From positions 1 through 42,874 of the forward strand of contig UYNY03000006.1 in assembly GCA_900620265.3 (NCBI GenBank): a stretch of 42,874 bases of DNA, given 5' to 3'. The notes under the pieces were generated by a model. The model worked only from the letters and a program-made list of their open reading frames with translations, did not search any database and was not told where the DNA came from. The stretch comes from Nitrosopumilaceae archaeon (GTDB taxonomy: Archaea > Thermoproteota > Nitrososphaeria > Nitrososphaerales > Nitrosopumilaceae). The number at the start of each line of letters is the position of its first letter. The first letter of the stretch is position 1. Shown here piece after piece: positions 1 to 42,874 of this stretch. Both the position numbers and the translations under genes were made by a program.

Positions 1-114
1 TGCGTCATCCTCCTTATGTGACTGCGCATCTCTCTTGCGTTCGTCATGGCCGACCCCCTGCACGGGGGATCTAAAAACCTTTCAACGTGCGCCTTTTTCT
101 TTTGAAAATTAATT

Positions 115-620
115 ATGAGCTGCACTATGGTTGTATCAAAGCTCTCATATGATACGCCGGGCATGAAAGATTTCAAGTGCAACAAGTCCGACATGAGCAT
201 GGAGTCCTATCTGAGGGGCACTGCCCTGGCTGATCAGAGGAAGAGGCGCAGCACCACGTATGTCTGGCATGACGAGAATGGGGTGTTGGCGGGATATGTT
301 ACAATAGCAAGTCACGCGGGCACGTCAAGACGGATCCCGATACGGGCGAATCATATGATGATCCCCTGTCGTTGCTGGATATGATAGCAAGACGGGAGGG
401 ATCCCGTTACAAGGGCACCGGAGCACATATGCCGGATTGGGTGGTCGGGTTTGCCAGAGAAATGTCAGAGTATGTGGGGTGCTCCGGCGTCATGCTGTAC
501 ACCAACAACGACGGAGTGGTCGAATTCTACAGAGGTCGCGGCTTTGAGCTCCTTGGCGATTCCAGCCGCGTCATGTTCTGTGATCTGGGCCCTGTGCACG
601 AGGGCCGGCGCGCCGCCTGA
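115..620 (+). pseudogene. GNAT-family acetyltransferase, frameshifted
   Basis: Two overlapping reading frames together give one GNAT N-acetyltransferase of about 168 residues, the usual length of stand-alone GNAT enzymes including TacT-type toxins. The first frame (115-384) carries the N-terminal part with a Cys-rich start, YLRGTALADQ and GYVTIAS (beta strands before the acetyl-CoA site). From about 303 the next frame continues with SLLDMIARREG, MPDWVVGFAREMSE and the C-terminal hallmark EFYRGRGFELLGDSSRV, ending at 620. The spanned length is one base short of a whole number of codons, so a 1-nt loss (or 2-nt gain) near 300-320 explains the break. The gene lies in AT-richer DNA than its neighbours, suggesting transfer. 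No partner antitoxin is visible before it, but the window starts only 114 nt upstream. The start could instead be the in-frame ATG at 127. Confidence 0.7.
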
Positions 621-998
621 TACCTATGTCCCGGCCGCATTCGTCCGGTTTGCGGCATTGTGGAGCGCGTCCGGCCTTCCACCGCGCGGGGGGGGGGGGC
701 GCGGCCGGCCGTTCCCTGCGGACGCTGTCCGCCGCCGCTGTCCGCCGCCGCGCCGCCGTACGTGTTCCTGGCGCCGACGTAGGCGCGCCTCCGCCTGGTT
801 TGGTCCTCAACCCGTACGACGGGCACCCCCCAAACCGTTCAAGCCCGGCTCCCCATCTCACTGTTCTGGGCCGCCGCCCCCGGCTCCCCCCGGGCCTCTT
901 CCATGCACGCCCCCCGGGGGCCCGGATCCGGGTGATCAGCTAGGATCCACGCCGTGCCCGGCGCAAGCCATTAAAGGGAGAGAGGGCGTGGCGGCCGC
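621..998. other. GC-rich gap without a convincing gene
   Basis: About 380 bases of extreme GC content with a ten-base G run near 689-700 and repeated CCGCCG stretches. Open frames exist on both strands but their translations are Arg/Pro/Gly-rich, as expected from random GC-rich sequence. The only signal recognised is the TATA-like element at its right edge that serves the gene at 999. Confidence 0.6.
969..977 (+). promoter_or_regulatory. TATA box of the secreted protein gene at 999
   Basis: CATTAAAGG is centred 26 nt upstream of the ATG at 999, the spacing expected for a leaderless archaeal transcript. Confidence 0.55.
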
Positions 999-2390
999 AT
1001 GAGGTACGTCTTGCTGGCCGTCGTGGCGGCCGCGGTCATCGCGGGGGCGTACGCGGCGGACCAGCACGCGGACGCGGGGGCCCGCAAGAAGATACACTTT
1101 ACGCAGACGTTCGAGTCGTCCGACGACCCCGGCTCGGACGGCCACATGGCGCTGCTGCTGGCGCCCGGGCACGGGACGCTCTACGTGGGGACGCTGACGT
1201 ACGCGGCGAGCGCGCCGGCGAGCCCCGTGGTGCTGCACGAGCTGGCGCCCGGGGCGGGCGCCGGGCAGCCGACGTGGAGCGCCGACGGGATCACCACCTA
1301 CGCCGCGTCCGTGCTGGGCGCGCGGGAGTCCGGGTCGACGGAGTTCACGGGCGCCGCGCTGGCGCTGCGCTCCGACGCGCCGTTCACGGCCACGGCGAGC
1401 GTGGACGCGTGGACGCGCGGGCAGCCGGCCGAGGTGGCGGTGCAGCCGCGCCCGGAGCCGCCGGAGCCGGAGGTGCGCATCGCGCGGGCAGCCGTCCCGG
1501 CCGTGATCCCGCTCAGCGAGGGGGTGAACGGGGGGAGGATACTGTACGTGATCACGGGCGCGGACGGGCCCGGGCTGGCGTCGGACGTGTCGCGCGCCAC
1601 CGGGTACAACGTGACGGTCTCGGCGGCGCTCGCGCGCGCGCCCGCCGGCTCGGTGCAGGACCTGTACGTCTTTACCAACGGCATCAGGGGCGCGGGGCTG
1701 TACGGGTTCCAGCCGGACGTGCCGTCCGCGAGCCCCGGGGAGACCGGGTACAGCCCGCTTGCGCGCATGGTCGAGGCGGCCTGGAAGAACGGCCAGAAGG
1801 AGTCGCTGCTCGGGAGCGCGGCTGACGTGCGCGAGGCGGCCGAGCGCGGCAGGATCACGCTCGAGGAGCGCGGGATCATCAACGCGCCGCACGTCTCGTG
1901 GCCCGGCGGCATGATGGAGGTGCGCGCGCAGTCCAACTCTACGCGCGTCCCGCACGAGGGCGGGCAGCTGCTCGGGATCGACGGCGGCGAGGCGACGTTC
2001 GTGGCGCGCAGGGCGTGGGGGCCGGACGGCGCGGCAGTCCACTGCGTGACGTTCGGGGTGACGCCGCCGCTGGCGGCCGTCGTGGCGGGCGCCGCGCCGT
2101 CCCCGGCGCTCGAGAACCTTGACGGGATAGCTATCGACGCGTACAGGTTCGCCAACGGGATCGCCGGCGACGGGGCGCTCGGGTTCCAGCCGGACGTCCT
2201 GGGGCCGGGGGACTCGCCGATACTGCGGTTCCACATCGTCGAGTGGCACGACCCCGGGGACGCCCTGCTGCTCGGGGGGGCCGGCGACATCGAGGAGATG
2301 CGCGGCGAGGGGCGCGTGCTGGTGTACCCGGCAAGGCCGCTGAACGAGCCGCACCTTGCAAACTGCCCGGCCGTCCCGACAAACGGATAA
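999..2390 (+). CDS. Secreted protein with two related repeats (DUF7482-like)
   Basis: The 463-residue product begins with a short signal peptide (MRYVLLAVVAAAVIAGAYA) and so is probably exported. A spectrin-like all-beta region of about 150 residues is followed by two copies of a related module. Copy one (about residues 180-320) has ILYVITGADG, YVFTNGIRGAGLYGFQPDV, then LLGSAADVREAAERG and a region ending in WPGG. Copy two (about 325-455) has YRFANGIAGDGALGFQPDV and LLLGGAGDIEEM. The pattern resembles the DUF7482 family of archaeal surface proteins, named from memory; no catalytic function is known to me. The ATG is fixed by the TATA box 26 nt upstream. The stop codon lies inside the TATA element of the following cobJ gene, which suggests separate transcription. 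The codon use is very GC-rich. Confidence 0.75.
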   Translation: MRYVLLAVVAAAVIAGAYAADQHADAGARKKIHFTQTFESSDDPGSDGHMALLLAPGHGTLYVGTLTYAASAPASPVVLHELAPGAGAGQPTWSADGITTYAASVLGARESGSTEFTGAALALRSDAPFTATASVDAWTRGQPAEVAVQPRPEPPEPEVRIARAAVPAVIPLSEGVNGGRILYVITGADGPGLASDVSRATGYNVTVSAALARAPAGSVQDLYVFTNGIRGAGLYGFQPDVPSASPGETGYSPLARMVEAAWKNGQKESLLGSAADVREAAERGRITLEERGIINAPHVSWPGGMMEVRAQSNSTRVPHEGGQLLGIDGGEATFVARRAWGPDGAAVHCVTFGVTPPLAAVVAGAAPSPALENLDGIAIDAYRFANGIAGDGALGFQPDVLGPGDSPILRFHIVEWHDPGDALLLGGAGDIEEMRGEGRVLVYPARPLNEPHLANCPAVPTNG

Positions 2391-2394
2391 ATTG
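2385..2394 (+). promoter_or_regulatory. TATA box of cobJ overlapping the previous stop codon
   Basis: GGATAAATTG is centred 26 nt before the ATG at 2416 and includes the TAA stop (2388-2390) of the upstream gene. Confidence 0.55.
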
Positions 2395-2415
2395 AAACGG
2401 GGGATCCGCGGGCGC

Positions 2416-3243
2416 ATGCCGGGCAAGCTCTACATCGTGGGGGTGGGGCCGGGCCACCACGACCACATGACGTTCCGCGCCAGGCAGGTGATCGACGAGA
2501 GCGACACGATAGTCGGGTACGAGACGTACGTGAACCTGGTCGGGGACCTGATAGGGGGCAAGACCGTCTACAGGTACGCGATGACGCAGGAGGTCGAGCG
2601 CGCAAAGCAGTGCATAGGTCTCGCCGAGGCGGGCGCGACCGTCTCGCTCGTCTCTAGCGGGGATCCGGGCATATACGGGATGGCCGGCCTCATCTACGAG
2701 ACGCTCGTCGAGGGCGGGTGGACGCCGGGGGACGGGCTGCCCGTCGAGATCGTGCCGGGGGTGTCCGCGCTCAACTCGTGCGCCTCGATAGTGGGGTCGC
2801 CGCTGATGGCGGACTTTGCGGTGCTCAGCATGAGCGACCTGCTCGTCCCGTGGGAGGTGATAGCAAGGAGGGTCGAGGCGGCCGCGCGCGGCGACTTTGT
2901 CACGGTGGTGTACAACCCGGCGAGCAAGCGGCGGGTGCAGCAGCTGCGGGACGCGCGGGACATCATGCTGAGGTACAGGGGGCCGCGCACGCCCGTGGCG
3001 ATCATAAAGGGGGCATTCCGCGAGTCAGAGACGGTCGTGATGACCGACCTCGGGTCGCTGCCCGACCACTCTGACAAGCTCGGCATGATAAGCACGGTGA
3101 TAATCGGCAACTCTGCCACGTACACGTACAGGGACCTGATGATAAACCCGCGCGGCTACCAGTCAAAGTACTCGGTCGGGGCCGAGCCTGTCGCGGACGG
3201 GCGCGACGGCGCGGACAAGGGCGTCGGCGACGGCGCCCTTTAG
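2416..3243 (+). CDS. cobJ: Precorrin-3B / cobalt-factor III C17-methyltransferase
   Basis: This 275-residue enzyme is a tetrapyrrole (corrin/porphyrin) methylase of the CobJ/CbiH type, which uses S-adenosylmethionine to methylate C17 and contract the ring during cobalamin synthesis. Visible landmarks are the N-terminal LYIVGVGPGHHDHMTFRA, the DTIVGYETYVNLV stretch, the SAM-binding SSGDPGIYGMAGLIYE, the central EIVPGVSALNSCASIVGSPL, and the C-terminal VVYNPASKRR and TPVAIIKGAFR. The ATG at 2416 was chosen because it gives the standard family N-terminus and sits 26 nt after a TATA box. Its 3' end overlaps the convergent tyrS by 81 bp. No other cobalamin gene is in the window, so it is separated from the rest of the pathway here. 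Confidence 0.93.
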   Translation: MPGKLYIVGVGPGHHDHMTFRARQVIDESDTIVGYETYVNLVGDLIGGKTVYRYAMTQEVERAKQCIGLAEAGATVSLVSSGDPGIYGMAGLIYETLVEGGWTPGDGLPVEIVPGVSALNSCASIVGSPLMADFAVLSMSDLLVPWEVIARRVEAAARGDFVTVVYNPASKRRVQQLRDARDIMLRYRGPRTPVAIIKGAFRESETVVMTDLGSLPDHSDKLGMISTVIIGNSATYTYRDLMINPRGYQSKYSVGAEPVADGRDGADKGVGDGAL

Positions 3244-4164
3244 GTCGCCCGGGTGCAGCCTTTTGGCCGCATAGTCGGACTCGAGCGCGGCGCGGTCCGC
3301 ATACGTGACGTTGCCGCCGAACCTTTCGGGCCTCTCTATGTCCAGCGGGCCGTCGCGCAGCAGGTGCGCCGCGATCGCCAGCACGGGGTTGCCCGCGGTG
3401 GCGCCCGCCTCGCACCACGCGCGGGATATCTTCTTCCTTATCTGCCCGTCAGTATCATGCATGAATATCCCCGACGCGGGATCGGACTTGCTCATCTTGC
3501 CCGCCTTTCCGCCGGCCGGGCCGGACAGGCCGGGGAGCAGCGCGTGGTGGACGGCGACCGGCACCTTCCAGCCCATCTTTGGGAACGCCTCCCTTGCCAG
3601 CATGTGTATCTTGCGCTGGTCGGTGCCGGAGTGCGCGATGTCAATGTCCATCGAGTGCATGTCGGCCGCCTGCATCGGCGGGTAGAGCAGCTTTGAGAGG
3701 GAGACCTTTTCGTCCTCCGACCTGCCCATGATGGTGAGGCACCTTGCGGCCCTGGCAAGGGACATGTGGCCGGCGACGCCGAGGACGCCCTCCCAGTAGG
3801 ACGGGTCCCCCTCGTATAGGCCGGTCCCGGTTATGATCTCGGCGCGGGGGCAGATCATCGAGAACGCGTCGCGGTAGTACCTGGTGGCGCGCGCGATCCT
3901 GTCCCTCTCGCCGCCCAGCTTGTCGTTGATGATAGTGTGCCAGTCGGCGAGGAAGATCGTGCACCTGCAGCCGGCGTCGGCAAAGTCGTTGACCTTTGCG
4001 CCGGCGACCAGCAGGCTGCCAAGGTGCAGGAACCCCGAGACCTCGAGCCCGATATAGTGCCTCGGCGCGCGGGACGAGCCGAGCAGCTCCAGCAGCTCTG
4101 CGCGCGTCACGACCTCCTCTGCGGGGGGCCTTGCTATGAGGTCCGCCCGCGACTCTGCGTCCAA
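3163..4164 (-). CDS. tyrS: Tyrosyl-tRNA synthetase, archaeal type
   Basis: A class I aminoacyl-tRNA synthetase of 333 residues that charges tRNA-Tyr. The HIGH-like motif is in LEVSGFLHLGSLL (about residues 39-51), followed by the Rossmann strand TIFLADWHTIINDKLGG, an AHSGTDQRKIHMLARE segment matching the tyrosine-binding region, and the KMSKS motif in AGKMSKSDPASG near residue 225. Length fits the short archaeal/eukaryal TyrRS lacking the bacterial S4 tail. The start is TTG at 4164; a TATA-like TATAAAGCT (4191-4199) lies about 29 nt upstream. The C-terminal 27 codons overlap cobJ on the opposite strand; the C-terminus still reads as protein (DLKGAVADALVRAVAPVRDR). Confidence 0.95.
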   Translation of the reverse strand: MDAESRADLIARPPAEEVVTRAELLELLGSSRAPRHYIGLEVSGFLHLGSLLVAGAKVNDFADAGCRCTIFLADWHTIINDKLGGERDRIARATRYYRDAFSMICPRAEIITGTGLYEGDPSYWEGVLGVAGHMSLARAARCLTIMGRSEDEKVSLSKLLYPPMQAADMHSMDIDIAHSGTDQRKIHMLAREAFPKMGWKVPVAVHHALLPGLSGPAGGKAGKMSKSDPASGIFMHDTDGQIRKKISRAWCEAGATAGNPVLAIAAHLLRDGPLDIERPERFGGNVTYADRAALESDYAAKRLHPGDLKGAVADALVRAVAPVRDRLGPDRVL

Positions 4165-4190
4165 CGTGCGCGCGCGGCATGGGGAGCGGC

Positions 4191-4199
4191 TATAAAGCT
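4191..4199 (-). promoter_or_regulatory. TATA box of tyrS
   Basis: Read on the minus strand as AGCTTTATA, about 29 nt before the TTG start at 4164. Confidence 0.5.
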
Positions 4200-4254
4200 A
4201 TGCGGGGCGCGCCGTCCCCCGCGGCCCCCCGCGCGGGCGTCCCCGGCGGCGCGG

Positions 4255-4844
4255 TCACCTGTATACCTGGATCCCCATCCTGTGCATGTTCTGTATCACC
4301 CTGTTGAGGCTTATTCCCAGCAGCTCCGCGCCGCGTCCCGAGCTGATCTTTTCCTTTTCGATCAGGGACATTATCAGCGGCTCCATGCTCTTCCTGACGT
4401 TCTCGTACTCTGCCGAGTCCCCTGACAGGCCCGGGAACATGGAATGGATGAATGCCAGCAGCTCATGGTATGACAGGTCGTTCAGCAGCCTCTTGTACTC
4501 CCCCAGGGCGAGCAGGATCTCGCCGTCGATCTTCCCGTGCAGATCCGCGTCAAGGGCCCTGCCGCGGTCCGTGAGTGATATGCTGTTAAAGAACTCGGAC
4601 AGCACGCCCGCGCCCTTTAGGTGCTCGGACTCTTTGTCGAGCACCTCGCTGTACGGCCCGGTGTGGTGCGGGCGGTATCCGAGCCGTATCCGAGCCGGGC
4701 CCCGATCTCCGGCATGTCGTCTGCCAGCAGGAGGAATATCGCCTGCAGCCTGGCCCTCCCGCGGACGGGCCTGCCGTCCATGCCCGCCGGCGCCACCACG
4801 TACCTCTGTATGTCGCTGCAGGGCGCCCCCCCGCGCGCCTCCAT
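4255..4844 (-). pseudogene. Panacea-like / UPF0175-like regulator split by an 11-bp tandem duplication
   Basis: Two frames (4617-4844 and 4255-4644) become one 192-residue protein if one copy of an 11-bp direct repeat (GTATCCGAGCC, 4675-4685 and 4686-4696 on the plus strand) is removed. The joined protein reads ...RARLQAIFLLLADDM, GARLGYRPHHTGPYSEVLDK, HLKGAGVLSE, SLTDRGRALD, a pattern like the Panacea/SocA winged-helix antitoxin domain (residues about 30-110). The C-terminal 45 residues (LIEKEKISSGRGAELLGIS ... MGIQVY) resemble the UPF0175 small helical family. The stretch SYHELLAFIHSMFPG matches DELLADVYSLFPEY of the Panacea-like protein at 30735-31442. It follows the membrane protein at 4846 with a 1-nt gap. 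As read, the gene is disrupted; it could also be phase-variable or a sequencing artefact. Confidence 0.72.
4675..4696. repeat. 11-bp perfect tandem duplication causing a frameshift
   Basis: GTATCCGAGCC occurs twice back to back. Eleven is not a multiple of three, so the second copy shifts the reading frame of the surrounding minus-strand gene. Deleting either copy restores an open frame across the junction. Confidence 0.9.
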
Positions 4845-4845
4845 G

Positions 4846-5415
4846 TCAGCCGCCCCCCTCCAGCGTGGGCTTTCTGGGCCTCGTGCTCAGGTAGAACGCG
4901 TGCGCGCTGATGATGAACGCCGCCAGGAACATCTTTGTCGCGAACACCAGGTTCCACGGCCTCTCGGGGTCGGGGTACGCCACGTACAGCATGTCGATGT
5001 CGGGCACCTGCCCGGCGACGGTCCCGGCCTCTATCTGCGCGTACAGCACGACAAAGTTATAGATCACCTCGTACCCGGTTATTATCGCAAAGCCTAGCAG
5101 CATCATCCTCAGCAGGGCCAGGCGCACCCCGGATATCTTGCCGGCGGTGGTCCGCCTCCACCCGATCCTCGAGACGCAGTACCACCCGATTATGCTGGAG
5201 AAGAACGCCCACGTGGAGACCCGCGCAAAGTTCTCAAACGGGACCACCGTGTTGTGGACGGCCTCGCCCATCACGTAGGTGCCCTCCTCGAGCCACTCGG
5301 CGGTGGTGATGTATGTCCCGTACGCGAACGAGGAGGCCATCACCGCGGCGCAGACGTAGAACACGTACAGGTATACCCGGTAGGCCGGATCCGACCTCTC
5401 GAGGTGCCGCTCCAT
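4846..5415 (-). CDS. Conserved multi-pass membrane protein of unknown function
   Basis: The 189-residue product has about four hydrophobic segments: VYLYVFYVCAAVMASSFAYG (about 14-33), WAFFSSIIGWYCVS (about 69-82), LLRMMLLGFAIITGYEVIY (about 100-118) and LVFATKMFLAAFIISAHAFY (about 157-176). A loop with EWLEEGTYVMGEAVHNT probably faces one side of the membrane. I do not recognise the family. The open frame extends far upstream to 6105, but that part is the shadow of the MtrA-like gene; the ATG at 5415 is preferred because the divergent TATA element at 5438-5447 lies 27 nt upstream. It is followed after 1 nt by the broken Panacea-like gene, so the two were probably one transcript. Confidence 0.8.
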   Translation of the reverse strand: MERHLERSDPAYRVYLYVFYVCAAVMASSFAYGTYITTAEWLEEGTYVMGEAVHNTVVPFENFARVSTWAFFSSIIGWYCVSRIGWRRTTAGKISGVRLALLRMMLLGFAIITGYEVIYNFVVLYAQIEAGTVAGQVPDIDMLYVAYPDPERPWNLVFATKMFLAAFIISAHAFYLSTRPRKPTLEGGG

Positions 5416-5437
5416 GCGGGGCGCCGCCGGGACTGCG

Positions 5438-5447
5438 AATATAAGGG
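5438..5447. promoter_or_regulatory. Single TATA element shared by two divergent leaderless genes
   Basis: AATATAAG and its complement CTTATATT form one element centred at about 5442. It is about 26 nt from the ATG at 5468 on the plus strand and about 27 nt from the ATG at 5415 on the minus strand. Only 52 nt separate the two start codons, and no other AT-rich element is present between them. Confidence 0.65.
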
Positions 5448-5467
5448 CATGTCGGCCCGCGCCCGGC

Positions 5468-5962
5468 ATGCGTGCATACGGGGCCGTCGGGGACGCCCTC
5501 GGCGCCGTCTGCGCCGCCGTGCTGCCCGTCCCGGACGTCATGTACGGCGGGGACCCGGGGTCGCGCGTGGCAGTCTGCACGCTCGGGAGCCACGGGCTGC
5601 TCTCCGGGGTGGGCCGGTCGGACGTCATGGGGCACGTGCGCGTGGCGGCCAGGCTGCTGTCCGAGAACCGCGGGATAGACGGGCTGGTGCGCGCGGCATG
5701 CGGCATGGGGCTGCGCGGGATCGTCGTCTGCGGGAGGGACGTGCGCGGCCACATGCCGGGCCACTCGCTCGTCATGCTGCACAGGAACGGGACGGACGGC
5801 GCGGGCAGGATCATCGGGTCGTCGTCGCCGGACCCGCGCCTGCGGTGCGATCCGGTGCACGTGGCGCACTTTAGGCGGATGATCCTTGAGGACCTGCGCG
5901 GGGTGGAGGACCTTGACATGGTGCGGGATATCAGTAGCCGTCTTGCTGCCTCTTTACGTTGA
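5468..5962 (+). CDS. MtrA-like protein (tetrahydromethanopterin S-methyltransferase subunit A family)
   Basis: This 164-residue protein has the conserved block of the MtrA cytoplasmic domain: VAVCTLGSHGLLSGVG (about 37-52), a helical RVAARLLSENRGIDGLVRAA, and IVVCGRDVRGHMPGHSLVML (about 100-119) followed by HRNGTDGAGRI. In methanogens MtrA carries a corrinoid and transfers methyl groups from methyl-tetrahydromethanopterin to coenzyme M. Here no other mtr subunit is present, the hydrophobic C-terminal membrane anchor of MtrA is missing and the organism is not a methanogen, so a solitary corrinoid- or pterin-linked role is inferred. The ATG at 5468 fits the TATA box about 26 nt upstream. The last 32 bp overlap the convergent dUTPase-like gene. 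Confidence 0.82.
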   Translation: MRAYGAVGDALGAVCAAVLPVPDVMYGGDPGSRVAVCTLGSHGLLSGVGRSDVMGHVRVAARLLSENRGIDGLVRAACGMGLRGIVVCGRDVRGHMPGHSLVMLHRNGTDGAGRIIGSSSPDPRLRCDPVHVAHFRRMILEDLRGVEDLDMVRDISSRLAASLR

Positions 5963-6266
5963 TCCTGTTCTTGCGCCTGTACTCGTCTAGTACGGCGCCC
6001 GGGTCGAGCCCCAGCTCGATTGACGCCTGGATGACAAAGTGCCAGATGTCGATGAGCTCCTCCCTGGCGGCCTCCTCGTCGAACCGGACGGGCGCCTTCC
6101 ACCACTTCCAGCTGGTCGTGCGCTGGAGCTCGACGGCCTCGTGGATTATCGCGGTGCAGAGCGCCGAGACGCGCCCCTCTGCGCCGTCGGGGTACCTGTC
6201 GCCCGCCATGCGCGCGAACTTTTTCTGCAGCTCGAACATCTCGTCTAGCCTGTCAGGCATGCGCAT
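5931..6266 (-). CDS. dUTPase-like all-alpha nucleotide pyrophosphatase
   Basis: The 111-residue product resembles dimeric dUTPase / MazG-type all-alpha NTP pyrophosphatases, which hydrolyse dUTP or other NTPs to the monophosphate and protect DNA from misincorporation. Visible metal-binding pattern: IIHEAVELQRTTSWKWWKAP (Glu-rich helix plus the WKWWK signature of the dimeric dUTPase family, about 40-60), then EEAAREELIDIWHFVIQASI (second E..xxD helix, about 67-87). A downstream basic tail ends in KNRINVKRQQDGY. The start may be ATG at 6266 or 6260; I see no TATA box at the usual distance. The 3' end overlaps the MtrA-like gene by 32 bp. The exact substrate cannot be told from sequence. Confidence 0.85.
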   Translation of the reverse strand: MRMPDRLDEMFELQKKFARMAGDRYPDGAEGRVSALCTAIIHEAVELQRTTSWKWWKAPVRFDEEAAREELIDIWHFVIQASIELGLDPGAVLDEYRRKNRINVKRQQDGY

Positions 6267-6466
6267 GCCACCCCGTCATTGGCTGCGCAGTGCGGCCGCG
6301 CCACGTCCGCCGGCGCGCGCGCCCCGGATCCCCCGCATGTTCGGCGCGCACAGCCCCCGCCTGCGGATCAACGCGGATCGGCGCCGCCGGGACCCCGCCA
6401 ATCCCCGCCCCGGGCCGCGCCCACCTCGTCCATGTCATGGATTTCGTGCCTGTACCCCGGCGATCT

Positions 6467-6476
6467 AGTTATATAT
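6467..6476 (+). promoter_or_regulatory. Strong TATA box upstream of the giant gene
   Basis: TAGTTATATATC is the best TATA match in the 6.3-6.6 kb gap. It predicts a transcript start near 6498, right at the ATG of a 28-codon frame, and therefore a leader of about 100-190 nt before the giant gene. Confidence 0.65.
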
Positions 6477-6498
6477 CATGCCGCGGATAGCCCGGGCC

Positions 6499-6585
6499 AT
6501 GCAATCCAGCATGGGGACTGACCGCCCTGATCGCGCCCGGGGTGGCCCCGGCATGCGCGGGAGAGGGGGTGCGCCCCGAGCGTGA
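6499..6585 (+). CDS. Possible 28-codon leaderless upstream frame
   Basis: An ATG lies 27 nt downstream of the strong TATA box, exactly where leaderless genes of this window start. The frame is Arg/Gly-rich and stops at TGA 6583-6585. It is in the same frame as the giant gene, whose first ATG is 12 nt further on (6598). It could be a leader peptide, an untranslated coincidence, or the broken N-terminus of the giant protein. No family is recognised. Confidence 0.3.
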   Translation: MQSSMGTDRPDRARGGPGMRGRGGAPRA

Positions 6586-6597
6586 TGCCGGTGCAGC

Positions 6598-9500
6598 ATG
6601 TACGGAGCCGGACGCGGGGAGCGCGGCGGCCCGCGCCCCGGACCAGGGGTTAGCGTGAGCGTGGTCCCCGCCCCCGGACTATCCATCATGCTCGGGCTTG
6701 CGGCCGCCCTGGTTGTGGCCGCGCTCGCCCCCGGGCTCGCGCACGCGCAGGCGCCCCCCCTCATAACAGAGGAGCCTGCCATCCCGTCGGCCGAGGAGGT
6801 GGCGAGGGCAAAGTTCGACCCCGGGTTCTATGAAAAGGTGCGGGATCTGGCAGACGGGGGCGCGCACGGGGCCAACCAGACCGATTCCAGGTATTACGGC
6901 GTGGTGATAGTGGCAAGCCGCCACGGCGGCGATCCCGGCGGCGCCGAGGGGAGCAAGGCGGCCCTGGTGGAGCGGCTCGGGCAGATGGGCGCGCTGGACA
7001 TCGTGCCGGCAGAGGAGCTCTCGTTCGTCACGGCCCGCGTGCCCGTCGGGATGATCCCGGATCTCTCGCTGATGGGCGAGGTGTACCAGCTGGGGGACGG
7101 CGAGCAGGAGCTGGATCTGGAGCCGCGGCTGGCGACTGCAAAGTCCGTCGTGCACGCGACCCCCGCGGAGATCCGCGCGGCGTCCGGGATGGCCGGGCTT
7201 GACGGCAGCGGGGTGCTGGTGGCCACGATGGAGAACATGTACCACCCGTCGGCGTTCGGCAGCCGCATAACCAAGCACATATCGTGCACGGAGAACGGCT
7301 GCACCGAGAATCCGGCGCTGCTTACCCACCGTGACAGCTGGGCCCGGCACGGGGTCCTGGTCGCGCAGATACTCGGCGCCTCCGGGTTCTCCACGTACAA
7401 CGGCATAGCGCCCGGCGTGAGCTTCATAAACATGCCCGTTGGGGCGACGGCCACCCAGCTCTCCACCTATGTCCACGCGATAGACAGGCTGGTAGGCGAG
7501 GGCGTCGACGTCATAAACATGAGCTTTGGGCGGCCGGAGAACTGCGCCCCCACCACGGTGTTCCTTGTACTGAACGAGGCGGCCGGCAGGGGCGTCGTGA
7601 TGGTGTCATCGGCCGGAAACGAGGGCAAGACGGGTGACGCGCCTAACGACCCGCCGAACTACGGCTCGATATCAAACCCCGGGTGCATGCGCAGCGTCAT
7701 CGCGGTCGGCGGCATAAACGACCAGAACCCGTCCAGCATCATACACAACCCCGGCTCGAGCAGGGGCCCCGGCAAGGATCCGAGCGGCGCCAACAACATA
7801 CTAAAGCCCGAGATCGTCGCGCCCGCGACCATATCCGGGCTGATCGGCGAGCGCGACAACCAGGACCGCAACTACATGGTCACCGGCACCAGCTTTGCCT
7901 CCCCGCTGGTGGCCGGGACGGCCGCGATCCTGCTGCAGGCCGACCCGTCCCTCACCCCCGTCGAGGTGAGGGGGGCGCTCCTGCTTGGCGCCAGGTGGAC
8001 CGGCCCCGACCAGTGCAACTCTGCCGGGTACGAGGCGGTGGATCCCGACAGCGGGTGCTCGCACGCGATGCAGGTGACAGACGGGACCCTCTCCGACGCC
8101 GAGGCCATGGGGGTGCTCAACAACATGGGGCTCGGGATACTTGATACGGCCGCCTCGGTAAGGTACGTGCTGGACGACGGGCACGTAGTCGCCGGCCAGA
8201 TAGGGGACAGCTCCGACACCCGGACGTACACGTTCACGGTCGGGGAGGCCGGCGAGCAGGTAAAGCTGATCATGACGTGGCTGGTGGACTCGCAGAACCC
8301 CTCCCAAAACCGGCTCAACACGGAGAGGATCTACGGCACGCCGAACCTGGACTTTGTGACCACGGATCCGGGCGGCGACCGGCTCGACCTGGCATCAGGC
8401 ACGTCGGCCTGGCAGAACACAGAGTTTGCCGTGTTCGACGCGCCCGAGGCCGGCACGTACACGGTGACGGTCGGCGGATCCGGCCTCGAGGCCGCCAACC
8501 AGCGCGGGCTCGGGTTTTCACTGGCAAGCACGCACCCGCTGGGCCGGGCGCCCGGGCCAGACGGCCTCCCCGAGGGGGAGGGCAGGACCGCCGTCTTCGA
8601 GCCCGGGCGCGCAACAAAGATACTTCTTGAGGCCGATGATCCGGACGGCGACCCCGTCTCGTTCCGCGTCTCCAAGGATCCCCGGAGCGGGACGCTCTCG
8701 GGGGTTATCCCCTCCGGGGATGCCTCGTACGTCGTATACGAGCAGGCCGGATCAACCCCCGACAGGTTCTCGGCCGTCCCGTACGACGGCACGGGCGAGG
8801 GCGGCCAGTTCACTGTGCGCATGGTGCCCGAGTCGCTGCCGGACGGCGCAAGATCCGACGGAGCGAGGCTGGCGCGCACAAACGGCACCGACGTGCTGGA
8901 GATCCCGGACGGGTCCGTCGGCCCCCTCTCCGTCCTGTTTCCGGGGAGGGACTATCCGGTAAAGTACGTGCAGCTGTACTCTGCAAACATGATAGAGCCC
9001 GTGGCGGAGATCCGCACGCCGGACGGCGCGTACACGGTGTCGGTCCCCGACGGGTACAGGCGGATCATACTCGAGGATCCCACCATGATATCGTCCGTCG
9101 CGATATCGGCAGGCGGGATCGACGCGGGGTTTGCGCACAGGACGGCGGGCGGCCCGGCCCGCGGGACGCACGTGTCGGTCGGATACCTGGGGGTGGCCCC
9201 GGAGAAGGAGGGGGCCCCCGAGGTATCCCCGGCCGGCCCGGACCCGCACCATGTGGCGGTCTCTGGCGGCACGTACGGGGACGTGGATCCGGGGGCGACA
9301 TGCACGGACGATGCCGGATCCACGTCATACACGAGCAACTCCAGCTCCGTCCCGCTGGACGCCCAAAAAAGGTTCACGGTGGCGTACACGTGCGCGGACG
9401 AGACCGGGTACTCGAGCAGCGCCACGCGCGTGGTAATAGTGGACGACGGGATTCCCGGAAGGCCGATCGTGGAAAGCGGCGGCCGCATAGGCGCGGGGGA

Positions 9501-12500
9501 GCAGCTGCCGGACGCCACGTGCGCGGACGTCCGGGGGGAGGGCACCAGGCTGAACGTGACCCTGCGTGACATCAACGGGCGCGCCGTGCCGCGTGCGTCC
9601 ACCGACGCGCCGGGCTCGTATGTCGCCACGTACGAGTGCCGCAACGCGGACGGCATGGCCGGCACCCCCGTCTCGCGCGACATCACGGTGGGTTTTGACG
9701 GCGGGGCGCCCCTGTACATGGATATTGCAAGGCCGGTCCGCACGGCATGCGGCGGGGAGCCGCTCCCGCCCGGCGAGGCGGCGTACGGCACGGCCGGCCT
9801 GTCAGTCTCCCTGCCGTACGACTCGGCCGACCGCGTCTCGTACATCGAGGTGCAGGCAGGCTCCACCGGACGGTCCCTTGCCATATACAACTTTACGGTG
9901 GACGGGGACCGGCTGACGGCCCTGGTGCCGCCCGGCGCGCTCGGGTTCATAACGGGGAGCATGCCGGGCGAGACGTTCTCCGCGTACGCGATAGAAAGCT
10001 CGATCTTCATAGACAGGCACCAGCTCAGTATCACGTCCGGAAGCCAGCTTGCATCCCTGGACGGAAAGCTGTTCAGGTACGTGGATCACCCGGGCGTGGG
10101 CCAGACGCAATACTCCAAGTTCGACCACATATCAGAGTATACCGCGCTTAACTCCGGCCGGCTGTATGAATTCGACGGTTCCAAGCTGGTCCAGCAGCGT
10201 GCCGTTATCTCCAATCCCGAGGTCCTCCTGGTCACATGCCACGCGCAGGTCGAGGCGCGCACGGCCGTGGACGGCCCGGATCCGCCGCCCGCAGTCGACA
10301 TATCCGGAGGATCTCCCCCGGCCATCACGGGCGCCCCGCCGGGCGGCATCATCCACTTTAGGGCCGGCGCCGCCGTGCCCTGGCACGGCATGTCGTGCAC
10401 GGACGGCGGCGTAGACGTGGCGATCACGCCGCCCCCCGGAGTCGGCGTCGACGCCGGCAGGAACGGCACCGTGGACGTCGAGTACTCGTGCACGGACGGC
10501 TCTGCCACCGACACGGAGACGATAACCTACCTGGTCGACGGCACGCCTCCCGTGGTGGCCCCGCCGGGCGGATCCGCCGACATCGAGGTGGGCGACGCGT
10601 TCTCGCCGGTCGCGGGGTCGTGCCGCGACCCGTACCCGGATCCGGCATCCTACGACGGGATCAACGAACCCTCTGCGGCGCGCTCCGGGCACAGCGAGGG
10701 CGACGTGAGGGGCGCGCTGGAGGGCAGGTCGCTCGGCACGTTCGTCACCATATTCGAGTGCGAGGACGCGGCCGGCAACGTGGCAAGATCGACGCTGACG
10801 CGCAACGTGGTGGATACGCGGGTCCCGAACCCGCCCACGGTGTCAAGGACCGAGGTGACCTCCACGGCCCCCGAGCCGATAGACTACGGCGACGTATCCT
10901 GCGACCCCGGGGACACGGGCACGCCGCTCCGGCTTGTAAACGACACCACCCGGGACGGCCTCACGTACGCGGGCGCGATAGACCCGTCCGTCCCCGGGAC
11001 GTACGTGGTCTCATACATGTGCGCCGACGCCAGCCAGAGCAGCAGTCCCGTGGTACAGACCGTCTCCGTGGAGCCCGGCGCCGCGGGGGCCGGACCCCCG
11101 GAGCTCGCCGGCGGCCCCCCGGACGGCCAGATCCACTTCAAGCGGGGTGACCCGGTCCCCGCACACGGCCTGACGTGCCGCGCCGGCGGCCTGGACCTGA
11201 CGTCCACGATCGCCCCCAACGCCACCGTCGACAAGGACGTCCAGGGCATGGTGCCGGTAAAGTACACGTGCACCCACGCGGGAGAGAGCGCCGAGCGGAC
11301 CGTCACGTATGTCGTGGACGGGACGGCCCCCGAGCTCGTGGCCACGAGGGTGCACTCGGGGAACCTGGAAAACCCGCACAAGATCCGCTTTGACCTGCAC
11401 GGGCACTTTGACGCCGAGATCGTGGGCTGCGTGGACGAGTATCCCGCCGCCAACCTGGATCACGAGGTGGTGAGGGACGGCGAGGACGCGATCCGGGAGG
11501 CATACGCGACCAAGACGGAGATCCTGGGCGCCGTCGTCACGTACAACTGCATGGACAGGGCCGGCAACAAGGCGGCCGAGGGGCGCTCCATCTTCGACGT
11601 GATTGACAGGCGGCCCCCCGGGAAGCCGAGCGTGTCGCCGCTGGAGATAGACTCCACGGAGGGCGAGGACGTGGACCTCGGCGACGCGGCCTGCACGCAG
11701 GACGGGGGCTCCAGGGTGCACGTCAGGAGCAACACCTACAGGGACGGGATGGAGATCTTCAGGCCCGGATTCCACGGCACGTCCGGCCCGTACGTCGACG
11801 TATCCGTCCCCGGCACGTACGAGGTCAGGTACTGGTGCGCCGACGCGCGCCACTCCAGCGGCGTCGTGACCCAGACGGTCACCATAAACCCGAGGCCGGT
11901 CCTGCTGTCCGGGCAGCCGGCCGGCCCGATCCGCCTGAAGGTGGGGGACGCCGTGCCCGCCCACGGGATCACGTGCACGGACCTGTCCGCGAACCCGGGG
12001 GAGGCACCGGAGACCGTCGACGGCGCCGTCGACCCGGACATGAACGGGACGCAGTACGTGACGTACCGGTGCGCCGATGACGGCGGGCGCGCCGAGGACG
12101 TCCGCGTCACGTACATAGTGGACGGGACCCCGCCCGTGATATCGGTGCCCGGGGCCTCGGTGCTGGAGCTCGGCTCCGAGTTCGAGCCGGAGGGCGCGAC
12201 GTGCACGGACCCGTACCCGCGGGAGAGGATAGGCGCGGCGGCCAGGACGGGCGAGGACGCCGTCAGGGCGGCGCTCGCGTCCGGCATGGAGCACCCCGGC
12301 GGCATCACCGTCACCTACACGTGCACCGACGCGGTCGGCAACGACGCCACCGCCAAGACGGCGTTCACGGTGCTGGACAGGACGCCCCCCGCCGAGCCGG
12401 ACCTGGATACCAGGAGCGTCGTGTCCGTTGCCGGCCGCATGATAGACTATGGGGCATCATGCGCGCAGGACGGGGGCACGCCCGTCATCCTGGGGAACAT

Positions 12501-15500
12501 GACGTACAAGGGGGACGAGGTGATCGGCAGGATCGACGCGTCCGAACCGGGATCCTACCGCGTCGACTATGTGTGCGCGGACTCGAAGCACAGGAGCAAC
12601 ACCGTGATGCAGCACGTGACCATACTGGCGGGCGGCGGGGCATCCGACTTTTCGGCACCGCCGGCCACCGGGGTGTATGTCCGGAACGCCTCCCACTACG
12701 ACCCGGGGGACGTGTGCGGCACGCCGGTAACGTACATGCCGGCGCTCAAGGGGCTCGAGGACGGCAGGCACCAGGTGGTGGCGTCGTGCGGCGCGGACGA
12801 CGCGCGCGTGGAGATCATAGTGGACAGCAGGCCGCCGGACATATCGCTGGACGGCGGCGGGACGCACTATCTCATGCCGGTGATGGGCGGGACGTACCTT
12901 GATGCGGATCCGGGGTACGAGTGCACCGACGAGCCGCCCGGCATCGTGGACACCCACGGCTCGGACGCGGGGGACCACCCGATATCGGCCAACGGCACGT
13001 TCGAGGTGTCATACACGTGCAGGGACGCGGCGGGCAACGTGAGGAACGAGACGCGCGACGTGGAGGTGGACGGCGGGAGGCCCGCGCCCCCGGCCGTTGA
13101 CGGCACGGACTCCACATACCGGATCGAGGTCGGCACGGCGTTCGCGCCGCCGGAGATGCGGTGCGTGCAGGACGGCGGGTCCCCCGTGCACCCCGCGGCA
13201 AGGCTGGCGTTCTACGACGGGGCCGGCGCGCGGATACCGGGGATCAGCGGATCCGCGCCGGTGGGCAGCTATGAGATGGATGCCTGGTGCGAGGACGCGG
13301 CGGGCAACAGGAGCTACGTGCTGGACCACTTTGTGGTGACGGTGGAGCCGCCCGCCCCGGTGCGCTCCGACGACGCCGTCTCGCTGCTCGAGGGCGGGGG
13401 CGACGCGCACGTCATGACCGTCTCCGAGTACAGGCACACCCTCGTCTGCAGGCCGGACGGCACAAACCCCGACAACAGCAGGCTGCTCTTCGACCCGCCG
13501 CTTGACATGCTGCGGGAGAACCATGCCAACAGGGTCAACGCGTCCTGCCCTGACCCGCAGAACAGGGTGGGCGACTCGTCCACGAAGGAGGTCACGATCA
13601 CGCTGGACACGCACGGGCCGGTGGTGTCGGTCCCGGCCGTCTACGCGCGCAAGACCGTGATCTACGTCTGGGACGGCAACCAGAACACGGCGTGGTCGGC
13701 CATACAGCCGAGGTTCAGGTGCGTGGACGCCCTGGACACGGATCCGGTGAGGTCCACGTCGTTCGAGCGAGAGCGGGTCGACCACCTGGACCACCTTGAC
13801 GAGCTGACACCCCACGTGATCGCCGACCACGTGGACGAGGACGGCAACGCGCACTTTGACGTCTTTACCATAACGTGCGAGGACGCGGCGGGCAACGAGC
13901 TGGTACAAAAGTACCCGGTGGTCCAGGACAGGAGGCTGAACCCGTTCGCGGATGTAGGCGGGACCGTGGCGCCCGTCATCAGCATCGAGAAGATGGTGCG
14001 CGAGGTGCCGTTCGGGTCGAGCTACACGTTCACCGACGAGGACCGGCGCTGCGGGGACTATACGCCGCACCAGATGGGGGACATCACGTACCACGCCTTC
14101 CTCCGGGGCCTGCAGGACGTCAGGCACCTCTGCGCCGACTCGGTCGGCTTTGGCAGGTACTCGATGACGCAGGTCTTCGTGCCGTTCCTGAACGGCCCCG
14201 CCATCACCATCCACCAGCCCGAGTTCGCGGTGAAGAGGGGCGATCAGATCCCGATCGACGGCATCGCCAGCTGCGTGGACAGCGGCGGCAGCCCGCTGCC
14301 CGTCACCATAGACGACAACTATTTCAAGTTCTTCTCGGTAAACTCGCCGGTAAAGTTCAAGCCCAGCAAGGCGTTCTCCTACGGGCTCAACGAGTGGCCG
14401 ATCCACGTCGTCTATACGTGCACGGACAGCATCGGCAGGCTGGCGGCCGCGTCGGCCGAGTTCGTCCAGGTCGCCTCGACCCCGCAGATAGGGCTGACGG
14501 GGATCACGAAGGAGAACAGGCGCGAGACGCTCGAGTCCGCGTTCAGGAACGCCCACATCGCAGGAACCGCCTATGAGGACCCCGGGGCCGACTGCTACTA
14601 CCACTTTGACGACCCGCCGGACCGCCCCATAACGGCCACCGAGAACGTGCCGGACGAGGACACAAGGCCGGGGACGCTGCTGAGGGTCGGGTATGTCTGC
14701 ACCTCGGACGACGGCGAGGAGACCACCAAGAGGCACAGGGTCGTAAAGGTGCTCGAGCGCAAGGTGATCGAGTTTGACAGCGGCTCGCCCGTCCACGAGG
14801 GCGGCGCGCCGCTCAGGGACGACGCAAGGTGCCTCGGCTTTGCGGGCCCGGTGGAGACGCCGGCCCCGGTGATAACGGGGCCCGATGGAGCGGTCGATCA
14901 GATAGGGATCTCGACGCCGGCCGGCACGTACACGCTGACCTACACGTGCACGGACACCCCGTTTGACCACGAGGGACTCGGCTCGCAGTCGCAGAGCAGG
15001 ACGTTCACCAGGGAGCTCCGGGTGACGGAGACGCCGGACACCCCGGTGATACTGCTTGACGGGCCGGATCCGGTCGCGGTCGTGCCCGGCAAGGTCTTTG
15101 AGGAGCCCGGCTACTCGTGCATGGACAGGCCCGGCGGGGAGAACGTCACGGCGTCCGTCACAACCAACGGGACCGGCTATGTCATGGGGTTCATGGACAC
15201 GGTAGTAAGATATGACTGCGAGGACGGGGACGGCAACCCCGCAAGGACCGTCTACAGGACGCTGCTGGCAGACCGCACCCCGCAGATAACCATAGGGGAG
15301 GTGCTGCCGGTAGAGAAGAAGTCCCTGGGGGCCAACCTGCCGACGGCCACCTGCACGCTCTTCGGGGGGGAGACGGTCGAGCTGGCGCCAAAGATGAAGG
15401 GCATCAAGTCCCGCACCACCAAGATAGGGGACCACAGGGTCGTGATAAGCCCGACGTACGAGGACAACTACGGGCTGCCGTTTGACGCCCCGACCAGGAC

Positions 15501-18500
15501 GCACACCATCACGTTCACGTGCACGTCCGGCGGCCTGACCGGCAGGGCGTCGGCCGAGTTCATCCAGGTGAACCCCAACCCGAGCATAAACGTGCCGGGG
15601 CTCCTGCGCACCAGCCTGGGCGAGACTGCCAGGTCGCAGCTGGCCAACCTGCGCCTGGCCGGGGACGAGTACTCGCACGACGGCGTACAGTGCCGCTATT
15701 ACAAGGAGCCGGGGCTGCTGTCAGTCGGCGACCCGGGGTTCGAGGTCACGGGCTCCGTGGGGACGGCCCCCGGCGTCTACAACATCACGTACACGTGCAG
15801 CCCGGAGAGCGCCGGGGAGAGGTCCCGCTCCGCCCCGCGCACGGTGTCCGTGCTGGAGAGGGCGGTCCCGGCGGTCACGGGCGCCGAGGATGTCACGCAC
15901 ACCGGCCCCGCCCCGTTCGCCGACACGGTGGGGTGCTCTGGGATATTCGGCGACTCGGAACTGCGCCCCGACATACCGGAGCCCGTCCTGTCCAGCAACA
16001 TAACGAGGGGCGGCGAGCTGGTGGACCGGGTGGCGGAGGAAGGCGTTTATGAGATCACCTACAGGTGCACAGAGTCGTACCTCGGCAGGGTCTTTGCGTC
16101 GGAGACGGCTGCCAGGACCGTGAAGGTGCCAGGATCCACGATCACCCCGCCGCCCCCGGGGCCCGTCCTCACCCTGGGCGCCCCCGAGGTCCACCTGAAG
16201 CCTCGCGACACGCACAAGCCCCCCCTCGAGTGCACGCTGGATGGCGCCGCGGTCAACGCCGACATCATGTCCAACGATACTAGCATCAGCAGGATCATAG
16301 ACGGCGTGCAGAACGTCACGGCGCCGGACGAGGAGGGCGCATACGGCGTAAAGTACACGTGCACGTCCGGCGGCCAGACGGCGGACAACATGCCAGAGTT
16401 CAGGGTGGTATCTGACGGCACCGGGCCGGCCGTGGCGGTCAACGCCTCGCTCCCGGTGGTATCCGGCCAGGTGCTGGCCCCGACGGACTTTCCGATCTCA
16501 AAGGTATACGCGTGCGTCGACACGTACGACCCGTCCCCGACCATGGAGGCCAACGGGCAGGGCGGCTCGTACATGTCGGGCGGCTTTGTCCCCGGCGACC
16601 AGTTCATACCGAACACCGAGGCGCTGGTCTTTGCGTCTATCCGCTGCACCGACGAGGCAGGCAACGTAGGCGAGGGGACCGCGTCGTACACCACCCGGCC
16701 CCCTCCCATCACCATGGGCATCGGCGGCTCGCCGGCCTACCTGATGCCGGGTGCGACGCACGACCCGCAGGTCACCTGCACCGTCGGCTCTGATCAGCTG
16801 ACGGACATGATAACGTCAAGCAGCCCCATCAGCGTGGTAGTGGACGGCAAGCACCAGATAACTGCCCCGGACACCGACGCCGATGACACCACCATAACCT
16901 ACACGTGCGCTAGGGACGGCCTGGCCACCCAGACGAGGACGTTCCGGGTGGTTACGGACGGCATCGGGCCGGCGCCGCCCACCGCACCCGGCGGCATAGA
17001 CATTGACTTTGGCACCGCGTATGATCCGGACGACAACAACGTCCGGTGCGCCAGCGACTCGGGCTCGCCGGTCCTGCCCGACGCCGAGTTCAAAATCTTT
17101 GACTCTGACGACAACGAGGTGGCGGCCATCACCACCACGACGCCGGCCGGCACGTACGACGTCAACTATACGTGCGTCGACGAGGCCGGGAACGCCGGCC
17201 CGGCGGCCACCCAGGTCGTGACGATACGCGACACGTCGGCGCCGTCCGGCCCGGCCACGGCGCTCGTCGGGACGGCCCCGGACGCCTACACCGACACGCC
17301 CGCCGGCTATGTCCACGGGCTCACCTGCGAGGAGGACGGCGTGGCAGTCGGCAATGACCGCATACTGTTTAACCCGCCGCTTGCGAACCTGGCCGAGAAC
17401 GCGAACAACACCGTCACGATCTACTGCCCCGACACGCAGGGGCTGACGTCAAGGGCGTCCAACCAGACGGTCCACATCATATATGACACCGAGGACCCGG
17501 AGATCCACTACGGCCGGGAGCTCGCGCTGCTTGATGACACCATCGGGCTGGTCGCGGGCGAGTCGCTGGCAGACCACGTCCGCTGCACGGACAACCTGGA
17601 CGCGGACCCCGCCGCAGAGTACTCTGATGACAACCTCGTCTCCTACAAGGCGCTCGGCGAGTTTGACGCGTCGTCGCCGCACACGGCCCGCGACATCGAC
17701 TTCCGCTGCGTCGACAGGGCGGGCAACGACCCGACGGACCAGGACTTTCCGGACCCGGCCTCGCTGCTAAAGTACGTGCGCACCGTAAAGGTGTACCCGG
17801 CGGAGCTGGGCATAGCCCGCGGTACGGACGGGGACGGGGCCCGGTACGGCGAGACCCTCTACTACAAGCGGGGCGCGGCGCTGCCCGGCGGCCTTGCGGT
17901 CTGCGGCGACGGCACCCTGGAATACTCCGTGGACGGCTCCGGGCCGTACAGGGGCGGCACCGACGGCAGGTACGTGCTGGACCTTGCGTGCACCGACGAG
18001 CTTGGCCGCGGGTCCGATACCGTCCGGTATGTCGTCTACGTGGACGGCGTGCCGCCGGCGCCCCCGACCGGGGTCGTGCCGGCGCACTCCCTTGATGTCG
18101 GCGAGGAGTTCGTGCCGCGCGCGGCGCGCGGCGCCGCCGCGTGCGAAAAGGCCGTGGATCCAGAGTCACCCGTGGTCCTGGCCAACGTGACGCTGGATAG
18201 CGGCGGCGCGGTGGCCGCGATCGACACCCTGAGCGAGGGATCCTATAGGATCAACTATACGTGCGTGGACGGGGCGGAGAACCGCAGCCCGCCGGTCACG
18301 CAGGCCGTCACGGTCAAGGCGGCGCCCGGGCGGGGCTCGGACCCCGAGATCACCGGCACGGGGGTGATCCACTTCAGGCAGGGCACCACGCCCGAGCCGC
18401 ACGGCCTGACGTGCTCGGACGGAGACGCCGACCTGACGTCCACGATCACAGGCGACATCACGGTCGACGAGAACACGCAGGATGGAAACGCCACCGTCAC

Positions 18501-21500
18501 GTACACGTGCACCGACGAGCGCGAGTCAAAGACCGATACACACAAGATAACCTACATAGTCGACGGGACGCCGCCGGTCATCTCGCCGCCGACGGGCACC
18601 GTCACGCTGGAGCTCGGCGAGACGTTCACCCCCGAGGACCCCACGTGTACCGACCCGTACCCGCGGGCCGAGATTACCCAGATAGACAGGGCCGGCCGCC
18701 CCGCCGTCGAGGCCGCGCTCCTCTCAAAGGCAGAGTCCGAACCGGAGATCACCTACGACTGCGAGGATGCAGTCGGCAACCCGGCCATCCAGTCGGTCCG
18801 CACGTTCGAGATCCGCGACACGACGGCGCCCGCGGCACCCGTCGTCTCCCGCGCGACCGTCACGGTGGCAGAGGGCGCCATGCTGGATCTCGGGGTCGTC
18901 GCGTGCACACAGGATGACGGGACGCCGGTCTCGCTCCGGAATGTCACCACGCTGGACAACAACCCCCACACGGGCCCCATAGACACGTCCGTGCCGGGCA
19001 CCTACGTGGTCACGTACACGTGCAATGATGCCAAACTTGCCAGCGAGCCGGCCCAGCAGACCGTCACAGTCGACCCCGCGCCGGGCAGGGGCGCCGACCC
19101 CGAGATCACCGGCGTGGATGTCATCCACTTCAGGCAGGGGACGGCGCCAGAGCCGCACGGCCTGACGTGCTCGGACGGAGACGCCGACCTGACGTCCACC
19201 ATCACCGCCGACAGGGTGGTCGACTCAGCCACCCCGACCGGCAACGCCACCGTCACGTACACCTGCACCGACGAGCGGGAGTCAAAGACCGACACGCACA
19301 AGATAATCTACATCGTGGATGGGACCGCCCCGGTGATATCCCCGCCGACGGGCACCGTGCAGCTGGAGCTCGGCGGGACGTTCTCCCCCGAGGACCCCAC
19401 CTGCACCGACCCGTATCCAGAGGCAAAGCTCGAGGTGGCCCGGGCCGGCCGCCCCGCCGTCGAGGCCGCGCTCCTCTCAAAGGCAGAGTCCGAACCGGAG
19501 ATCACCTACGACTGCGAGGATGCAGTCGGCAACCCGGCCATCCAGTCGGTCCGCACGTTCGAGATCCGCGACACGACGGCGCCCGCGGCACCCGTCGTCT
19601 CCCGCGCGACCGTCACGGTGGCAGAGGGCGCCATGCTGGATCTCGGGGTCGTCGCGTGCACACAGGATGACGGGACGCCGGTCTCGCTCCGGAATGTCAC
19701 CACGCTGGACAACAACCCCCACACGGGCCCCATAGACACGTCCGTGCCGGGCACCTACGTGGTCACGTACACGTGCAATGATGCCAAACTTGCCAGCGAG
19801 CCGGCCCAGCAGACCGTCACAGTCGACCCCGCGCCGGGCAGGGGCGCCGACCCCGAGATCACCGGCACGGGGGTGATCCACTTCAGGCAGGGCACCACGC
19901 CCGAGCCGCACGGCCTTGCCTGCACGGACGGCGGCGTGGATCTGACATCCACCATTACCGCTGACAGGACGGTCGACGACACCACTCAGACGGGCAACGC
20001 CACCGTCACGTACACCTGCACCGACGAGCGCGAGTCAAAGACGGTGACCCACAAGATAATCTACATAGTCGATGGTACGGCCCCGGTGATATCCCCGCCG
20101 ACGGGCACCGTGCAGCTAGAGCTCGGCGGGACGTTCGAGCCAGAGATGGTCACCTGCACCGACCCGTACCCGCGGGCCGAGATCGCGAAGATCGACAGGG
20201 ATGGCCGCGATGCCGTCGAGGCGGCACTCTCCTCCAAGGCAGAGTCCGACCCGGTGATCACATACGACTGCGACGACGCCGTCGGCAACCCCGCAACCCA
20301 GTCTGTCCGCACGTTCGAGATACGCGACACGACGGCGCCCGCGGCACCCGTCGTCTCCCGCGCGACCGTCACGGTGGCAGAGGACGCGATACCCGACCTA
20401 GGCGATGTCACGTGCGCTCAGGATCGCGGCACGCTGGTCTCGCTCCAGAATGTCACCACGCTGGATAACAACCCGCACGCCGGCCCAATCGACACATCGA
20501 GGCCCGGCACCTACGAGATAACCTACACGTGCCACGACGCCAAGCAGGCCGGCGAGCCGGCCGTGCAGACGGTCACCGTCGAGGCGGCGCCCGGCAGGGG
20601 CGCCGACCCCGAGATCACCGGCAGGGAAGTAATCCACTTCAGGCAGGGCACGGCACCGGATGCACACGGCCTGACGTGCGCCGACGGCTCCGTCGACCTG
20701 ACCGGGACGATCACCGGCGATATCACGGTCGACGAGAACACGCAGACGGGCAACGTCACAGTAACCTACACGTGCACCGACGAGCGCGAGTCAAAGACGG
20801 CAACCCACAAGATAACCTACATCGTGGACGGGACGGTCCCCGTCATATCCCCGCAGACGGGCACCATCCAGCTGGAGCTGGGCGAGACGTTCACGCCCGA
20901 GATAGTCACCTGCACCGACCCGTACCCCCGGGCCGCCATCTCCAATATAGAGAGGGCCGGCCGCGATATCGTCGAGGCGGCACTCTCCTCCAACTCAGAG
21001 TCCGAACCGGAGATCACCTACGACTGTACCGACGCAGTCGGCAACCCCGCCGTCCAATCCGTCCGCACCTTTGAGATACGCGACACGACCCGGCCCGTCA
21101 TCACGTTCTCGCACGATATAAGGGAGGTAGAGTTCAGAGGCGCGTACGAAGAGCCGGCCGCCACGTGTACCGACCTGCCGCGTCCCGCCAGCAGTGCGAT
21201 CCCCAACACCGGCGAGACAGTCGACACGGGCGCGGCCGGCACCTACACGGAGTCCTATACATGCGACGACGGGATAACAGGCCCGGTCACCGTCACACGC
21301 GCCGTGGTCGTGAACGCCGCCCTCAACACGCCCCCCGAGATACTGCTCAACTATATGAACAACTCGAACGTCGAGGTGGGGACGGACCCGACGGCCACCT
21401 GCAGGGACGCCGAGGACGGCGACAGCCCCGCCGCGCGCACGGGCGGGGAGGGCTTTGACGTCGACGACGGCACGTTCGGCTTTGCCGAGGACTCTCGCGC

Positions 21501-24500
21501 AAAGCCCTACACGTTCACGTACACGTGCACCGATACCGGCGGCCTGACAAACTCGACTACCGGCGTGATCACCCAGGTCAGCGACGTCCCGCACCTTGCC
21601 ATCACGGCGTTCGACTATAACGCCGACGGCAAGATGACCTTTGCCGCCCTGGTCGACACGTTCCACCGCCTGAACAACGACTATACCCAGGAGGATCCAA
21701 AGTGCTACCACCACTCCGTCGGCGAGATCCAGCGCGACACGGAATACATACCGGAGATAAGCGACAAAGTCAAGGAGGCCATCAGGGACGATCTGGGCCC
21801 GCACGACGTCACCCACACCTGCACGGTCGACGGCAGGTCCAACACGCTGGTCCACACCGTCTATACCATCTCTAGGGACCTGCCTGCCATCACCATCCGC
21901 CCCGGCCCGGAGGCGATCCACGCGCTCGGCGATATATTCGAGCCCCTCTCAACGTGCTCGCCGCTCTTTGGCGACGACCTGCCGCTTGAGCCCTCCATAG
22001 TGGACGTGGACGGCACGGAGGTCGGCGCGATCGACGAGTCGACCCCGAGGGGCAAGTACGTGATCACCTACTCTTGCACCCAGACCATAGAGGAGACTGA
22101 CCACCACGAGCGCGTCACGATCGAGGCCGCCGCCGCCATGCTCACGGTCGACGTGACAGAGCGGATAAAGCCCAGGCTGGTTGTGCCCAACGACAGGATC
22201 GTCCACCCGCTCGGCGAGGCCCTTGATCTTGCGGCCATCGGCGTCACGTGCGCCGACGGCGAGGGATCCGCCACGCTGGAGCACGACCCGCCGATCACCG
22301 CATCGACCCCGCCCGACGCGATAGACGTGGCAGTCACGTGCACCGACGAGTCGGGCAACTATGTGAGGAGGACGGTCGAGGTCGTCATAACCGACATGGA
22401 CACGCCGCTGATCACGCTGCTCGGGGATCCGGTGATCACGTCCGAGGGCCACCTCTTCCGCGACCCGGGCGCCTCGTGCACCGACGTGCAAGACGGCCGG
22501 CTCGGCGTCACGACCGAGACAACGCGCTACGGCACGGACGGCGCAGCCGAGATCGGCGAGCCGGGCAGGTACGAGATGACCTACCACTGCACCGACTCTG
22601 ACGGCAACAAGGCAGAGCCGGTCACGCGGACCGTCCACGTCGGCAGGGTCGGCGACGCCCTGCCCCCGGTGATCAGCATCAACGGCTTCTCCACCACCAT
22701 GATAGAGACCGGCGATGCGTATCTTGACGGGGGTGCCGTCTGCAGCGACGCCAACTATGGGGACCTGCCCGTCGTGGTGCGCGAGGAGGTCGACGCGGCA
22801 AGGCCGGGCTCGTATTCCGTCACCTACACGTGCACCGACGGCACGTTCACCAGTACGGCCAAGAGGACCGTCGACGTGGTGGCCGAGGTGCCCGAGGATG
22901 TCACGCCCCCCGAGATCCGGATACCTAGCGGGTTCGAGGAGTTTGCCGCCATGGATACCGGCTCTACGCAGACGGCCGGCCCCGTGGGCGCGCTGCCCCC
23001 GCCCGGATCCACGGCGGCGGGCGGCGCGACGGGCATCATCGATCCTGCCGGCAACGCCACGTTCGCGCCCGCGCCGTCTCCCGGCGGTGCCGCCTCGTCG
23101 CATGCAGACCGCCTGCCGCACCGCCAGGGGACAGAGTTCGTGCCCCCGATACTCTGGTGCGTCGACGGGATCAACTATGCCGGCGAGGAGATACGTACGG
23201 CGTCAAACTCGTCACACATGATCACCACGTCAACGGCCGCCGGGCATGAAGAGGTCACATACACGTGCAAGGACGCGGCGGGCAACATCGCGACGCAGGT
23301 CGTCCTGCGGGTAGAGGTCGAGGAGGAGGGGCGCCCGGCGGCCGCCTCGCTGCACGGATCCAGGACCATCTCGCTGGAGCCCGGCCAGGTATACAGGGAG
23401 GAGGGCGCGATGTGCGATGACGGCAGGTTCAACAGGCCCGACCGCCAGCTGCTGCCGGTCATCCAGCCCGGCAGCGACAACCCGGCCGAGTTCTCAAAGC
23501 CCGGCAGGTACGAGATAAACTACGCGTGCGAGGCGGCCGGTACCATGTCGGGGATCATCACCCGGATCATCATCGTAAAGCCCGGCGGGTCCAGCGAGGA
23601 GGACTGGCAGCTGAACCCCACGTTCGGGCTCTCGTGGCTTGACAACACGCAGGCCGTCCGCGGCGGGTTCTCGTTTGATGGCAGGTACGTTGACGTGACG
23701 GACAACTTCCACGCATCGTTCGCAAGGATCGACGCGGCCGTCGGCGAGGAGCACGTCGTCACGGCAAAGGCATATTCAGAGCGGGACCTTGAGCGGTTCA
23801 CCATATACCTGGGCGTGCCGGACGTCTCGCGCGCGACGGACGCCGAGGCCGAGATCGCCATAGATGTCACCCCGGATAGCGCGGCAGAGTCGTGGTACTC
23901 CATACTGGGCACCTCCCACGAGCAGGAGGACCCGCTGGTTGACGTGGACCACACCCGGGCGGAGATACGCAGGGTGGCCTGCAGCCCCGGCTCTGATATC
24001 AAGTGCCTCGAGGTCGAGGTGGCGTTCCGCGTCATGGCGCCGCTCTCGTCCGATATAATGGCGATATCGGCGATGGATACGGAGCGCCGCGTCACCGTCA
24101 CCTATGTGAACGACGGGGTGACGTTCACCGGCGACTCGCTGCTCCCGCCAAGGACCGCCTCGTTCACCTTCCGGGCCGGCAACCAGCATCCGGCGGAGGA
24201 GGTCCACCTGGTGCAAAAGGACCGCAGGTACAACGTCTGGGAGGACCAGCACGGGTTCGCCTGGCTGCAGAACCAGTACGGCTCGTGGACGCAGGTCACG
24301 CATGCGGAGTTTGAGCGCCTGGCAGATCCTGCCGTCTCGGTGGTGACGCGCCACCACGACTCGTTCGCCGATCTTCTGCGCGCGGAGCAGGAGCGCGCGG
24401 CACTAGTATTCAACGCGACGGACCTGCAGCGCGAGGTCGGCGGGTCGTTCAGCCACGACGCCCCCGTCCGGGTTGAAAAGCTAAAGGATCCGGCGATCCT

Positions 24501-24555
24501 CGAGCGGCTCCACATATCGGAGCTTGCCGCCCTCGAGTACCTGGGCCGGCCCTAG
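6598..24555 (+). CDS. Giant secreted subtilase-like protein with Cys-paired Ig-like repeats
   Basis: Up to 5,985 residues. A Gly/Arg-rich stretch precedes a signal sequence (MLGLAAALVVAALAPGLAHA, from ATG 6688, which may be the true start). Residues about 195-455 form an S8 subtilase-like domain: His251 in RHGVLVAQILGA, the oxyanion Asn341 in VSSAGNEG and Ser432 in GTSFASPLVAG are present, but the catalytic Asp position reads Glu212 (VLVATMENMYHP). A beta domain (about 538-645, RTYTFTVGEAGEQ to GTYTVTV) resembles a pre-peptidase C-terminal domain. Then about 5,000 residues of DUF5011/HYR-like Ig modules follow, typically VDGTPPVIS...CTDPYP...ITYTCTDAVGN, each with two Cys, probably disulfides. 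Residues about 5,670-5,985 are a non-repeated C-terminal domain (NPTFGLSWLDN, EDQHGFAWLQNQYGSW). No C-terminal membrane anchor is seen. A surface or secreted adhesin/protease is inferred. It shares CTAG with pfkB-like at its 3' end. Confidence 0.88.
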   Translation: MYGAGRGERGGPRPGPGVSVSVVPAPGLSIMLGLAAALVVAALAPGLAHAQAPPLITEEPAIPSAEEVARAKFDPGFYEKVRDLADGGAHGANQTDSRYYGVVIVASRHGGDPGGAEGSKAALVERLGQMGALDIVPAEELSFVTARVPVGMIPDLSLMGEVYQLGDGEQELDLEPRLATAKSVVHATPAEIRAASGMAGLDGSGVLVATMENMYHPSAFGSRITKHISCTENGCTENPALLTHRDSWARHGVLVAQILGASGFSTYNGIAPGVSFINMPVGATATQLSTYVHAIDRLVGEGVDVINMSFGRPENCAPTTVFLVLNEAAGRGVVMVSSAGNEGKTGDAPNDPPNYGSISNPGCMRSVIAVGGINDQNPSSIIHNPGSSRGPGKDPSGANNILKPEIVAPATISGLIGERDNQDRNYMVTGTSFASPLVAGTAAILLQADPSLTPVEVRGALLLGARWTGPDQCNSAGYEAVDPDSGCSHAMQVTDGTLSDAEAMGVLNNMGLGILDTAASVRYVLDDGHVVAGQIGDSSDTRTYTFTVGEAGEQVKLIMTWLVDSQNPSQNRLNTERIYGTPNLDFVTTDPGGDRLDLASGTSAWQNTEFAVFDAPEAGTYTVTVGGSGLEAANQRGLGFSLASTHPLGRAPGPDGLPEGEGRTAVFEPGRATKILLEADDPDGDPVSFRVSKDPRSGTLSGVIPSGDASYVVYEQAGSTPDRFSAVPYDGTGEGGQFTVRMVPESLPDGARSDGARLARTNGTDVLEIPDGSVGPLSVLFPGRDYPVKYVQLYSANMIEPVAEIRTPDGAYTVSVPDGYRRIILEDPTMISSVAISAGGIDAGFAHRTAGGPARGTHVSVGYLGVAPEKEGAPEVSPAGPDPHHVAVSGGTYGDVDPGATCTDDAGSTSYTSNSSSVPLDAQKRFTVAYTCADETGYSSSATRVVIVDDGIPGRPIVESGGRIGAGEQLPDATCADVRGEGTRLNVTLRDINGRAVPRASTDAPGSYVATYECRNADGMAGTPVSRDITVGFDGGAPLYMDIARPVRTACGGEPLPPGEAAYGTAGLSVSLPYDSADRVSYIEVQAGSTGRSLAIYNFTVDGDRLTALVPPGALGFITGSMPGETFSAYAIESSIFIDRHQLSITSGSQLASLDGKLFRYVDHPGVGQTQYSKFDHISEYTALNSGRLYEFDGSKLVQQRAVISNPEVLLVTCHAQVEARTAVDGPDPPPAVDISGGSPPAITGAPPGGIIHFRAGAAVPWHGMSCTDGGVDVAITPPPGVGVDAGRNGTVDVEYSCTDGSATDTETITYLVDGTPPVVAPPGGSADIEVGDAFSPVAGSCRDPYPDPASYDGINEPSAARSGHSEGDVRGALEGRSLGTFVTIFECEDAAGNVARSTLTRNVVDTRVPNPPTVSRTEVTSTAPEPIDYGDVSCDPGDTGTPLRLVNDTTRDGLTYAGAIDPSVPGTYVVSYMCADASQSSSPVVQTVSVEPGAAGAGPPELAGGPPDGQIHFKRGDPVPAHGLTCRAGGLDLTSTIAPNATVDKDVQGMVPVKYTCTHAGESAERTVTYVVDGTAPELVATRVHSGNLENPHKIRFDLHGHFDAEIVGCVDEYPAANLDHEVVRDGEDAIREAYATKTEILGAVVTYNCMDRAGNKAAEGRSIFDVIDRRPPGKPSVSPLEIDSTEGEDVDLGDAACTQDGGSRVHVRSNTYRDGMEIFRPGFHGTSGPYVDVSVPGTYEVRYWCADARHSSGVVTQTVTINPRPVLLSGQPAGPIRLKVGDAVPAHGITCTDLSANPGEAPETVDGAVDPDMNGTQYVTYRCADDGGRAEDVRVTYIVDGTPPVISVPGASVLELGSEFEPEGATCTDPYPRERIGAAARTGEDAVRAALASGMEHPGGITVTYTCTDAVGNDATAKTAFTVLDRTPPAEPDLDTRSVVSVAGRMIDYGASCAQDGGTPVILGNMTYKGDEVIGRIDASEPGSYRVDYVCADSKHRSNTVMQHVTILAGGGASDFSAPPATGVYVRNASHYDPGDVCGTPVTYMPALKGLEDGRHQVVASCGADDARVEIIVDSRPPDISLDGGGTHYLMPVMGGTYLDADPGYECTDEPPGIVDTHGSDAGDHPISANGTFEVSYTCRDAAGNVRNETRDVEVDGGRPAPPAVDGTDSTYRIEVGTAFAPPEMRCVQDGGSPVHPAARLAFYDGAGARIPGISGSAPVGSYEMDAWCEDAAGNRSYVLDHFVVTVEPPAPVRSDDAVSLLEGGGDAHVMTVSEYRHTLVCRPDGTNPDNSRLLFDPPLDMLRENHANRVNASCPDPQNRVGDSSTKEVTITLDTHGPVVSVPAVYARKTVIYVWDGNQNTAWSAIQPRFRCVDALDTDPVRSTSFERERVDHLDHLDELTPHVIADHVDEDGNAHFDVFTITCEDAAGNELVQKYPVVQDRRLNPFADVGGTVAPVISIEKMVREVPFGSSYTFTDEDRRCGDYTPHQMGDITYHAFLRGLQDVRHLCADSVGFGRYSMTQVFVPFLNGPAITIHQPEFAVKRGDQIPIDGIASCVDSGGSPLPVTIDDNYFKFFSVNSPVKFKPSKAFSYGLNEWPIHVVYTCTDSIGRLAAASAEFVQVASTPQIGLTGITKENRRETLESAFRNAHIAGTAYEDPGADCYYHFDDPPDRPITATENVPDEDTRPGTLLRVGYVCTSDDGEETTKRHRVVKVLERKVIEFDSGSPVHEGGAPLRDDARCLGFAGPVETPAPVITGPDGAVDQIGISTPAGTYTLTYTCTDTPFDHEGLGSQSQSRTFTRELRVTETPDTPVILLDGPDPVAVVPGKVFEEPGYSCMDRPGGENVTASVTTNGTGYVMGFMDTVVRYDCEDGDGNPARTVYRTLLADRTPQITIGEVLPVEKKSLGANLPTATCTLFGGETVELAPKMKGIKSRTTKIGDHRVVISPTYEDNYGLPFDAPTRTHTITFTCTSGGLTGRASAEFIQVNPNPSINVPGLLRTSLGETARSQLANLRLAGDEYSHDGVQCRYYKEPGLLSVGDPGFEVTGSVGTAPGVYNITYTCSPESAGERSRSAPRTVSVLERAVPAVTGAEDVTHTGPAPFADTVGCSGIFGDSELRPDIPEPVLSSNITRGGELVDRVAEEGVYEITYRCTESYLGRVFASETAARTVKVPGSTITPPPPGPVLTLGAPEVHLKPRDTHKPPLECTLDGAAVNADIMSNDTSISRIIDGVQNVTAPDEEGAYGVKYTCTSGGQTADNMPEFRVVSDGTGPAVAVNASLPVVSGQVLAPTDFPISKVYACVDTYDPSPTMEANGQGGSYMSGGFVPGDQFIPNTEALVFASIRCTDEAGNVGEGTASYTTRPPPITMGIGGSPAYLMPGATHDPQVTCTVGSDQLTDMITSSSPISVVVDGKHQITAPDTDADDTTITYTCARDGLATQTRTFRVVTDGIGPAPPTAPGGIDIDFGTAYDPDDNNVRCASDSGSPVLPDAEFKIFDSDDNEVAAITTTTPAGTYDVNYTCVDEAGNAGPAATQVVTIRDTSAPSGPATALVGTAPDAYTDTPAGYVHGLTCEEDGVAVGNDRILFNPPLANLAENANNTVTIYCPDTQGLTSRASNQTVHIIYDTEDPEIHYGRELALLDDTIGLVAGESLADHVRCTDNLDADPAAEYSDDNLVSYKALGEFDASSPHTARDIDFRCVDRAGNDPTDQDFPDPASLLKYVRTVKVYPAELGIARGTDGDGARYGETLYYKRGAALPGGLAVCGDGTLEYSVDGSGPYRGGTDGRYVLDLACTDELGRGSDTVRYVVYVDGVPPAPPTGVVPAHSLDVGEEFVPRAARGAAACEKAVDPESPVVLANVTLDSGGAVAAIDTLSEGSYRINYTCVDGAENRSPPVTQAVTVKAAPGRGSDPEITGTGVIHFRQGTTPEPHGLTCSDGDADLTSTITGDITVDENTQDGNATVTYTCTDERESKTDTHKITYIVDGTPPVISPPTGTVTLELGETFTPEDPTCTDPYPRAEITQIDRAGRPAVEAALLSKAESEPEITYDCEDAVGNPAIQSVRTFEIRDTTAPAAPVVSRATVTVAEGAMLDLGVVACTQDDGTPVSLRNVTTLDNNPHTGPIDTSVPGTYVVTYTCNDAKLASEPAQQTVTVDPAPGRGADPEITGVDVIHFRQGTAPEPHGLTCSDGDADLTSTITADRVVDSATPTGNATVTYTCTDERESKTDTHKIIYIVDGTAPVISPPTGTVQLELGGTFSPEDPTCTDPYPEAKLEVARAGRPAVEAALLSKAESEPEITYDCEDAVGNPAIQSVRTFEIRDTTAPAAPVVSRATVTVAEGAMLDLGVVACTQDDGTPVSLRNVTTLDNNPHTGPIDTSVPGTYVVTYTCNDAKLASEPAQQTVTVDPAPGRGADPEITGTGVIHFRQGTTPEPHGLACTDGGVDLTSTITADRTVDDTTQTGNATVTYTCTDERESKTVTHKIIYIVDGTAPVISPPTGTVQLELGGTFEPEMVTCTDPYPRAEIAKIDRDGRDAVEAALSSKAESDPVITYDCDDAVGNPATQSVRTFEIRDTTAPAAPVVSRATVTVAEDAIPDLGDVTCAQDRGTLVSLQNVTTLDNNPHAGPIDTSRPGTYEITYTCHDAKQAGEPAVQTVTVEAAPGRGADPEITGREVIHFRQGTAPDAHGLTCADGSVDLTGTITGDITVDENTQTGNVTVTYTCTDERESKTATHKITYIVDGTVPVISPQTGTIQLELGETFTPEIVTCTDPYPRAAISNIERAGRDIVEAALSSNSESEPEITYDCTDAVGNPAVQSVRTFEIRDTTRPVITFSHDIREVEFRGAYEEPAATCTDLPRPASSAIPNTGETVDTGAAGTYTESYTCDDGITGPVTVTRAVVVNAALNTPPEILLNYMNNSNVEVGTDPTATCRDAEDGDSPAARTGGEGFDVDDGTFGFAEDSRAKPYTFTYTCTDTGGLTNSTTGVITQVSDVPHLAITAFDYNADGKMTFAALVDTFHRLNNDYTQEDPKCYHHSVGEIQRDTEYIPEISDKVKEAIRDDLGPHDVTHTCTVDGRSNTLVHTVYTISRDLPAITIRPGPEAIHALGDIFEPLSTCSPLFGDDLPLEPSIVDVDGTEVGAIDESTPRGKYVITYSCTQTIEETDHHERVTIEAAAAMLTVDVTERIKPRLVVPNDRIVHPLGEALDLAAIGVTCADGEGSATLEHDPPITASTPPDAIDVAVTCTDESGNYVRRTVEVVITDMDTPLITLLGDPVITSEGHLFRDPGASCTDVQDGRLGVTTETTRYGTDGAAEIGEPGRYEMTYHCTDSDGNKAEPVTRTVHVGRVGDALPPVISINGFSTTMIETGDAYLDGGAVCSDANYGDLPVVVREEVDAARPGSYSVTYTCTDGTFTSTAKRTVDVVAEVPEDVTPPEIRIPSGFEEFAAMDTGSTQTAGPVGALPPPGSTAAGGATGIIDPAGNATFAPAPSPGGAASSHADRLPHRQGTEFVPPILWCVDGINYAGEEIRTASNSSHMITTSTAAGHEEVTYTCKDAAGNIATQVVLRVEVEEEGRPAAASLHGSRTISLEPGQVYREEGAMCDDGRFNRPDRQLLPVIQPGSDNPAEFSKPGRYEINYACEAAGTMSGIITRIIIVKPGGSSEEDWQLNPTFGLSWLDNTQAVRGGFSFDGRYVDVTDNFHASFARIDAAVGEEHVVTAKAYSERDLERFTIYLGVPDVSRATDAEAEIAIDVTPDSAAESWYSILGTSHEQEDPLVDVDHTRAEIRRVACSPGSDIKCLEVEVAFRVMAPLSSDIMAISAMDTERRVTVTYVNDGVTFTGDSLLPPRTASFTFRAGNQHPAEEVHLVQKDRRYNVWEDQHGFAWLQNQYGSWTQVTHAEFERLADPAVSVVTRHHDSFADLLRAEQERAALVFNATDLQREVGGSFSHDAPVRVEKLKDPAILERLHISELAALEYLGRP
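10291..12633 (+). repeat. Three diverged copies of a ~260-residue super-module in the giant gene
   Basis: Within the giant protein (residues about 1,232-2,012) three long modules follow each other with heads at about 10342 (GGIIHFRAGAAVPWHGMSC), 11122 (GQIHFKRGDPVPAHGLTC) and 11926 (GPIRLKVGDAVPAHGITC). Each continues through VDGTxPxx, a CxDPYP or CxDEYP block and a PPxxPxVS linker. They are the diverged relatives of the near-identical array at 18.3-21.1 kb. Confidence 0.75.
18689..19113 (+). repeat. 425-bp exact direct repeat, copy A
   Basis: Compared base by base with copy B at 19442-19866 (offset 753 bp), this stretch shows no difference. It spans the second half of super-repeat 1 and the head of super-repeat 2. 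Confidence 0.9.
19442..19866 (+). repeat. 425-bp exact direct repeat, copy B
   Basis: Identical to copy A at 18689-19113. Just downstream (to about 19915) it matches the head of unit 1 (18341-18406) rather than unit 2, a mosaic expected from unequal crossing over or gene conversion. Confidence 0.9.
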
Positions 24556-25445
24556 AACCTGCACGCGCGCGCGTACCTGCGGAACCTGGCGTCCGCGTCG
24601 CGCCTGCGTATCCTCAGCAGCCCGTCGAGCCCGTACCCCTCGACGGCGAACGACCCCATCACGTTCCCGTACGCGGCCGCCCGCCTCATCGTCGCCAGGC
24701 TGGTCGACCCCCTGCCCGCCATGTACCCCATCATCGCGCCGGCAAACGAGTCCCCCGCGCCGGTCGGGTCCACCACCCTGTCGAGCATGACGCCGGGCGC
24801 CGGGTACGCCTCGTCCCCGTGGAAGAGGATCGAGCCGTGCTCGGCCTTTTTTATCACCACGTACTTTGGACCCCACTTCATTATCCGCCTTGCGCACCCC
24901 TGCAGGTTGTGCTCGCCCGTCAGCAGCCTTGCCTCCTCGTCGTTGATCACCGCCGCGTCGACGGCGCCCATCAGCCTCGTGACCGACCTCCTCTTGTTCT
25001 TTATCCAATAGTCGATGGTATCGCACATCGAGAACCTGACCCGGTCGAACTTGCCGATGATCCGCAGGTTCTGGTCCGGGTCGTTGTTCGCAAGGTACAC
25101 GAACCGGGCCCCCCTGTACGACTCGGGCACCTTTGGCCTGAACGTGCCGAGCACGTTCAGCTCGACCTTTACCGTCGTCCTCGTCTTGAGGTTCCTGCTA
25201 TACCTGCCGTCGTACCTGAACGTCCTGCCGTCGGCCACCTCGAGCCCCGCAAGGTCCATCCGCTCGGACATCATCCTGATGTGCCTGCTTGGAAAGTCCC
25301 GCCCCGTCACCGCTATGAGCCCCGTCCTTGCAAAGTTGCTCGACGATATGGCGGCAAAGACGGCGGCGCCCCCCAGCACGCCCCTCAGCGTCCTCCTCGG
25401 GGTCCTTATCGTGTCAAGCGAGGCGGACCCAAACACCACCAGCAT
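24552..25445 (-). CDS. PfkB/ribokinase-family sugar kinase
   Basis: A 297-residue kinase of the ribokinase fold that phosphorylates a sugar or nucleoside hydroxyl with ATP; the substrate cannot be told. The N-terminus MLVVFGSASLDTIRTP and the glycine-rich LGGAAVFAAISSS bind substrate, VINDEEARLLTGE matches the central PfkB segment, and the anion-hole/catalytic motif DPTGAGDSFAGAMMGYMAG carries the catalytic Asp near residue 237. The ATG at 25445 lies 27 nt downstream of a TATA box (GTATAAATT, 25468-25476) that sits inside the last codons of the upstream gene. The stop codon shares the palindrome CTAG with the giant gene converging from the left. Confidence 0.92.
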   Translation of the reverse strand: MLVVFGSASLDTIRTPRRTLRGVLGGAAVFAAISSSNFARTGLIAVTGRDFPSRHIRMMSERMDLAGLEVADGRTFRYDGRYSRNLKTRTTVKVELNVLGTFRPKVPESYRGARFVYLANNDPDQNLRIIGKFDRVRFSMCDTIDYWIKNKRRSVTRLMGAVDAAVINDEEARLLTGEHNLQGCARRIMKWGPKYVVIKKAEHGSILFHGDEAYPAPGVMLDRVVDPTGAGDSFAGAMMGYMAGRGSTSLATMRRAAAYGNVMGSFAVEGYGLDGLLRIRRRDADARFRRYARACRF

Positions 25446-25456
25446 GGCGGGCGCCC

Positions 25457-25873
25457 CTAGCCGCCGCGTATAAATTCGCTCGCCTGCTCCTCGGTGGCGT
25501 GGTGCACGAACGGGATCCTCAGCGAGGCGAACAGCACGTCGTACTCGGTGGTGCCAGTTATCACGACGTCGCCTGACGCCTCGCCGCTCTGCTCGTACGT
25601 GCCGTCGGCCCTGGCCCCGCCGAGCGGGGGCAGCATGAACGGGTCGAGCCTGCCGCTCCCGACGGCCTCCCCGCCCGATATCACCATGAACTCGGTGCTG
25701 CCGGCCGCCAGCGGCAGCAGGGACGGGTTCTCAAACTCGAGCGTGATCCTGCCGTCCTCGCTCTCTGCCACGCCCACCCGTATCTGGGACGCCGACGCGT
25801 ACTGGGTGTACCCGAACACGGCGACCGACGCGGCCACCAGCACCGCCACCAGCACCTTGCCCCTCCGCTCCAT
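25457..25873 (-). CDS. Small membrane-anchored beta-rich protein
   Basis: The 138-residue product has an N-terminal hydrophobic anchor (KVLVAVLVAASVAVFGYTQY, about 6-25) and an extracytoplasmic beta-rich domain with EFENPSLLPLAAGSTEF, GSGRLDPFMLPP and DVVITGTTEYDVLFASLRIPF. The pattern of a hydrophobic N-terminus followed by a 'NPS' strand and a later 'ITGT' strand recalls LEA14/WHy-type domains, and the gene at 32045 has a similar plan, but I am not sure they are homologous. The ATG at 25873 is preferred because GCTTTAAGG (25897-25905) is about 28 nt upstream; an upstream in-frame start at 25966 would lie in the divergent promoter region. Confidence 0.7.
   Translation of the reverse strand: MERRGKVLVAVLVAASVAVFGYTQYASASQIRVGVAESEDGRITLEFENPSLLPLAAGSTEFMVISGGEAVGSGRLDPFMLPPLGGARADGTYEQSGEASGDVVITGTTEYDVLFASLRIPFVHHATEEQASEFIRGG
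25468..25476 (-). promoter_or_regulatory. TATA box of the PfkB kinase inside the upstream coding sequence
   Basis: Minus-strand AATTTATAC covers the Glu-Phe-Ile codons near the C-terminus of the gene at 25457-25873 and lies 27 nt before the kinase ATG. Confidence 0.6.
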
Positions 25874-26008
25874 GGCCCCCCTCTGCGCGGGATCCGGCTT
25901 TAAGGCGGGGTGGAAAAAAACCGCTGCTTGTTGTGTAAAACTTTTGATCAGATCCGCAATCCCCATCGATCGAGCAGGATAAAGGGCGGGCGGCCCCCAC
26001 AGGACTGC

Positions 26009-26425
26009 ATGGCACGCGTCAGGGTCCGGGTCGGCGAGGCCGAGGTCGAGGTCGACTCGAGGGACTTTTACGTGGACAACGAGACGGTCGCCGGCGTGGT
26101 GGCCGGGCTCTCAGCATCACTCCCGGCGTCCGCGCCGGTCCAGCCGGGGGCCCTTGACGGCCTCGAGGAGGCCGAGGCGTTCGAGCCCGAGTTCTCCGAG
26201 CCCCAGAGGATAGCCGCCGCCGACATACGCTCAAAGCTGAGGGTGCTTGAGACCAGCAGCTTCTTCAGCACCCCGCACACGGTCAGCGAGACCGTCGAGC
26301 AGCTCCGCGAGTACGGGTGGGCCGCCAGCCCGCTGGACGTCTCAAAGGAGCTCGCCCGGATGGCCTCCAACAGGGAGGTGTCCCGCGGCCGCTCCGGCCC
26401 GCATGCAAGCTATGTCACCTGCTAG
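26009..26425 (+). CDS. Conserved hypothetical protein, probably helix-turn-helix
   Basis: A 138-residue protein. The N-terminal 30 residues form beta strands (ARVRVRVGEAEVEVDSRDF), an Ala/Pro-rich acidic stretch follows, and residues about 75-130 are helical with SSFFSTPHTVSETVEQL, REYGWAASPLDVSKELARMA and a basic tail. The C-terminal part looks like a winged-helix or helix-turn-helix segment, so nucleic-acid binding is possible; I do not recognise the family. The ATG at 26009 lies about 28 nt after GGATAAAGG (25977-25985). Its stop codon shares CTAG with the convergent zinc-finger gene. Confidence 0.72.
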   Translation: MARVRVRVGEAEVEVDSRDFYVDNETVAGVVAGLSASLPASAPVQPGALDGLEEAEAFEPEFSEPQRIAAADIRSKLRVLETSSFFSTPHTVSETVEQLREYGWAASPLDVSKELARMASNREVSRGRSGPHASYVTC

Positions 26426-26598
26426 CCCCTCTTGCACCCGCACTCCCCGTCTATCCTGCCCTCTAGGTGGTCAAAGTGGGCCCCGCACCCCCTGCAGGTG
26501 TGGTGCCTGTCATAGTACCCGTCCTCCTCGACGGGCCCGGTCCTGTGGGACTCGAGATCCGTCCCCCCGCACGACATGCAGCGGCACCCGCACTCCAT
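26422..26598 (-). CDS. Small Cys/His-rich zinc-binding protein (58 aa)
   Basis: The short product has paired metal ligands: MECGCRCMSC at the start, then HHTCRGCGAHFDHLEG, and ECGCKRG at the end. This fits one or two zinc ribbons. Function is unknown; such microproteins may act as regulators or RNA-binding adaptors. The ATG at 26598 fits a minus-strand TATA-like element (TTGTATGTG, 26620-26628) about 26 nt upstream. It is divergent from the zinc-ribbon gene at 26632 and its stop overlaps the preceding gene by CTAG. Confidence 0.7.
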   Translation of the reverse strand: MECGCRCMSCGGTDLESHRTGPVEEDGYYDRHHTCRGCGAHFDHLEGRIDGECGCKRG

Positions 26599-26600
26599 GC

Positions 26601-26628
26601 CATATATGGGAGGGCCCCCACATACAAA
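26601..26628. promoter_or_regulatory. Face-to-face TATA elements of two divergent zinc-binding microproteins
   Basis: CATATATGGG (26601-26610) is 27 nt before the TTG at 26632 on the plus strand, and TTGTATGTG (minus strand, 26620-26628) is about 26 nt before the ATG at 26598. Each TATA box thus lies in the transcript start zone of the opposite gene, so initiation complexes should compete. Confidence 0.5.
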
Positions 26629-26631
26629 CCG

Positions 26632-26778
26632 TTGGGGGACGTCCCGCCTGAGATAAACGACCACCTGAGGCTCTACGGCAAGGAGCCCTGGGAGGTCTCG
26701 TACGGGGAGGAGTGCCCCCTCTGCGGCGACCCCGTCGACGAGTTCAACCTCTGCTCCTGCGGATCCGGCGGTACGTAA
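26632..26778 (+). CDS. Small zinc-ribbon protein (48 aa, TTG start)
   Basis: Reads GDVPPEINDHLRLYGKEPW, EVSYGEECPLCGDPVDEFNL and CSCGSGGT. The CPLCG ... CSC pattern is a likely zinc ribbon. No ATG is available in frame; TTG 26632 is chosen because a TATA box (CATATATGGG) lies 27 nt upstream, the spacing of other TTG-initiated genes here. A longer start upstream in the same frame is possible but would translate Pro/Val-rich shadow sequence. The last 35 bp overlap the convergent gene at 26744. Confidence 0.6.
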   Translation: MGDVPPEINDHLRLYGKEPWEVSYGEECPLCGDPVDEFNLCSCGSGGT

Positions 26779-27742
26779 GATAGGCCGCCGCCGCCACCGC
26801 CGCGGCAACCAGCACGTATACCTCGGGGTCCTCGTCGGGCCCCTCCTCCACGCCGTCGCGCGACGGATCAGCTGCCGGATCAGCTGCCGGATCGATGGCA
26901 GGATCACCGGCCTGCAGCACCGCCGTCCCCGTGATCATGATCCTTGAGGCGGATCCTAACTTTGCGGTGATGGTTCCGAGCGACGGGTCCTGCGCGCCCG
27001 CGTCCGTCGCGTTGTACCACTCGAACTCGAGCGGCGCGCCGTCGGCCGTGACGGCGTACGGCCCGTCCAGCAGGTCCGTGCTGAACGTCGCCGCGACATA
27101 GCCGGCCGCGCCGACGTCGAACGAGACGCTGCCGCCGCGCGCGCCCAGCGTGGGCGCGCCCGACCCGCCCGGGGATATCACCGTGATCGCAAACTCGCGC
27201 CCGGCGATCTCGGCCGCGTGCGAGACTGACTGCGCGTCAAGCTCGTACTCTAGCAGCATCCTGCACCCGTGGCACGCGAACCTCCTGTCCTGCCCGGTGG
27301 GGATCGGGTCCCCGTTGATGAACGCGTGCTCTGCGCCCTCGGGCATCGTGAACCTGACGGACTCTGGGTACGAAAAGTCCGACGTCCACGTGCCGTCCAC
27401 CTGCGCGGCCATCCCGGGCACCGTGTACGCGGCGACCACCGCGCCGGATCCGGCCGGTATCAGGGCGCCGCCCGCGTCGGCCGGTATGTCGCCCCCGCCG
27501 CCCGCCGTGACAACGGCGCCGGCCGCGCCCTCGATGAACTCGAGGCGCGAGTCAAACGGCGACGGGGCCAGGTGGTGGGAGACGGTGGCCGTCCCGTCCC
27601 TGCCTATCTCAAGGTCGATGCGCACGTGCTCCGGGGGAGGCAGCATCTGGGCGTGGACTGCCGGCTGGACGGCGGTCTGGATGGCCGGCAGGGCGGCGGC
27701 CAGGACGGCGATCACCAGCAGGAGCGCCGCTGCCCGGTACAT
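26744..27742 (-). CDS. Exported protein with C-terminal membrane anchor
   Basis: About 332 residues with an N-terminal signal peptide (ALLLVIAVLAAALPAIQTA) and a C-terminal transmembrane helix (VYVLVAAAVAAAAYLTY) followed by basic RRIRRSRG, so the body lies outside the cell. The body is beta-rich (EHVRIDLEIGRDGTATVSHH, SDFSYPESVRFTMPEGAEH) with a CHGC pair near residue 160. A low-complexity hinge AIDPAADPAADPSRDG precedes the anchor and is encoded by a short DNA repeat near 26868-26895. I do not recognise the family. The start is ATG 27742 (or GTG 27745); it overlaps the cyclophilin stop codon in a GTGATG arrangement, so translation is probably coupled. Confidence 0.75.
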   Translation of the reverse strand: MYRAAALLLVIAVLAAALPAIQTAVQPAVHAQMLPPPEHVRIDLEIGRDGTATVSHHLAPSPFDSRLEFIEGAAGAVVTAGGGGDIPADAGGALIPAGSGAVVAAYTVPGMAAQVDGTWTSDFSYPESVRFTMPEGAEHAFINGDPIPTGQDRRFACHGCRMLLEYELDAQSVSHAAEIAGREFAITVISPGGSGAPTLGARGGSVSFDVGAAGYVAATFSTDLLDGPYAVTADGAPLEFEWYNATDAGAQDPSLGTITAKLGSASRIMITGTAVLQAGDPAIDPAADPAADPSRDGVEEGPDEDPEVYVLVAAAVAAAAYLTYRRIRRSRG

Positions 27743-28218
27743 CACTCCACCGCTACTTTGAGCATCCTTGCCTCCTCTAGGGGGCAGTCGTTCCCGTCCC
27801 TCTTCAGGTTCACGATCCTGTCGGCCACCTCCATCCCGGAGGTGACCTCGCCAAAGACGGTGTACTGCCTGTCAAGGAACGCGCTGTCCTGTACCACGAT
27901 GAAGAACTGCGAGCCGGCGCTGTCCGGATCCGTCGACCTTGCCATCGAGACGATCCCGCGCTGGTGCGACCTGGTGCTGAACTCCGCCTTGATGGCATAG
28001 CCGGGGCCGCCGGTCCCCCACGTCCCCTTGGGGCCGGACTTTGTGTTGGGGTCGCCCCCCTGTATCATGAACCCCGGTATCACCCTGTGGAAGAGCGTCC
28101 CGTCGTAAAAGCCGTCCCGGGCCAGCTTTTCAAAGTTGCGCACCGTCTCGGGGGCCAGCTCCGGGAGGAGCTTGAACGTGATCTCGCCGTGGCTGGTGGT
28201 GATCCTGGCGGTGGCCAA
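27742..28218 (-). CDS. Cyclophilin-type peptidyl-prolyl cis-trans isomerase
   Basis: A 158-residue single-domain cyclophilin that speeds proline isomerisation during folding. Hallmarks are TARITTSHGEITFKLLPELA, APETVRNFEKLA, FYDGTLFHRVIPGFMIQGGD (active-site Arg in HRV), SAGSQFFIVVQD and VFGEVTSGMEVADRI. The start is TTG 28218 (giving MATARI...), supported by homologous N-termini as I remember them and by a minus-strand CTCTTATG about 27 nt upstream. The open frame continues upstream, but that part is Arg/Pro-rich and overlaps the promoter. The stop overlaps the start of the exported protein gene, forming a two-gene operon. Confidence 0.93.
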   Translation of the reverse strand: MATARITTSHGEITFKLLPELAPETVRNFEKLARDGFYDGTLFHRVIPGFMIQGGDPNTKSGPKGTWGTGGPGYAIKAEFSTRSHQRGIVSMARSTDPDSAGSQFFIVVQDSAFLDRQYTVFGEVTSGMEVADRIVNLKRDGNDCPLEEARMLKVAVE

Positions 28219-28334
28219 CGGGGCGCGGCCCGGGCGGTCGGCATAAGAGTCTTTTCCGCGGGAACAGGGGGCGGGGCGCGGCGCACTTATGAACTTTTTT
28301 TCACGGCGCCGGGGGCCGGACGGCCCGCTCAAGT

Positions 28335-28342
28335 GTTATATA
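28335..28342 (+). promoter_or_regulatory. TATA box of the small HTH gene
   Basis: GTTATATA is centred about 26 nt upstream of the ATG at 28365. Confidence 0.65.
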
Positions 28343-28364
28343 GAACGCCCGGGCCCGGCCCGGC

Positions 28365-28598
28365 ATGAACCGCGTAAACCAGAGCTCGGTCATCAAGGAG
28401 GCAATCAATTCCTATCTCGAAAAGGGAGTCGAGGACAAGCAGGACATCTACACAAAGGTCGTCGACGACCTCGGGGTTCCGAGGCCCACCGTCAGGAGGG
28501 TCGCCCGGGACCTGCAGACGGAGCTCATGGCAAAGATCAGGATTCTCCAGGCCCCCAGCCAGCCAAAGCCCAGGCCGGAGCCCGCGCAGGGCGAGTAG
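28365..28598 (+). CDS. Small helix-turn-helix protein (77 aa)
   Basis: Residues about 5-60 read VNQSSVIKEAINSYLEKGV, EDKQDIYTKVVDDLGVP and RPTVRRVARDLQTELMAKI, i.e. three helices with a recognition-helix-like RPTVRRVARDL, typical of a compact HTH DNA-binding domain. The C-terminus is Pro/Gln-rich and disordered. I do not recognise a named family; a general DNA-binding or transcription-associated role is inferred. The ATG lies about 26 nt after a clear TATA box. A T-run follows the gene. Confidence 0.78.
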   Translation: MNRVNQSSVIKEAINSYLEKGVEDKQDIYTKVVDDLGVPRPTVRRVARDLQTELMAKIRILQAPSQPKPRPEPAQGE

Positions 28599-28613
28599 GC
28601 GGGGACGCTCCCA

Positions 28614-28622
28614 CGCCTTTTT
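28614..28622 (+). terminator. Possible oligo-T terminator after the HTH gene
   Basis: CTTTTTCATT follows the stop codon at 28598 by about 15 nt. Archaeal polymerase can stop at such T-rich tracts; no hairpin is needed. Confidence 0.35.
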
Positions 28623-28629
28623 CATTACC

Positions 28630-28637
28630 GTTATAAG
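28630..28637 (+). promoter_or_regulatory. TATA box of the coiled-coil membrane protein gene
   Basis: GTTATAAG is about 28 nt upstream of the ATG at 28662. Confidence 0.6.
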
Positions 28638-28661
28638 CCGTGGTACCGCGGGGCCCCCCAG

Positions 28662-29114
28662 ATGGGATACCTCCGGAACCACCTGGCCACCGTCTCCACC
28701 GGGGCGTTCGCCGCCGTGCTGACGGCCCTCTGGCCGCCCTTCGTGGAGATGGCCCCCCAGCTGGACCCCATATTCCTGATGGCGGTGCCGATAACGTGGT
28801 TCATGGCGCTCACCTGCTGGCTGGCCCAAAAGTCGACCGACTATGTGCACGGGGGCGGCCACGCCGGGGACCACGGGGAGGACCACGAGGCGGACCACGG
28901 CGGGGACCACGGGGAGGGCGGCCCGGGGCCGGATCTTGGCAGGATCAAGAGCGACCTCTCCGCCGAGCTTGACGAGATACGTGAGGCCTCGCGCCTCAAG
29001 GACGGCGAGATAGAGCGCCTCAAGAAGGAGATCTCGAACCTGCAGACGATGGTGCAGATCGAGTCGCTAAAGGCCGAGCTTGCGGACCTAAAGGCGCTAG
29101 CCTCGCGCGGGTGA
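28662..29114 (+). CDS. Two-helix membrane protein with His-rich linker and coiled coil
   Basis: The 150-residue product has two membrane helices (about 8-27 and 38-55, IFLMAVPITWFMALTCWLA), then a His/Asp/Glu/Gly-rich linker (HGGGHAGDHGEDHEADHGGD, 64-83) that could bind divalent metal, and a C-terminal heptad coiled coil (LSAELDEIREASRLKDGEIE, RLKKEISNLQTMVQIESLKA). Architecture suggests a membrane-anchored oligomeric scaffold; the family is not recognised. The ATG sits about 28 nt after a TATA box. Its 3' end overlaps the convergent Cys-rich microprotein by 18 bp. Confidence 0.72.
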   Translation: MGYLRNHLATVSTGAFAAVLTALWPPFVEMAPQLDPIFLMAVPITWFMALTCWLAQKSTDYVHGGGHAGDHGEDHEADHGGDHGEGGPGPDLGRIKSDLSAELDEIREASRLKDGEIERLKKEISNLQTMVQIESLKAELADLKALASRG

Positions 29115-29201
29115 GCAGTGGGCGCACCCCTCGCCGTGCTCTGCCTTGCACGAGGGACAGCTGACGGCGCCCCCGAAGTGGCACCTGCAGCTGCACTCCA
29201 A
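29097..29201 (-). CDS. 34-residue Cys-rich microprotein abutting FMN reductase
   Basis: Starts at TTG 29201, immediately after the TAG stop (29202-29204) of the FMN reductase, with no gap, so translation is probably coupled. It reads MECSCRCHFGGAVSCPSC and KAEHGEGCAHCSPARG. Seven Cys and three His in 34 residues form a metal-binding pattern (CxCxCH ... CPSC ... H ... CAHC). The start resembles MECGCRCMSC of the zinc protein at 26422, hinting at a shared microprotein family. It is easy to miss because of its length and TTG start. Its 3' end overlaps the coiled-coil gene. Function unknown; metal storage or redox-linked regulation of the reductase is speculation. Confidence 0.6.
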   Translation of the reverse strand: MECSCRCHFGGAVSCPSCKAEHGEGCAHCSPARG

Positions 29202-29729
29202 CTAGAGCCCCATCCTTGAGGCCAGATCGAGCGTCCCGTCCACCATCTCGTCGATGCGCGCGCGGGCGCCGTCGTCGGACACCTCGCCGTCCTTGATGTC
29301 AGAGGTGGTAAGGTACGCCGCCTTTGGGTTCGCGACCACCCTAAAGTACGAGAGCAGCTGCGTTAGCAGCGTCTGCACGTCAGTGAACCCGATGCTTCCG
29401 GCCGCCAGTATCGCCATGCCGGCGACCTTGCCCTCCGTCTTTTTGTAGTCGACGTACTCGAACAGGTTCTTCAGGGCGGCGCTGAAGAACGAGTTGTAGA
29501 TTGGCGTGCCGATTATCCAGACGTCGGCCGCCATGATGTCGGCCGCGGCCCTCTTTGTGGCCTCGTTGTACCCGGCGTCGGCGCCCCTAAAGCACTCCAC
29601 CTGGCCGTCCGAGAGGTTGATGAACGTAGTGTCGGGGTTCCTTGATCTTGCGCGGTCGTACGCGCGCCTCATCGCCACCTGGGTCAGCGCGTCGGGCCTC
29701 GGGCTGCCCGATATCACGACGACCTTCAC
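29202..29729 (-). CDS. NADPH-dependent FMN reductase (flavodoxin-like)
   Basis: A 175-residue flavodoxin-fold oxidoreductase that binds FMN and reduces flavins, quinones or metals with NAD(P)H. Landmarks: KVVVISGSPRPDALTQVA (phosphate-binding loop, 2-19), ADVWIIGTPIYNSFFSAALK (the GTPIYN flavin loop), FEYVDYKKTEGKVAGM and AILAAGSIGF. The GTG at 29729 gives the normal N-terminus of the family and lies 26 nt after a minus-strand TATA element (TAATTTAAA, 29751-29759). It is followed directly by the Cys-rich microprotein gene. Confidence 0.9.
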   Translation of the reverse strand: MKVVVISGSPRPDALTQVAMRRAYDRARSRNPDTTFINLSDGQVECFRGADAGYNEATKRAAADIMAADVWIIGTPIYNSFFSAALKNLFEYVDYKKTEGKVAGMAILAAGSIGFTDVQTLLTQLLSYFRVVANPKAAYLTTSDIKDGEVSDDGARARIDEMVDGTLDLASRMGL

Positions 29730-30183
29730 GCGGCCGCCGTGGGGCGCCGGTAATTTAAACCGGCGCGCCCGGAGTGGCCGCCGACCTTCATGGAGAACCC
29801 GGGACTCGATCCCACGAACGACGCATGCGGGCCGGTCACGCGGCTGGCCGTCATGCAGAGCAGGTCCCCCAGGGGCTCGACAGCCCGGGCGGGATGGGGG
29901 GGGGGTACCCAGCGTGCCTATGGCCTGCCTGTGCACATGGAATCTGCAGGACCCGGCCCCGGTCCAGAGGCTCCCGGATGTGCTCGAGTGGATGTGAACC
30001 CATGCCGGCTTGGCCACAGGCCCGTTTCCGGCCGTCTCGGGCCCCCGTTCGCCCGGCCGTCACGGGGCCGGAATCTGCCTAGGCCGGCCCCCGGCCTTGC
30101 CCGCCTGTGCCCCGGCACGGGGGTCATCGCCCCTACCCGATGTCTTAATCTCGGCACATGATGGATCAACCTGTATGGCACAG
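29730..30183. other. Intergenic region, no supported gene
   Basis: About 450 nt between the FMN reductase and the PIN gene. The left half is GC-rich with a nine-base G run near 29895-29905; the right end becomes AT-richer towards the island. Apart from the FMN reductase promoter at 29751-29759 I see no gene. A weak tRNA-like fold near 29800-29885 was considered and rejected. Confidence 0.55.
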
Positions 30184-30732
30184 CTAGTGTATCACGACCC
30201 TCATGGGCCTGATCATCTCATGCGAGCTTATATCCCTGATTCCCTTGTCAAACGTGTGAAATTCGTCACAATCGGACTGTCTCGCAAAAAGCACATGTAT
30301 GATATCCATTATTGACGTAGGCATCAGATCGAATCCCCTGCGCTTGGAAGGATCGTCAAACGTATTTACCGGCGCGCCCGTGTCCCATATAATTTGGTGG
30401 GCTCTTAGGAATATGTTCTGCATGTTAATCTTCCATATCGGTAAAAGCCTGACATTTCGTTCTGCCATCATTATTGATACTGCCCCTTTGTATACCAAGC
30501 CCCCCTCTTTCCGTGCAATGTCCTCCCTTTCCGCTTTTGATACCCCGATGCCAGTGTTCCTGGCCGCAGACTTTTGACACACTGATAAAAATTCCGTCAA
30601 CATGGGTGCCGACATCAACAACGTATGTTGTTCCCTCCGCCATTCCGCGAAGAGGCTTATCGTAGATTCTCTTTTACTGGAATTAATGAACAGTCCTCCC
30701 AAAATACTTGTATCTAAATAATAGCGTCCCAT
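30184..30732 (-). CDS. PIN-domain protein, probable toxin RNase
   Basis: The 182-residue product has the PIN nuclease acidic residues: Asp7 in RYYLDTSILGGLF, Glu47 in APMLTEFLSVCQ, and C-terminal Asps in PTSIMDIIHVLFARQ and DEFHTFDKGI. PIN toxins cleave RNA in toxin-antitoxin modules. It starts at ATG 30732, 2 nt after the stop of the Panacea-like gene, so the pair is an operon with the putative antitoxin first. The DNA is clearly AT-richer than the rest of the window, suggesting acquisition by transfer. The domain runs longer than minimal VapC toxins (about 130 residues), with an insert around residues 58-105. Confidence 0.82.
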   Translation of the reverse strand: MGRYYLDTSILGGLFINSSKRESTISLFAEWRREQHTLLMSAPMLTEFLSVCQKSAARNTGIGVSKAEREDIARKEGGLVYKGAVSIMMAERNVRLLPIWKINMQNIFLRAHQIIWDTGAPVNTFDDPSKRRGFDLMPTSIMDIIHVLFARQSDCDEFHTFDKGIRDISSHEMIRPMRVVIH

Positions 30733-30734
30733 GA

Positions 30735-31442
30735 TTATCTCTCTGCCATTATCTGATCAAACTCTGAATCGGTGAGCGGCTTGAACTTCCACAGGCTGGT
30801 CGCCCCCTTGAACGCATCAGGATTTATCGGGGGGACGCCCGGAAGCCCTATCATCTTTGCGATCTCTGCCCTGATCTCCCTATCGTCTATCTCGGGCGGG
30901 CCTCCAGACGCGCCGGTCATCATTTGCAGCCCCACCTTCTTATCTGTATATGGAAGGGAATACACGGCGCTGGCATCTGCGCTCCTCTTCATCATAGCAT
31001 GCATGACACGATCCATTATGGTGCTCTTGGCGGTGTACTCTGGAAACAGGGAATATACGTCGGCCAGCAGCTCGTCAAGATCTTTGTCCCTGTAATACGA
31101 AATGATGGTTTTTACATCGCTGAAGATTTTCGGGTGCATTTCTACAAATATATCCAGCTCTGACCTGCCATGTGGTAGCAGTTCGTATACGTGAGTGTCG
31201 TAGAAATCCCCCGTTACCTCCATCTTCACCAGTCCTGCCGCTTGCAGGGACTCTACGTCTGAACGTACATCGTTGCTCCATGCCCCGAACTTGTACGGCC
31301 TCCAATCGTCGTACGCGCTGCCGCCCTTCAGGATCAGCTTGCTTGCAAGCAGGCAGTACTTTTGTAGCCGCGTATTGCCCTCTATGCTATCTGATGCCCC
31401 GATTATTGCCAAGAGCCACTGTTTTTTCTCTCCGTGTTCCAT
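30735..31442 (-). CDS. Panacea/DUF4065-like protein, probable antitoxin of the PIN gene
   Basis: A 235-residue protein. The first 100 residues match the Panacea/SocA plan: EGNTRLQKYCLLASKLI, DWRPYKFGAWSNDVRSDVES, LQAAGLVKMEV and VYELLPHGRSELD (winged-helix strand). A helical middle (DLDELLADVYSLFPEYTAKS) is shared with the broken gene at 4255. The C-terminal 60 residues form a linker and helical tail that could contact the toxin. Panacea domains are known as promiscuous antitoxin domains paired with many toxin types; pairing with a PIN protein here is read from gene order. The ATG at 31442 lies 25 nt after CTTTAATAAA (31461-31470). Confidence 0.72.
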   Translation of the reverse strand: MEHGEKKQWLLAIIGASDSIEGNTRLQKYCLLASKLILKGGSAYDDWRPYKFGAWSNDVRSDVESLQAAGLVKMEVTGDFYDTHVYELLPHGRSELDIFVEMHPKIFSDVKTIISYYRDKDLDELLADVYSLFPEYTAKSTIMDRVMHAMMKRSADASAVYSLPYTDKKVGLQMMTGASGGPPEIDDREIRAEIAKMIGLPGVPPINPDAFKGATSLWKFKPLTDSEFDQIMAER

Positions 31443-31460
31443 CGCGACCACGGCTGGGCT

Positions 31461-31470
31461 CTTTAATAAA
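31461..31470 (-). promoter_or_regulatory. TATA box of the Panacea-PIN operon
   Basis: Minus-strand TTTATTAAAG lies 25 nt before the ATG at 31442. Confidence 0.6.
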
Positions 31471-31566
31471 AAGTATCCCAAATCCCGTATGCCTGACTTG
31501 GGGGCCGGGATCCCGCCATCTGTCTATATCATGCCGCCCGGCCTCGCGTCCCGGTTATTGGGCGTG

Positions 31567-31612
31567 GGGCATAGAAGGCTTTGATCCCCCGACCTCTAAC
31601 TCTGGAGCCTGT
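31567..31612 (-). pseudogene. Orphan tRNA 3' half (Trp-CCA-like)
   Basis: On the minus strand the sequence gives an anticodon-loop-like CTCCAGA (31601-31607; anticodon CCA would be Trp), a GTTAG strand, variable loop AGGTC, a complete T-arm GGGGG-ATCAAAG-CCTTC (31574-31590) and acceptor strand TATGCCC (31567-31573). No 5' acceptor GGGCATA and no pairing 5' anticodon strand (ACAGG instead) are found upstream, and CCA is not encoded. It aligns with the 3' half of the intact tRNA-Arg nearby at roughly three quarters of positions. It may be a tRNA remnant or an integration scar; a split-tRNA half is less likely. Confidence 0.45.
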
Positions 31613-31624
31613 CGCGCCGTGCTT

Positions 31625-31648
31625 GCCGGCATGATGCATAATGCCGGC
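31625..31648. repeat. 8-bp-stem hairpin beside the orphan tRNA half
   Basis: GCCGGCAT and ATGCCGGC are perfect inverted repeats around an 8-nt loop (GATGCATA). The hairpin lies just upstream of the tRNA-like half on the minus strand. It could be a folding element or part of an interrupted tRNA, or coincidence in GC-rich sequence. Confidence 0.5.
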
Positions 31649-31788
31649 CGAAGGGGAACCTCTCCCCGGAGACCCACGCCATGCCATCCCCCGGATCCGC
31701 CATTCCCCGACGGGCCCTCCGAGCCCGTTCCACGGGGTCCCCCGCGCGGGGCCGCCATGAAAGGCGCCGCGCCCCCGGGCTGTATCGG

Positions 31789-31883
31789 TGGCGGGCTTGG
31801 AGGGCTTCGATCCCTCGACCTGTAACTTAGGAGGCTACCACGCTATCCATACTTCGCGCCGTCCGGCTCTGCGCCACAAGCCC
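31789..31883 (-). tRNA. tRNA-Arg (CCU) with a D-loop insertion/intron
   Basis: Minus strand: acceptor GGGCTTG (31877-31883) pairs with CAAGCCC (31793-31799), discriminator G, CCA encoded (31789-31791). D-stem GCGC/GCGT, anticodon stem GTAGC/GTTAC with loop CTCCTAA (anticodon CCT), variable AGGTC, T-arm GAGGG-ATCGAAG-CCCTC. The D-loop region is 27 nt; removing 16 nt (31849-31864) leaves a normal AGAGCC-GGATA loop. Such non-canonical introns occur in archaeal tRNAs and are cut by the splicing endonuclease. A TATA element lies 25 nt upstream. Confidence 0.85.
31849..31864 (-). other. Probable 16-nt non-canonical intron in the D-loop of tRNA-Arg
   Basis: The minus-strand insert GGACGGCGCGAAGTAT is flanked by GGA at both edges, so the exact cut sites can slide by 3 nt. 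Without it the tRNA is 76 nt plus CCA. I could not draw a fully convincing bulge-helix-bulge by hand. Confidence 0.55.
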
Positions 31884-31903
31884 GGCGTCCCGTGCGCCGC
31901 TGT

Positions 31904-31939
31904 CCATTTAAGCGTAATTCCCGGTTAAACGTTAATAAT
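31904..31939. promoter_or_regulatory. Divergent promoters of the two tRNA genes
   Basis: Minus-strand CTTAAAT (about 31905-31911) is about 25 nt before tRNA-Arg; plus-strand GTTAATAATC (31931-31940) is about 29 nt before tRNA-Val. The 80-nt gap between the tRNAs holds little else. Confidence 0.6.
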
Positions 31940-31963
31940 CGCCCCCGCGCCCCCCTCCCCCGT

Positions 31964-32040
31964 GGGCCGGTAGTCTAGCTGGTTAGGATACCGCCTCGAC
32001 ACGGCGGTGATCGTGAGTTCGAATCTCTCTCGGCCCACCA
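31964..32040 (+). tRNA. tRNA-Val (GAC)
   Basis: Acceptor GGGCCGG pairs with TCGGCCC (one G-U), discriminator A and encoded CCA. D-arm GTCT-AGCTGGTTA-GGAT, anticodon stem CCGCC/GGCGG with loop TCGACAC, variable TGATC, T-arm GTGAG-TTCGAAT-CTCTC. The anticodon reads GAC (Val). Oddities: position 33 is C instead of the nearly universal U, and the T-stem has one U-U mismatch. No intron is evident. Confidence 0.88.
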
Positions 32041-32044
32041 CTAT

Positions 32045-32539
32045 CTAAGTGCCCGCCCTGAACTCCTTCTCGACGACGCTCCACGATGACTCTGTCGTGA
32101 TGATCCCCTCGGCCTCGTACGAGCCGATGCCGCCCCCCACCGCCGCGTCGTACGCGGCCGCGTTGCCCGGCGACTTTTCGATGAAGAACCTGCTCTCGAG
32201 CGGCACCTCGGCCCCCGCGTAAAAGACGGCCCTGCCCGGCAGGGCGATGTCGGCAGTCGAGTACTGGCCGGACCCGAGCAGCCGCCCGTCCCCGTACAGC
32301 TCGTACGCTATCAGCGATACCGTAAAGGTCTTGTCGCTGGGGTTCCTCACCAGGAACGTGACGTCCAGCTCGGCCCTCCCCGTGGCCCTGTTGACGTCCC
32401 CGAGCTCGACGCCTGCCAGCTCCACCTCGACCAGCTCGAGGTCCGCGTTGTCAAGCCCCGCATAGTAGACGATGCCCCCCATCAGGGCCAGCGTCCCGCC
32501 CAGCGCCGCGTATACGGTGGTCTTGCTCTGGAGCTCCAC
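32045..32539 (-). CDS. Membrane-anchored LEA14/WHy-like protein
   Basis: A 164-residue protein with an N-terminal transmembrane helix (TTVYAALGGTLALMGGIVYY, about 6-25) and a beta-rich domain like the water-stress/LEA-2 fold: ELDVTFLVRNPSDKTFTVSL, YELYGDGRLLGSGQYS, STADIALPGRAVFYAG. Such domains are structural and sit outside the membrane in archaea; no enzyme activity is expected. GTG 32539 is preferred since ACTAAAAAAG (32561-32570) lies 26 nt upstream on its strand; longer forms would extend into the divergent CopD-like promoter. The stop is close to the tRNA-Val 3' end. Confidence 0.72.
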   Translation of the reverse strand: MELQSKTTVYAALGGTLALMGGIVYYAGLDNADLELVEVELAGVELGDVNRATGRAELDVTFLVRNPSDKTFTVSLIAYELYGDGRLLGSGQYSTADIALPGRAVFYAGAEVPLESRFFIEKSPGNAAAYDAAVGGGIGSYEAEGIITTESSWSVVEKEFRAGT

Positions 32540-32560
32540 GCGTGCCCCCGGGCGGGCGCG

Positions 32561-32595
32561 ACTAAAAAAGGTTCCCTGATACATACATAACAATT
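32561..32595. promoter_or_regulatory. Divergent promoter region between LEA-like and CopD-like genes
   Basis: ACTAAAAAAG (32561-32570) serves the minus-strand GTG at 32539 (26 nt), and CATACATAACAATT (32582-32595) serves the plus-strand ATG at 32616 (about 28 nt). Confidence 0.55.
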
Positions 32596-32615
32596 GGGGC
32601 GCGGCGTCACCCTCG

Positions 32616-33113
32616 ATGGCTGCGCTCGAGCAGGCCGTGCTGACGTGGGCACACCTGGTCTCCGCCTGCGTCTGGGTGGGGGGCTCGATCTTCATCGGCG
32701 CCGTCCTCTCCCCCCTGCTGAGGAGGGTGGCCCCGACCCAGGAGGAGCGGATGAGGCTGATGATACTTGTGGGGCGCAGGTTCAACTATTTCGCGGTGCC
32801 GGCGCTGGCCGTCCTCGTCGGCACCGGCCTGTACAGCTCGCACGCGCTGCTGGCCAGGCCGGACCTGCTGGCAGCGTCAAGCTACGGCGGGTACCTCGCC
32901 CTCAAGGTAGTACTGGTCGCGGCGCTCGTCGCCGCGTACGGGGTGCACGTCTGGCTCGTGCGCGGCAGTGTCGAGGCGCGCGTAATGTCCGGCGCCGTCG
33001 CGGGCGCCGAGCTGGCGCGGCTCCGCAAGAGGATAATAATACTGGGCGAGGCGACCGTCGTGATATCCGTCGCGGTGCTGTTCCTGGCGGCGCTGCTGGA
33101 CGCGGGGGCCTGA
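32616..33113 (+). CDS. CopD-like integral membrane protein
   Basis: A 165-residue protein with four hydrophobic helices: VLTWAHLVSACVWVGGSIFI (about 8-27), FAVPALAVLVGTGLYSS (about 59-75), LALKVVLVAALVAAYGVHVW (about 93-112) and ATVVISVAVLFLAALL (about 145-160). His13 in the first helix, His109 in the third and the VWVGGSIF motif recall the CopD/YphA-type family linked to copper or haem handling. Copper proteins are abundant in ammonia-oxidising thaumarchaea, so a role in copper uptake is plausible but not shown. One base separates its TGA from the nadM start (TGAGATG), indicating an operon. Confidence 0.75.
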   Translation: MAALEQAVLTWAHLVSACVWVGGSIFIGAVLSPLLRRVAPTQEERMRLMILVGRRFNYFAVPALAVLVGTGLYSSHALLARPDLLAASSYGGYLALKVVLVAALVAAYGVHVWLVRGSVEARVMSGAVAGAELARLRKRIIILGEATVVISVAVLFLAALLDAGA

Positions 33114-33114
33114 G

Positions 33115-33606
33115 ATGGGCCCCGTCGACGGCCTGCTGGTGGGAAGGTTCCAGCCGTTCCACCTCGGGCACCTCGAGGCGCTCCGCTTTGCGCTCGGGCG
33201 CGTCTCGCGCCTCTGGGTCGGGATCGGCAGCTCCAACGCGCCCGTCTCGGAGGAGAACCCGTTCACGGCCGCCCAGAGGGCCGAGATGATATCCTCGTCG
33301 GTGGGCCGGATGGCCCCCCGGATCCGGACGTACGAGATACCCGACGCGGGGGACCACGGCGCGTGGGCGCGGCAGATAGACGAGATCGTGCCCCCCTTCG
33401 GGGTCGTCTTTACCAACGACGGGGAGACGGGGCGCCTCTACTCCGGCAGGGCGCGGGTGGTCCGGATCCCGATGGTGCGCAGGCGGGACCTCTCGGGGAC
33501 GCGCGTCCGCGCCCTCATCAGGTCCGGCGGCGCGTGGGAGGGGCTGGTGCCGCCCGGCACGCGCGGGGTCGTCGCAGGTGCCACGGGCCGCCGGGCCGGC
33601 CCCTAG
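33115..33606 (+). CDS. nadM: Nicotinamide-nucleotide adenylyltransferase
   Basis: A 163-residue archaeal NMN adenylyltransferase that makes NAD from NMN and ATP. It has the nucleotidyltransferase signature GRFQPFHLGHLEALRFAL (residues 10-27, with the HxGH-like FHLGH), GIGSSNAPVSEENPFTAAQR, the FTNDGETGRLY region, and the C-terminal RRRDLSGTRVRALI (SGTxxR). It follows the CopD-like gene after 1 nt. Its TAG stop is immediately followed by, and partly contained in, the TATA box of the aminotransferase gene. Confidence 0.94.
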   Translation: MGPVDGLLVGRFQPFHLGHLEALRFALGRVSRLWVGIGSSNAPVSEENPFTAAQRAEMISSSVGRMAPRIRTYEIPDAGDHGAWARQIDEIVPPFGVVFTNDGETGRLYSGRARVVRIPMVRRRDLSGTRVRALIRSGGAWEGLVPPGTRGVVAGATGRRAGP

Positions 33607-33615
33607 TTATAAATA
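33606..33615 (+). promoter_or_regulatory. TATA box of the class V aminotransferase
   Basis: GTTATAAATA is centred 27 nt upstream of the GTG at 33638 and begins at the last base of the nadM stop codon. Confidence 0.65.
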
Positions 33616-33637
33616 CACCCGGGCCTGCCCGCCCCCC

Positions 33638-34789
33638 GTGGAGTACCTCTCGATGCTTCCGGGCCCGACCAACGTGCCCAACCGGGTCATGCGCGCCATG
33701 CTCGCCCCGATAATCAACCACCGCAGCGCCGACTTTGTGGACCTCTACACGGACGTGGTGGCAAAGACGCAGGCCGTCTTTGAGACCAAGAACGACGTGG
33801 TGGCGCTCTCCGCGTCGGGGACCGGCGCGGTGGAGGCCGGCGTGGTTAACATGGTGAGAAAGGGCGACAAGGTGATAATACCGGTTAACGGCGAGTTCAG
33901 CGGCCGGCTCGCGCAGCTGATCGAGGGGCAGGGCGCCGAGACCGTGCGCCTCGAGACGGAGCCGGGCAGGAACGCCACGTTCGATCAGGTAAAGGAGGCC
34001 TTTGACAACAACAAGGACGCGGCCGCGTTCTACGTCGTCCACAACGAGACGTCCACCGGGACGATGGTCAGGTACCTTGACAGGGTGGCCGACCTGGCGT
34101 CCAGGAACGGCGCGTTCTACGTGGTGGACTCCGTGTCGCTGCTCGGCGGCTCGCCGCTGCCCGTCGACAAGTGGGGGATCGACGTCTGCATGACGGGGGC
34201 CCAGAAGGCGGTGGCCGCGCCGCCCGGGATCTCGCCCATATCGGTCAGCCCCAGGGCGCGCAAGCGCATGGAGGAGAGGCCACCGTCCACGATGTACTTT
34301 AACCTGCCCCGGTACTTCAAGTACTACGAGGAGTCGCGCCACACGCCGTTCACGCCGGCGCTCCCGCTGATGTACGCCTACAGGGAGGCCCTCTCCATCA
34401 TACTGGAGGAGGGGCTCGAGAGGGTGTTCGCGCGCCACAAGGCGTGCTCGGACGCGCTGTACGCCGGGCTCGGGGCGCTCGGCCTCGAGCCGTTCGCCCG
34501 GGAGGAGGACCGCTCGGTCTCGATAGTGGCCCTCAACTATCCGGAGGGGCTAGACGACGCAAAGTTCCGCGGTCTGCTGGCCTCAAAGTTCAAGGTGCTG
34601 GTGGCAGGCGGGTTCGGGAACCTCAAGGGCAAGGTGTTCAGGGTCGGCTGCATGGGGGAGGTCGGGCCGTACCACGTCATGCGTACCATATCGTCGGTGG
34701 CCGCCGCCCTCGCCATGATGGGGGTAGGCGCCGACGCGCAGGCCGGCCTGCGCGCGGCCGAGAAGGAGCTGGCGCCGCTGGCTCCCTAA
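33638..34789 (+). CDS. Class V aminotransferase (alanine/serine-glyoxylate type)
   Basis: A 383-residue PLP-dependent aminotransferase that moves amino groups to or from glyoxylate/pyruvate. The start EYLSMLPGPTNVPNRV is typical of the AGT/SGAT family; SASGTGAVEAGVVNMV binds the PLP phosphate, FYVVHNETSTGTMV and AFYVVDSVSLLGG (Asp contacting the pyridine N) follow, and CMTGAQKAVAAPPGI holds the Schiff-base Lys. The C-terminal LVAGGFGNLKGKVFRVG is the substrate-carboxylate Arg region. The GTG at 33638 fits both the family N-terminus and the TATA box 27 nt upstream. Exact substrate is uncertain. Confidence 0.93.
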   Translation: MEYLSMLPGPTNVPNRVMRAMLAPIINHRSADFVDLYTDVVAKTQAVFETKNDVVALSASGTGAVEAGVVNMVRKGDKVIIPVNGEFSGRLAQLIEGQGAETVRLETEPGRNATFDQVKEAFDNNKDAAAFYVVHNETSTGTMVRYLDRVADLASRNGAFYVVDSVSLLGGSPLPVDKWGIDVCMTGAQKAVAAPPGISPISVSPRARKRMEERPPSTMYFNLPRYFKYYEESRHTPFTPALPLMYAYREALSIILEEGLERVFARHKACSDALYAGLGALGLEPFAREEDRSVSIVALNYPEGLDDAKFRGLLASKFKVLVAGGFGNLKGKVFRVGCMGEVGPYHVMRTISSVAAALAMMGVGADAQAGLRAAEKELAPLAP

Positions 34790-34798
34790 CTTAATATA
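34790..34798 (+). promoter_or_regulatory. TATA box of the FKBP gene
   Basis: CTTAATATA is about 28 nt upstream of the TTG at 34823 and directly follows the aminotransferase stop. Confidence 0.65.
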
Positions 34799-34822
34799 AG
34801 GAAATCCGGGGGCCCGCGCCCG

Positions 34823-35737
34823 TTGCCGTTTGAGAGGAACTCTCTGATACTGGTGGACTATACGGCGCGCGTAAAGGACACCGGCGAGGTGTTCGAGACG
34901 ACCCGGGGGGACGTGGCCCGGGAGCACCTGCCCGACGGCGACGCGGGGCAGGGCCCGCGCCTGGTCTCGATCGGGGGGCGCTCGTACCCGGTGCTCTCGG
35001 GGTTCGGCGAGGCGCTGGCCGGCGCGTCGGTGGGCGAGTCGATCACGGTGGACATCGAGCCCGAGAGGGGGTTCGGTGCACGCGACAAGAAAAAGGTGCG
35101 CATGATGCCGCTGCGCAAGCTCGGCGATGACGCCGAGACGGCCGAGGCCGGCGACAGCGTCGAGGTGGACGGGCGCAAGGGAGTCATCAGGTTCGTCGGA
35201 TCCGGCAGGGTGCAGGTAGACTTTAACCACAGGCACGCCGGCAAGACCCTCACGTTCGAGGGTACCGTGACGGCCCACCTCCAGTCCGCCGAGGAGAAGG
35301 CGGGGGCGATCCTTGAGAACAAGCTGCAAAAGGGGATCACGTTCAAGCTGGAGGGGGGCGGCCTCGAGGTCGAGATACCCGCCGAGATTGCCGGCGCCGA
35401 CGACCTACAGACGAAGAAGGGGATGGCCCGGGCGGACATCTTCCTCTTCGTGCCAGAGCTGGAGAGCATCACGTACCTTGAAAAACACGTTAACGCAAAG
35501 GCGGCCCGAGCAGCCGGCGCCGGCGGCGCCGGGGGGCAGGCAGATCCCCCGCAGGAGCACGACCATGATCACGACCACCCCCACGACCATGATCACGCGC
35601 ACGACCATGATCACGCGCACGACCATGATCACGCGCACGACCATGATCACGCGCACGACCATGATCACGTGCACGACCATGATCACGTGCACGACCATGA
35701 TCACGACCGCCCCCCGGACGGTACCCCCAAGCAATAG
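34823..35737 (+). CDS. FKBP-type peptidyl-prolyl isomerase (SlyD-like) with His/Asp tail
   Basis: A 304-residue prolyl isomerase/chaperone. The FKBP part is split by an insert-in-flap domain as in SlyD: SLILVDYTARVKDTGEVFET (8-27), YPVLSGFGEALAGASVGESI (active-site strand), ERGFGARDKKKV, then the IF domain with GVIRFVGSGRVQVDFNHRHA and GKTLTFEGTVTAHL. An archaeal-type C-terminal domain of about 80 residues follows (ILENKLQKGITFKLEGG). The tail from about residue 246 is made of HDHDHA/HDHDHV repeats and should bind Ni, Zn or Cu. TTG 34823 is chosen because it fits the family start (PFERNSLILVDY) and the TATA box about 28 nt upstream. Confidence 0.92.
   Translation: MPFERNSLILVDYTARVKDTGEVFETTRGDVAREHLPDGDAGQGPRLVSIGGRSYPVLSGFGEALAGASVGESITVDIEPERGFGARDKKKVRMMPLRKLGDDAETAEAGDSVEVDGRKGVIRFVGSGRVQVDFNHRHAGKTLTFEGTVTAHLQSAEEKAGAILENKLQKGITFKLEGGGLEVEIPAEIAGADDLQTKKGMARADIFLFVPELESITYLEKHVNAKAARAAGAGGAGGQADPPQEHDHDHDHPHDHDHAHDHDHAHDHDHAHDHDHAHDHDHVHDHDHVHDHDHDRPPDGTPKQ
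35558..35706 (+). repeat. 18-bp tandem repeat encoding a His/Asp metal-binding tail
   Basis: Unit CACGACCATGATCACGCG (His-Asp-His-Asp-His-Ala), four copies with GCG and two with GTG in the last codon, flanked by partial units. The near-perfect units can expand or contract by slippage without shifting the frame. Confidence 0.9.
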
Positions 35738-35748
35738 CGTGCCTGCCC

Positions 35749-36789
35749 CTAGATGACGCCCGTCTCCCTAGCCAGCCTCTCGGCCGCCCGCCTGCCCGGC
35801 CTCTTTTCTGCCAGTATGGTGTGCCTCCCCGGGCGCAGCGACTGCGCCGTCACGACCGCCTCGACCACGTCGGCCGCCGAGACGCCGACCTGCTCCGCAC
35901 TGGTGGGCGCGCCCACGTCGCGCAGCGCGCGCCTGACGCGCCGCCAGTCGCCGCCCTGCAGCCTCGACATCATTATCGACCCGATGCCGCACTTTTCCCC
36001 GTGCAGCCCCGCGCCGGGCGCGATCCTGTCCAGCGCGTGCGAGAAGAGGTGCTCGGACCCCGAGCACGGCCTGCTGCTGCCCGCTATGCACGATGCCACG
36101 CCGGCGCTTATCAGCGCCTCGACGACGACCCTGGCGTCCGTCCCCTCCCCGGCGAACCTGCGCGAGTTCTCCATTATGATCCGGGCGCTCATCGCAGCAA
36201 GGTCCGCCGCGTACCTCCCATAGTACTCGCCCCTCGCGTGCCCGAGCTGCCAGTCCCTGACCGCGACCATGTTCGCGACAAGATCCCCGCACCCGCTGGC
36301 AATCAGCCTCGCCGGCGCCCCCCTTATCACACGTATGTCCACAAAGACGCCTGTCGGCGCCGTCGCCACCATCGAGTGCGGCCTCCTCCCCGCCACCGAC
36401 GCGAACGGGCTTGCAATCCCGTCGTGCGAGGCGGCCGTCGGCAGGCTGACAAACGGGATGCCGAGCCGGTGCGACGCCAGCTTTGCGGCGTCGACGGGGC
36501 GCCCGCCCCCGACGCCGGCCACCATCGACGGGCGGAACCGGCCCACCTCCCCGGCGAGCCGGCGGAGCGGCCCGGGCCTGTTCTCCCCCGCCTCGTGCCA
36601 GCGGGCCCTTATCCCGAGCGCCCCGAGCGAGGCCTCGATCCTGCGCCCCAGCCGCCCCCTGGCCCCGGGCCCCGAGACGAGCGAGATCCGCCCCCCGCAG
36701 CCCAGCCTCCGCACGAACCTGCCGAACCCGGCCAGGTTCCCCTCGCCTATCTCTATGAGCCTCGGGAGCTCCATCCTGTGGGGTCTCAC
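35749..36789 (-). CDS. egsA: sn-glycerol-1-phosphate dehydrogenase
   Basis: A 346-residue NAD(P)-dependent dehydrogenase that makes sn-glycerol-1-phosphate, the backbone of archaeal ether lipids. It has the family pattern LPRLIEIGEGNLAGFGRF, ISLVSGPGARG (Rossmann), SMVAGVGGGRPVDAAKLASH (GGGxxxDxxK), PFVSLPTAASHDGIASPFAS, the metal-binding SGCGDLVANMVAVRDW (Asp) and two His in GSEHLFSHALD and GAGLHGEKCGIG. Start: GTG 36789, with a TATA element (GTATATTATC, 36811-36820) about 26 nt upstream; ATG 36774 is the alternative. It diverges from the proteasome gene. Confidence 0.95.
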   Translation of the reverse strand: MRPHRMELPRLIEIGEGNLAGFGRFVRRLGCGGRISLVSGPGARGRLGRRIEASLGALGIRARWHEAGENRPGPLRRLAGEVGRFRPSMVAGVGGGRPVDAAKLASHRLGIPFVSLPTAASHDGIASPFASVAGRRPHSMVATAPTGVFVDIRVIRGAPARLIASGCGDLVANMVAVRDWQLGHARGEYYGRYAADLAAMSARIIMENSRRFAGEGTDARVVVEALISAGVASCIAGSSRPCSGSEHLFSHALDRIAPGAGLHGEKCGIGSIMMSRLQGGDWRRVRRALRDVGAPTSAEQVGVSAADVVEAVVTAQSLRPGRHTILAEKRPGRRAAERLARETGVI

Positions 36790-36810
36790 GCCCCCCGCCC
36801 CCGGGCCGGG

Positions 36811-36842
36811 GTATATTATCTAGGATCAAAAACTTATTTAAG
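36811..36842. promoter_or_regulatory. Divergent promoters of egsA and the proteasome beta gene
   Basis: GTATATTATC (36811-36820) serves egsA on the minus strand (26 nt to GTG). TTATTTAA (36834-36841) points towards the proteasome gene, about 35 nt before its GTG, implying a leader of about 10 nt. Confidence 0.55.
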
Positions 36843-36872
36843 CGGTGCCCCCCGGGGTGGGCATCCTAACGG

Positions 36873-37514
36873 GTGAAGCAGTTGAATAACAAGGTAGAAG
36901 AGAAGATACTACACGGAACCACGACGGTGGGGATAAGGGCCTCTGACGGCATCGTCCTCTGCGCCGACATGCGGGCGAGCGCCGGCTATCTGATAGCCAA
37001 CAACAACACGATGAAGATCCAAAAGATCGACCACCACGCCGGGCTCACCCTGGCCGGCGGGGTCGCCGACGCCCAGAACATAGTCGACATACTCAGGTAC
37101 CACTCGAACCTGCACAGGGTCCAAAAGCAGTCCCCGATACCGATCCGCTCGCTTGCGCGCCTCTGCTCGCTCATATTCCACCAGAACCGCGGGTACCCGT
37201 TCATCGCCGACATACTGGTCGGCGGCCACGACGGGGGCGGCCCCTCCCTCTACAACATCGACATGTTCGGCTCCGTCGAGGAGAAAAAGTTCGTCACCAC
37301 CGGCAGCGGCTCGCCGGTCGCGTACGGGCTGCTCGAGGAGAGGTACGAGGAGGGGATGGCGCTGGACGCCGCAAAGAGGCTGGCGCTCGAGGCCGTGAGG
37401 GCCGCCATCACGCGCAACATCGGGACGGGCGACGGGATCAACGTCGCGCTCGTCGACAAGGACGGCTACCGCCTCCTGGAGGGGGAGCGGAAGAGGGCCG
37501 TCATAGAGTTATAG
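36873..37514 (+). CDS. psmB: Proteasome beta subunit
   Basis: A 213-residue N-terminal nucleophile hydrolase of the 20S proteasome. A 15-residue propeptide (MKQLNNKVEEKILHG) precedes the mature Thr1 in TTTVGIRASDGIVLCADMRA. Counting from Thr1, Asp17 (CADMR), Lys33 (NNTMKIQKID) and the SGSP region that supplies the Ser129-type residue (TTGSGSPVAYG) are present, so it should be active. GTG 36873 gives the propeptide; no earlier start is in frame with a TATA at 26 nt. It is followed after 7 nt by the aCPSF1 gene, so the protein-degradation and RNA-termination genes probably form one transcript. Confidence 0.94.
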   Translation: MKQLNNKVEEKILHGTTTVGIRASDGIVLCADMRASAGYLIANNNTMKIQKIDHHAGLTLAGGVADAQNIVDILRYHSNLHRVQKQSPIPIRSLARLCSLIFHQNRGYPFIADILVGGHDGGGPSLYNIDMFGSVEEKKFVTTGSGSPVAYGLLEERYEEGMALDAAKRLALEAVRAAITRNIGTGDGINVALVDKDGYRLLEGERKRAVIEL

Positions 37515-37521
37515 TGGTATA

Positions 37522-39453
37522 ATGCAGAGAAAACCGCGCCGCGACGCACCGAGGGAGCAGAACATCATGGCCACGATACTGCGCGGCCTGCCAAAGGAGT
37601 CGGCCGTCTCAAAGATCGAGTACGAGGGGCCGCGCATCGCGCTATATACCACAAAGCCGCGGTTCCTGATCGAGAAGAGCGAGACCGTCTCGGGGCTGGT
37701 CAACGCGGTGAAGAAGCGCATCGTCGTGCGGACCGACCCGGCCGTGCGAAAGCCCGAGGACGAGGCGCGCAAGGCGCTCACAGAGATGGCGCCGCCGGAG
37801 GCCGGCGTGCAGGGCGCCATATTCGACGCCGCCATAGGCGAGGTCTCGCTCGAGGCAAAGCGCCCCTGGCTGCTGCGCGACGGGTCCGGCTTTGACATTG
37901 CGGGCGCCGCCGAGCGCACCGGCTGGATGATCCGCGTCCGCAAGGCCACCACCATCCAGTCGCGCACCCTGCAGGTGATAAACTCGACCCTCAAGATGCA
38001 CGCGGCTGACCGCGCAAAGCAGCTGCGCCAGATGGGCGACGAGATATTCAGGCCGCGCCTGACCGACCGCACCGAGATATCGCTCTACACGCTCGGCGGG
38101 TTCGGGCAGGTGGGGCGCTCGTCCATGCTGCTTGCCACCCCCGAGAGCCGCATACTGATCGACTGCGGGATAAACCCGGGCGCCCGCTCGACGATGGACG
38201 CGTACCCGCGCCTTGACTTTGTCGGCTCGACGCTCGCCGAGATAGACGCGGTGGTCATCGGGCACGCCCACCTTGACCACACCGGGTTCCTGCCGGCCCT
38301 CTGCAAGTACGGGTACCGGGGCCCCATCTACTGCACCGAGCCGACGCTCCCCATGATGAACCTCATCCAGCTTGACGCCATAAAGGTGGCCGCCGCCCAG
38401 GGGAGGAGCCCCATCTACGCGGAGCGGGACGTCAAGCAGATCATGCGCCAGGCCATCACCATCCCGTACGGGACCGTGACTGACATATCGCCGGACGTCA
38501 AGCTGGTCTTTGCCAACGCCGGCCACATACTGGGGTCGGCCATCTGCCACTTCCACATCGGGTCGGGCAACCACAACTTTGTCTACACCGGCGACATAAA
38601 GTACGGCAAGAGCATCCTCTTCGAGGCGGCAAGCTGGAACTTTCCGAGGGCCGAGACCCTCCTCATCGAGAGCACCTACGGGCTCAAGGAGGACATACAG
38701 CCGAGCAGGGAGGAGGTCGAGTCGGCGTTCATCGTGGCGGTCAACAGGTCGCTGGCCGAGGGCGGCAAGGTGCTGATCCCGATACCGGCCGTCGGCCGCG
38801 CCCAGGAGATAATGATGGTGATCGACCACTATATGAAGCTGGGCAAGATCATAGAGGCGCCCGTATTCACCGAGGGGATGATATCGGAGGCGTCGGCGAT
38901 CCACGAGTCGTACCCAGAGTACCTCGCAAGGGAGCTGCGCCAGAAGATACTCGAGACCGACGACAACCCGTTTGACTCGGAATACTTTACCAACGTCGAG
39001 CACGCCGACGACCGGGAGGAGCCGATGAGGGAGGACTCGCCGTGCATAATAATGGCCACGTCGGGCATGCTCGAGGGCGGCCCGGTCCTCGAGTACTTTA
39101 AGAACGTAGCAAAGGACAGGAAGAACAAGGTGCTGTTCGTCTCGTACCAGGTCAACGGCACGCTCGGCAGGCGCGTGCTGGATGGGTCGAGGCAGGCCGT
39201 CATGGCCGGCAGGGACGGCAAGGTCGAGGCCGTCACGATCAACTGCGGCGTGGAGCGCCTTGACGGGTTCAGCGGCCACAGCGACTACAACCAGCTCATG
39301 TCGTTCGTGCAGCGCCTGCGCCCAAAGCTGCGCAGGGTGCTTGTCAACCACGGCGAGCGCAAAAAGTCCGAGAACCTGGCGGCCAACATACGGCGCGTCT
39401 ACCGCCTCCCGGCGCACTATCCGCAGGCGCAGGAGGCAATACGCCTATTTTAG
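37522..39453 (+). CDS. aCPSF1 (FttA) beta-CASP ribonuclease, transcription terminator
   Basis: A 643-residue archaeal CPSF73-like endoribonuclease, known to cleave 3' ends and terminate transcription. N-terminal KH-like region (residues about 1-180; VVRTDPAVRKPEDEARKAL, RPWLLRDGSGFDIAGAAERT, TGWMIRVRKATTIQS), metallo-beta-lactamase domain with the zinc motif VIGHAHLDHTGFLPAL, NAGHILGSAICHFHIG and VYTGDIKYG, then a beta-CASP segment (ETLLIESTYG, KVLIPIPAVGRAQE, IIMATSGMLEGG) and C-terminal FSGHSDYNQLMSF and VLVNHGE. All expected metal ligands appear present. It begins 7 nt after the proteasome gene and overlaps SepF by 9 bp at its 3' end. Confidence 0.95.
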   Translation: MQRKPRRDAPREQNIMATILRGLPKESAVSKIEYEGPRIALYTTKPRFLIEKSETVSGLVNAVKKRIVVRTDPAVRKPEDEARKALTEMAPPEAGVQGAIFDAAIGEVSLEAKRPWLLRDGSGFDIAGAAERTGWMIRVRKATTIQSRTLQVINSTLKMHAADRAKQLRQMGDEIFRPRLTDRTEISLYTLGGFGQVGRSSMLLATPESRILIDCGINPGARSTMDAYPRLDFVGSTLAEIDAVVIGHAHLDHTGFLPALCKYGYRGPIYCTEPTLPMMNLIQLDAIKVAAAQGRSPIYAERDVKQIMRQAITIPYGTVTDISPDVKLVFANAGHILGSAICHFHIGSGNHNFVYTGDIKYGKSILFEAASWNFPRAETLLIESTYGLKEDIQPSREEVESAFIVAVNRSLAEGGKVLIPIPAVGRAQEIMMVIDHYMKLGKIIEAPVFTEGMISEASAIHESYPEYLARELRQKILETDDNPFDSEYFTNVEHADDREEPMREDSPCIIMATSGMLEGGPVLEYFKNVAKDRKNKVLFVSYQVNGTLGRRVLDGSRQAVMAGRDGKVEAVTINCGVERLDGFSGHSDYNQLMSFVQRLRPKLRRVLVNHGERKKSENLAANIRRVYRLPAHYPQAQEAIRLF

Positions 39454-39723
39454 GTCGTACTCGGGCTTCCAGATCCGGACGCCGGACGGCGCCACTATGA
39501 TCCTCTCCTCGCCGAGCCTGGCGATGTCGGCGCCCGACGACTTTGCGATCCCGTACAGGTCCTCGACCACCTTTCGCAGCTGCGCCACGTCCTTCTGGGC
39601 CAGCGGGGTGACCCTCAGTATCAGGATCATCCCCTTCTTGATGTCCTCCCGGATCGAGTGGACGTCGCTCGGATCCCGTATCGTCATGGCCTTGAGGTAC
39701 GTCGGGCTCTCCTGCCTCTGCAT
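39445..39723 (-). CDS. sepF: SepF-like cell-division protein
   Basis: A 92-residue protein matching the SepF/DUF552 core: SIREDIKKGMILILRVTPLA, QLRKVVEDLYGIAKSSGADI, ARLGEERIIVAPSGVRIW. Archaeal SepF anchors FtsZ to the membrane through a short N-terminal amphipathic helix (here MQRQESPTYLKAM, only weakly amphipathic). Thaumarchaea are known to use the Cdv system alongside FtsZ, so its precise role is uncertain. ATG 39723 lies about 28 nt from CACTAATACTC (39746-39756). Confidence 0.9.
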   Translation of the reverse strand: MQRQESPTYLKAMTIRDPSDVHSIREDIKKGMILILRVTPLAQKDVAQLRKVVEDLYGIAKSSGADIARLGEERIIVAPSGVRIWKPEYDLK

Positions 39724-39768
39724 GCCCCGGGGGGCGCAACGCCTACACTAATACTCTTTCCCCGCCGG

Positions 39769-40761
39769 TCACGCCTGTATCCGGAGCCCCTCGTAGGAGG
39801 ACGCCCCCGCGCGCCCCACCACCTCCTCGCCGGACTCGGCGCCCCTGTAGGCGACGGCCCCCTCCCCCGGCGAGTCCGAGTACCTGAGGGTTATCGAGGC
39901 GGCAAGGCGCACGTGCCGCGCCGCCGTCCCGCCGCGGAGCACCGAGACGGGGCCCACGTGGTCGCGCGCCTCGAGCAAAATGTCGGCCGGGAGCGCCAGC
40001 GCCGATATCACCCCGTTCTCGTCCCTGTCGCGCCCCACCACCAGCTTTGTGGATTCGTCCATGCGGAAGTGGCGCCCCACCTTTAGCAGGTCGATGTCGT
40101 TGATGCTCGGCGTCCCCGTGTGCTCGAAGAGGTCGGCCGTCTTTGCGCCAAAGTTCCTGTCGGTGAGCAGGCAGCCGCCGCCGGCGCTCGGCGGGTCCGG
40201 TATGCCGTACTCGGACGCCATGCGCAGCTGGCTCCTCCTTGACCTGCCGCGGATCATCCCCATGTCCTCCCTCCGTATCAGGCCGTCCCTCTCGGGGTCC
40301 GTCGCCGGCAGCAGCCCGGCCGAGAGCGGCCTCACTATCCTGCCCTCGAGCCCCGACTCCTTTTCTATCGTGCGCAGCGCCGGCCCGTGCTGGCTCATCG
40401 GGCGCTGCCCGAGCACCTCGCCGGATATGACGAACTCCGCGCCGATCTCCTCCATGTGCTTTTTTGCCTCCCTGAACATCATCGCCCGGCAGTCGATGCA
40501 CGGGTTGAACCCGGCGCCCCTGCCGTGCTTTGGCTTCTTTAGCATCTCGACATAGTCGGCGCCGAGGTAGACCGTCTTGAGGTCCACGCCGAGCTCGTCG
40601 GCGCGCTCGCGTATCTCAAAGCCGCACCCCCTCCCGCAGTCAAAGTCGCAGAAGGGCGTCTTGATGGCCACCGCCGACACCTCGAACCCGCGCTCCTTCA
40701 TCATGCGGATCGCCAGCTGGCTGTCAAGGCCCCCGGACAGCAGCGCCACCACCTTCTTCAT
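39769..40761 (-). CDS. PP-loop ATPase, ThiI/MnmA-like tRNA sulfur-insertion protein
   Basis: A 330-residue protein. The N-terminal PP-loop VVALLSGGLDSQLAIRMM adenylates its target; a Cys-rich TPFCDFDCGRGCGFEI and PCIDCRAMMFREA (CxxC) likely hold a metal or Fe-S cluster and a sulfur-carrying Cys. EFVISGEVLGQRPMSQH and SAGGGCLLTDRNFG are typical of the archaeal/Thermotoga family often labelled predicted tRNA 2- or 4-thiouridine synthase. Exact nucleotide and position are unknown. ATG 40761 is chosen because CATATAGAA (40783-40791) is 26 nt upstream on its strand; it diverges from the M24 peptidase gene. Confidence 0.88.
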   Translation of the reverse strand: MKKVVALLSGGLDSQLAIRMMKERGFEVSAVAIKTPFCDFDCGRGCGFEIRERADELGVDLKTVYLGADYVEMLKKPKHGRGAGFNPCIDCRAMMFREAKKHMEEIGAEFVISGEVLGQRPMSQHGPALRTIEKESGLEGRIVRPLSAGLLPATDPERDGLIRREDMGMIRGRSRRSQLRMASEYGIPDPPSAGGGCLLTDRNFGAKTADLFEHTGTPSINDIDLLKVGRHFRMDESTKLVVGRDRDENGVISALALPADILLEARDHVGPVSVLRGGTAARHVRLAASITLRYSDSPGEGAVAYRGAESGEEVVGRAGASSYEGLRIQA

Positions 40762-40782
40762 GGGGCGGCCCCCCGGGATCCC

Positions 40783-40808
40783 CATATAGAAACTTTGCAC
40801 ACATATTG
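40783..40808. promoter_or_regulatory. Divergent promoters of the PP-loop ATPase and M24 peptidase genes
   Basis: CATATAGAA (40783-40791) is 26 nt from the minus-strand ATG 40761; CACATATTGC (40799-40808) is 26 nt from the plus-strand GTG 40830. Confidence 0.6.
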
Positions 40809-40829
40809 CGGGGGCCCCCGGGGCCACCC

Positions 40830-41885
40830 GTGGACGGACGCAAGAGGCGCCTGCTCGGGCGTGCCAAAAGGGCCGGGTTCGGGGGCCTGGCGGCGCTCGA
40901 GCCTGAGAACCTCTTTTACATGACCGGGTTCTGGGGCGAGGCGGCCGGCCTGCTCACGCCCGAAAAGTCCCTCATCATCGCGCCGGGGCTCGAGGTCCCG
41001 AGGGCGAGGGCCGAGGCGCCCGGGTTCGAGGTGGTAGAGGCGCCGCGCGGCTCGGGGGTAGTGCCGGCCCTTGCCAGGGCGGCCGCCGGGGCCCGCCTCT
41101 GCACCGACTGCCGCGGCCACGCCGATCTTGCCGCCCTGAGGAGGAGGTCGCCTGGCGCGGCGTACCTCCCGGCCCCGTTCGAGGAGTGCCGCGTGGTAAA
41201 GGACGCCGGCGAGGCGCGCGCAATATCGGCCGCGTCGCGCCTGGTCGACGAGCTGTTCGGGGACTGCGCGGGGCTCCTGCGCGAGGGCGGGCGCGAGTCA
41301 GAGCTGCAGTCGGAGCTGATGGCGCGCGCGGCCGCGCTCGGGCTGCACGACACCGGGTACCGCCACACGCTCAACCCGCTCATCGTCGCCGGCGGGCCCA
41401 ACGGGGCGCTGCCGCACGCGCAGCCGGGGCCGCGCAGGTTCAGGAGGGGCGACATGGTGGTTGTGGACATAACCCTGAGGCGCGCCGGCTATATCTCTGA
41501 CGCGACGAGGACGTTCGCCGTCGGCAGGGCGCCGCGCGAGGCGGCCGAGTCGTACGCGGTTGTGAAAGAGTCGCAGCGCGCCGGGCTGCGCGCGGCGCGC
41601 GCCGGCGCGTCCTGCTCGTCCGTCGACGCCGCCTGCAGGGGAGTGATAGAGGAGTCGGGGCGCGGCCCGCTCTTCATACACTCGACCGGCCACGGCGTCG
41701 GGCTCGAGGTGCACGAGGCGCCCGCGATATCTCCGGGCGCGCGCGGCCGCCTGCAAAGGAACATGGCGATCACCGTCGAGCCGGGCGTCTATGTCGAGGG
41801 GAGCTACGGGATCAGGATAGAGGATACCGTGCTGGTCGGCTCGCGCCCGCTCCACAGGTTCACAAAGGACCTGGTCGAGGTCTAG
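40830..41885 (+). CDS. M24-family Xaa-Pro peptidase
   Basis: A 351-residue metallopeptidase of the pita-bread fold, which cleaves X-Pro dipeptides or N-terminal X-Pro bonds. The N-terminal creatinase-like domain (about 1-115) is followed by the catalytic domain with all five metal ligands: Asp in MVVVDITLRR, Asp in GYISDATRTF, His in STGHGVGLEVHE, Glu in NMAITVEPGVYVEG and Glu in GIRIEDTVLV; NPLIVAGGPNGALPHAQPG gives the substrate His. GTG 40830 is chosen from the TATA box 26 nt upstream. Its stop shares CTAG with the convergent methyltransferase gene. Confidence 0.93.
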   Translation: MDGRKRRLLGRAKRAGFGGLAALEPENLFYMTGFWGEAAGLLTPEKSLIIAPGLEVPRARAEAPGFEVVEAPRGSGVVPALARAAAGARLCTDCRGHADLAALRRRSPGAAYLPAPFEECRVVKDAGEARAISAASRLVDELFGDCAGLLREGGRESELQSELMARAAALGLHDTGYRHTLNPLIVAGGPNGALPHAQPGPRRFRRGDMVVVDITLRRAGYISDATRTFAVGRAPREAAESYAVVKESQRAGLRAARAGASCSSVDAACRGVIEESGRGPLFIHSTGHGVGLEVHEAPAISPGARGRLQRNMAITVEPGVYVEGSYGIRIEDTVLVGSRPLHRFTKDLVEV

Positions 41886-42709
41886 CGGCGCGCCGAGAGC
41901 ACCAGCACCTGCCACGGGAAGGTTATCCTGCCGCCCCTCGTGTACGGGGCGGTCCCCTCCCGCACCCTCTTCCTGAGCTCGGCGACGGCGGGCCGCCCCG
42001 CCCCCCGGAGCGCCTCCCTGATCCTGGCCGGCGCGTTCCTCGTGTACCTGCGCCAGTACTGCTCGAACGTGCCCGGGCTGTACCTGAAGACGTGCTCCCT
42101 GACCACTACGCGCGAGAACCCGGCCCCCCTCACGGCGGCGGCCAGGGCGCCCCGCGTCCCGTACCTGTCAAGCCTCGGCGCACCGGGCCTCGCGATCCCG
42201 GGGATCAGCTCGGCGGCGGGCCCCAGAAAGCTCGTATAGAACGGCGTGTCGGCGCCGTGGACGGCGATACCGAGGCGCCCGCCCGGCGCCATGTGCCGCC
42301 TCATGCGCCGCAGCGCCCGCCGCGCGTCAGGAAAGAAGAAGAGCGCGTACTGGCACGTGACGGCGTCGAATCTGGCGCCGAGCCGGACGTTCTCCGCGTC
42401 ATAGATTGCAAACGAGACGTTCGGGGCGCGGCACGCCCTGGCAGCTATGCGCAGGGCGCCGGCCGACGCGTCGACGCCGAGCACAGAGCCGCCCGGGCCG
42501 GCAGCCCTTGCCGCCTCGCACGTGACGGCGCCCGTCCCGCACGCCACGTCCAGCACGCGGTCGCCCGCGCCTATCCTGGCCGCGCGCACCACCAGCGGCG
42601 TGCTCTGGAACGGGCCCGTCCTGGCGCCGGCCCACCTCCTGTGGTACCTTGGCGCCGCCTCGTCCCACGAGGCCATCTCCGATATCTTGTACGCGGCGCC
42701 CCCCTGCAT
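41882..42709 (-). CDS. SAM-dependent class I methyltransferase (UbiE-like)
   Basis: A 275-residue methyltransferase. Motif I is GDRVLDVACGTGAVTCEAAR (about 49-68), motif II SVLGVDASAGALRIA, and FDAVTCQYALFFFPDARRAL and RHMAPGGRLGIAVHG follow, as in UbiE/Coq5 or MenG-like enzymes. The substrate is unknown; quinone or other small-molecule methylation is possible. ATG 42709 fits GTATTAAC (42733-42740) about 27 nt upstream; ATG 42676 is an alternative. The TATA box overlaps the stop of the next gene. Confidence 0.88.
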   Translation of the reverse strand: MQGGAAYKISEMASWDEAAPRYHRRWAGARTGPFQSTPLVVRAARIGAGDRVLDVACGTGAVTCEAARAAGPGGSVLGVDASAGALRIAARACRAPNVSFAIYDAENVRLGARFDAVTCQYALFFFPDARRALRRMRRHMAPGGRLGIAVHGADTPFYTSFLGPAAELIPGIARPGAPRLDRYGTRGALAAAVRGAGFSRVVVREHVFRYSPGTFEQYWRRYTRNAPARIREALRGAGRPAVAELRKRVREGTAPYTRGGRITFPWQVLVLSARR

Positions 42710-42735
42710 CAGGGTCGGGCCGGGCGCGCCCCGTA

Positions 42736-42874
42736 TTAACCTGTCAGGCGCCCCATCCGGCGCGTGATCCCGCCGACTATGAACTCGGCCACCTCGTCCA
42801 TCCCCGCCACGCCAGAGTCCTCCGTCCCGCCGGCGTCGACCAGCAGCACCCTGCCCCTGGTCCTCTGCCCCGAG
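42736..42874 (-). CDS. C-terminal end of an unidentified gene (cut by window edge)
   Basis: An open frame enters from the right edge and stops at TAA 42736-42738. The last 45 residues include RGRVLLVDAGGTEDSGVAGM, DEVAEFIVGGITRR and MGRLTG. The frame looks coding (Val/Asp/Gly pattern with a VLLVDAGGT strand-turn), but too little is visible to name it. Confidence 0.5.
   Translation of the reverse strand, partial: SGQRTRGRVLLVDAGGTEDSGVAGMDEVAEFIVGGITRRMGRLTG

Follow-up and report, generated by a model that had tools for sequence, protein, structure and literature searches.

A giant archaeal protein with a subtilase-like head, 52 cysteine-paired Ig-like modules and a shared C-terminal domain

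Introduction

Surface proteins that carry Ig-like domains in tandem have been described from several prokaryotes. They include the S-layer protein Sap of Bacillus anthracis, the S-layer of Deinococcus radiodurans (PMC10120038) and exported proteins whose modules match the DUF5011-type profile PF16403, and GhpA, the grappling hook protein of Aureispira, is a further giant bacterial surface protein. Few archaeal proteins exceed 5000 residues (PMC11573180). In sponge-associated Thaumarchaeota S8 peptidases and serpins are expanded and often adjacent, DUF5011-type Ig domains occur and GC content is raised (PMC6790972, PMC6697440, PMC7848895). Secreted S8 subtilases and Ig-like/HYR proteins are on record for Candidatus Nitrosospongia ianthellae and for further ammonia oxidizers among sponge archaea, which have the same expanded S8 peptidases, serpins and DUF5011-type Ig domains; the available portion of the account describes no S8–Ig fusion of ~6000 residues, no Cys-paired modules and no shared tail domain (PMC6790972).

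Here we describe a giant protein encoded in a window of 42,874 nucleotides, which is the entire contig 6 of a draft Nitrosopumilaceae genome (2.0 Mb in 113 contigs). The protein is an extreme form of the known Ig-array surface proteins. Like the PF16403 proteins it combines a match to the module profile with a tandem array on an exported protein, but it differs in having two cysteines at apparently facing core positions in each module, 52 modules, and superunits of three modules. With Sap and the Deinococcus S-layer it has in common tandem Ig-like domains on a prokaryote surface, whereas the protease-like head, the far longer array and the single Cys pair in each module set it apart. Cadherins resemble it through fold matches to their tandem ectodomains and as extracellular beta-sandwich rods; in the giant, however, stiffening would come from disulfides, and the only PDB entry that matches the modules in sequence is a bacillolysin Ig domain. 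GhpA, fragments of which match the module fold, comes from a different organism and has a different head, so that the likeness is limited to that fold.

The giant reading frame

A first-pass annotation of the window had proposed an uninterrupted frame of about 18 kb coding for an exported protein, and both parts of this description hold. The gene (Table 1) is a single frame of 5985 codons without a stop, which at the base composition of the window would arise by chance with a probability of about 2.5e-59, and its GC3 stays at 86–94% from end to end. The calculated mass of the product is 630 kDa and its pI is 4.5. A hydrophobicity profile places the core of a signal peptide at approximately residues 31–50 and, over the whole protein, shows no hydrophobic segment besides it. 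Judged from the sequence, the true start may be Met31 (position 6688), where the hydrophobic signal sequence begins, and cleavage probably follows AHA50.

Table 1. Positions in the window of the features of the giant gene and its flanks.
Feature	Position	Strand	Basis or remark
dUTPase_2-like gene, left flank	5931..6266	-	adjoins PfkB gene directly in relatives
AT-rich TATA-like stretch tagttatatat	6467..6477	+	~130 nt upstream of first ATG; candidate archaeal promoter, noted by eye
Giant open reading frame	6598..24555	+	translation; 5985 aa
Signal peptide region, residues 1-50	6598..6747	+	hydrophobicity and translation
Propeptide-like region, residues ~60-190	6775..7167	+	conserved among S8 paralogs (alignment)
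Subtilase-like (S8) catalytic domain, residues ~196-465	7183..7992	+	Glu212, His251, Asn341, Ser432; alignment
PPC-like domain, residues 540-626	8215..8475	+	weak, below Pfam cut-off
Ig-like modules 1-2, residues 869-1035	9202..9702	+	Cys pairs 902/932 and 975/1014
Inserted region without Ig modules, residues 1036-1242 (~200 residues)	9703..10323	+	Cys1051 and Cys1214; matches no family
Ig-like modules 3-52, residues 1243-5663	10324..23586	+	one Cys pair each
Recently duplicated three-module superunits	18337..21123	+	~252 aa, 753-756 nt
Low-complexity Gly/Pro/Ala/Thr linker, modules 50/51	22870..23112	+	translation
C-terminal domain, ~336 residues	23545..24552	+	Cys 5795 and 5803 conserved; 13 near-full genome copies
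PfkB-family kinase gene, right flank	24552..25445	-	tail to tail with giant gene, 4-bp overlap

The Ig-like array

Between residues 869 and 5663 we count 52 Ig-like modules with a median period of 86 residues and an identity of only ~20%, in agreement with the roughly 5,000 residues of Ig-like repeats first proposed. When the protein was searched in five pieces, four exceeded the curated cut-off of 27 bits for PF16403 (Bact_surface_Ig-like), scoring 54–143 bits, and matches to this profile run along the array with E values down to 2e-42. The HYR profile (PF02494) gave no match in the giant at E 0.01, and of the DUF5011/HYR plan suggested for the modules only the DUF5011-type part is retained. 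A sister protein is the only one that the HYR profile does match. The two cysteines of the insert between modules 2 and 3 might form a pair of their own.

An AlphaFold2 model of three consecutive modules was obtained from sequences of the window only, using an alignment of non-overlapping module triples. It has a mean pLDDT of 93.2 and a pTM of 0.69, predicts an Ig-like beta-sandwich fold for the modules and places the cysteines on or in strands. Sap is its top match among solved folds, and a chitinase with Ig domains, internalin K, cadherins and GhpA are also among the best; a viral fold search returned only generic Ig-fold matches from phages and giant viruses. The Ig fold suspected at first is thus supported by confident prediction and by Ig- and cadherin-type PDB matches, while the angles between modules, and with them the length of the rod, are uncertain in the model because of the pTM of 0.69.

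Within residues ~3914–4842 the superunits comprise three full copies and a fourth with two modules, and nowhere is the assembly less certain than in their copy number. We consider it unlikely that the length and module number of the giant are wrong because such near-identical units were collapsed or multiplied, or because separate genes were joined. Identity of up to 99% over 300 nt between superunits would favour an artefact of this kind, as would a window that is one full contig of a fragmented draft and contig ends that cut several sister genes; however, the 18-kb frame is intact with uniform GC3, modules outside residues ~3900–4850 are too divergent for easy misassembly, and Ig arrays with the same tail are present in H13 and G159, two related genomes. 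Since two other proteins of this genome, encoded on contigs C23 and C56, likewise combine an S8 domain with Ig modules and the tail, the architecture does not appear to be chimeric.

Paired cysteines

Two cysteines at fixed places in each module had been noted at the outset, and all 52 modules of the giant do contain one pair each. The two residues are 24–56 positions apart, and in 39 modules the second is preceded at a distance of two residues by Tyr. A Y-x-C motif is typical of the F strand of animal Ig domains, in which the canonical disulfide joins the B strand to the F strand.

To test the pairing without bias, we ran a module profile with both Cys columns masked against the frames of the present genome and of sixteen related ones. 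Among modules outside the giant 156 have both cysteines, 116 have neither and 8 have one, which indicates that the residues are gained or lost as a pair. Fisher's test for co-occurrence gives p ~1e-68, a value inflated by the modules being tandem copies in related genomes, and the pattern by genome is the safer statement. Five genomes (H13, G159, G175, G179 and G010) contain paired modules only and nine (G101, G051, G080, G107, G243, G246, G092, G207 and G148) unpaired modules only, while G152 and G268, each with few modules, contain both kinds. In two of the eight one-sided modules a second Cys is present at a displaced site. In Cys-free modules both positions are mostly occupied by small residues (Ala/Val and Thr/Ser), as expected of positions that face each other in a core.

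We predict that each module very probably contains one internal disulfide. That the cysteines instead bind metal, or cross-link neighbouring modules or molecules with no disulfide inside the module, is highly improbable: there are just two of them, both at strand positions within a single compact module, they come and go together within a module, and regular additional Cys ligands are absent. The genome encodes three DsbA-like thioredoxins, and a search of it for a VKOR homolog as disulfide oxidase found none. If the pairs do represent disulfides, a surface protein of an archaeon would have arrived by convergence at the disulfide of animal Ig domains, and an all-or-none switch between related genomes would make the gain of this disulfide open to direct study.

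Two further giants were seen in the course of these searches. A 3896-residue frame of G101 (L114, 1397–13084, minus strand) has no more than two cysteines for its 24 related Ig modules, and is a giant array without disulfides. On contig C82 of the present genome a second giant of at least 3103 residues (L089, 3–9311, minus strand), with 29 Cys-paired Ig modules, ends at the contig edge.

The subtilase-like head

The head is, by sequence, a subtilase homolog: residues 236–465 match Peptidase_S8 (PF00082) with E 1.6e-33 and PDB subtilases match it with E 3e-18. The S8-like assignment first given is sound in this respect, but it does not extend to an intact active site. Alignment with paralogs and relatives shows that His251, Asn341 and Ser432 are retained and that the Asp-His-Ser triad is incomplete, with Glu212 at the catalytic Asp position. 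Protease activity is doubtful, because this Asp is replaced while the paralogs keep it.

An active extracellular protease is a possibility to which we give rather little weight. Glu212 would do the work of the Asp, and the Ig array would tether a digestive enzyme close to the cell for mixotrophic use of sponge peptides. The three retained residues and the propeptide-like region are conserved, the genome has nine S8 matches, and both secreted subtilases and amino-acid uptake are expanded in archaea of sponges (PMC6790972). Glu at this position is nevertheless confined to the giant among these proteins, as seven S8 paralogs of the genome and the G175 relative have Asp, and for secreted digestion a stalk that approaches 5000 residues is not needed. 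Of two G010 relatives one has Asn at the position.

The C-terminal domain

The C-terminal domain had been called unique, a description that does not survive comparison with other genes and genomes. This genome alone contains 14 matches including the giant, 13 of them near full length, in frames of 651–5985 residues, and the domain lies at the extreme C-terminus of every full copy; one of the 13, on contig C36, has a divergent end. Of 250 genomes of the family Nitrosopumilaceae searched with a profile, 81 contain the domain, often in frames of 300–700 residues. Its two cysteines are invariant in 18 aligned sequences. Pfam, NCBIfam and the PDB gave no convincing match, and a model from the window and H13 sequences reached a pLDDT of 39, with no usable fold.

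The constant terminal position, the sharing of the domain and the absence of a membrane segment lead us to favour, with some reserve, a role in attaching the protein to the surface. This so far unnamed domain offers a testable handle on protein attachment at the surface of ammonia-oxidizing archaea. A broken copy on contig C110 (L063, 133–396, minus strand), with an in-frame TGA and TAG, suggests turnover in the gene family.

Probable sponge setting and proposed role

Genome searches place the organism in the same genus as Nitrosopumilus sp. H13, a sponge-derived MAG, and the nearest relative comes from a Hexadella sponge (PMC6697440). Genome G158 of the searched set shows the same match coordinates as the contig of H13 and the same frame of 2040 aa. 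The genome has 14 serpin matches in addition to the S8 matches and a GC content of ~67%, and serpin genes share contigs C21, C22, C32, C56 and C94 with S8 genes, often within a few kb. Since the serpins, the S8 peptidases, the GC content and the link to H13 match published traits of sponge symbionts, the organism is probably sponge-associated, by analogy with those genomes; the initial suggestion of a symbiotic or marine thaumarchaeon agrees with this.

The reading we prefer, if by a modest measure, is a secreted, disulfide-pinned stalk of ~200 nm that is held by its tail at the cell surface and shows its protease-like head to a sponge host. Ig domains are about 4 nm long. The signal peptide would translocate the protein, and its 52 modules would fold extracellularly, with a single disulfide between the B and F strands pinning each of them. 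Fully extended, the array would form a stalk that resists proteases and measures roughly 200 nm (52 x ~4 nm). The C-terminal domain, having no membrane segment, would keep the protein attached at or within the S-layer, and would serve the twelve sister proteins that share it in the same way. At the far end the head might cleave or, given the Asp-to-Glu change, more likely mainly bind peptide or host matrix. The gene would have been added at a conserved locus, as part of an enlarged surface set of protease, serpin and Ig-like proteins of sponge-associated ammonia-oxidizing archaea. Contact with the host is the part on which we are evenly divided. More speculative, and in our view rather doubtful, is the wider proposal that the canonical Ig disulfide arose independently in some archaea associated with sponges, which used it to build a family of giant protease-proof stalks, with one tail dock and varied heads, as a dedicated system of contact with animal hosts.

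The giant could also be an ordinary variant protein associated with the surface layer, with no host role and an array length set by neutral drift through repeat duplication, which we think is less probable than not by a clear distance. Other family members also have the tail domain and Ig-array proteins that lack the Cys pairs and reach 3896 residues, and the superunits are recent duplicates. Drift of this kind is harder to reconcile with the Cys pair that every module keeps despite strong divergence, with the count of Ig-module candidates, the highest of 250 genomes searched (253 first-look candidates; next 212), and with the gain of an entire gene at a conserved site.

That site can be followed through the relatives. 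All ten that were examined have the PfkB kinase gene, and nine have the left-flank genes immediately beside it, with the giant absent; in the tenth, G051, the stretch examined did not contain the left flank. H13 has such an empty site, with the flanking genes and no giant between them. As the flanking genes are direct neighbours in nine relatives, this lineage, that of a probable animal symbiont, has probably acquired the 18-kb gene, and loss from all other relatives is less likely.

Other neighbours in the window (transcription termination factor FttA, a proteasome subunit, DUF7482, an aminoacyl-tRNA synthetase and tRNA-Val) fit an archaeon. A plus-strand ORF at 5959–6468 was considered as the left neighbour and rejected, as the relatives show that it lies antisense to the dUTPase_2 gene. 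Beside the dUTPase-like gene, at 5414–5962 on the plus strand, this thaumarchaeal genome also encodes an MtrA-like protein (PF04208), which is kept in the relatives.

Follow-up and report, generated by a model that had tools for sequence, protein, structure and literature searches.

Highly identical tandem folded domains whose number changes protein length at the population level are known from the Periscope Proteins, for which the available texts propose recombination as the cause (PMC8201768, PMC9704523). 'Candidatus Nitrosospongia ianthellae' is an ammonia-oxidising archaeon that lives as a sponge symbiont; its MAG has 1.99 Mbp in 113 contigs, and the consulted portion of its description lists 11 S08A genes as well as Ig-like domains and hyaline repeats (PMC6790972). 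That short-read assembly is hazardous for repeat genes is already in print, according to the text available of PMC6868369. The DNA analysed here, hereafter the window, is the whole of contig 6 (42,874 bases) in a genome of 1,996,680 bases and 113 contigs. In size and contig number this genome matches the published 'Ca. Nitrosospongia ianthellae' MAG, an assignment with which the high GC and the biology agree.

Domain anatomy of the giant open reading frame

The 425-bp exact repeat and the Ig-like array that surrounds it both lie inside a single open reading frame (6598-24555, forward strand, as are all features of this protein described below), the translation of which is a giant multi-domain protein of 5,985 aa. 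Its N-terminus is hydrophobic and signal-like as read from the translation, and the protein is predicted to be secreted. Pfam places a subtilase domain close to the N-terminus and recognises numerous Ig-like domains, of which an iterated profile derived from the repeats counts 47, to be read as about 47 overall.

The Peptidase S8 domain (PF00082, aa 236-465, 7303-7992) reaches 114.2 bits against a gathering cut-off of 21.8. Subtilases act through an Asp-His-Ser catalytic triad, recognisable by its motifs. The His and Ser motifs are present in the window protein. The column of the catalytic Asp, located just upstream of the Pfam match at about 7210-7310, reads Glu in the window protein and Asp in all five aligned paralogues, and a one-residue gap adjoins it. 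Because this column reads Glu, the protease activity of the window protein is uncertain, and the domain is possibly impaired or a pseudo-protease. The genome contains nine matches to the subtilase domain: the window's own, seven paralogues (39-44% identity) and one weak match.

At the other end of the protein lies a conserved C-terminal domain common to the paralogues (24034-24552, about 170 aa), for which Pfam and NCBIfam returned no match. The C-terminal 170 aa have 14 matches in the genome, including one that is partial (contig C36) and one that contains a stop (C110). The domain recurs in giant Ig-repeat proteins both here and in some relatives in the genus: it was matched in 15 of 95 same-genus genomes, own included (E <= 0.001), with strong matches in four other genomes (G076, G077, G010 and G072), and the named matches are the MAGs Nitrosopumilus sp. 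H13 and D6. The nearest relatives of the window organism have been linked to the sponge Hexadella dedritifera in the accessible part of PMC10947273. A structure prediction of the domain had a mean pLDDT of 44.4, too low to use; it is possibly an anchoring or sorting domain.

The young part of the array consists of three full units and a partial fourth, the unit being three Ig-like domains of about 252 aa together. Unit 1 (U1, 18340-19095, 756 bp) comprises domains A (18340-18576), B (18577-18825) and C (18826-19095). It is followed by unit 2 (U2, 19096-19848, 753 bp), unit 3 (U3, 19849-20604, 756 bp) and the partial unit 4 (U4, 20605-21097), which contains domains A and B before the sequence departs from the family. 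Three older, diverged three-domain units, 39-45% identical to U1, lie upstream within 10342-12645 (10342-11091, 11122-11904 and 11920-12645). At the protein level U1 is 92% identical to U2 and 82% to U3, and the values for U4 and the older units are 39-66%. A Cys pair is conserved in each of domains A, B and C. AlphaFold2 predicts the unit with a mean pLDDT of 90.1 and beta strands in all three domains, and the PDB chains matched by fold are mostly beta-sandwiches of Ig-like or cadherin type; their Z values are middling (about 6 to 9), and these predicted similarities therefore support the fold class only. The gathering score of PF16403 (Bact_surface_Ig-like), 27, is exceeded both by U1 (49.9 bits) and by the C-terminal half of the protein (239.5 bits). 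The dN/dS between U1 and U3 is about 0.24, calculated as the ratio of the computed values, which shows that the units are constrained and not diversifying coding sequence.

A much shorter repeat occurs elsewhere in the window, where about seven nearly perfect 18-bp repeats (35582-35705) encode the His/Asp-rich tail of an FKBP-type open reading frame (34823-35737).

The 425-bp tract and the unit heads

The maximal exact match between U1 and U2 joins 18689-19113 to 19442-19866, a tract of 425 bp repeated at a shift of 753 bp; no exact repeat in the window is longer. The first copy runs from within domain B through domain C into the start of the next domain A. The breakpoints thus lie within domains rather than at their ends, midway through B and shortly after the start of the next A. 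Between the two copies lies the 328-bp head of U2 (19114-19441), which occurs once in the MAG and has its nearest copies at 80-85% identity. An earlier note on this DNA had described the 425-bp identity as extending to silent sites, and this holds to the base: U1 and U2 differ at none of 108.0 synonymous and 297 non-synonymous sites of the tract, with a 95% upper bound on dS of 0.028. The first halves of the units do differ, as the same note had stated. Outside the tract U1 and U2 are 84.3% identical (18361-18660 compared with +756), with a dS of 0.51 over 82.5 synonymous sites, and the unit heads have a dS of 0.48-0.62 across all six unit pairs. The homologous tract of U3 stands at a dS of 0.47 from both U1 and U2.

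At the 84% identity found elsewhere, 425 identical columns have a probability of about 7e-33. Among 154 polymorphic columns, the longest run concordant between U1 and U2 was 69, compared with a maximum of 25 in 20,000 shuffles. The exact repeat is therefore real in this assembly and far beyond chance. The expansion had been called very recent; that wording stands in a relative sense, since the tract appears recent when set against unit divergence (dS below about 0.03 versus about 0.5). A SPAdes consensus may mask a few SNPs through bulge removal. The exact identity of the tract rests on such a consensus and may hide a few.

The heads have a more complicated history. The claim that the head of U3 matches U1 and not U2 applies only to its first 68 bp (18340-18407 = 19849-19916), of which 18 bp already belong to the shared tract; taken over its full length, the head of U3 is equidistant from U1 and U2, being 83.5% identical to each. 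In other parts of the head a run of 18 polymorphic columns is common to U1 and U2, a length reached in 0 of 20,000 shuffles, and further shared runs join U1 to U3 (13 columns), U2 to U3 (12) and U1 to U4 (11), with pairwise p values of about 0.002, 0.001 and 0.002, respectively. Since short runs are shared in several pairings, the resemblance of U3 to U1 is local, confined to the 68 bp, and not general, and the unit heads are several-way mosaics.

Copy number in the assembly and the proposed route of exchange

The published MAG is a SPAdes 3.11.0 assembly of Nextera libraries sequenced as 2 x 150 and 2 x 300 reads, as given in the available text (PMC6790972). Contig ends overlap by exactly 127 bp (window 2-128 with C84 1-127, C82 with C36, C84 with C32, and the start of C71 with an internal stretch of C94), and k was therefore 127. 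Window positions 2-128 themselves mark a junction that exists in several copies and that the assembly graph leaves unresolved: 127 bp recur at the start of C84 and 125 bp in C32. The k=127 graph of the window branches at two nodes only, each of them at the tract, and one, two, three or five copies of the 753-bp loop made of head 2 and tract yield identical 128-mer sets. Zero copies, in contrast, would lose 455 of the assembly's 128-mers. Because the locus is a loop in which several copy numbers give the same k-mers, the array as assembled is a minimum, and U2 is hard to remove. The earlier warning that assemblies can go astray here is thus borne out for a short-read SPAdes assembly at this k.

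Two kinds of assembly error have to be weighed. The loop of head 2 and tract may truly be present at least twice, so that the protein would be longer than 5,985 aa. We regard such a collapse as a minority possibility that deserves to be kept in view: the shared 128-mer sets allow it and it is compatible with the explanation favoured below, but the sequence itself does not call for additional copies. The opposite error, in which the assembler brought in the second tract or all of U2 from a different strain or locus and the true array runs head 1, tract, head 3, seems improbable to us. The assembly is a short-read SPAdes MAG in which the 425-bp repeat exceeds k=127, so that the order depends on read pairs, and the populations are strain mixtures with an ANI of 98.2% between individuals (PMC6790972, in the text available). 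Against this, head 2 is a single-copy sequence in the MAG, with the tract on both its flanks in the assembled path, removal of head 2 and tract makes the 455 128-mers vanish, the frame is kept, and there is no N in 17400-22200. Pairs of the 2 x 300 library could span 425 bp. If the assembly errs at all, collapse of extra copies is likelier than a single true tract.

Contig ends were also considered as a place where these arrays might be enriched, an idea that was rejected: the family makes up about 4% of the genome, and about 8 of 226 ends would be expected in it by chance. Contig ends cut open reading frames on C55, C82, C113, C73 and C69, and the broken end of C55 shares no 127-mer with other contigs of the MAG.

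Recombination between units is strongly supported by the sequence comparison. Unequal crossing over or gene conversion had been proposed earlier; exchange between units is upheld, and a single crossover within one allele is disfavoured, since only 425 of 753 bp are identical. Plain tandem duplication by one such crossover, followed by divergence, would explain the head-to-tail layout within one gene, but it would have made all 753 bp identical, whereas 328 bp diverged by about 16-19% adjoin 425 unchanged bp, and divergence cannot stop that sharply at a tract edge; we consider it very improbable. That 328 of 753 bp are still about 16-19% diverged calls for a conversion tract or an exchange between unlike alleles, and these are the favoured readings; a single sequence does not allow gene conversion to be distinguished from a crossover between alleles. 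Selection holding the tract identical in place of recombination can practically be dismissed, for although the units are constrained, the silent sites are identical (0/108) and the homologous U3 tract has nonetheless diverged.

The simplest route would be a gene conversion of about 425 bp between U1 and U2, and the alternative an exchange, out of register, between alleles that differ in their heads; the mosaic heads are probably the trace of earlier, shorter events. Breakpoints inside domains B and A are what homology-driven exchange predicts. Frame and fold would survive because the units are multiples of 3 bp and the breakpoints lie at homologous positions, and a repeat stalk of this kind could lengthen, shorten and homogenise without loss of function. 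Good matches to the tract were found at four places in the MAG and good matches to head 2 likewise at four, all in this array. A search of the contigs binned into the MAG found no good silent donor copy beyond contig 6, the best-scoring matches being 81% over about 85 bp for the tract and 68% over about 259 bp for head 2. Because tract and head 2 match well only in the array, the exchange looks intragenic.

Two other mechanisms were rejected: cassette-type antigenic variation, as well-matching donor copies are lacking elsewhere in the MAG, and a diversity-generating retroelement, as the reverse transcriptase PF00078 had no match in the genome (MAG 96% complete), compared with 3 of 14 control genomes positive.

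Taken together, we think it likely that three-Ig-domain units form a young tandem array in a giant, putatively secreted protein of a sponge-symbiont archaeon, and that part of one unit was overwritten by its neighbour through homologous recombination. The tract with its boundaries, the mosaic heads, the domain layout, the constraint acting on units and, in one paralogue, an independent likeness between neighbouring units are directly observed, whereas the pathway, the donor and the date, as well as a stalk or spacer role of the array, are inferred.

Paralogues, relatives and known systems

A tree of 28 complete units (support threshold 95/80) places U1-U3 with the older units of this gene and the units of the paralogue on C55 in a 100/100 set of 10 rows that is otherwise unresolved inside. 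The end branches of U1-U3 are short, the first two units of C55 are sisters (100/100), and U4 pairs with the third C55 unit (87/100, below the threshold). Both paralogue arrays thus seem to have grown internally after the genes split. The C55 repeats contain exact stretches of up to 99 bp at a spacing of 768 bp. No long internal exact repeats were present in most paralogues checked, and frequent exchange is therefore not family-wide. Two subtilase genes on separate contigs, L043 (C71) and L050 (C22), have exact stretches of up to 218 bp in common, pointing to a probable recent duplication or conversion between paralogues too.

Array units were detected in 3 of 61 genomes (own plus 60 relatives). 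The other two positives were weak, and so they offer no orthologous array for comparison. A scan of named GTDB relatives with U1 and U2 gave 7 pattern-matching stretches, none confirmed, and none of the viral contigs searched matched. In a single-contig genome of the same genus, the surface-type protein L080 (G035:C1:1139170-1145708, minus strand) contains about 12-14 almost perfect 468-bp tandem repeats of two Ig-like domains each, with the frame interrupted inside the array; as a candidate for a Periscope-type protein in archaea it is stronger than the window.

We regard the event in the window as a real and well-bounded exchange within the coding array of one gene, and a recent one; it is of an ordinary kind and notable for its size, its host and its hidden copy number. 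It illustrates clearly how homogenisation can affect part of a repeat unit in a giant archaeal protein, and it shows why a repeat count taken from a symbiont genome assembled from short reads ought to be treated as a lower bound. A more far-reaching reading, rather unlikely in our judgement, is that the locus is a collapsed hypervariable Periscope-type array, with cells of the symbiont in a single sponge differing in their number of 753-bp units and hence in how long this host-facing, subtilase-like protein is. If array length does vary, a mechanism of bacterial surface variation would extend to animal-dwelling archaea. Neither this duplication nor any archaeal Periscope Protein was found described in the literature searched, which excluded subscription papers and supplements.

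Among known systems, the S08A subtilase and Ig/HYR proteins of 'Ca. Nitrosospongia ianthellae' are presented in the available text without discussion of repeat units, exact duplications or array length (PMC6790972). Prokaryotic coding satellites resemble the window in being in-gene tandem repeats with periods that are multiples of 3, in archaea and bacteria; they are described as mostly short, whereas the window unit is about 753 bp with a period identical only in part (PMC6749651, in its accessible text). PF16403 Bact_surface_Ig-like and HYR-type proteins share the sequence match and the predicted Ig-like fold, but the window differs from them in its three-domain higher-order unit and its conserved Cys pair in each domain. 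The Periscope Proteins SasG, Rib and Sgo_0707, as far as the texts available describe them, likewise combine an N-terminal functional domain with a long tandem-domain stalk in a secreted protein, and show local DNA-level identity of tandem domains, where recombination within the gene has been put forward as the means by which repeat number changes (PMC8201768, PMC9704523). Periscope Proteins are also marked by repeat numbers that differ among closely related strains, and by attachment to the cell surface with the repeats forming a rod. Unlike them, the window is archaeal, has a three-domain unit with most units diverged, and confines its identity to one 425-bp tract; it is known from one short-read genome, and the likeness covers domain layout and DNA-level identity. 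By analogy, we therefore describe the window array as like a weak Periscope form and do not file it as a member.
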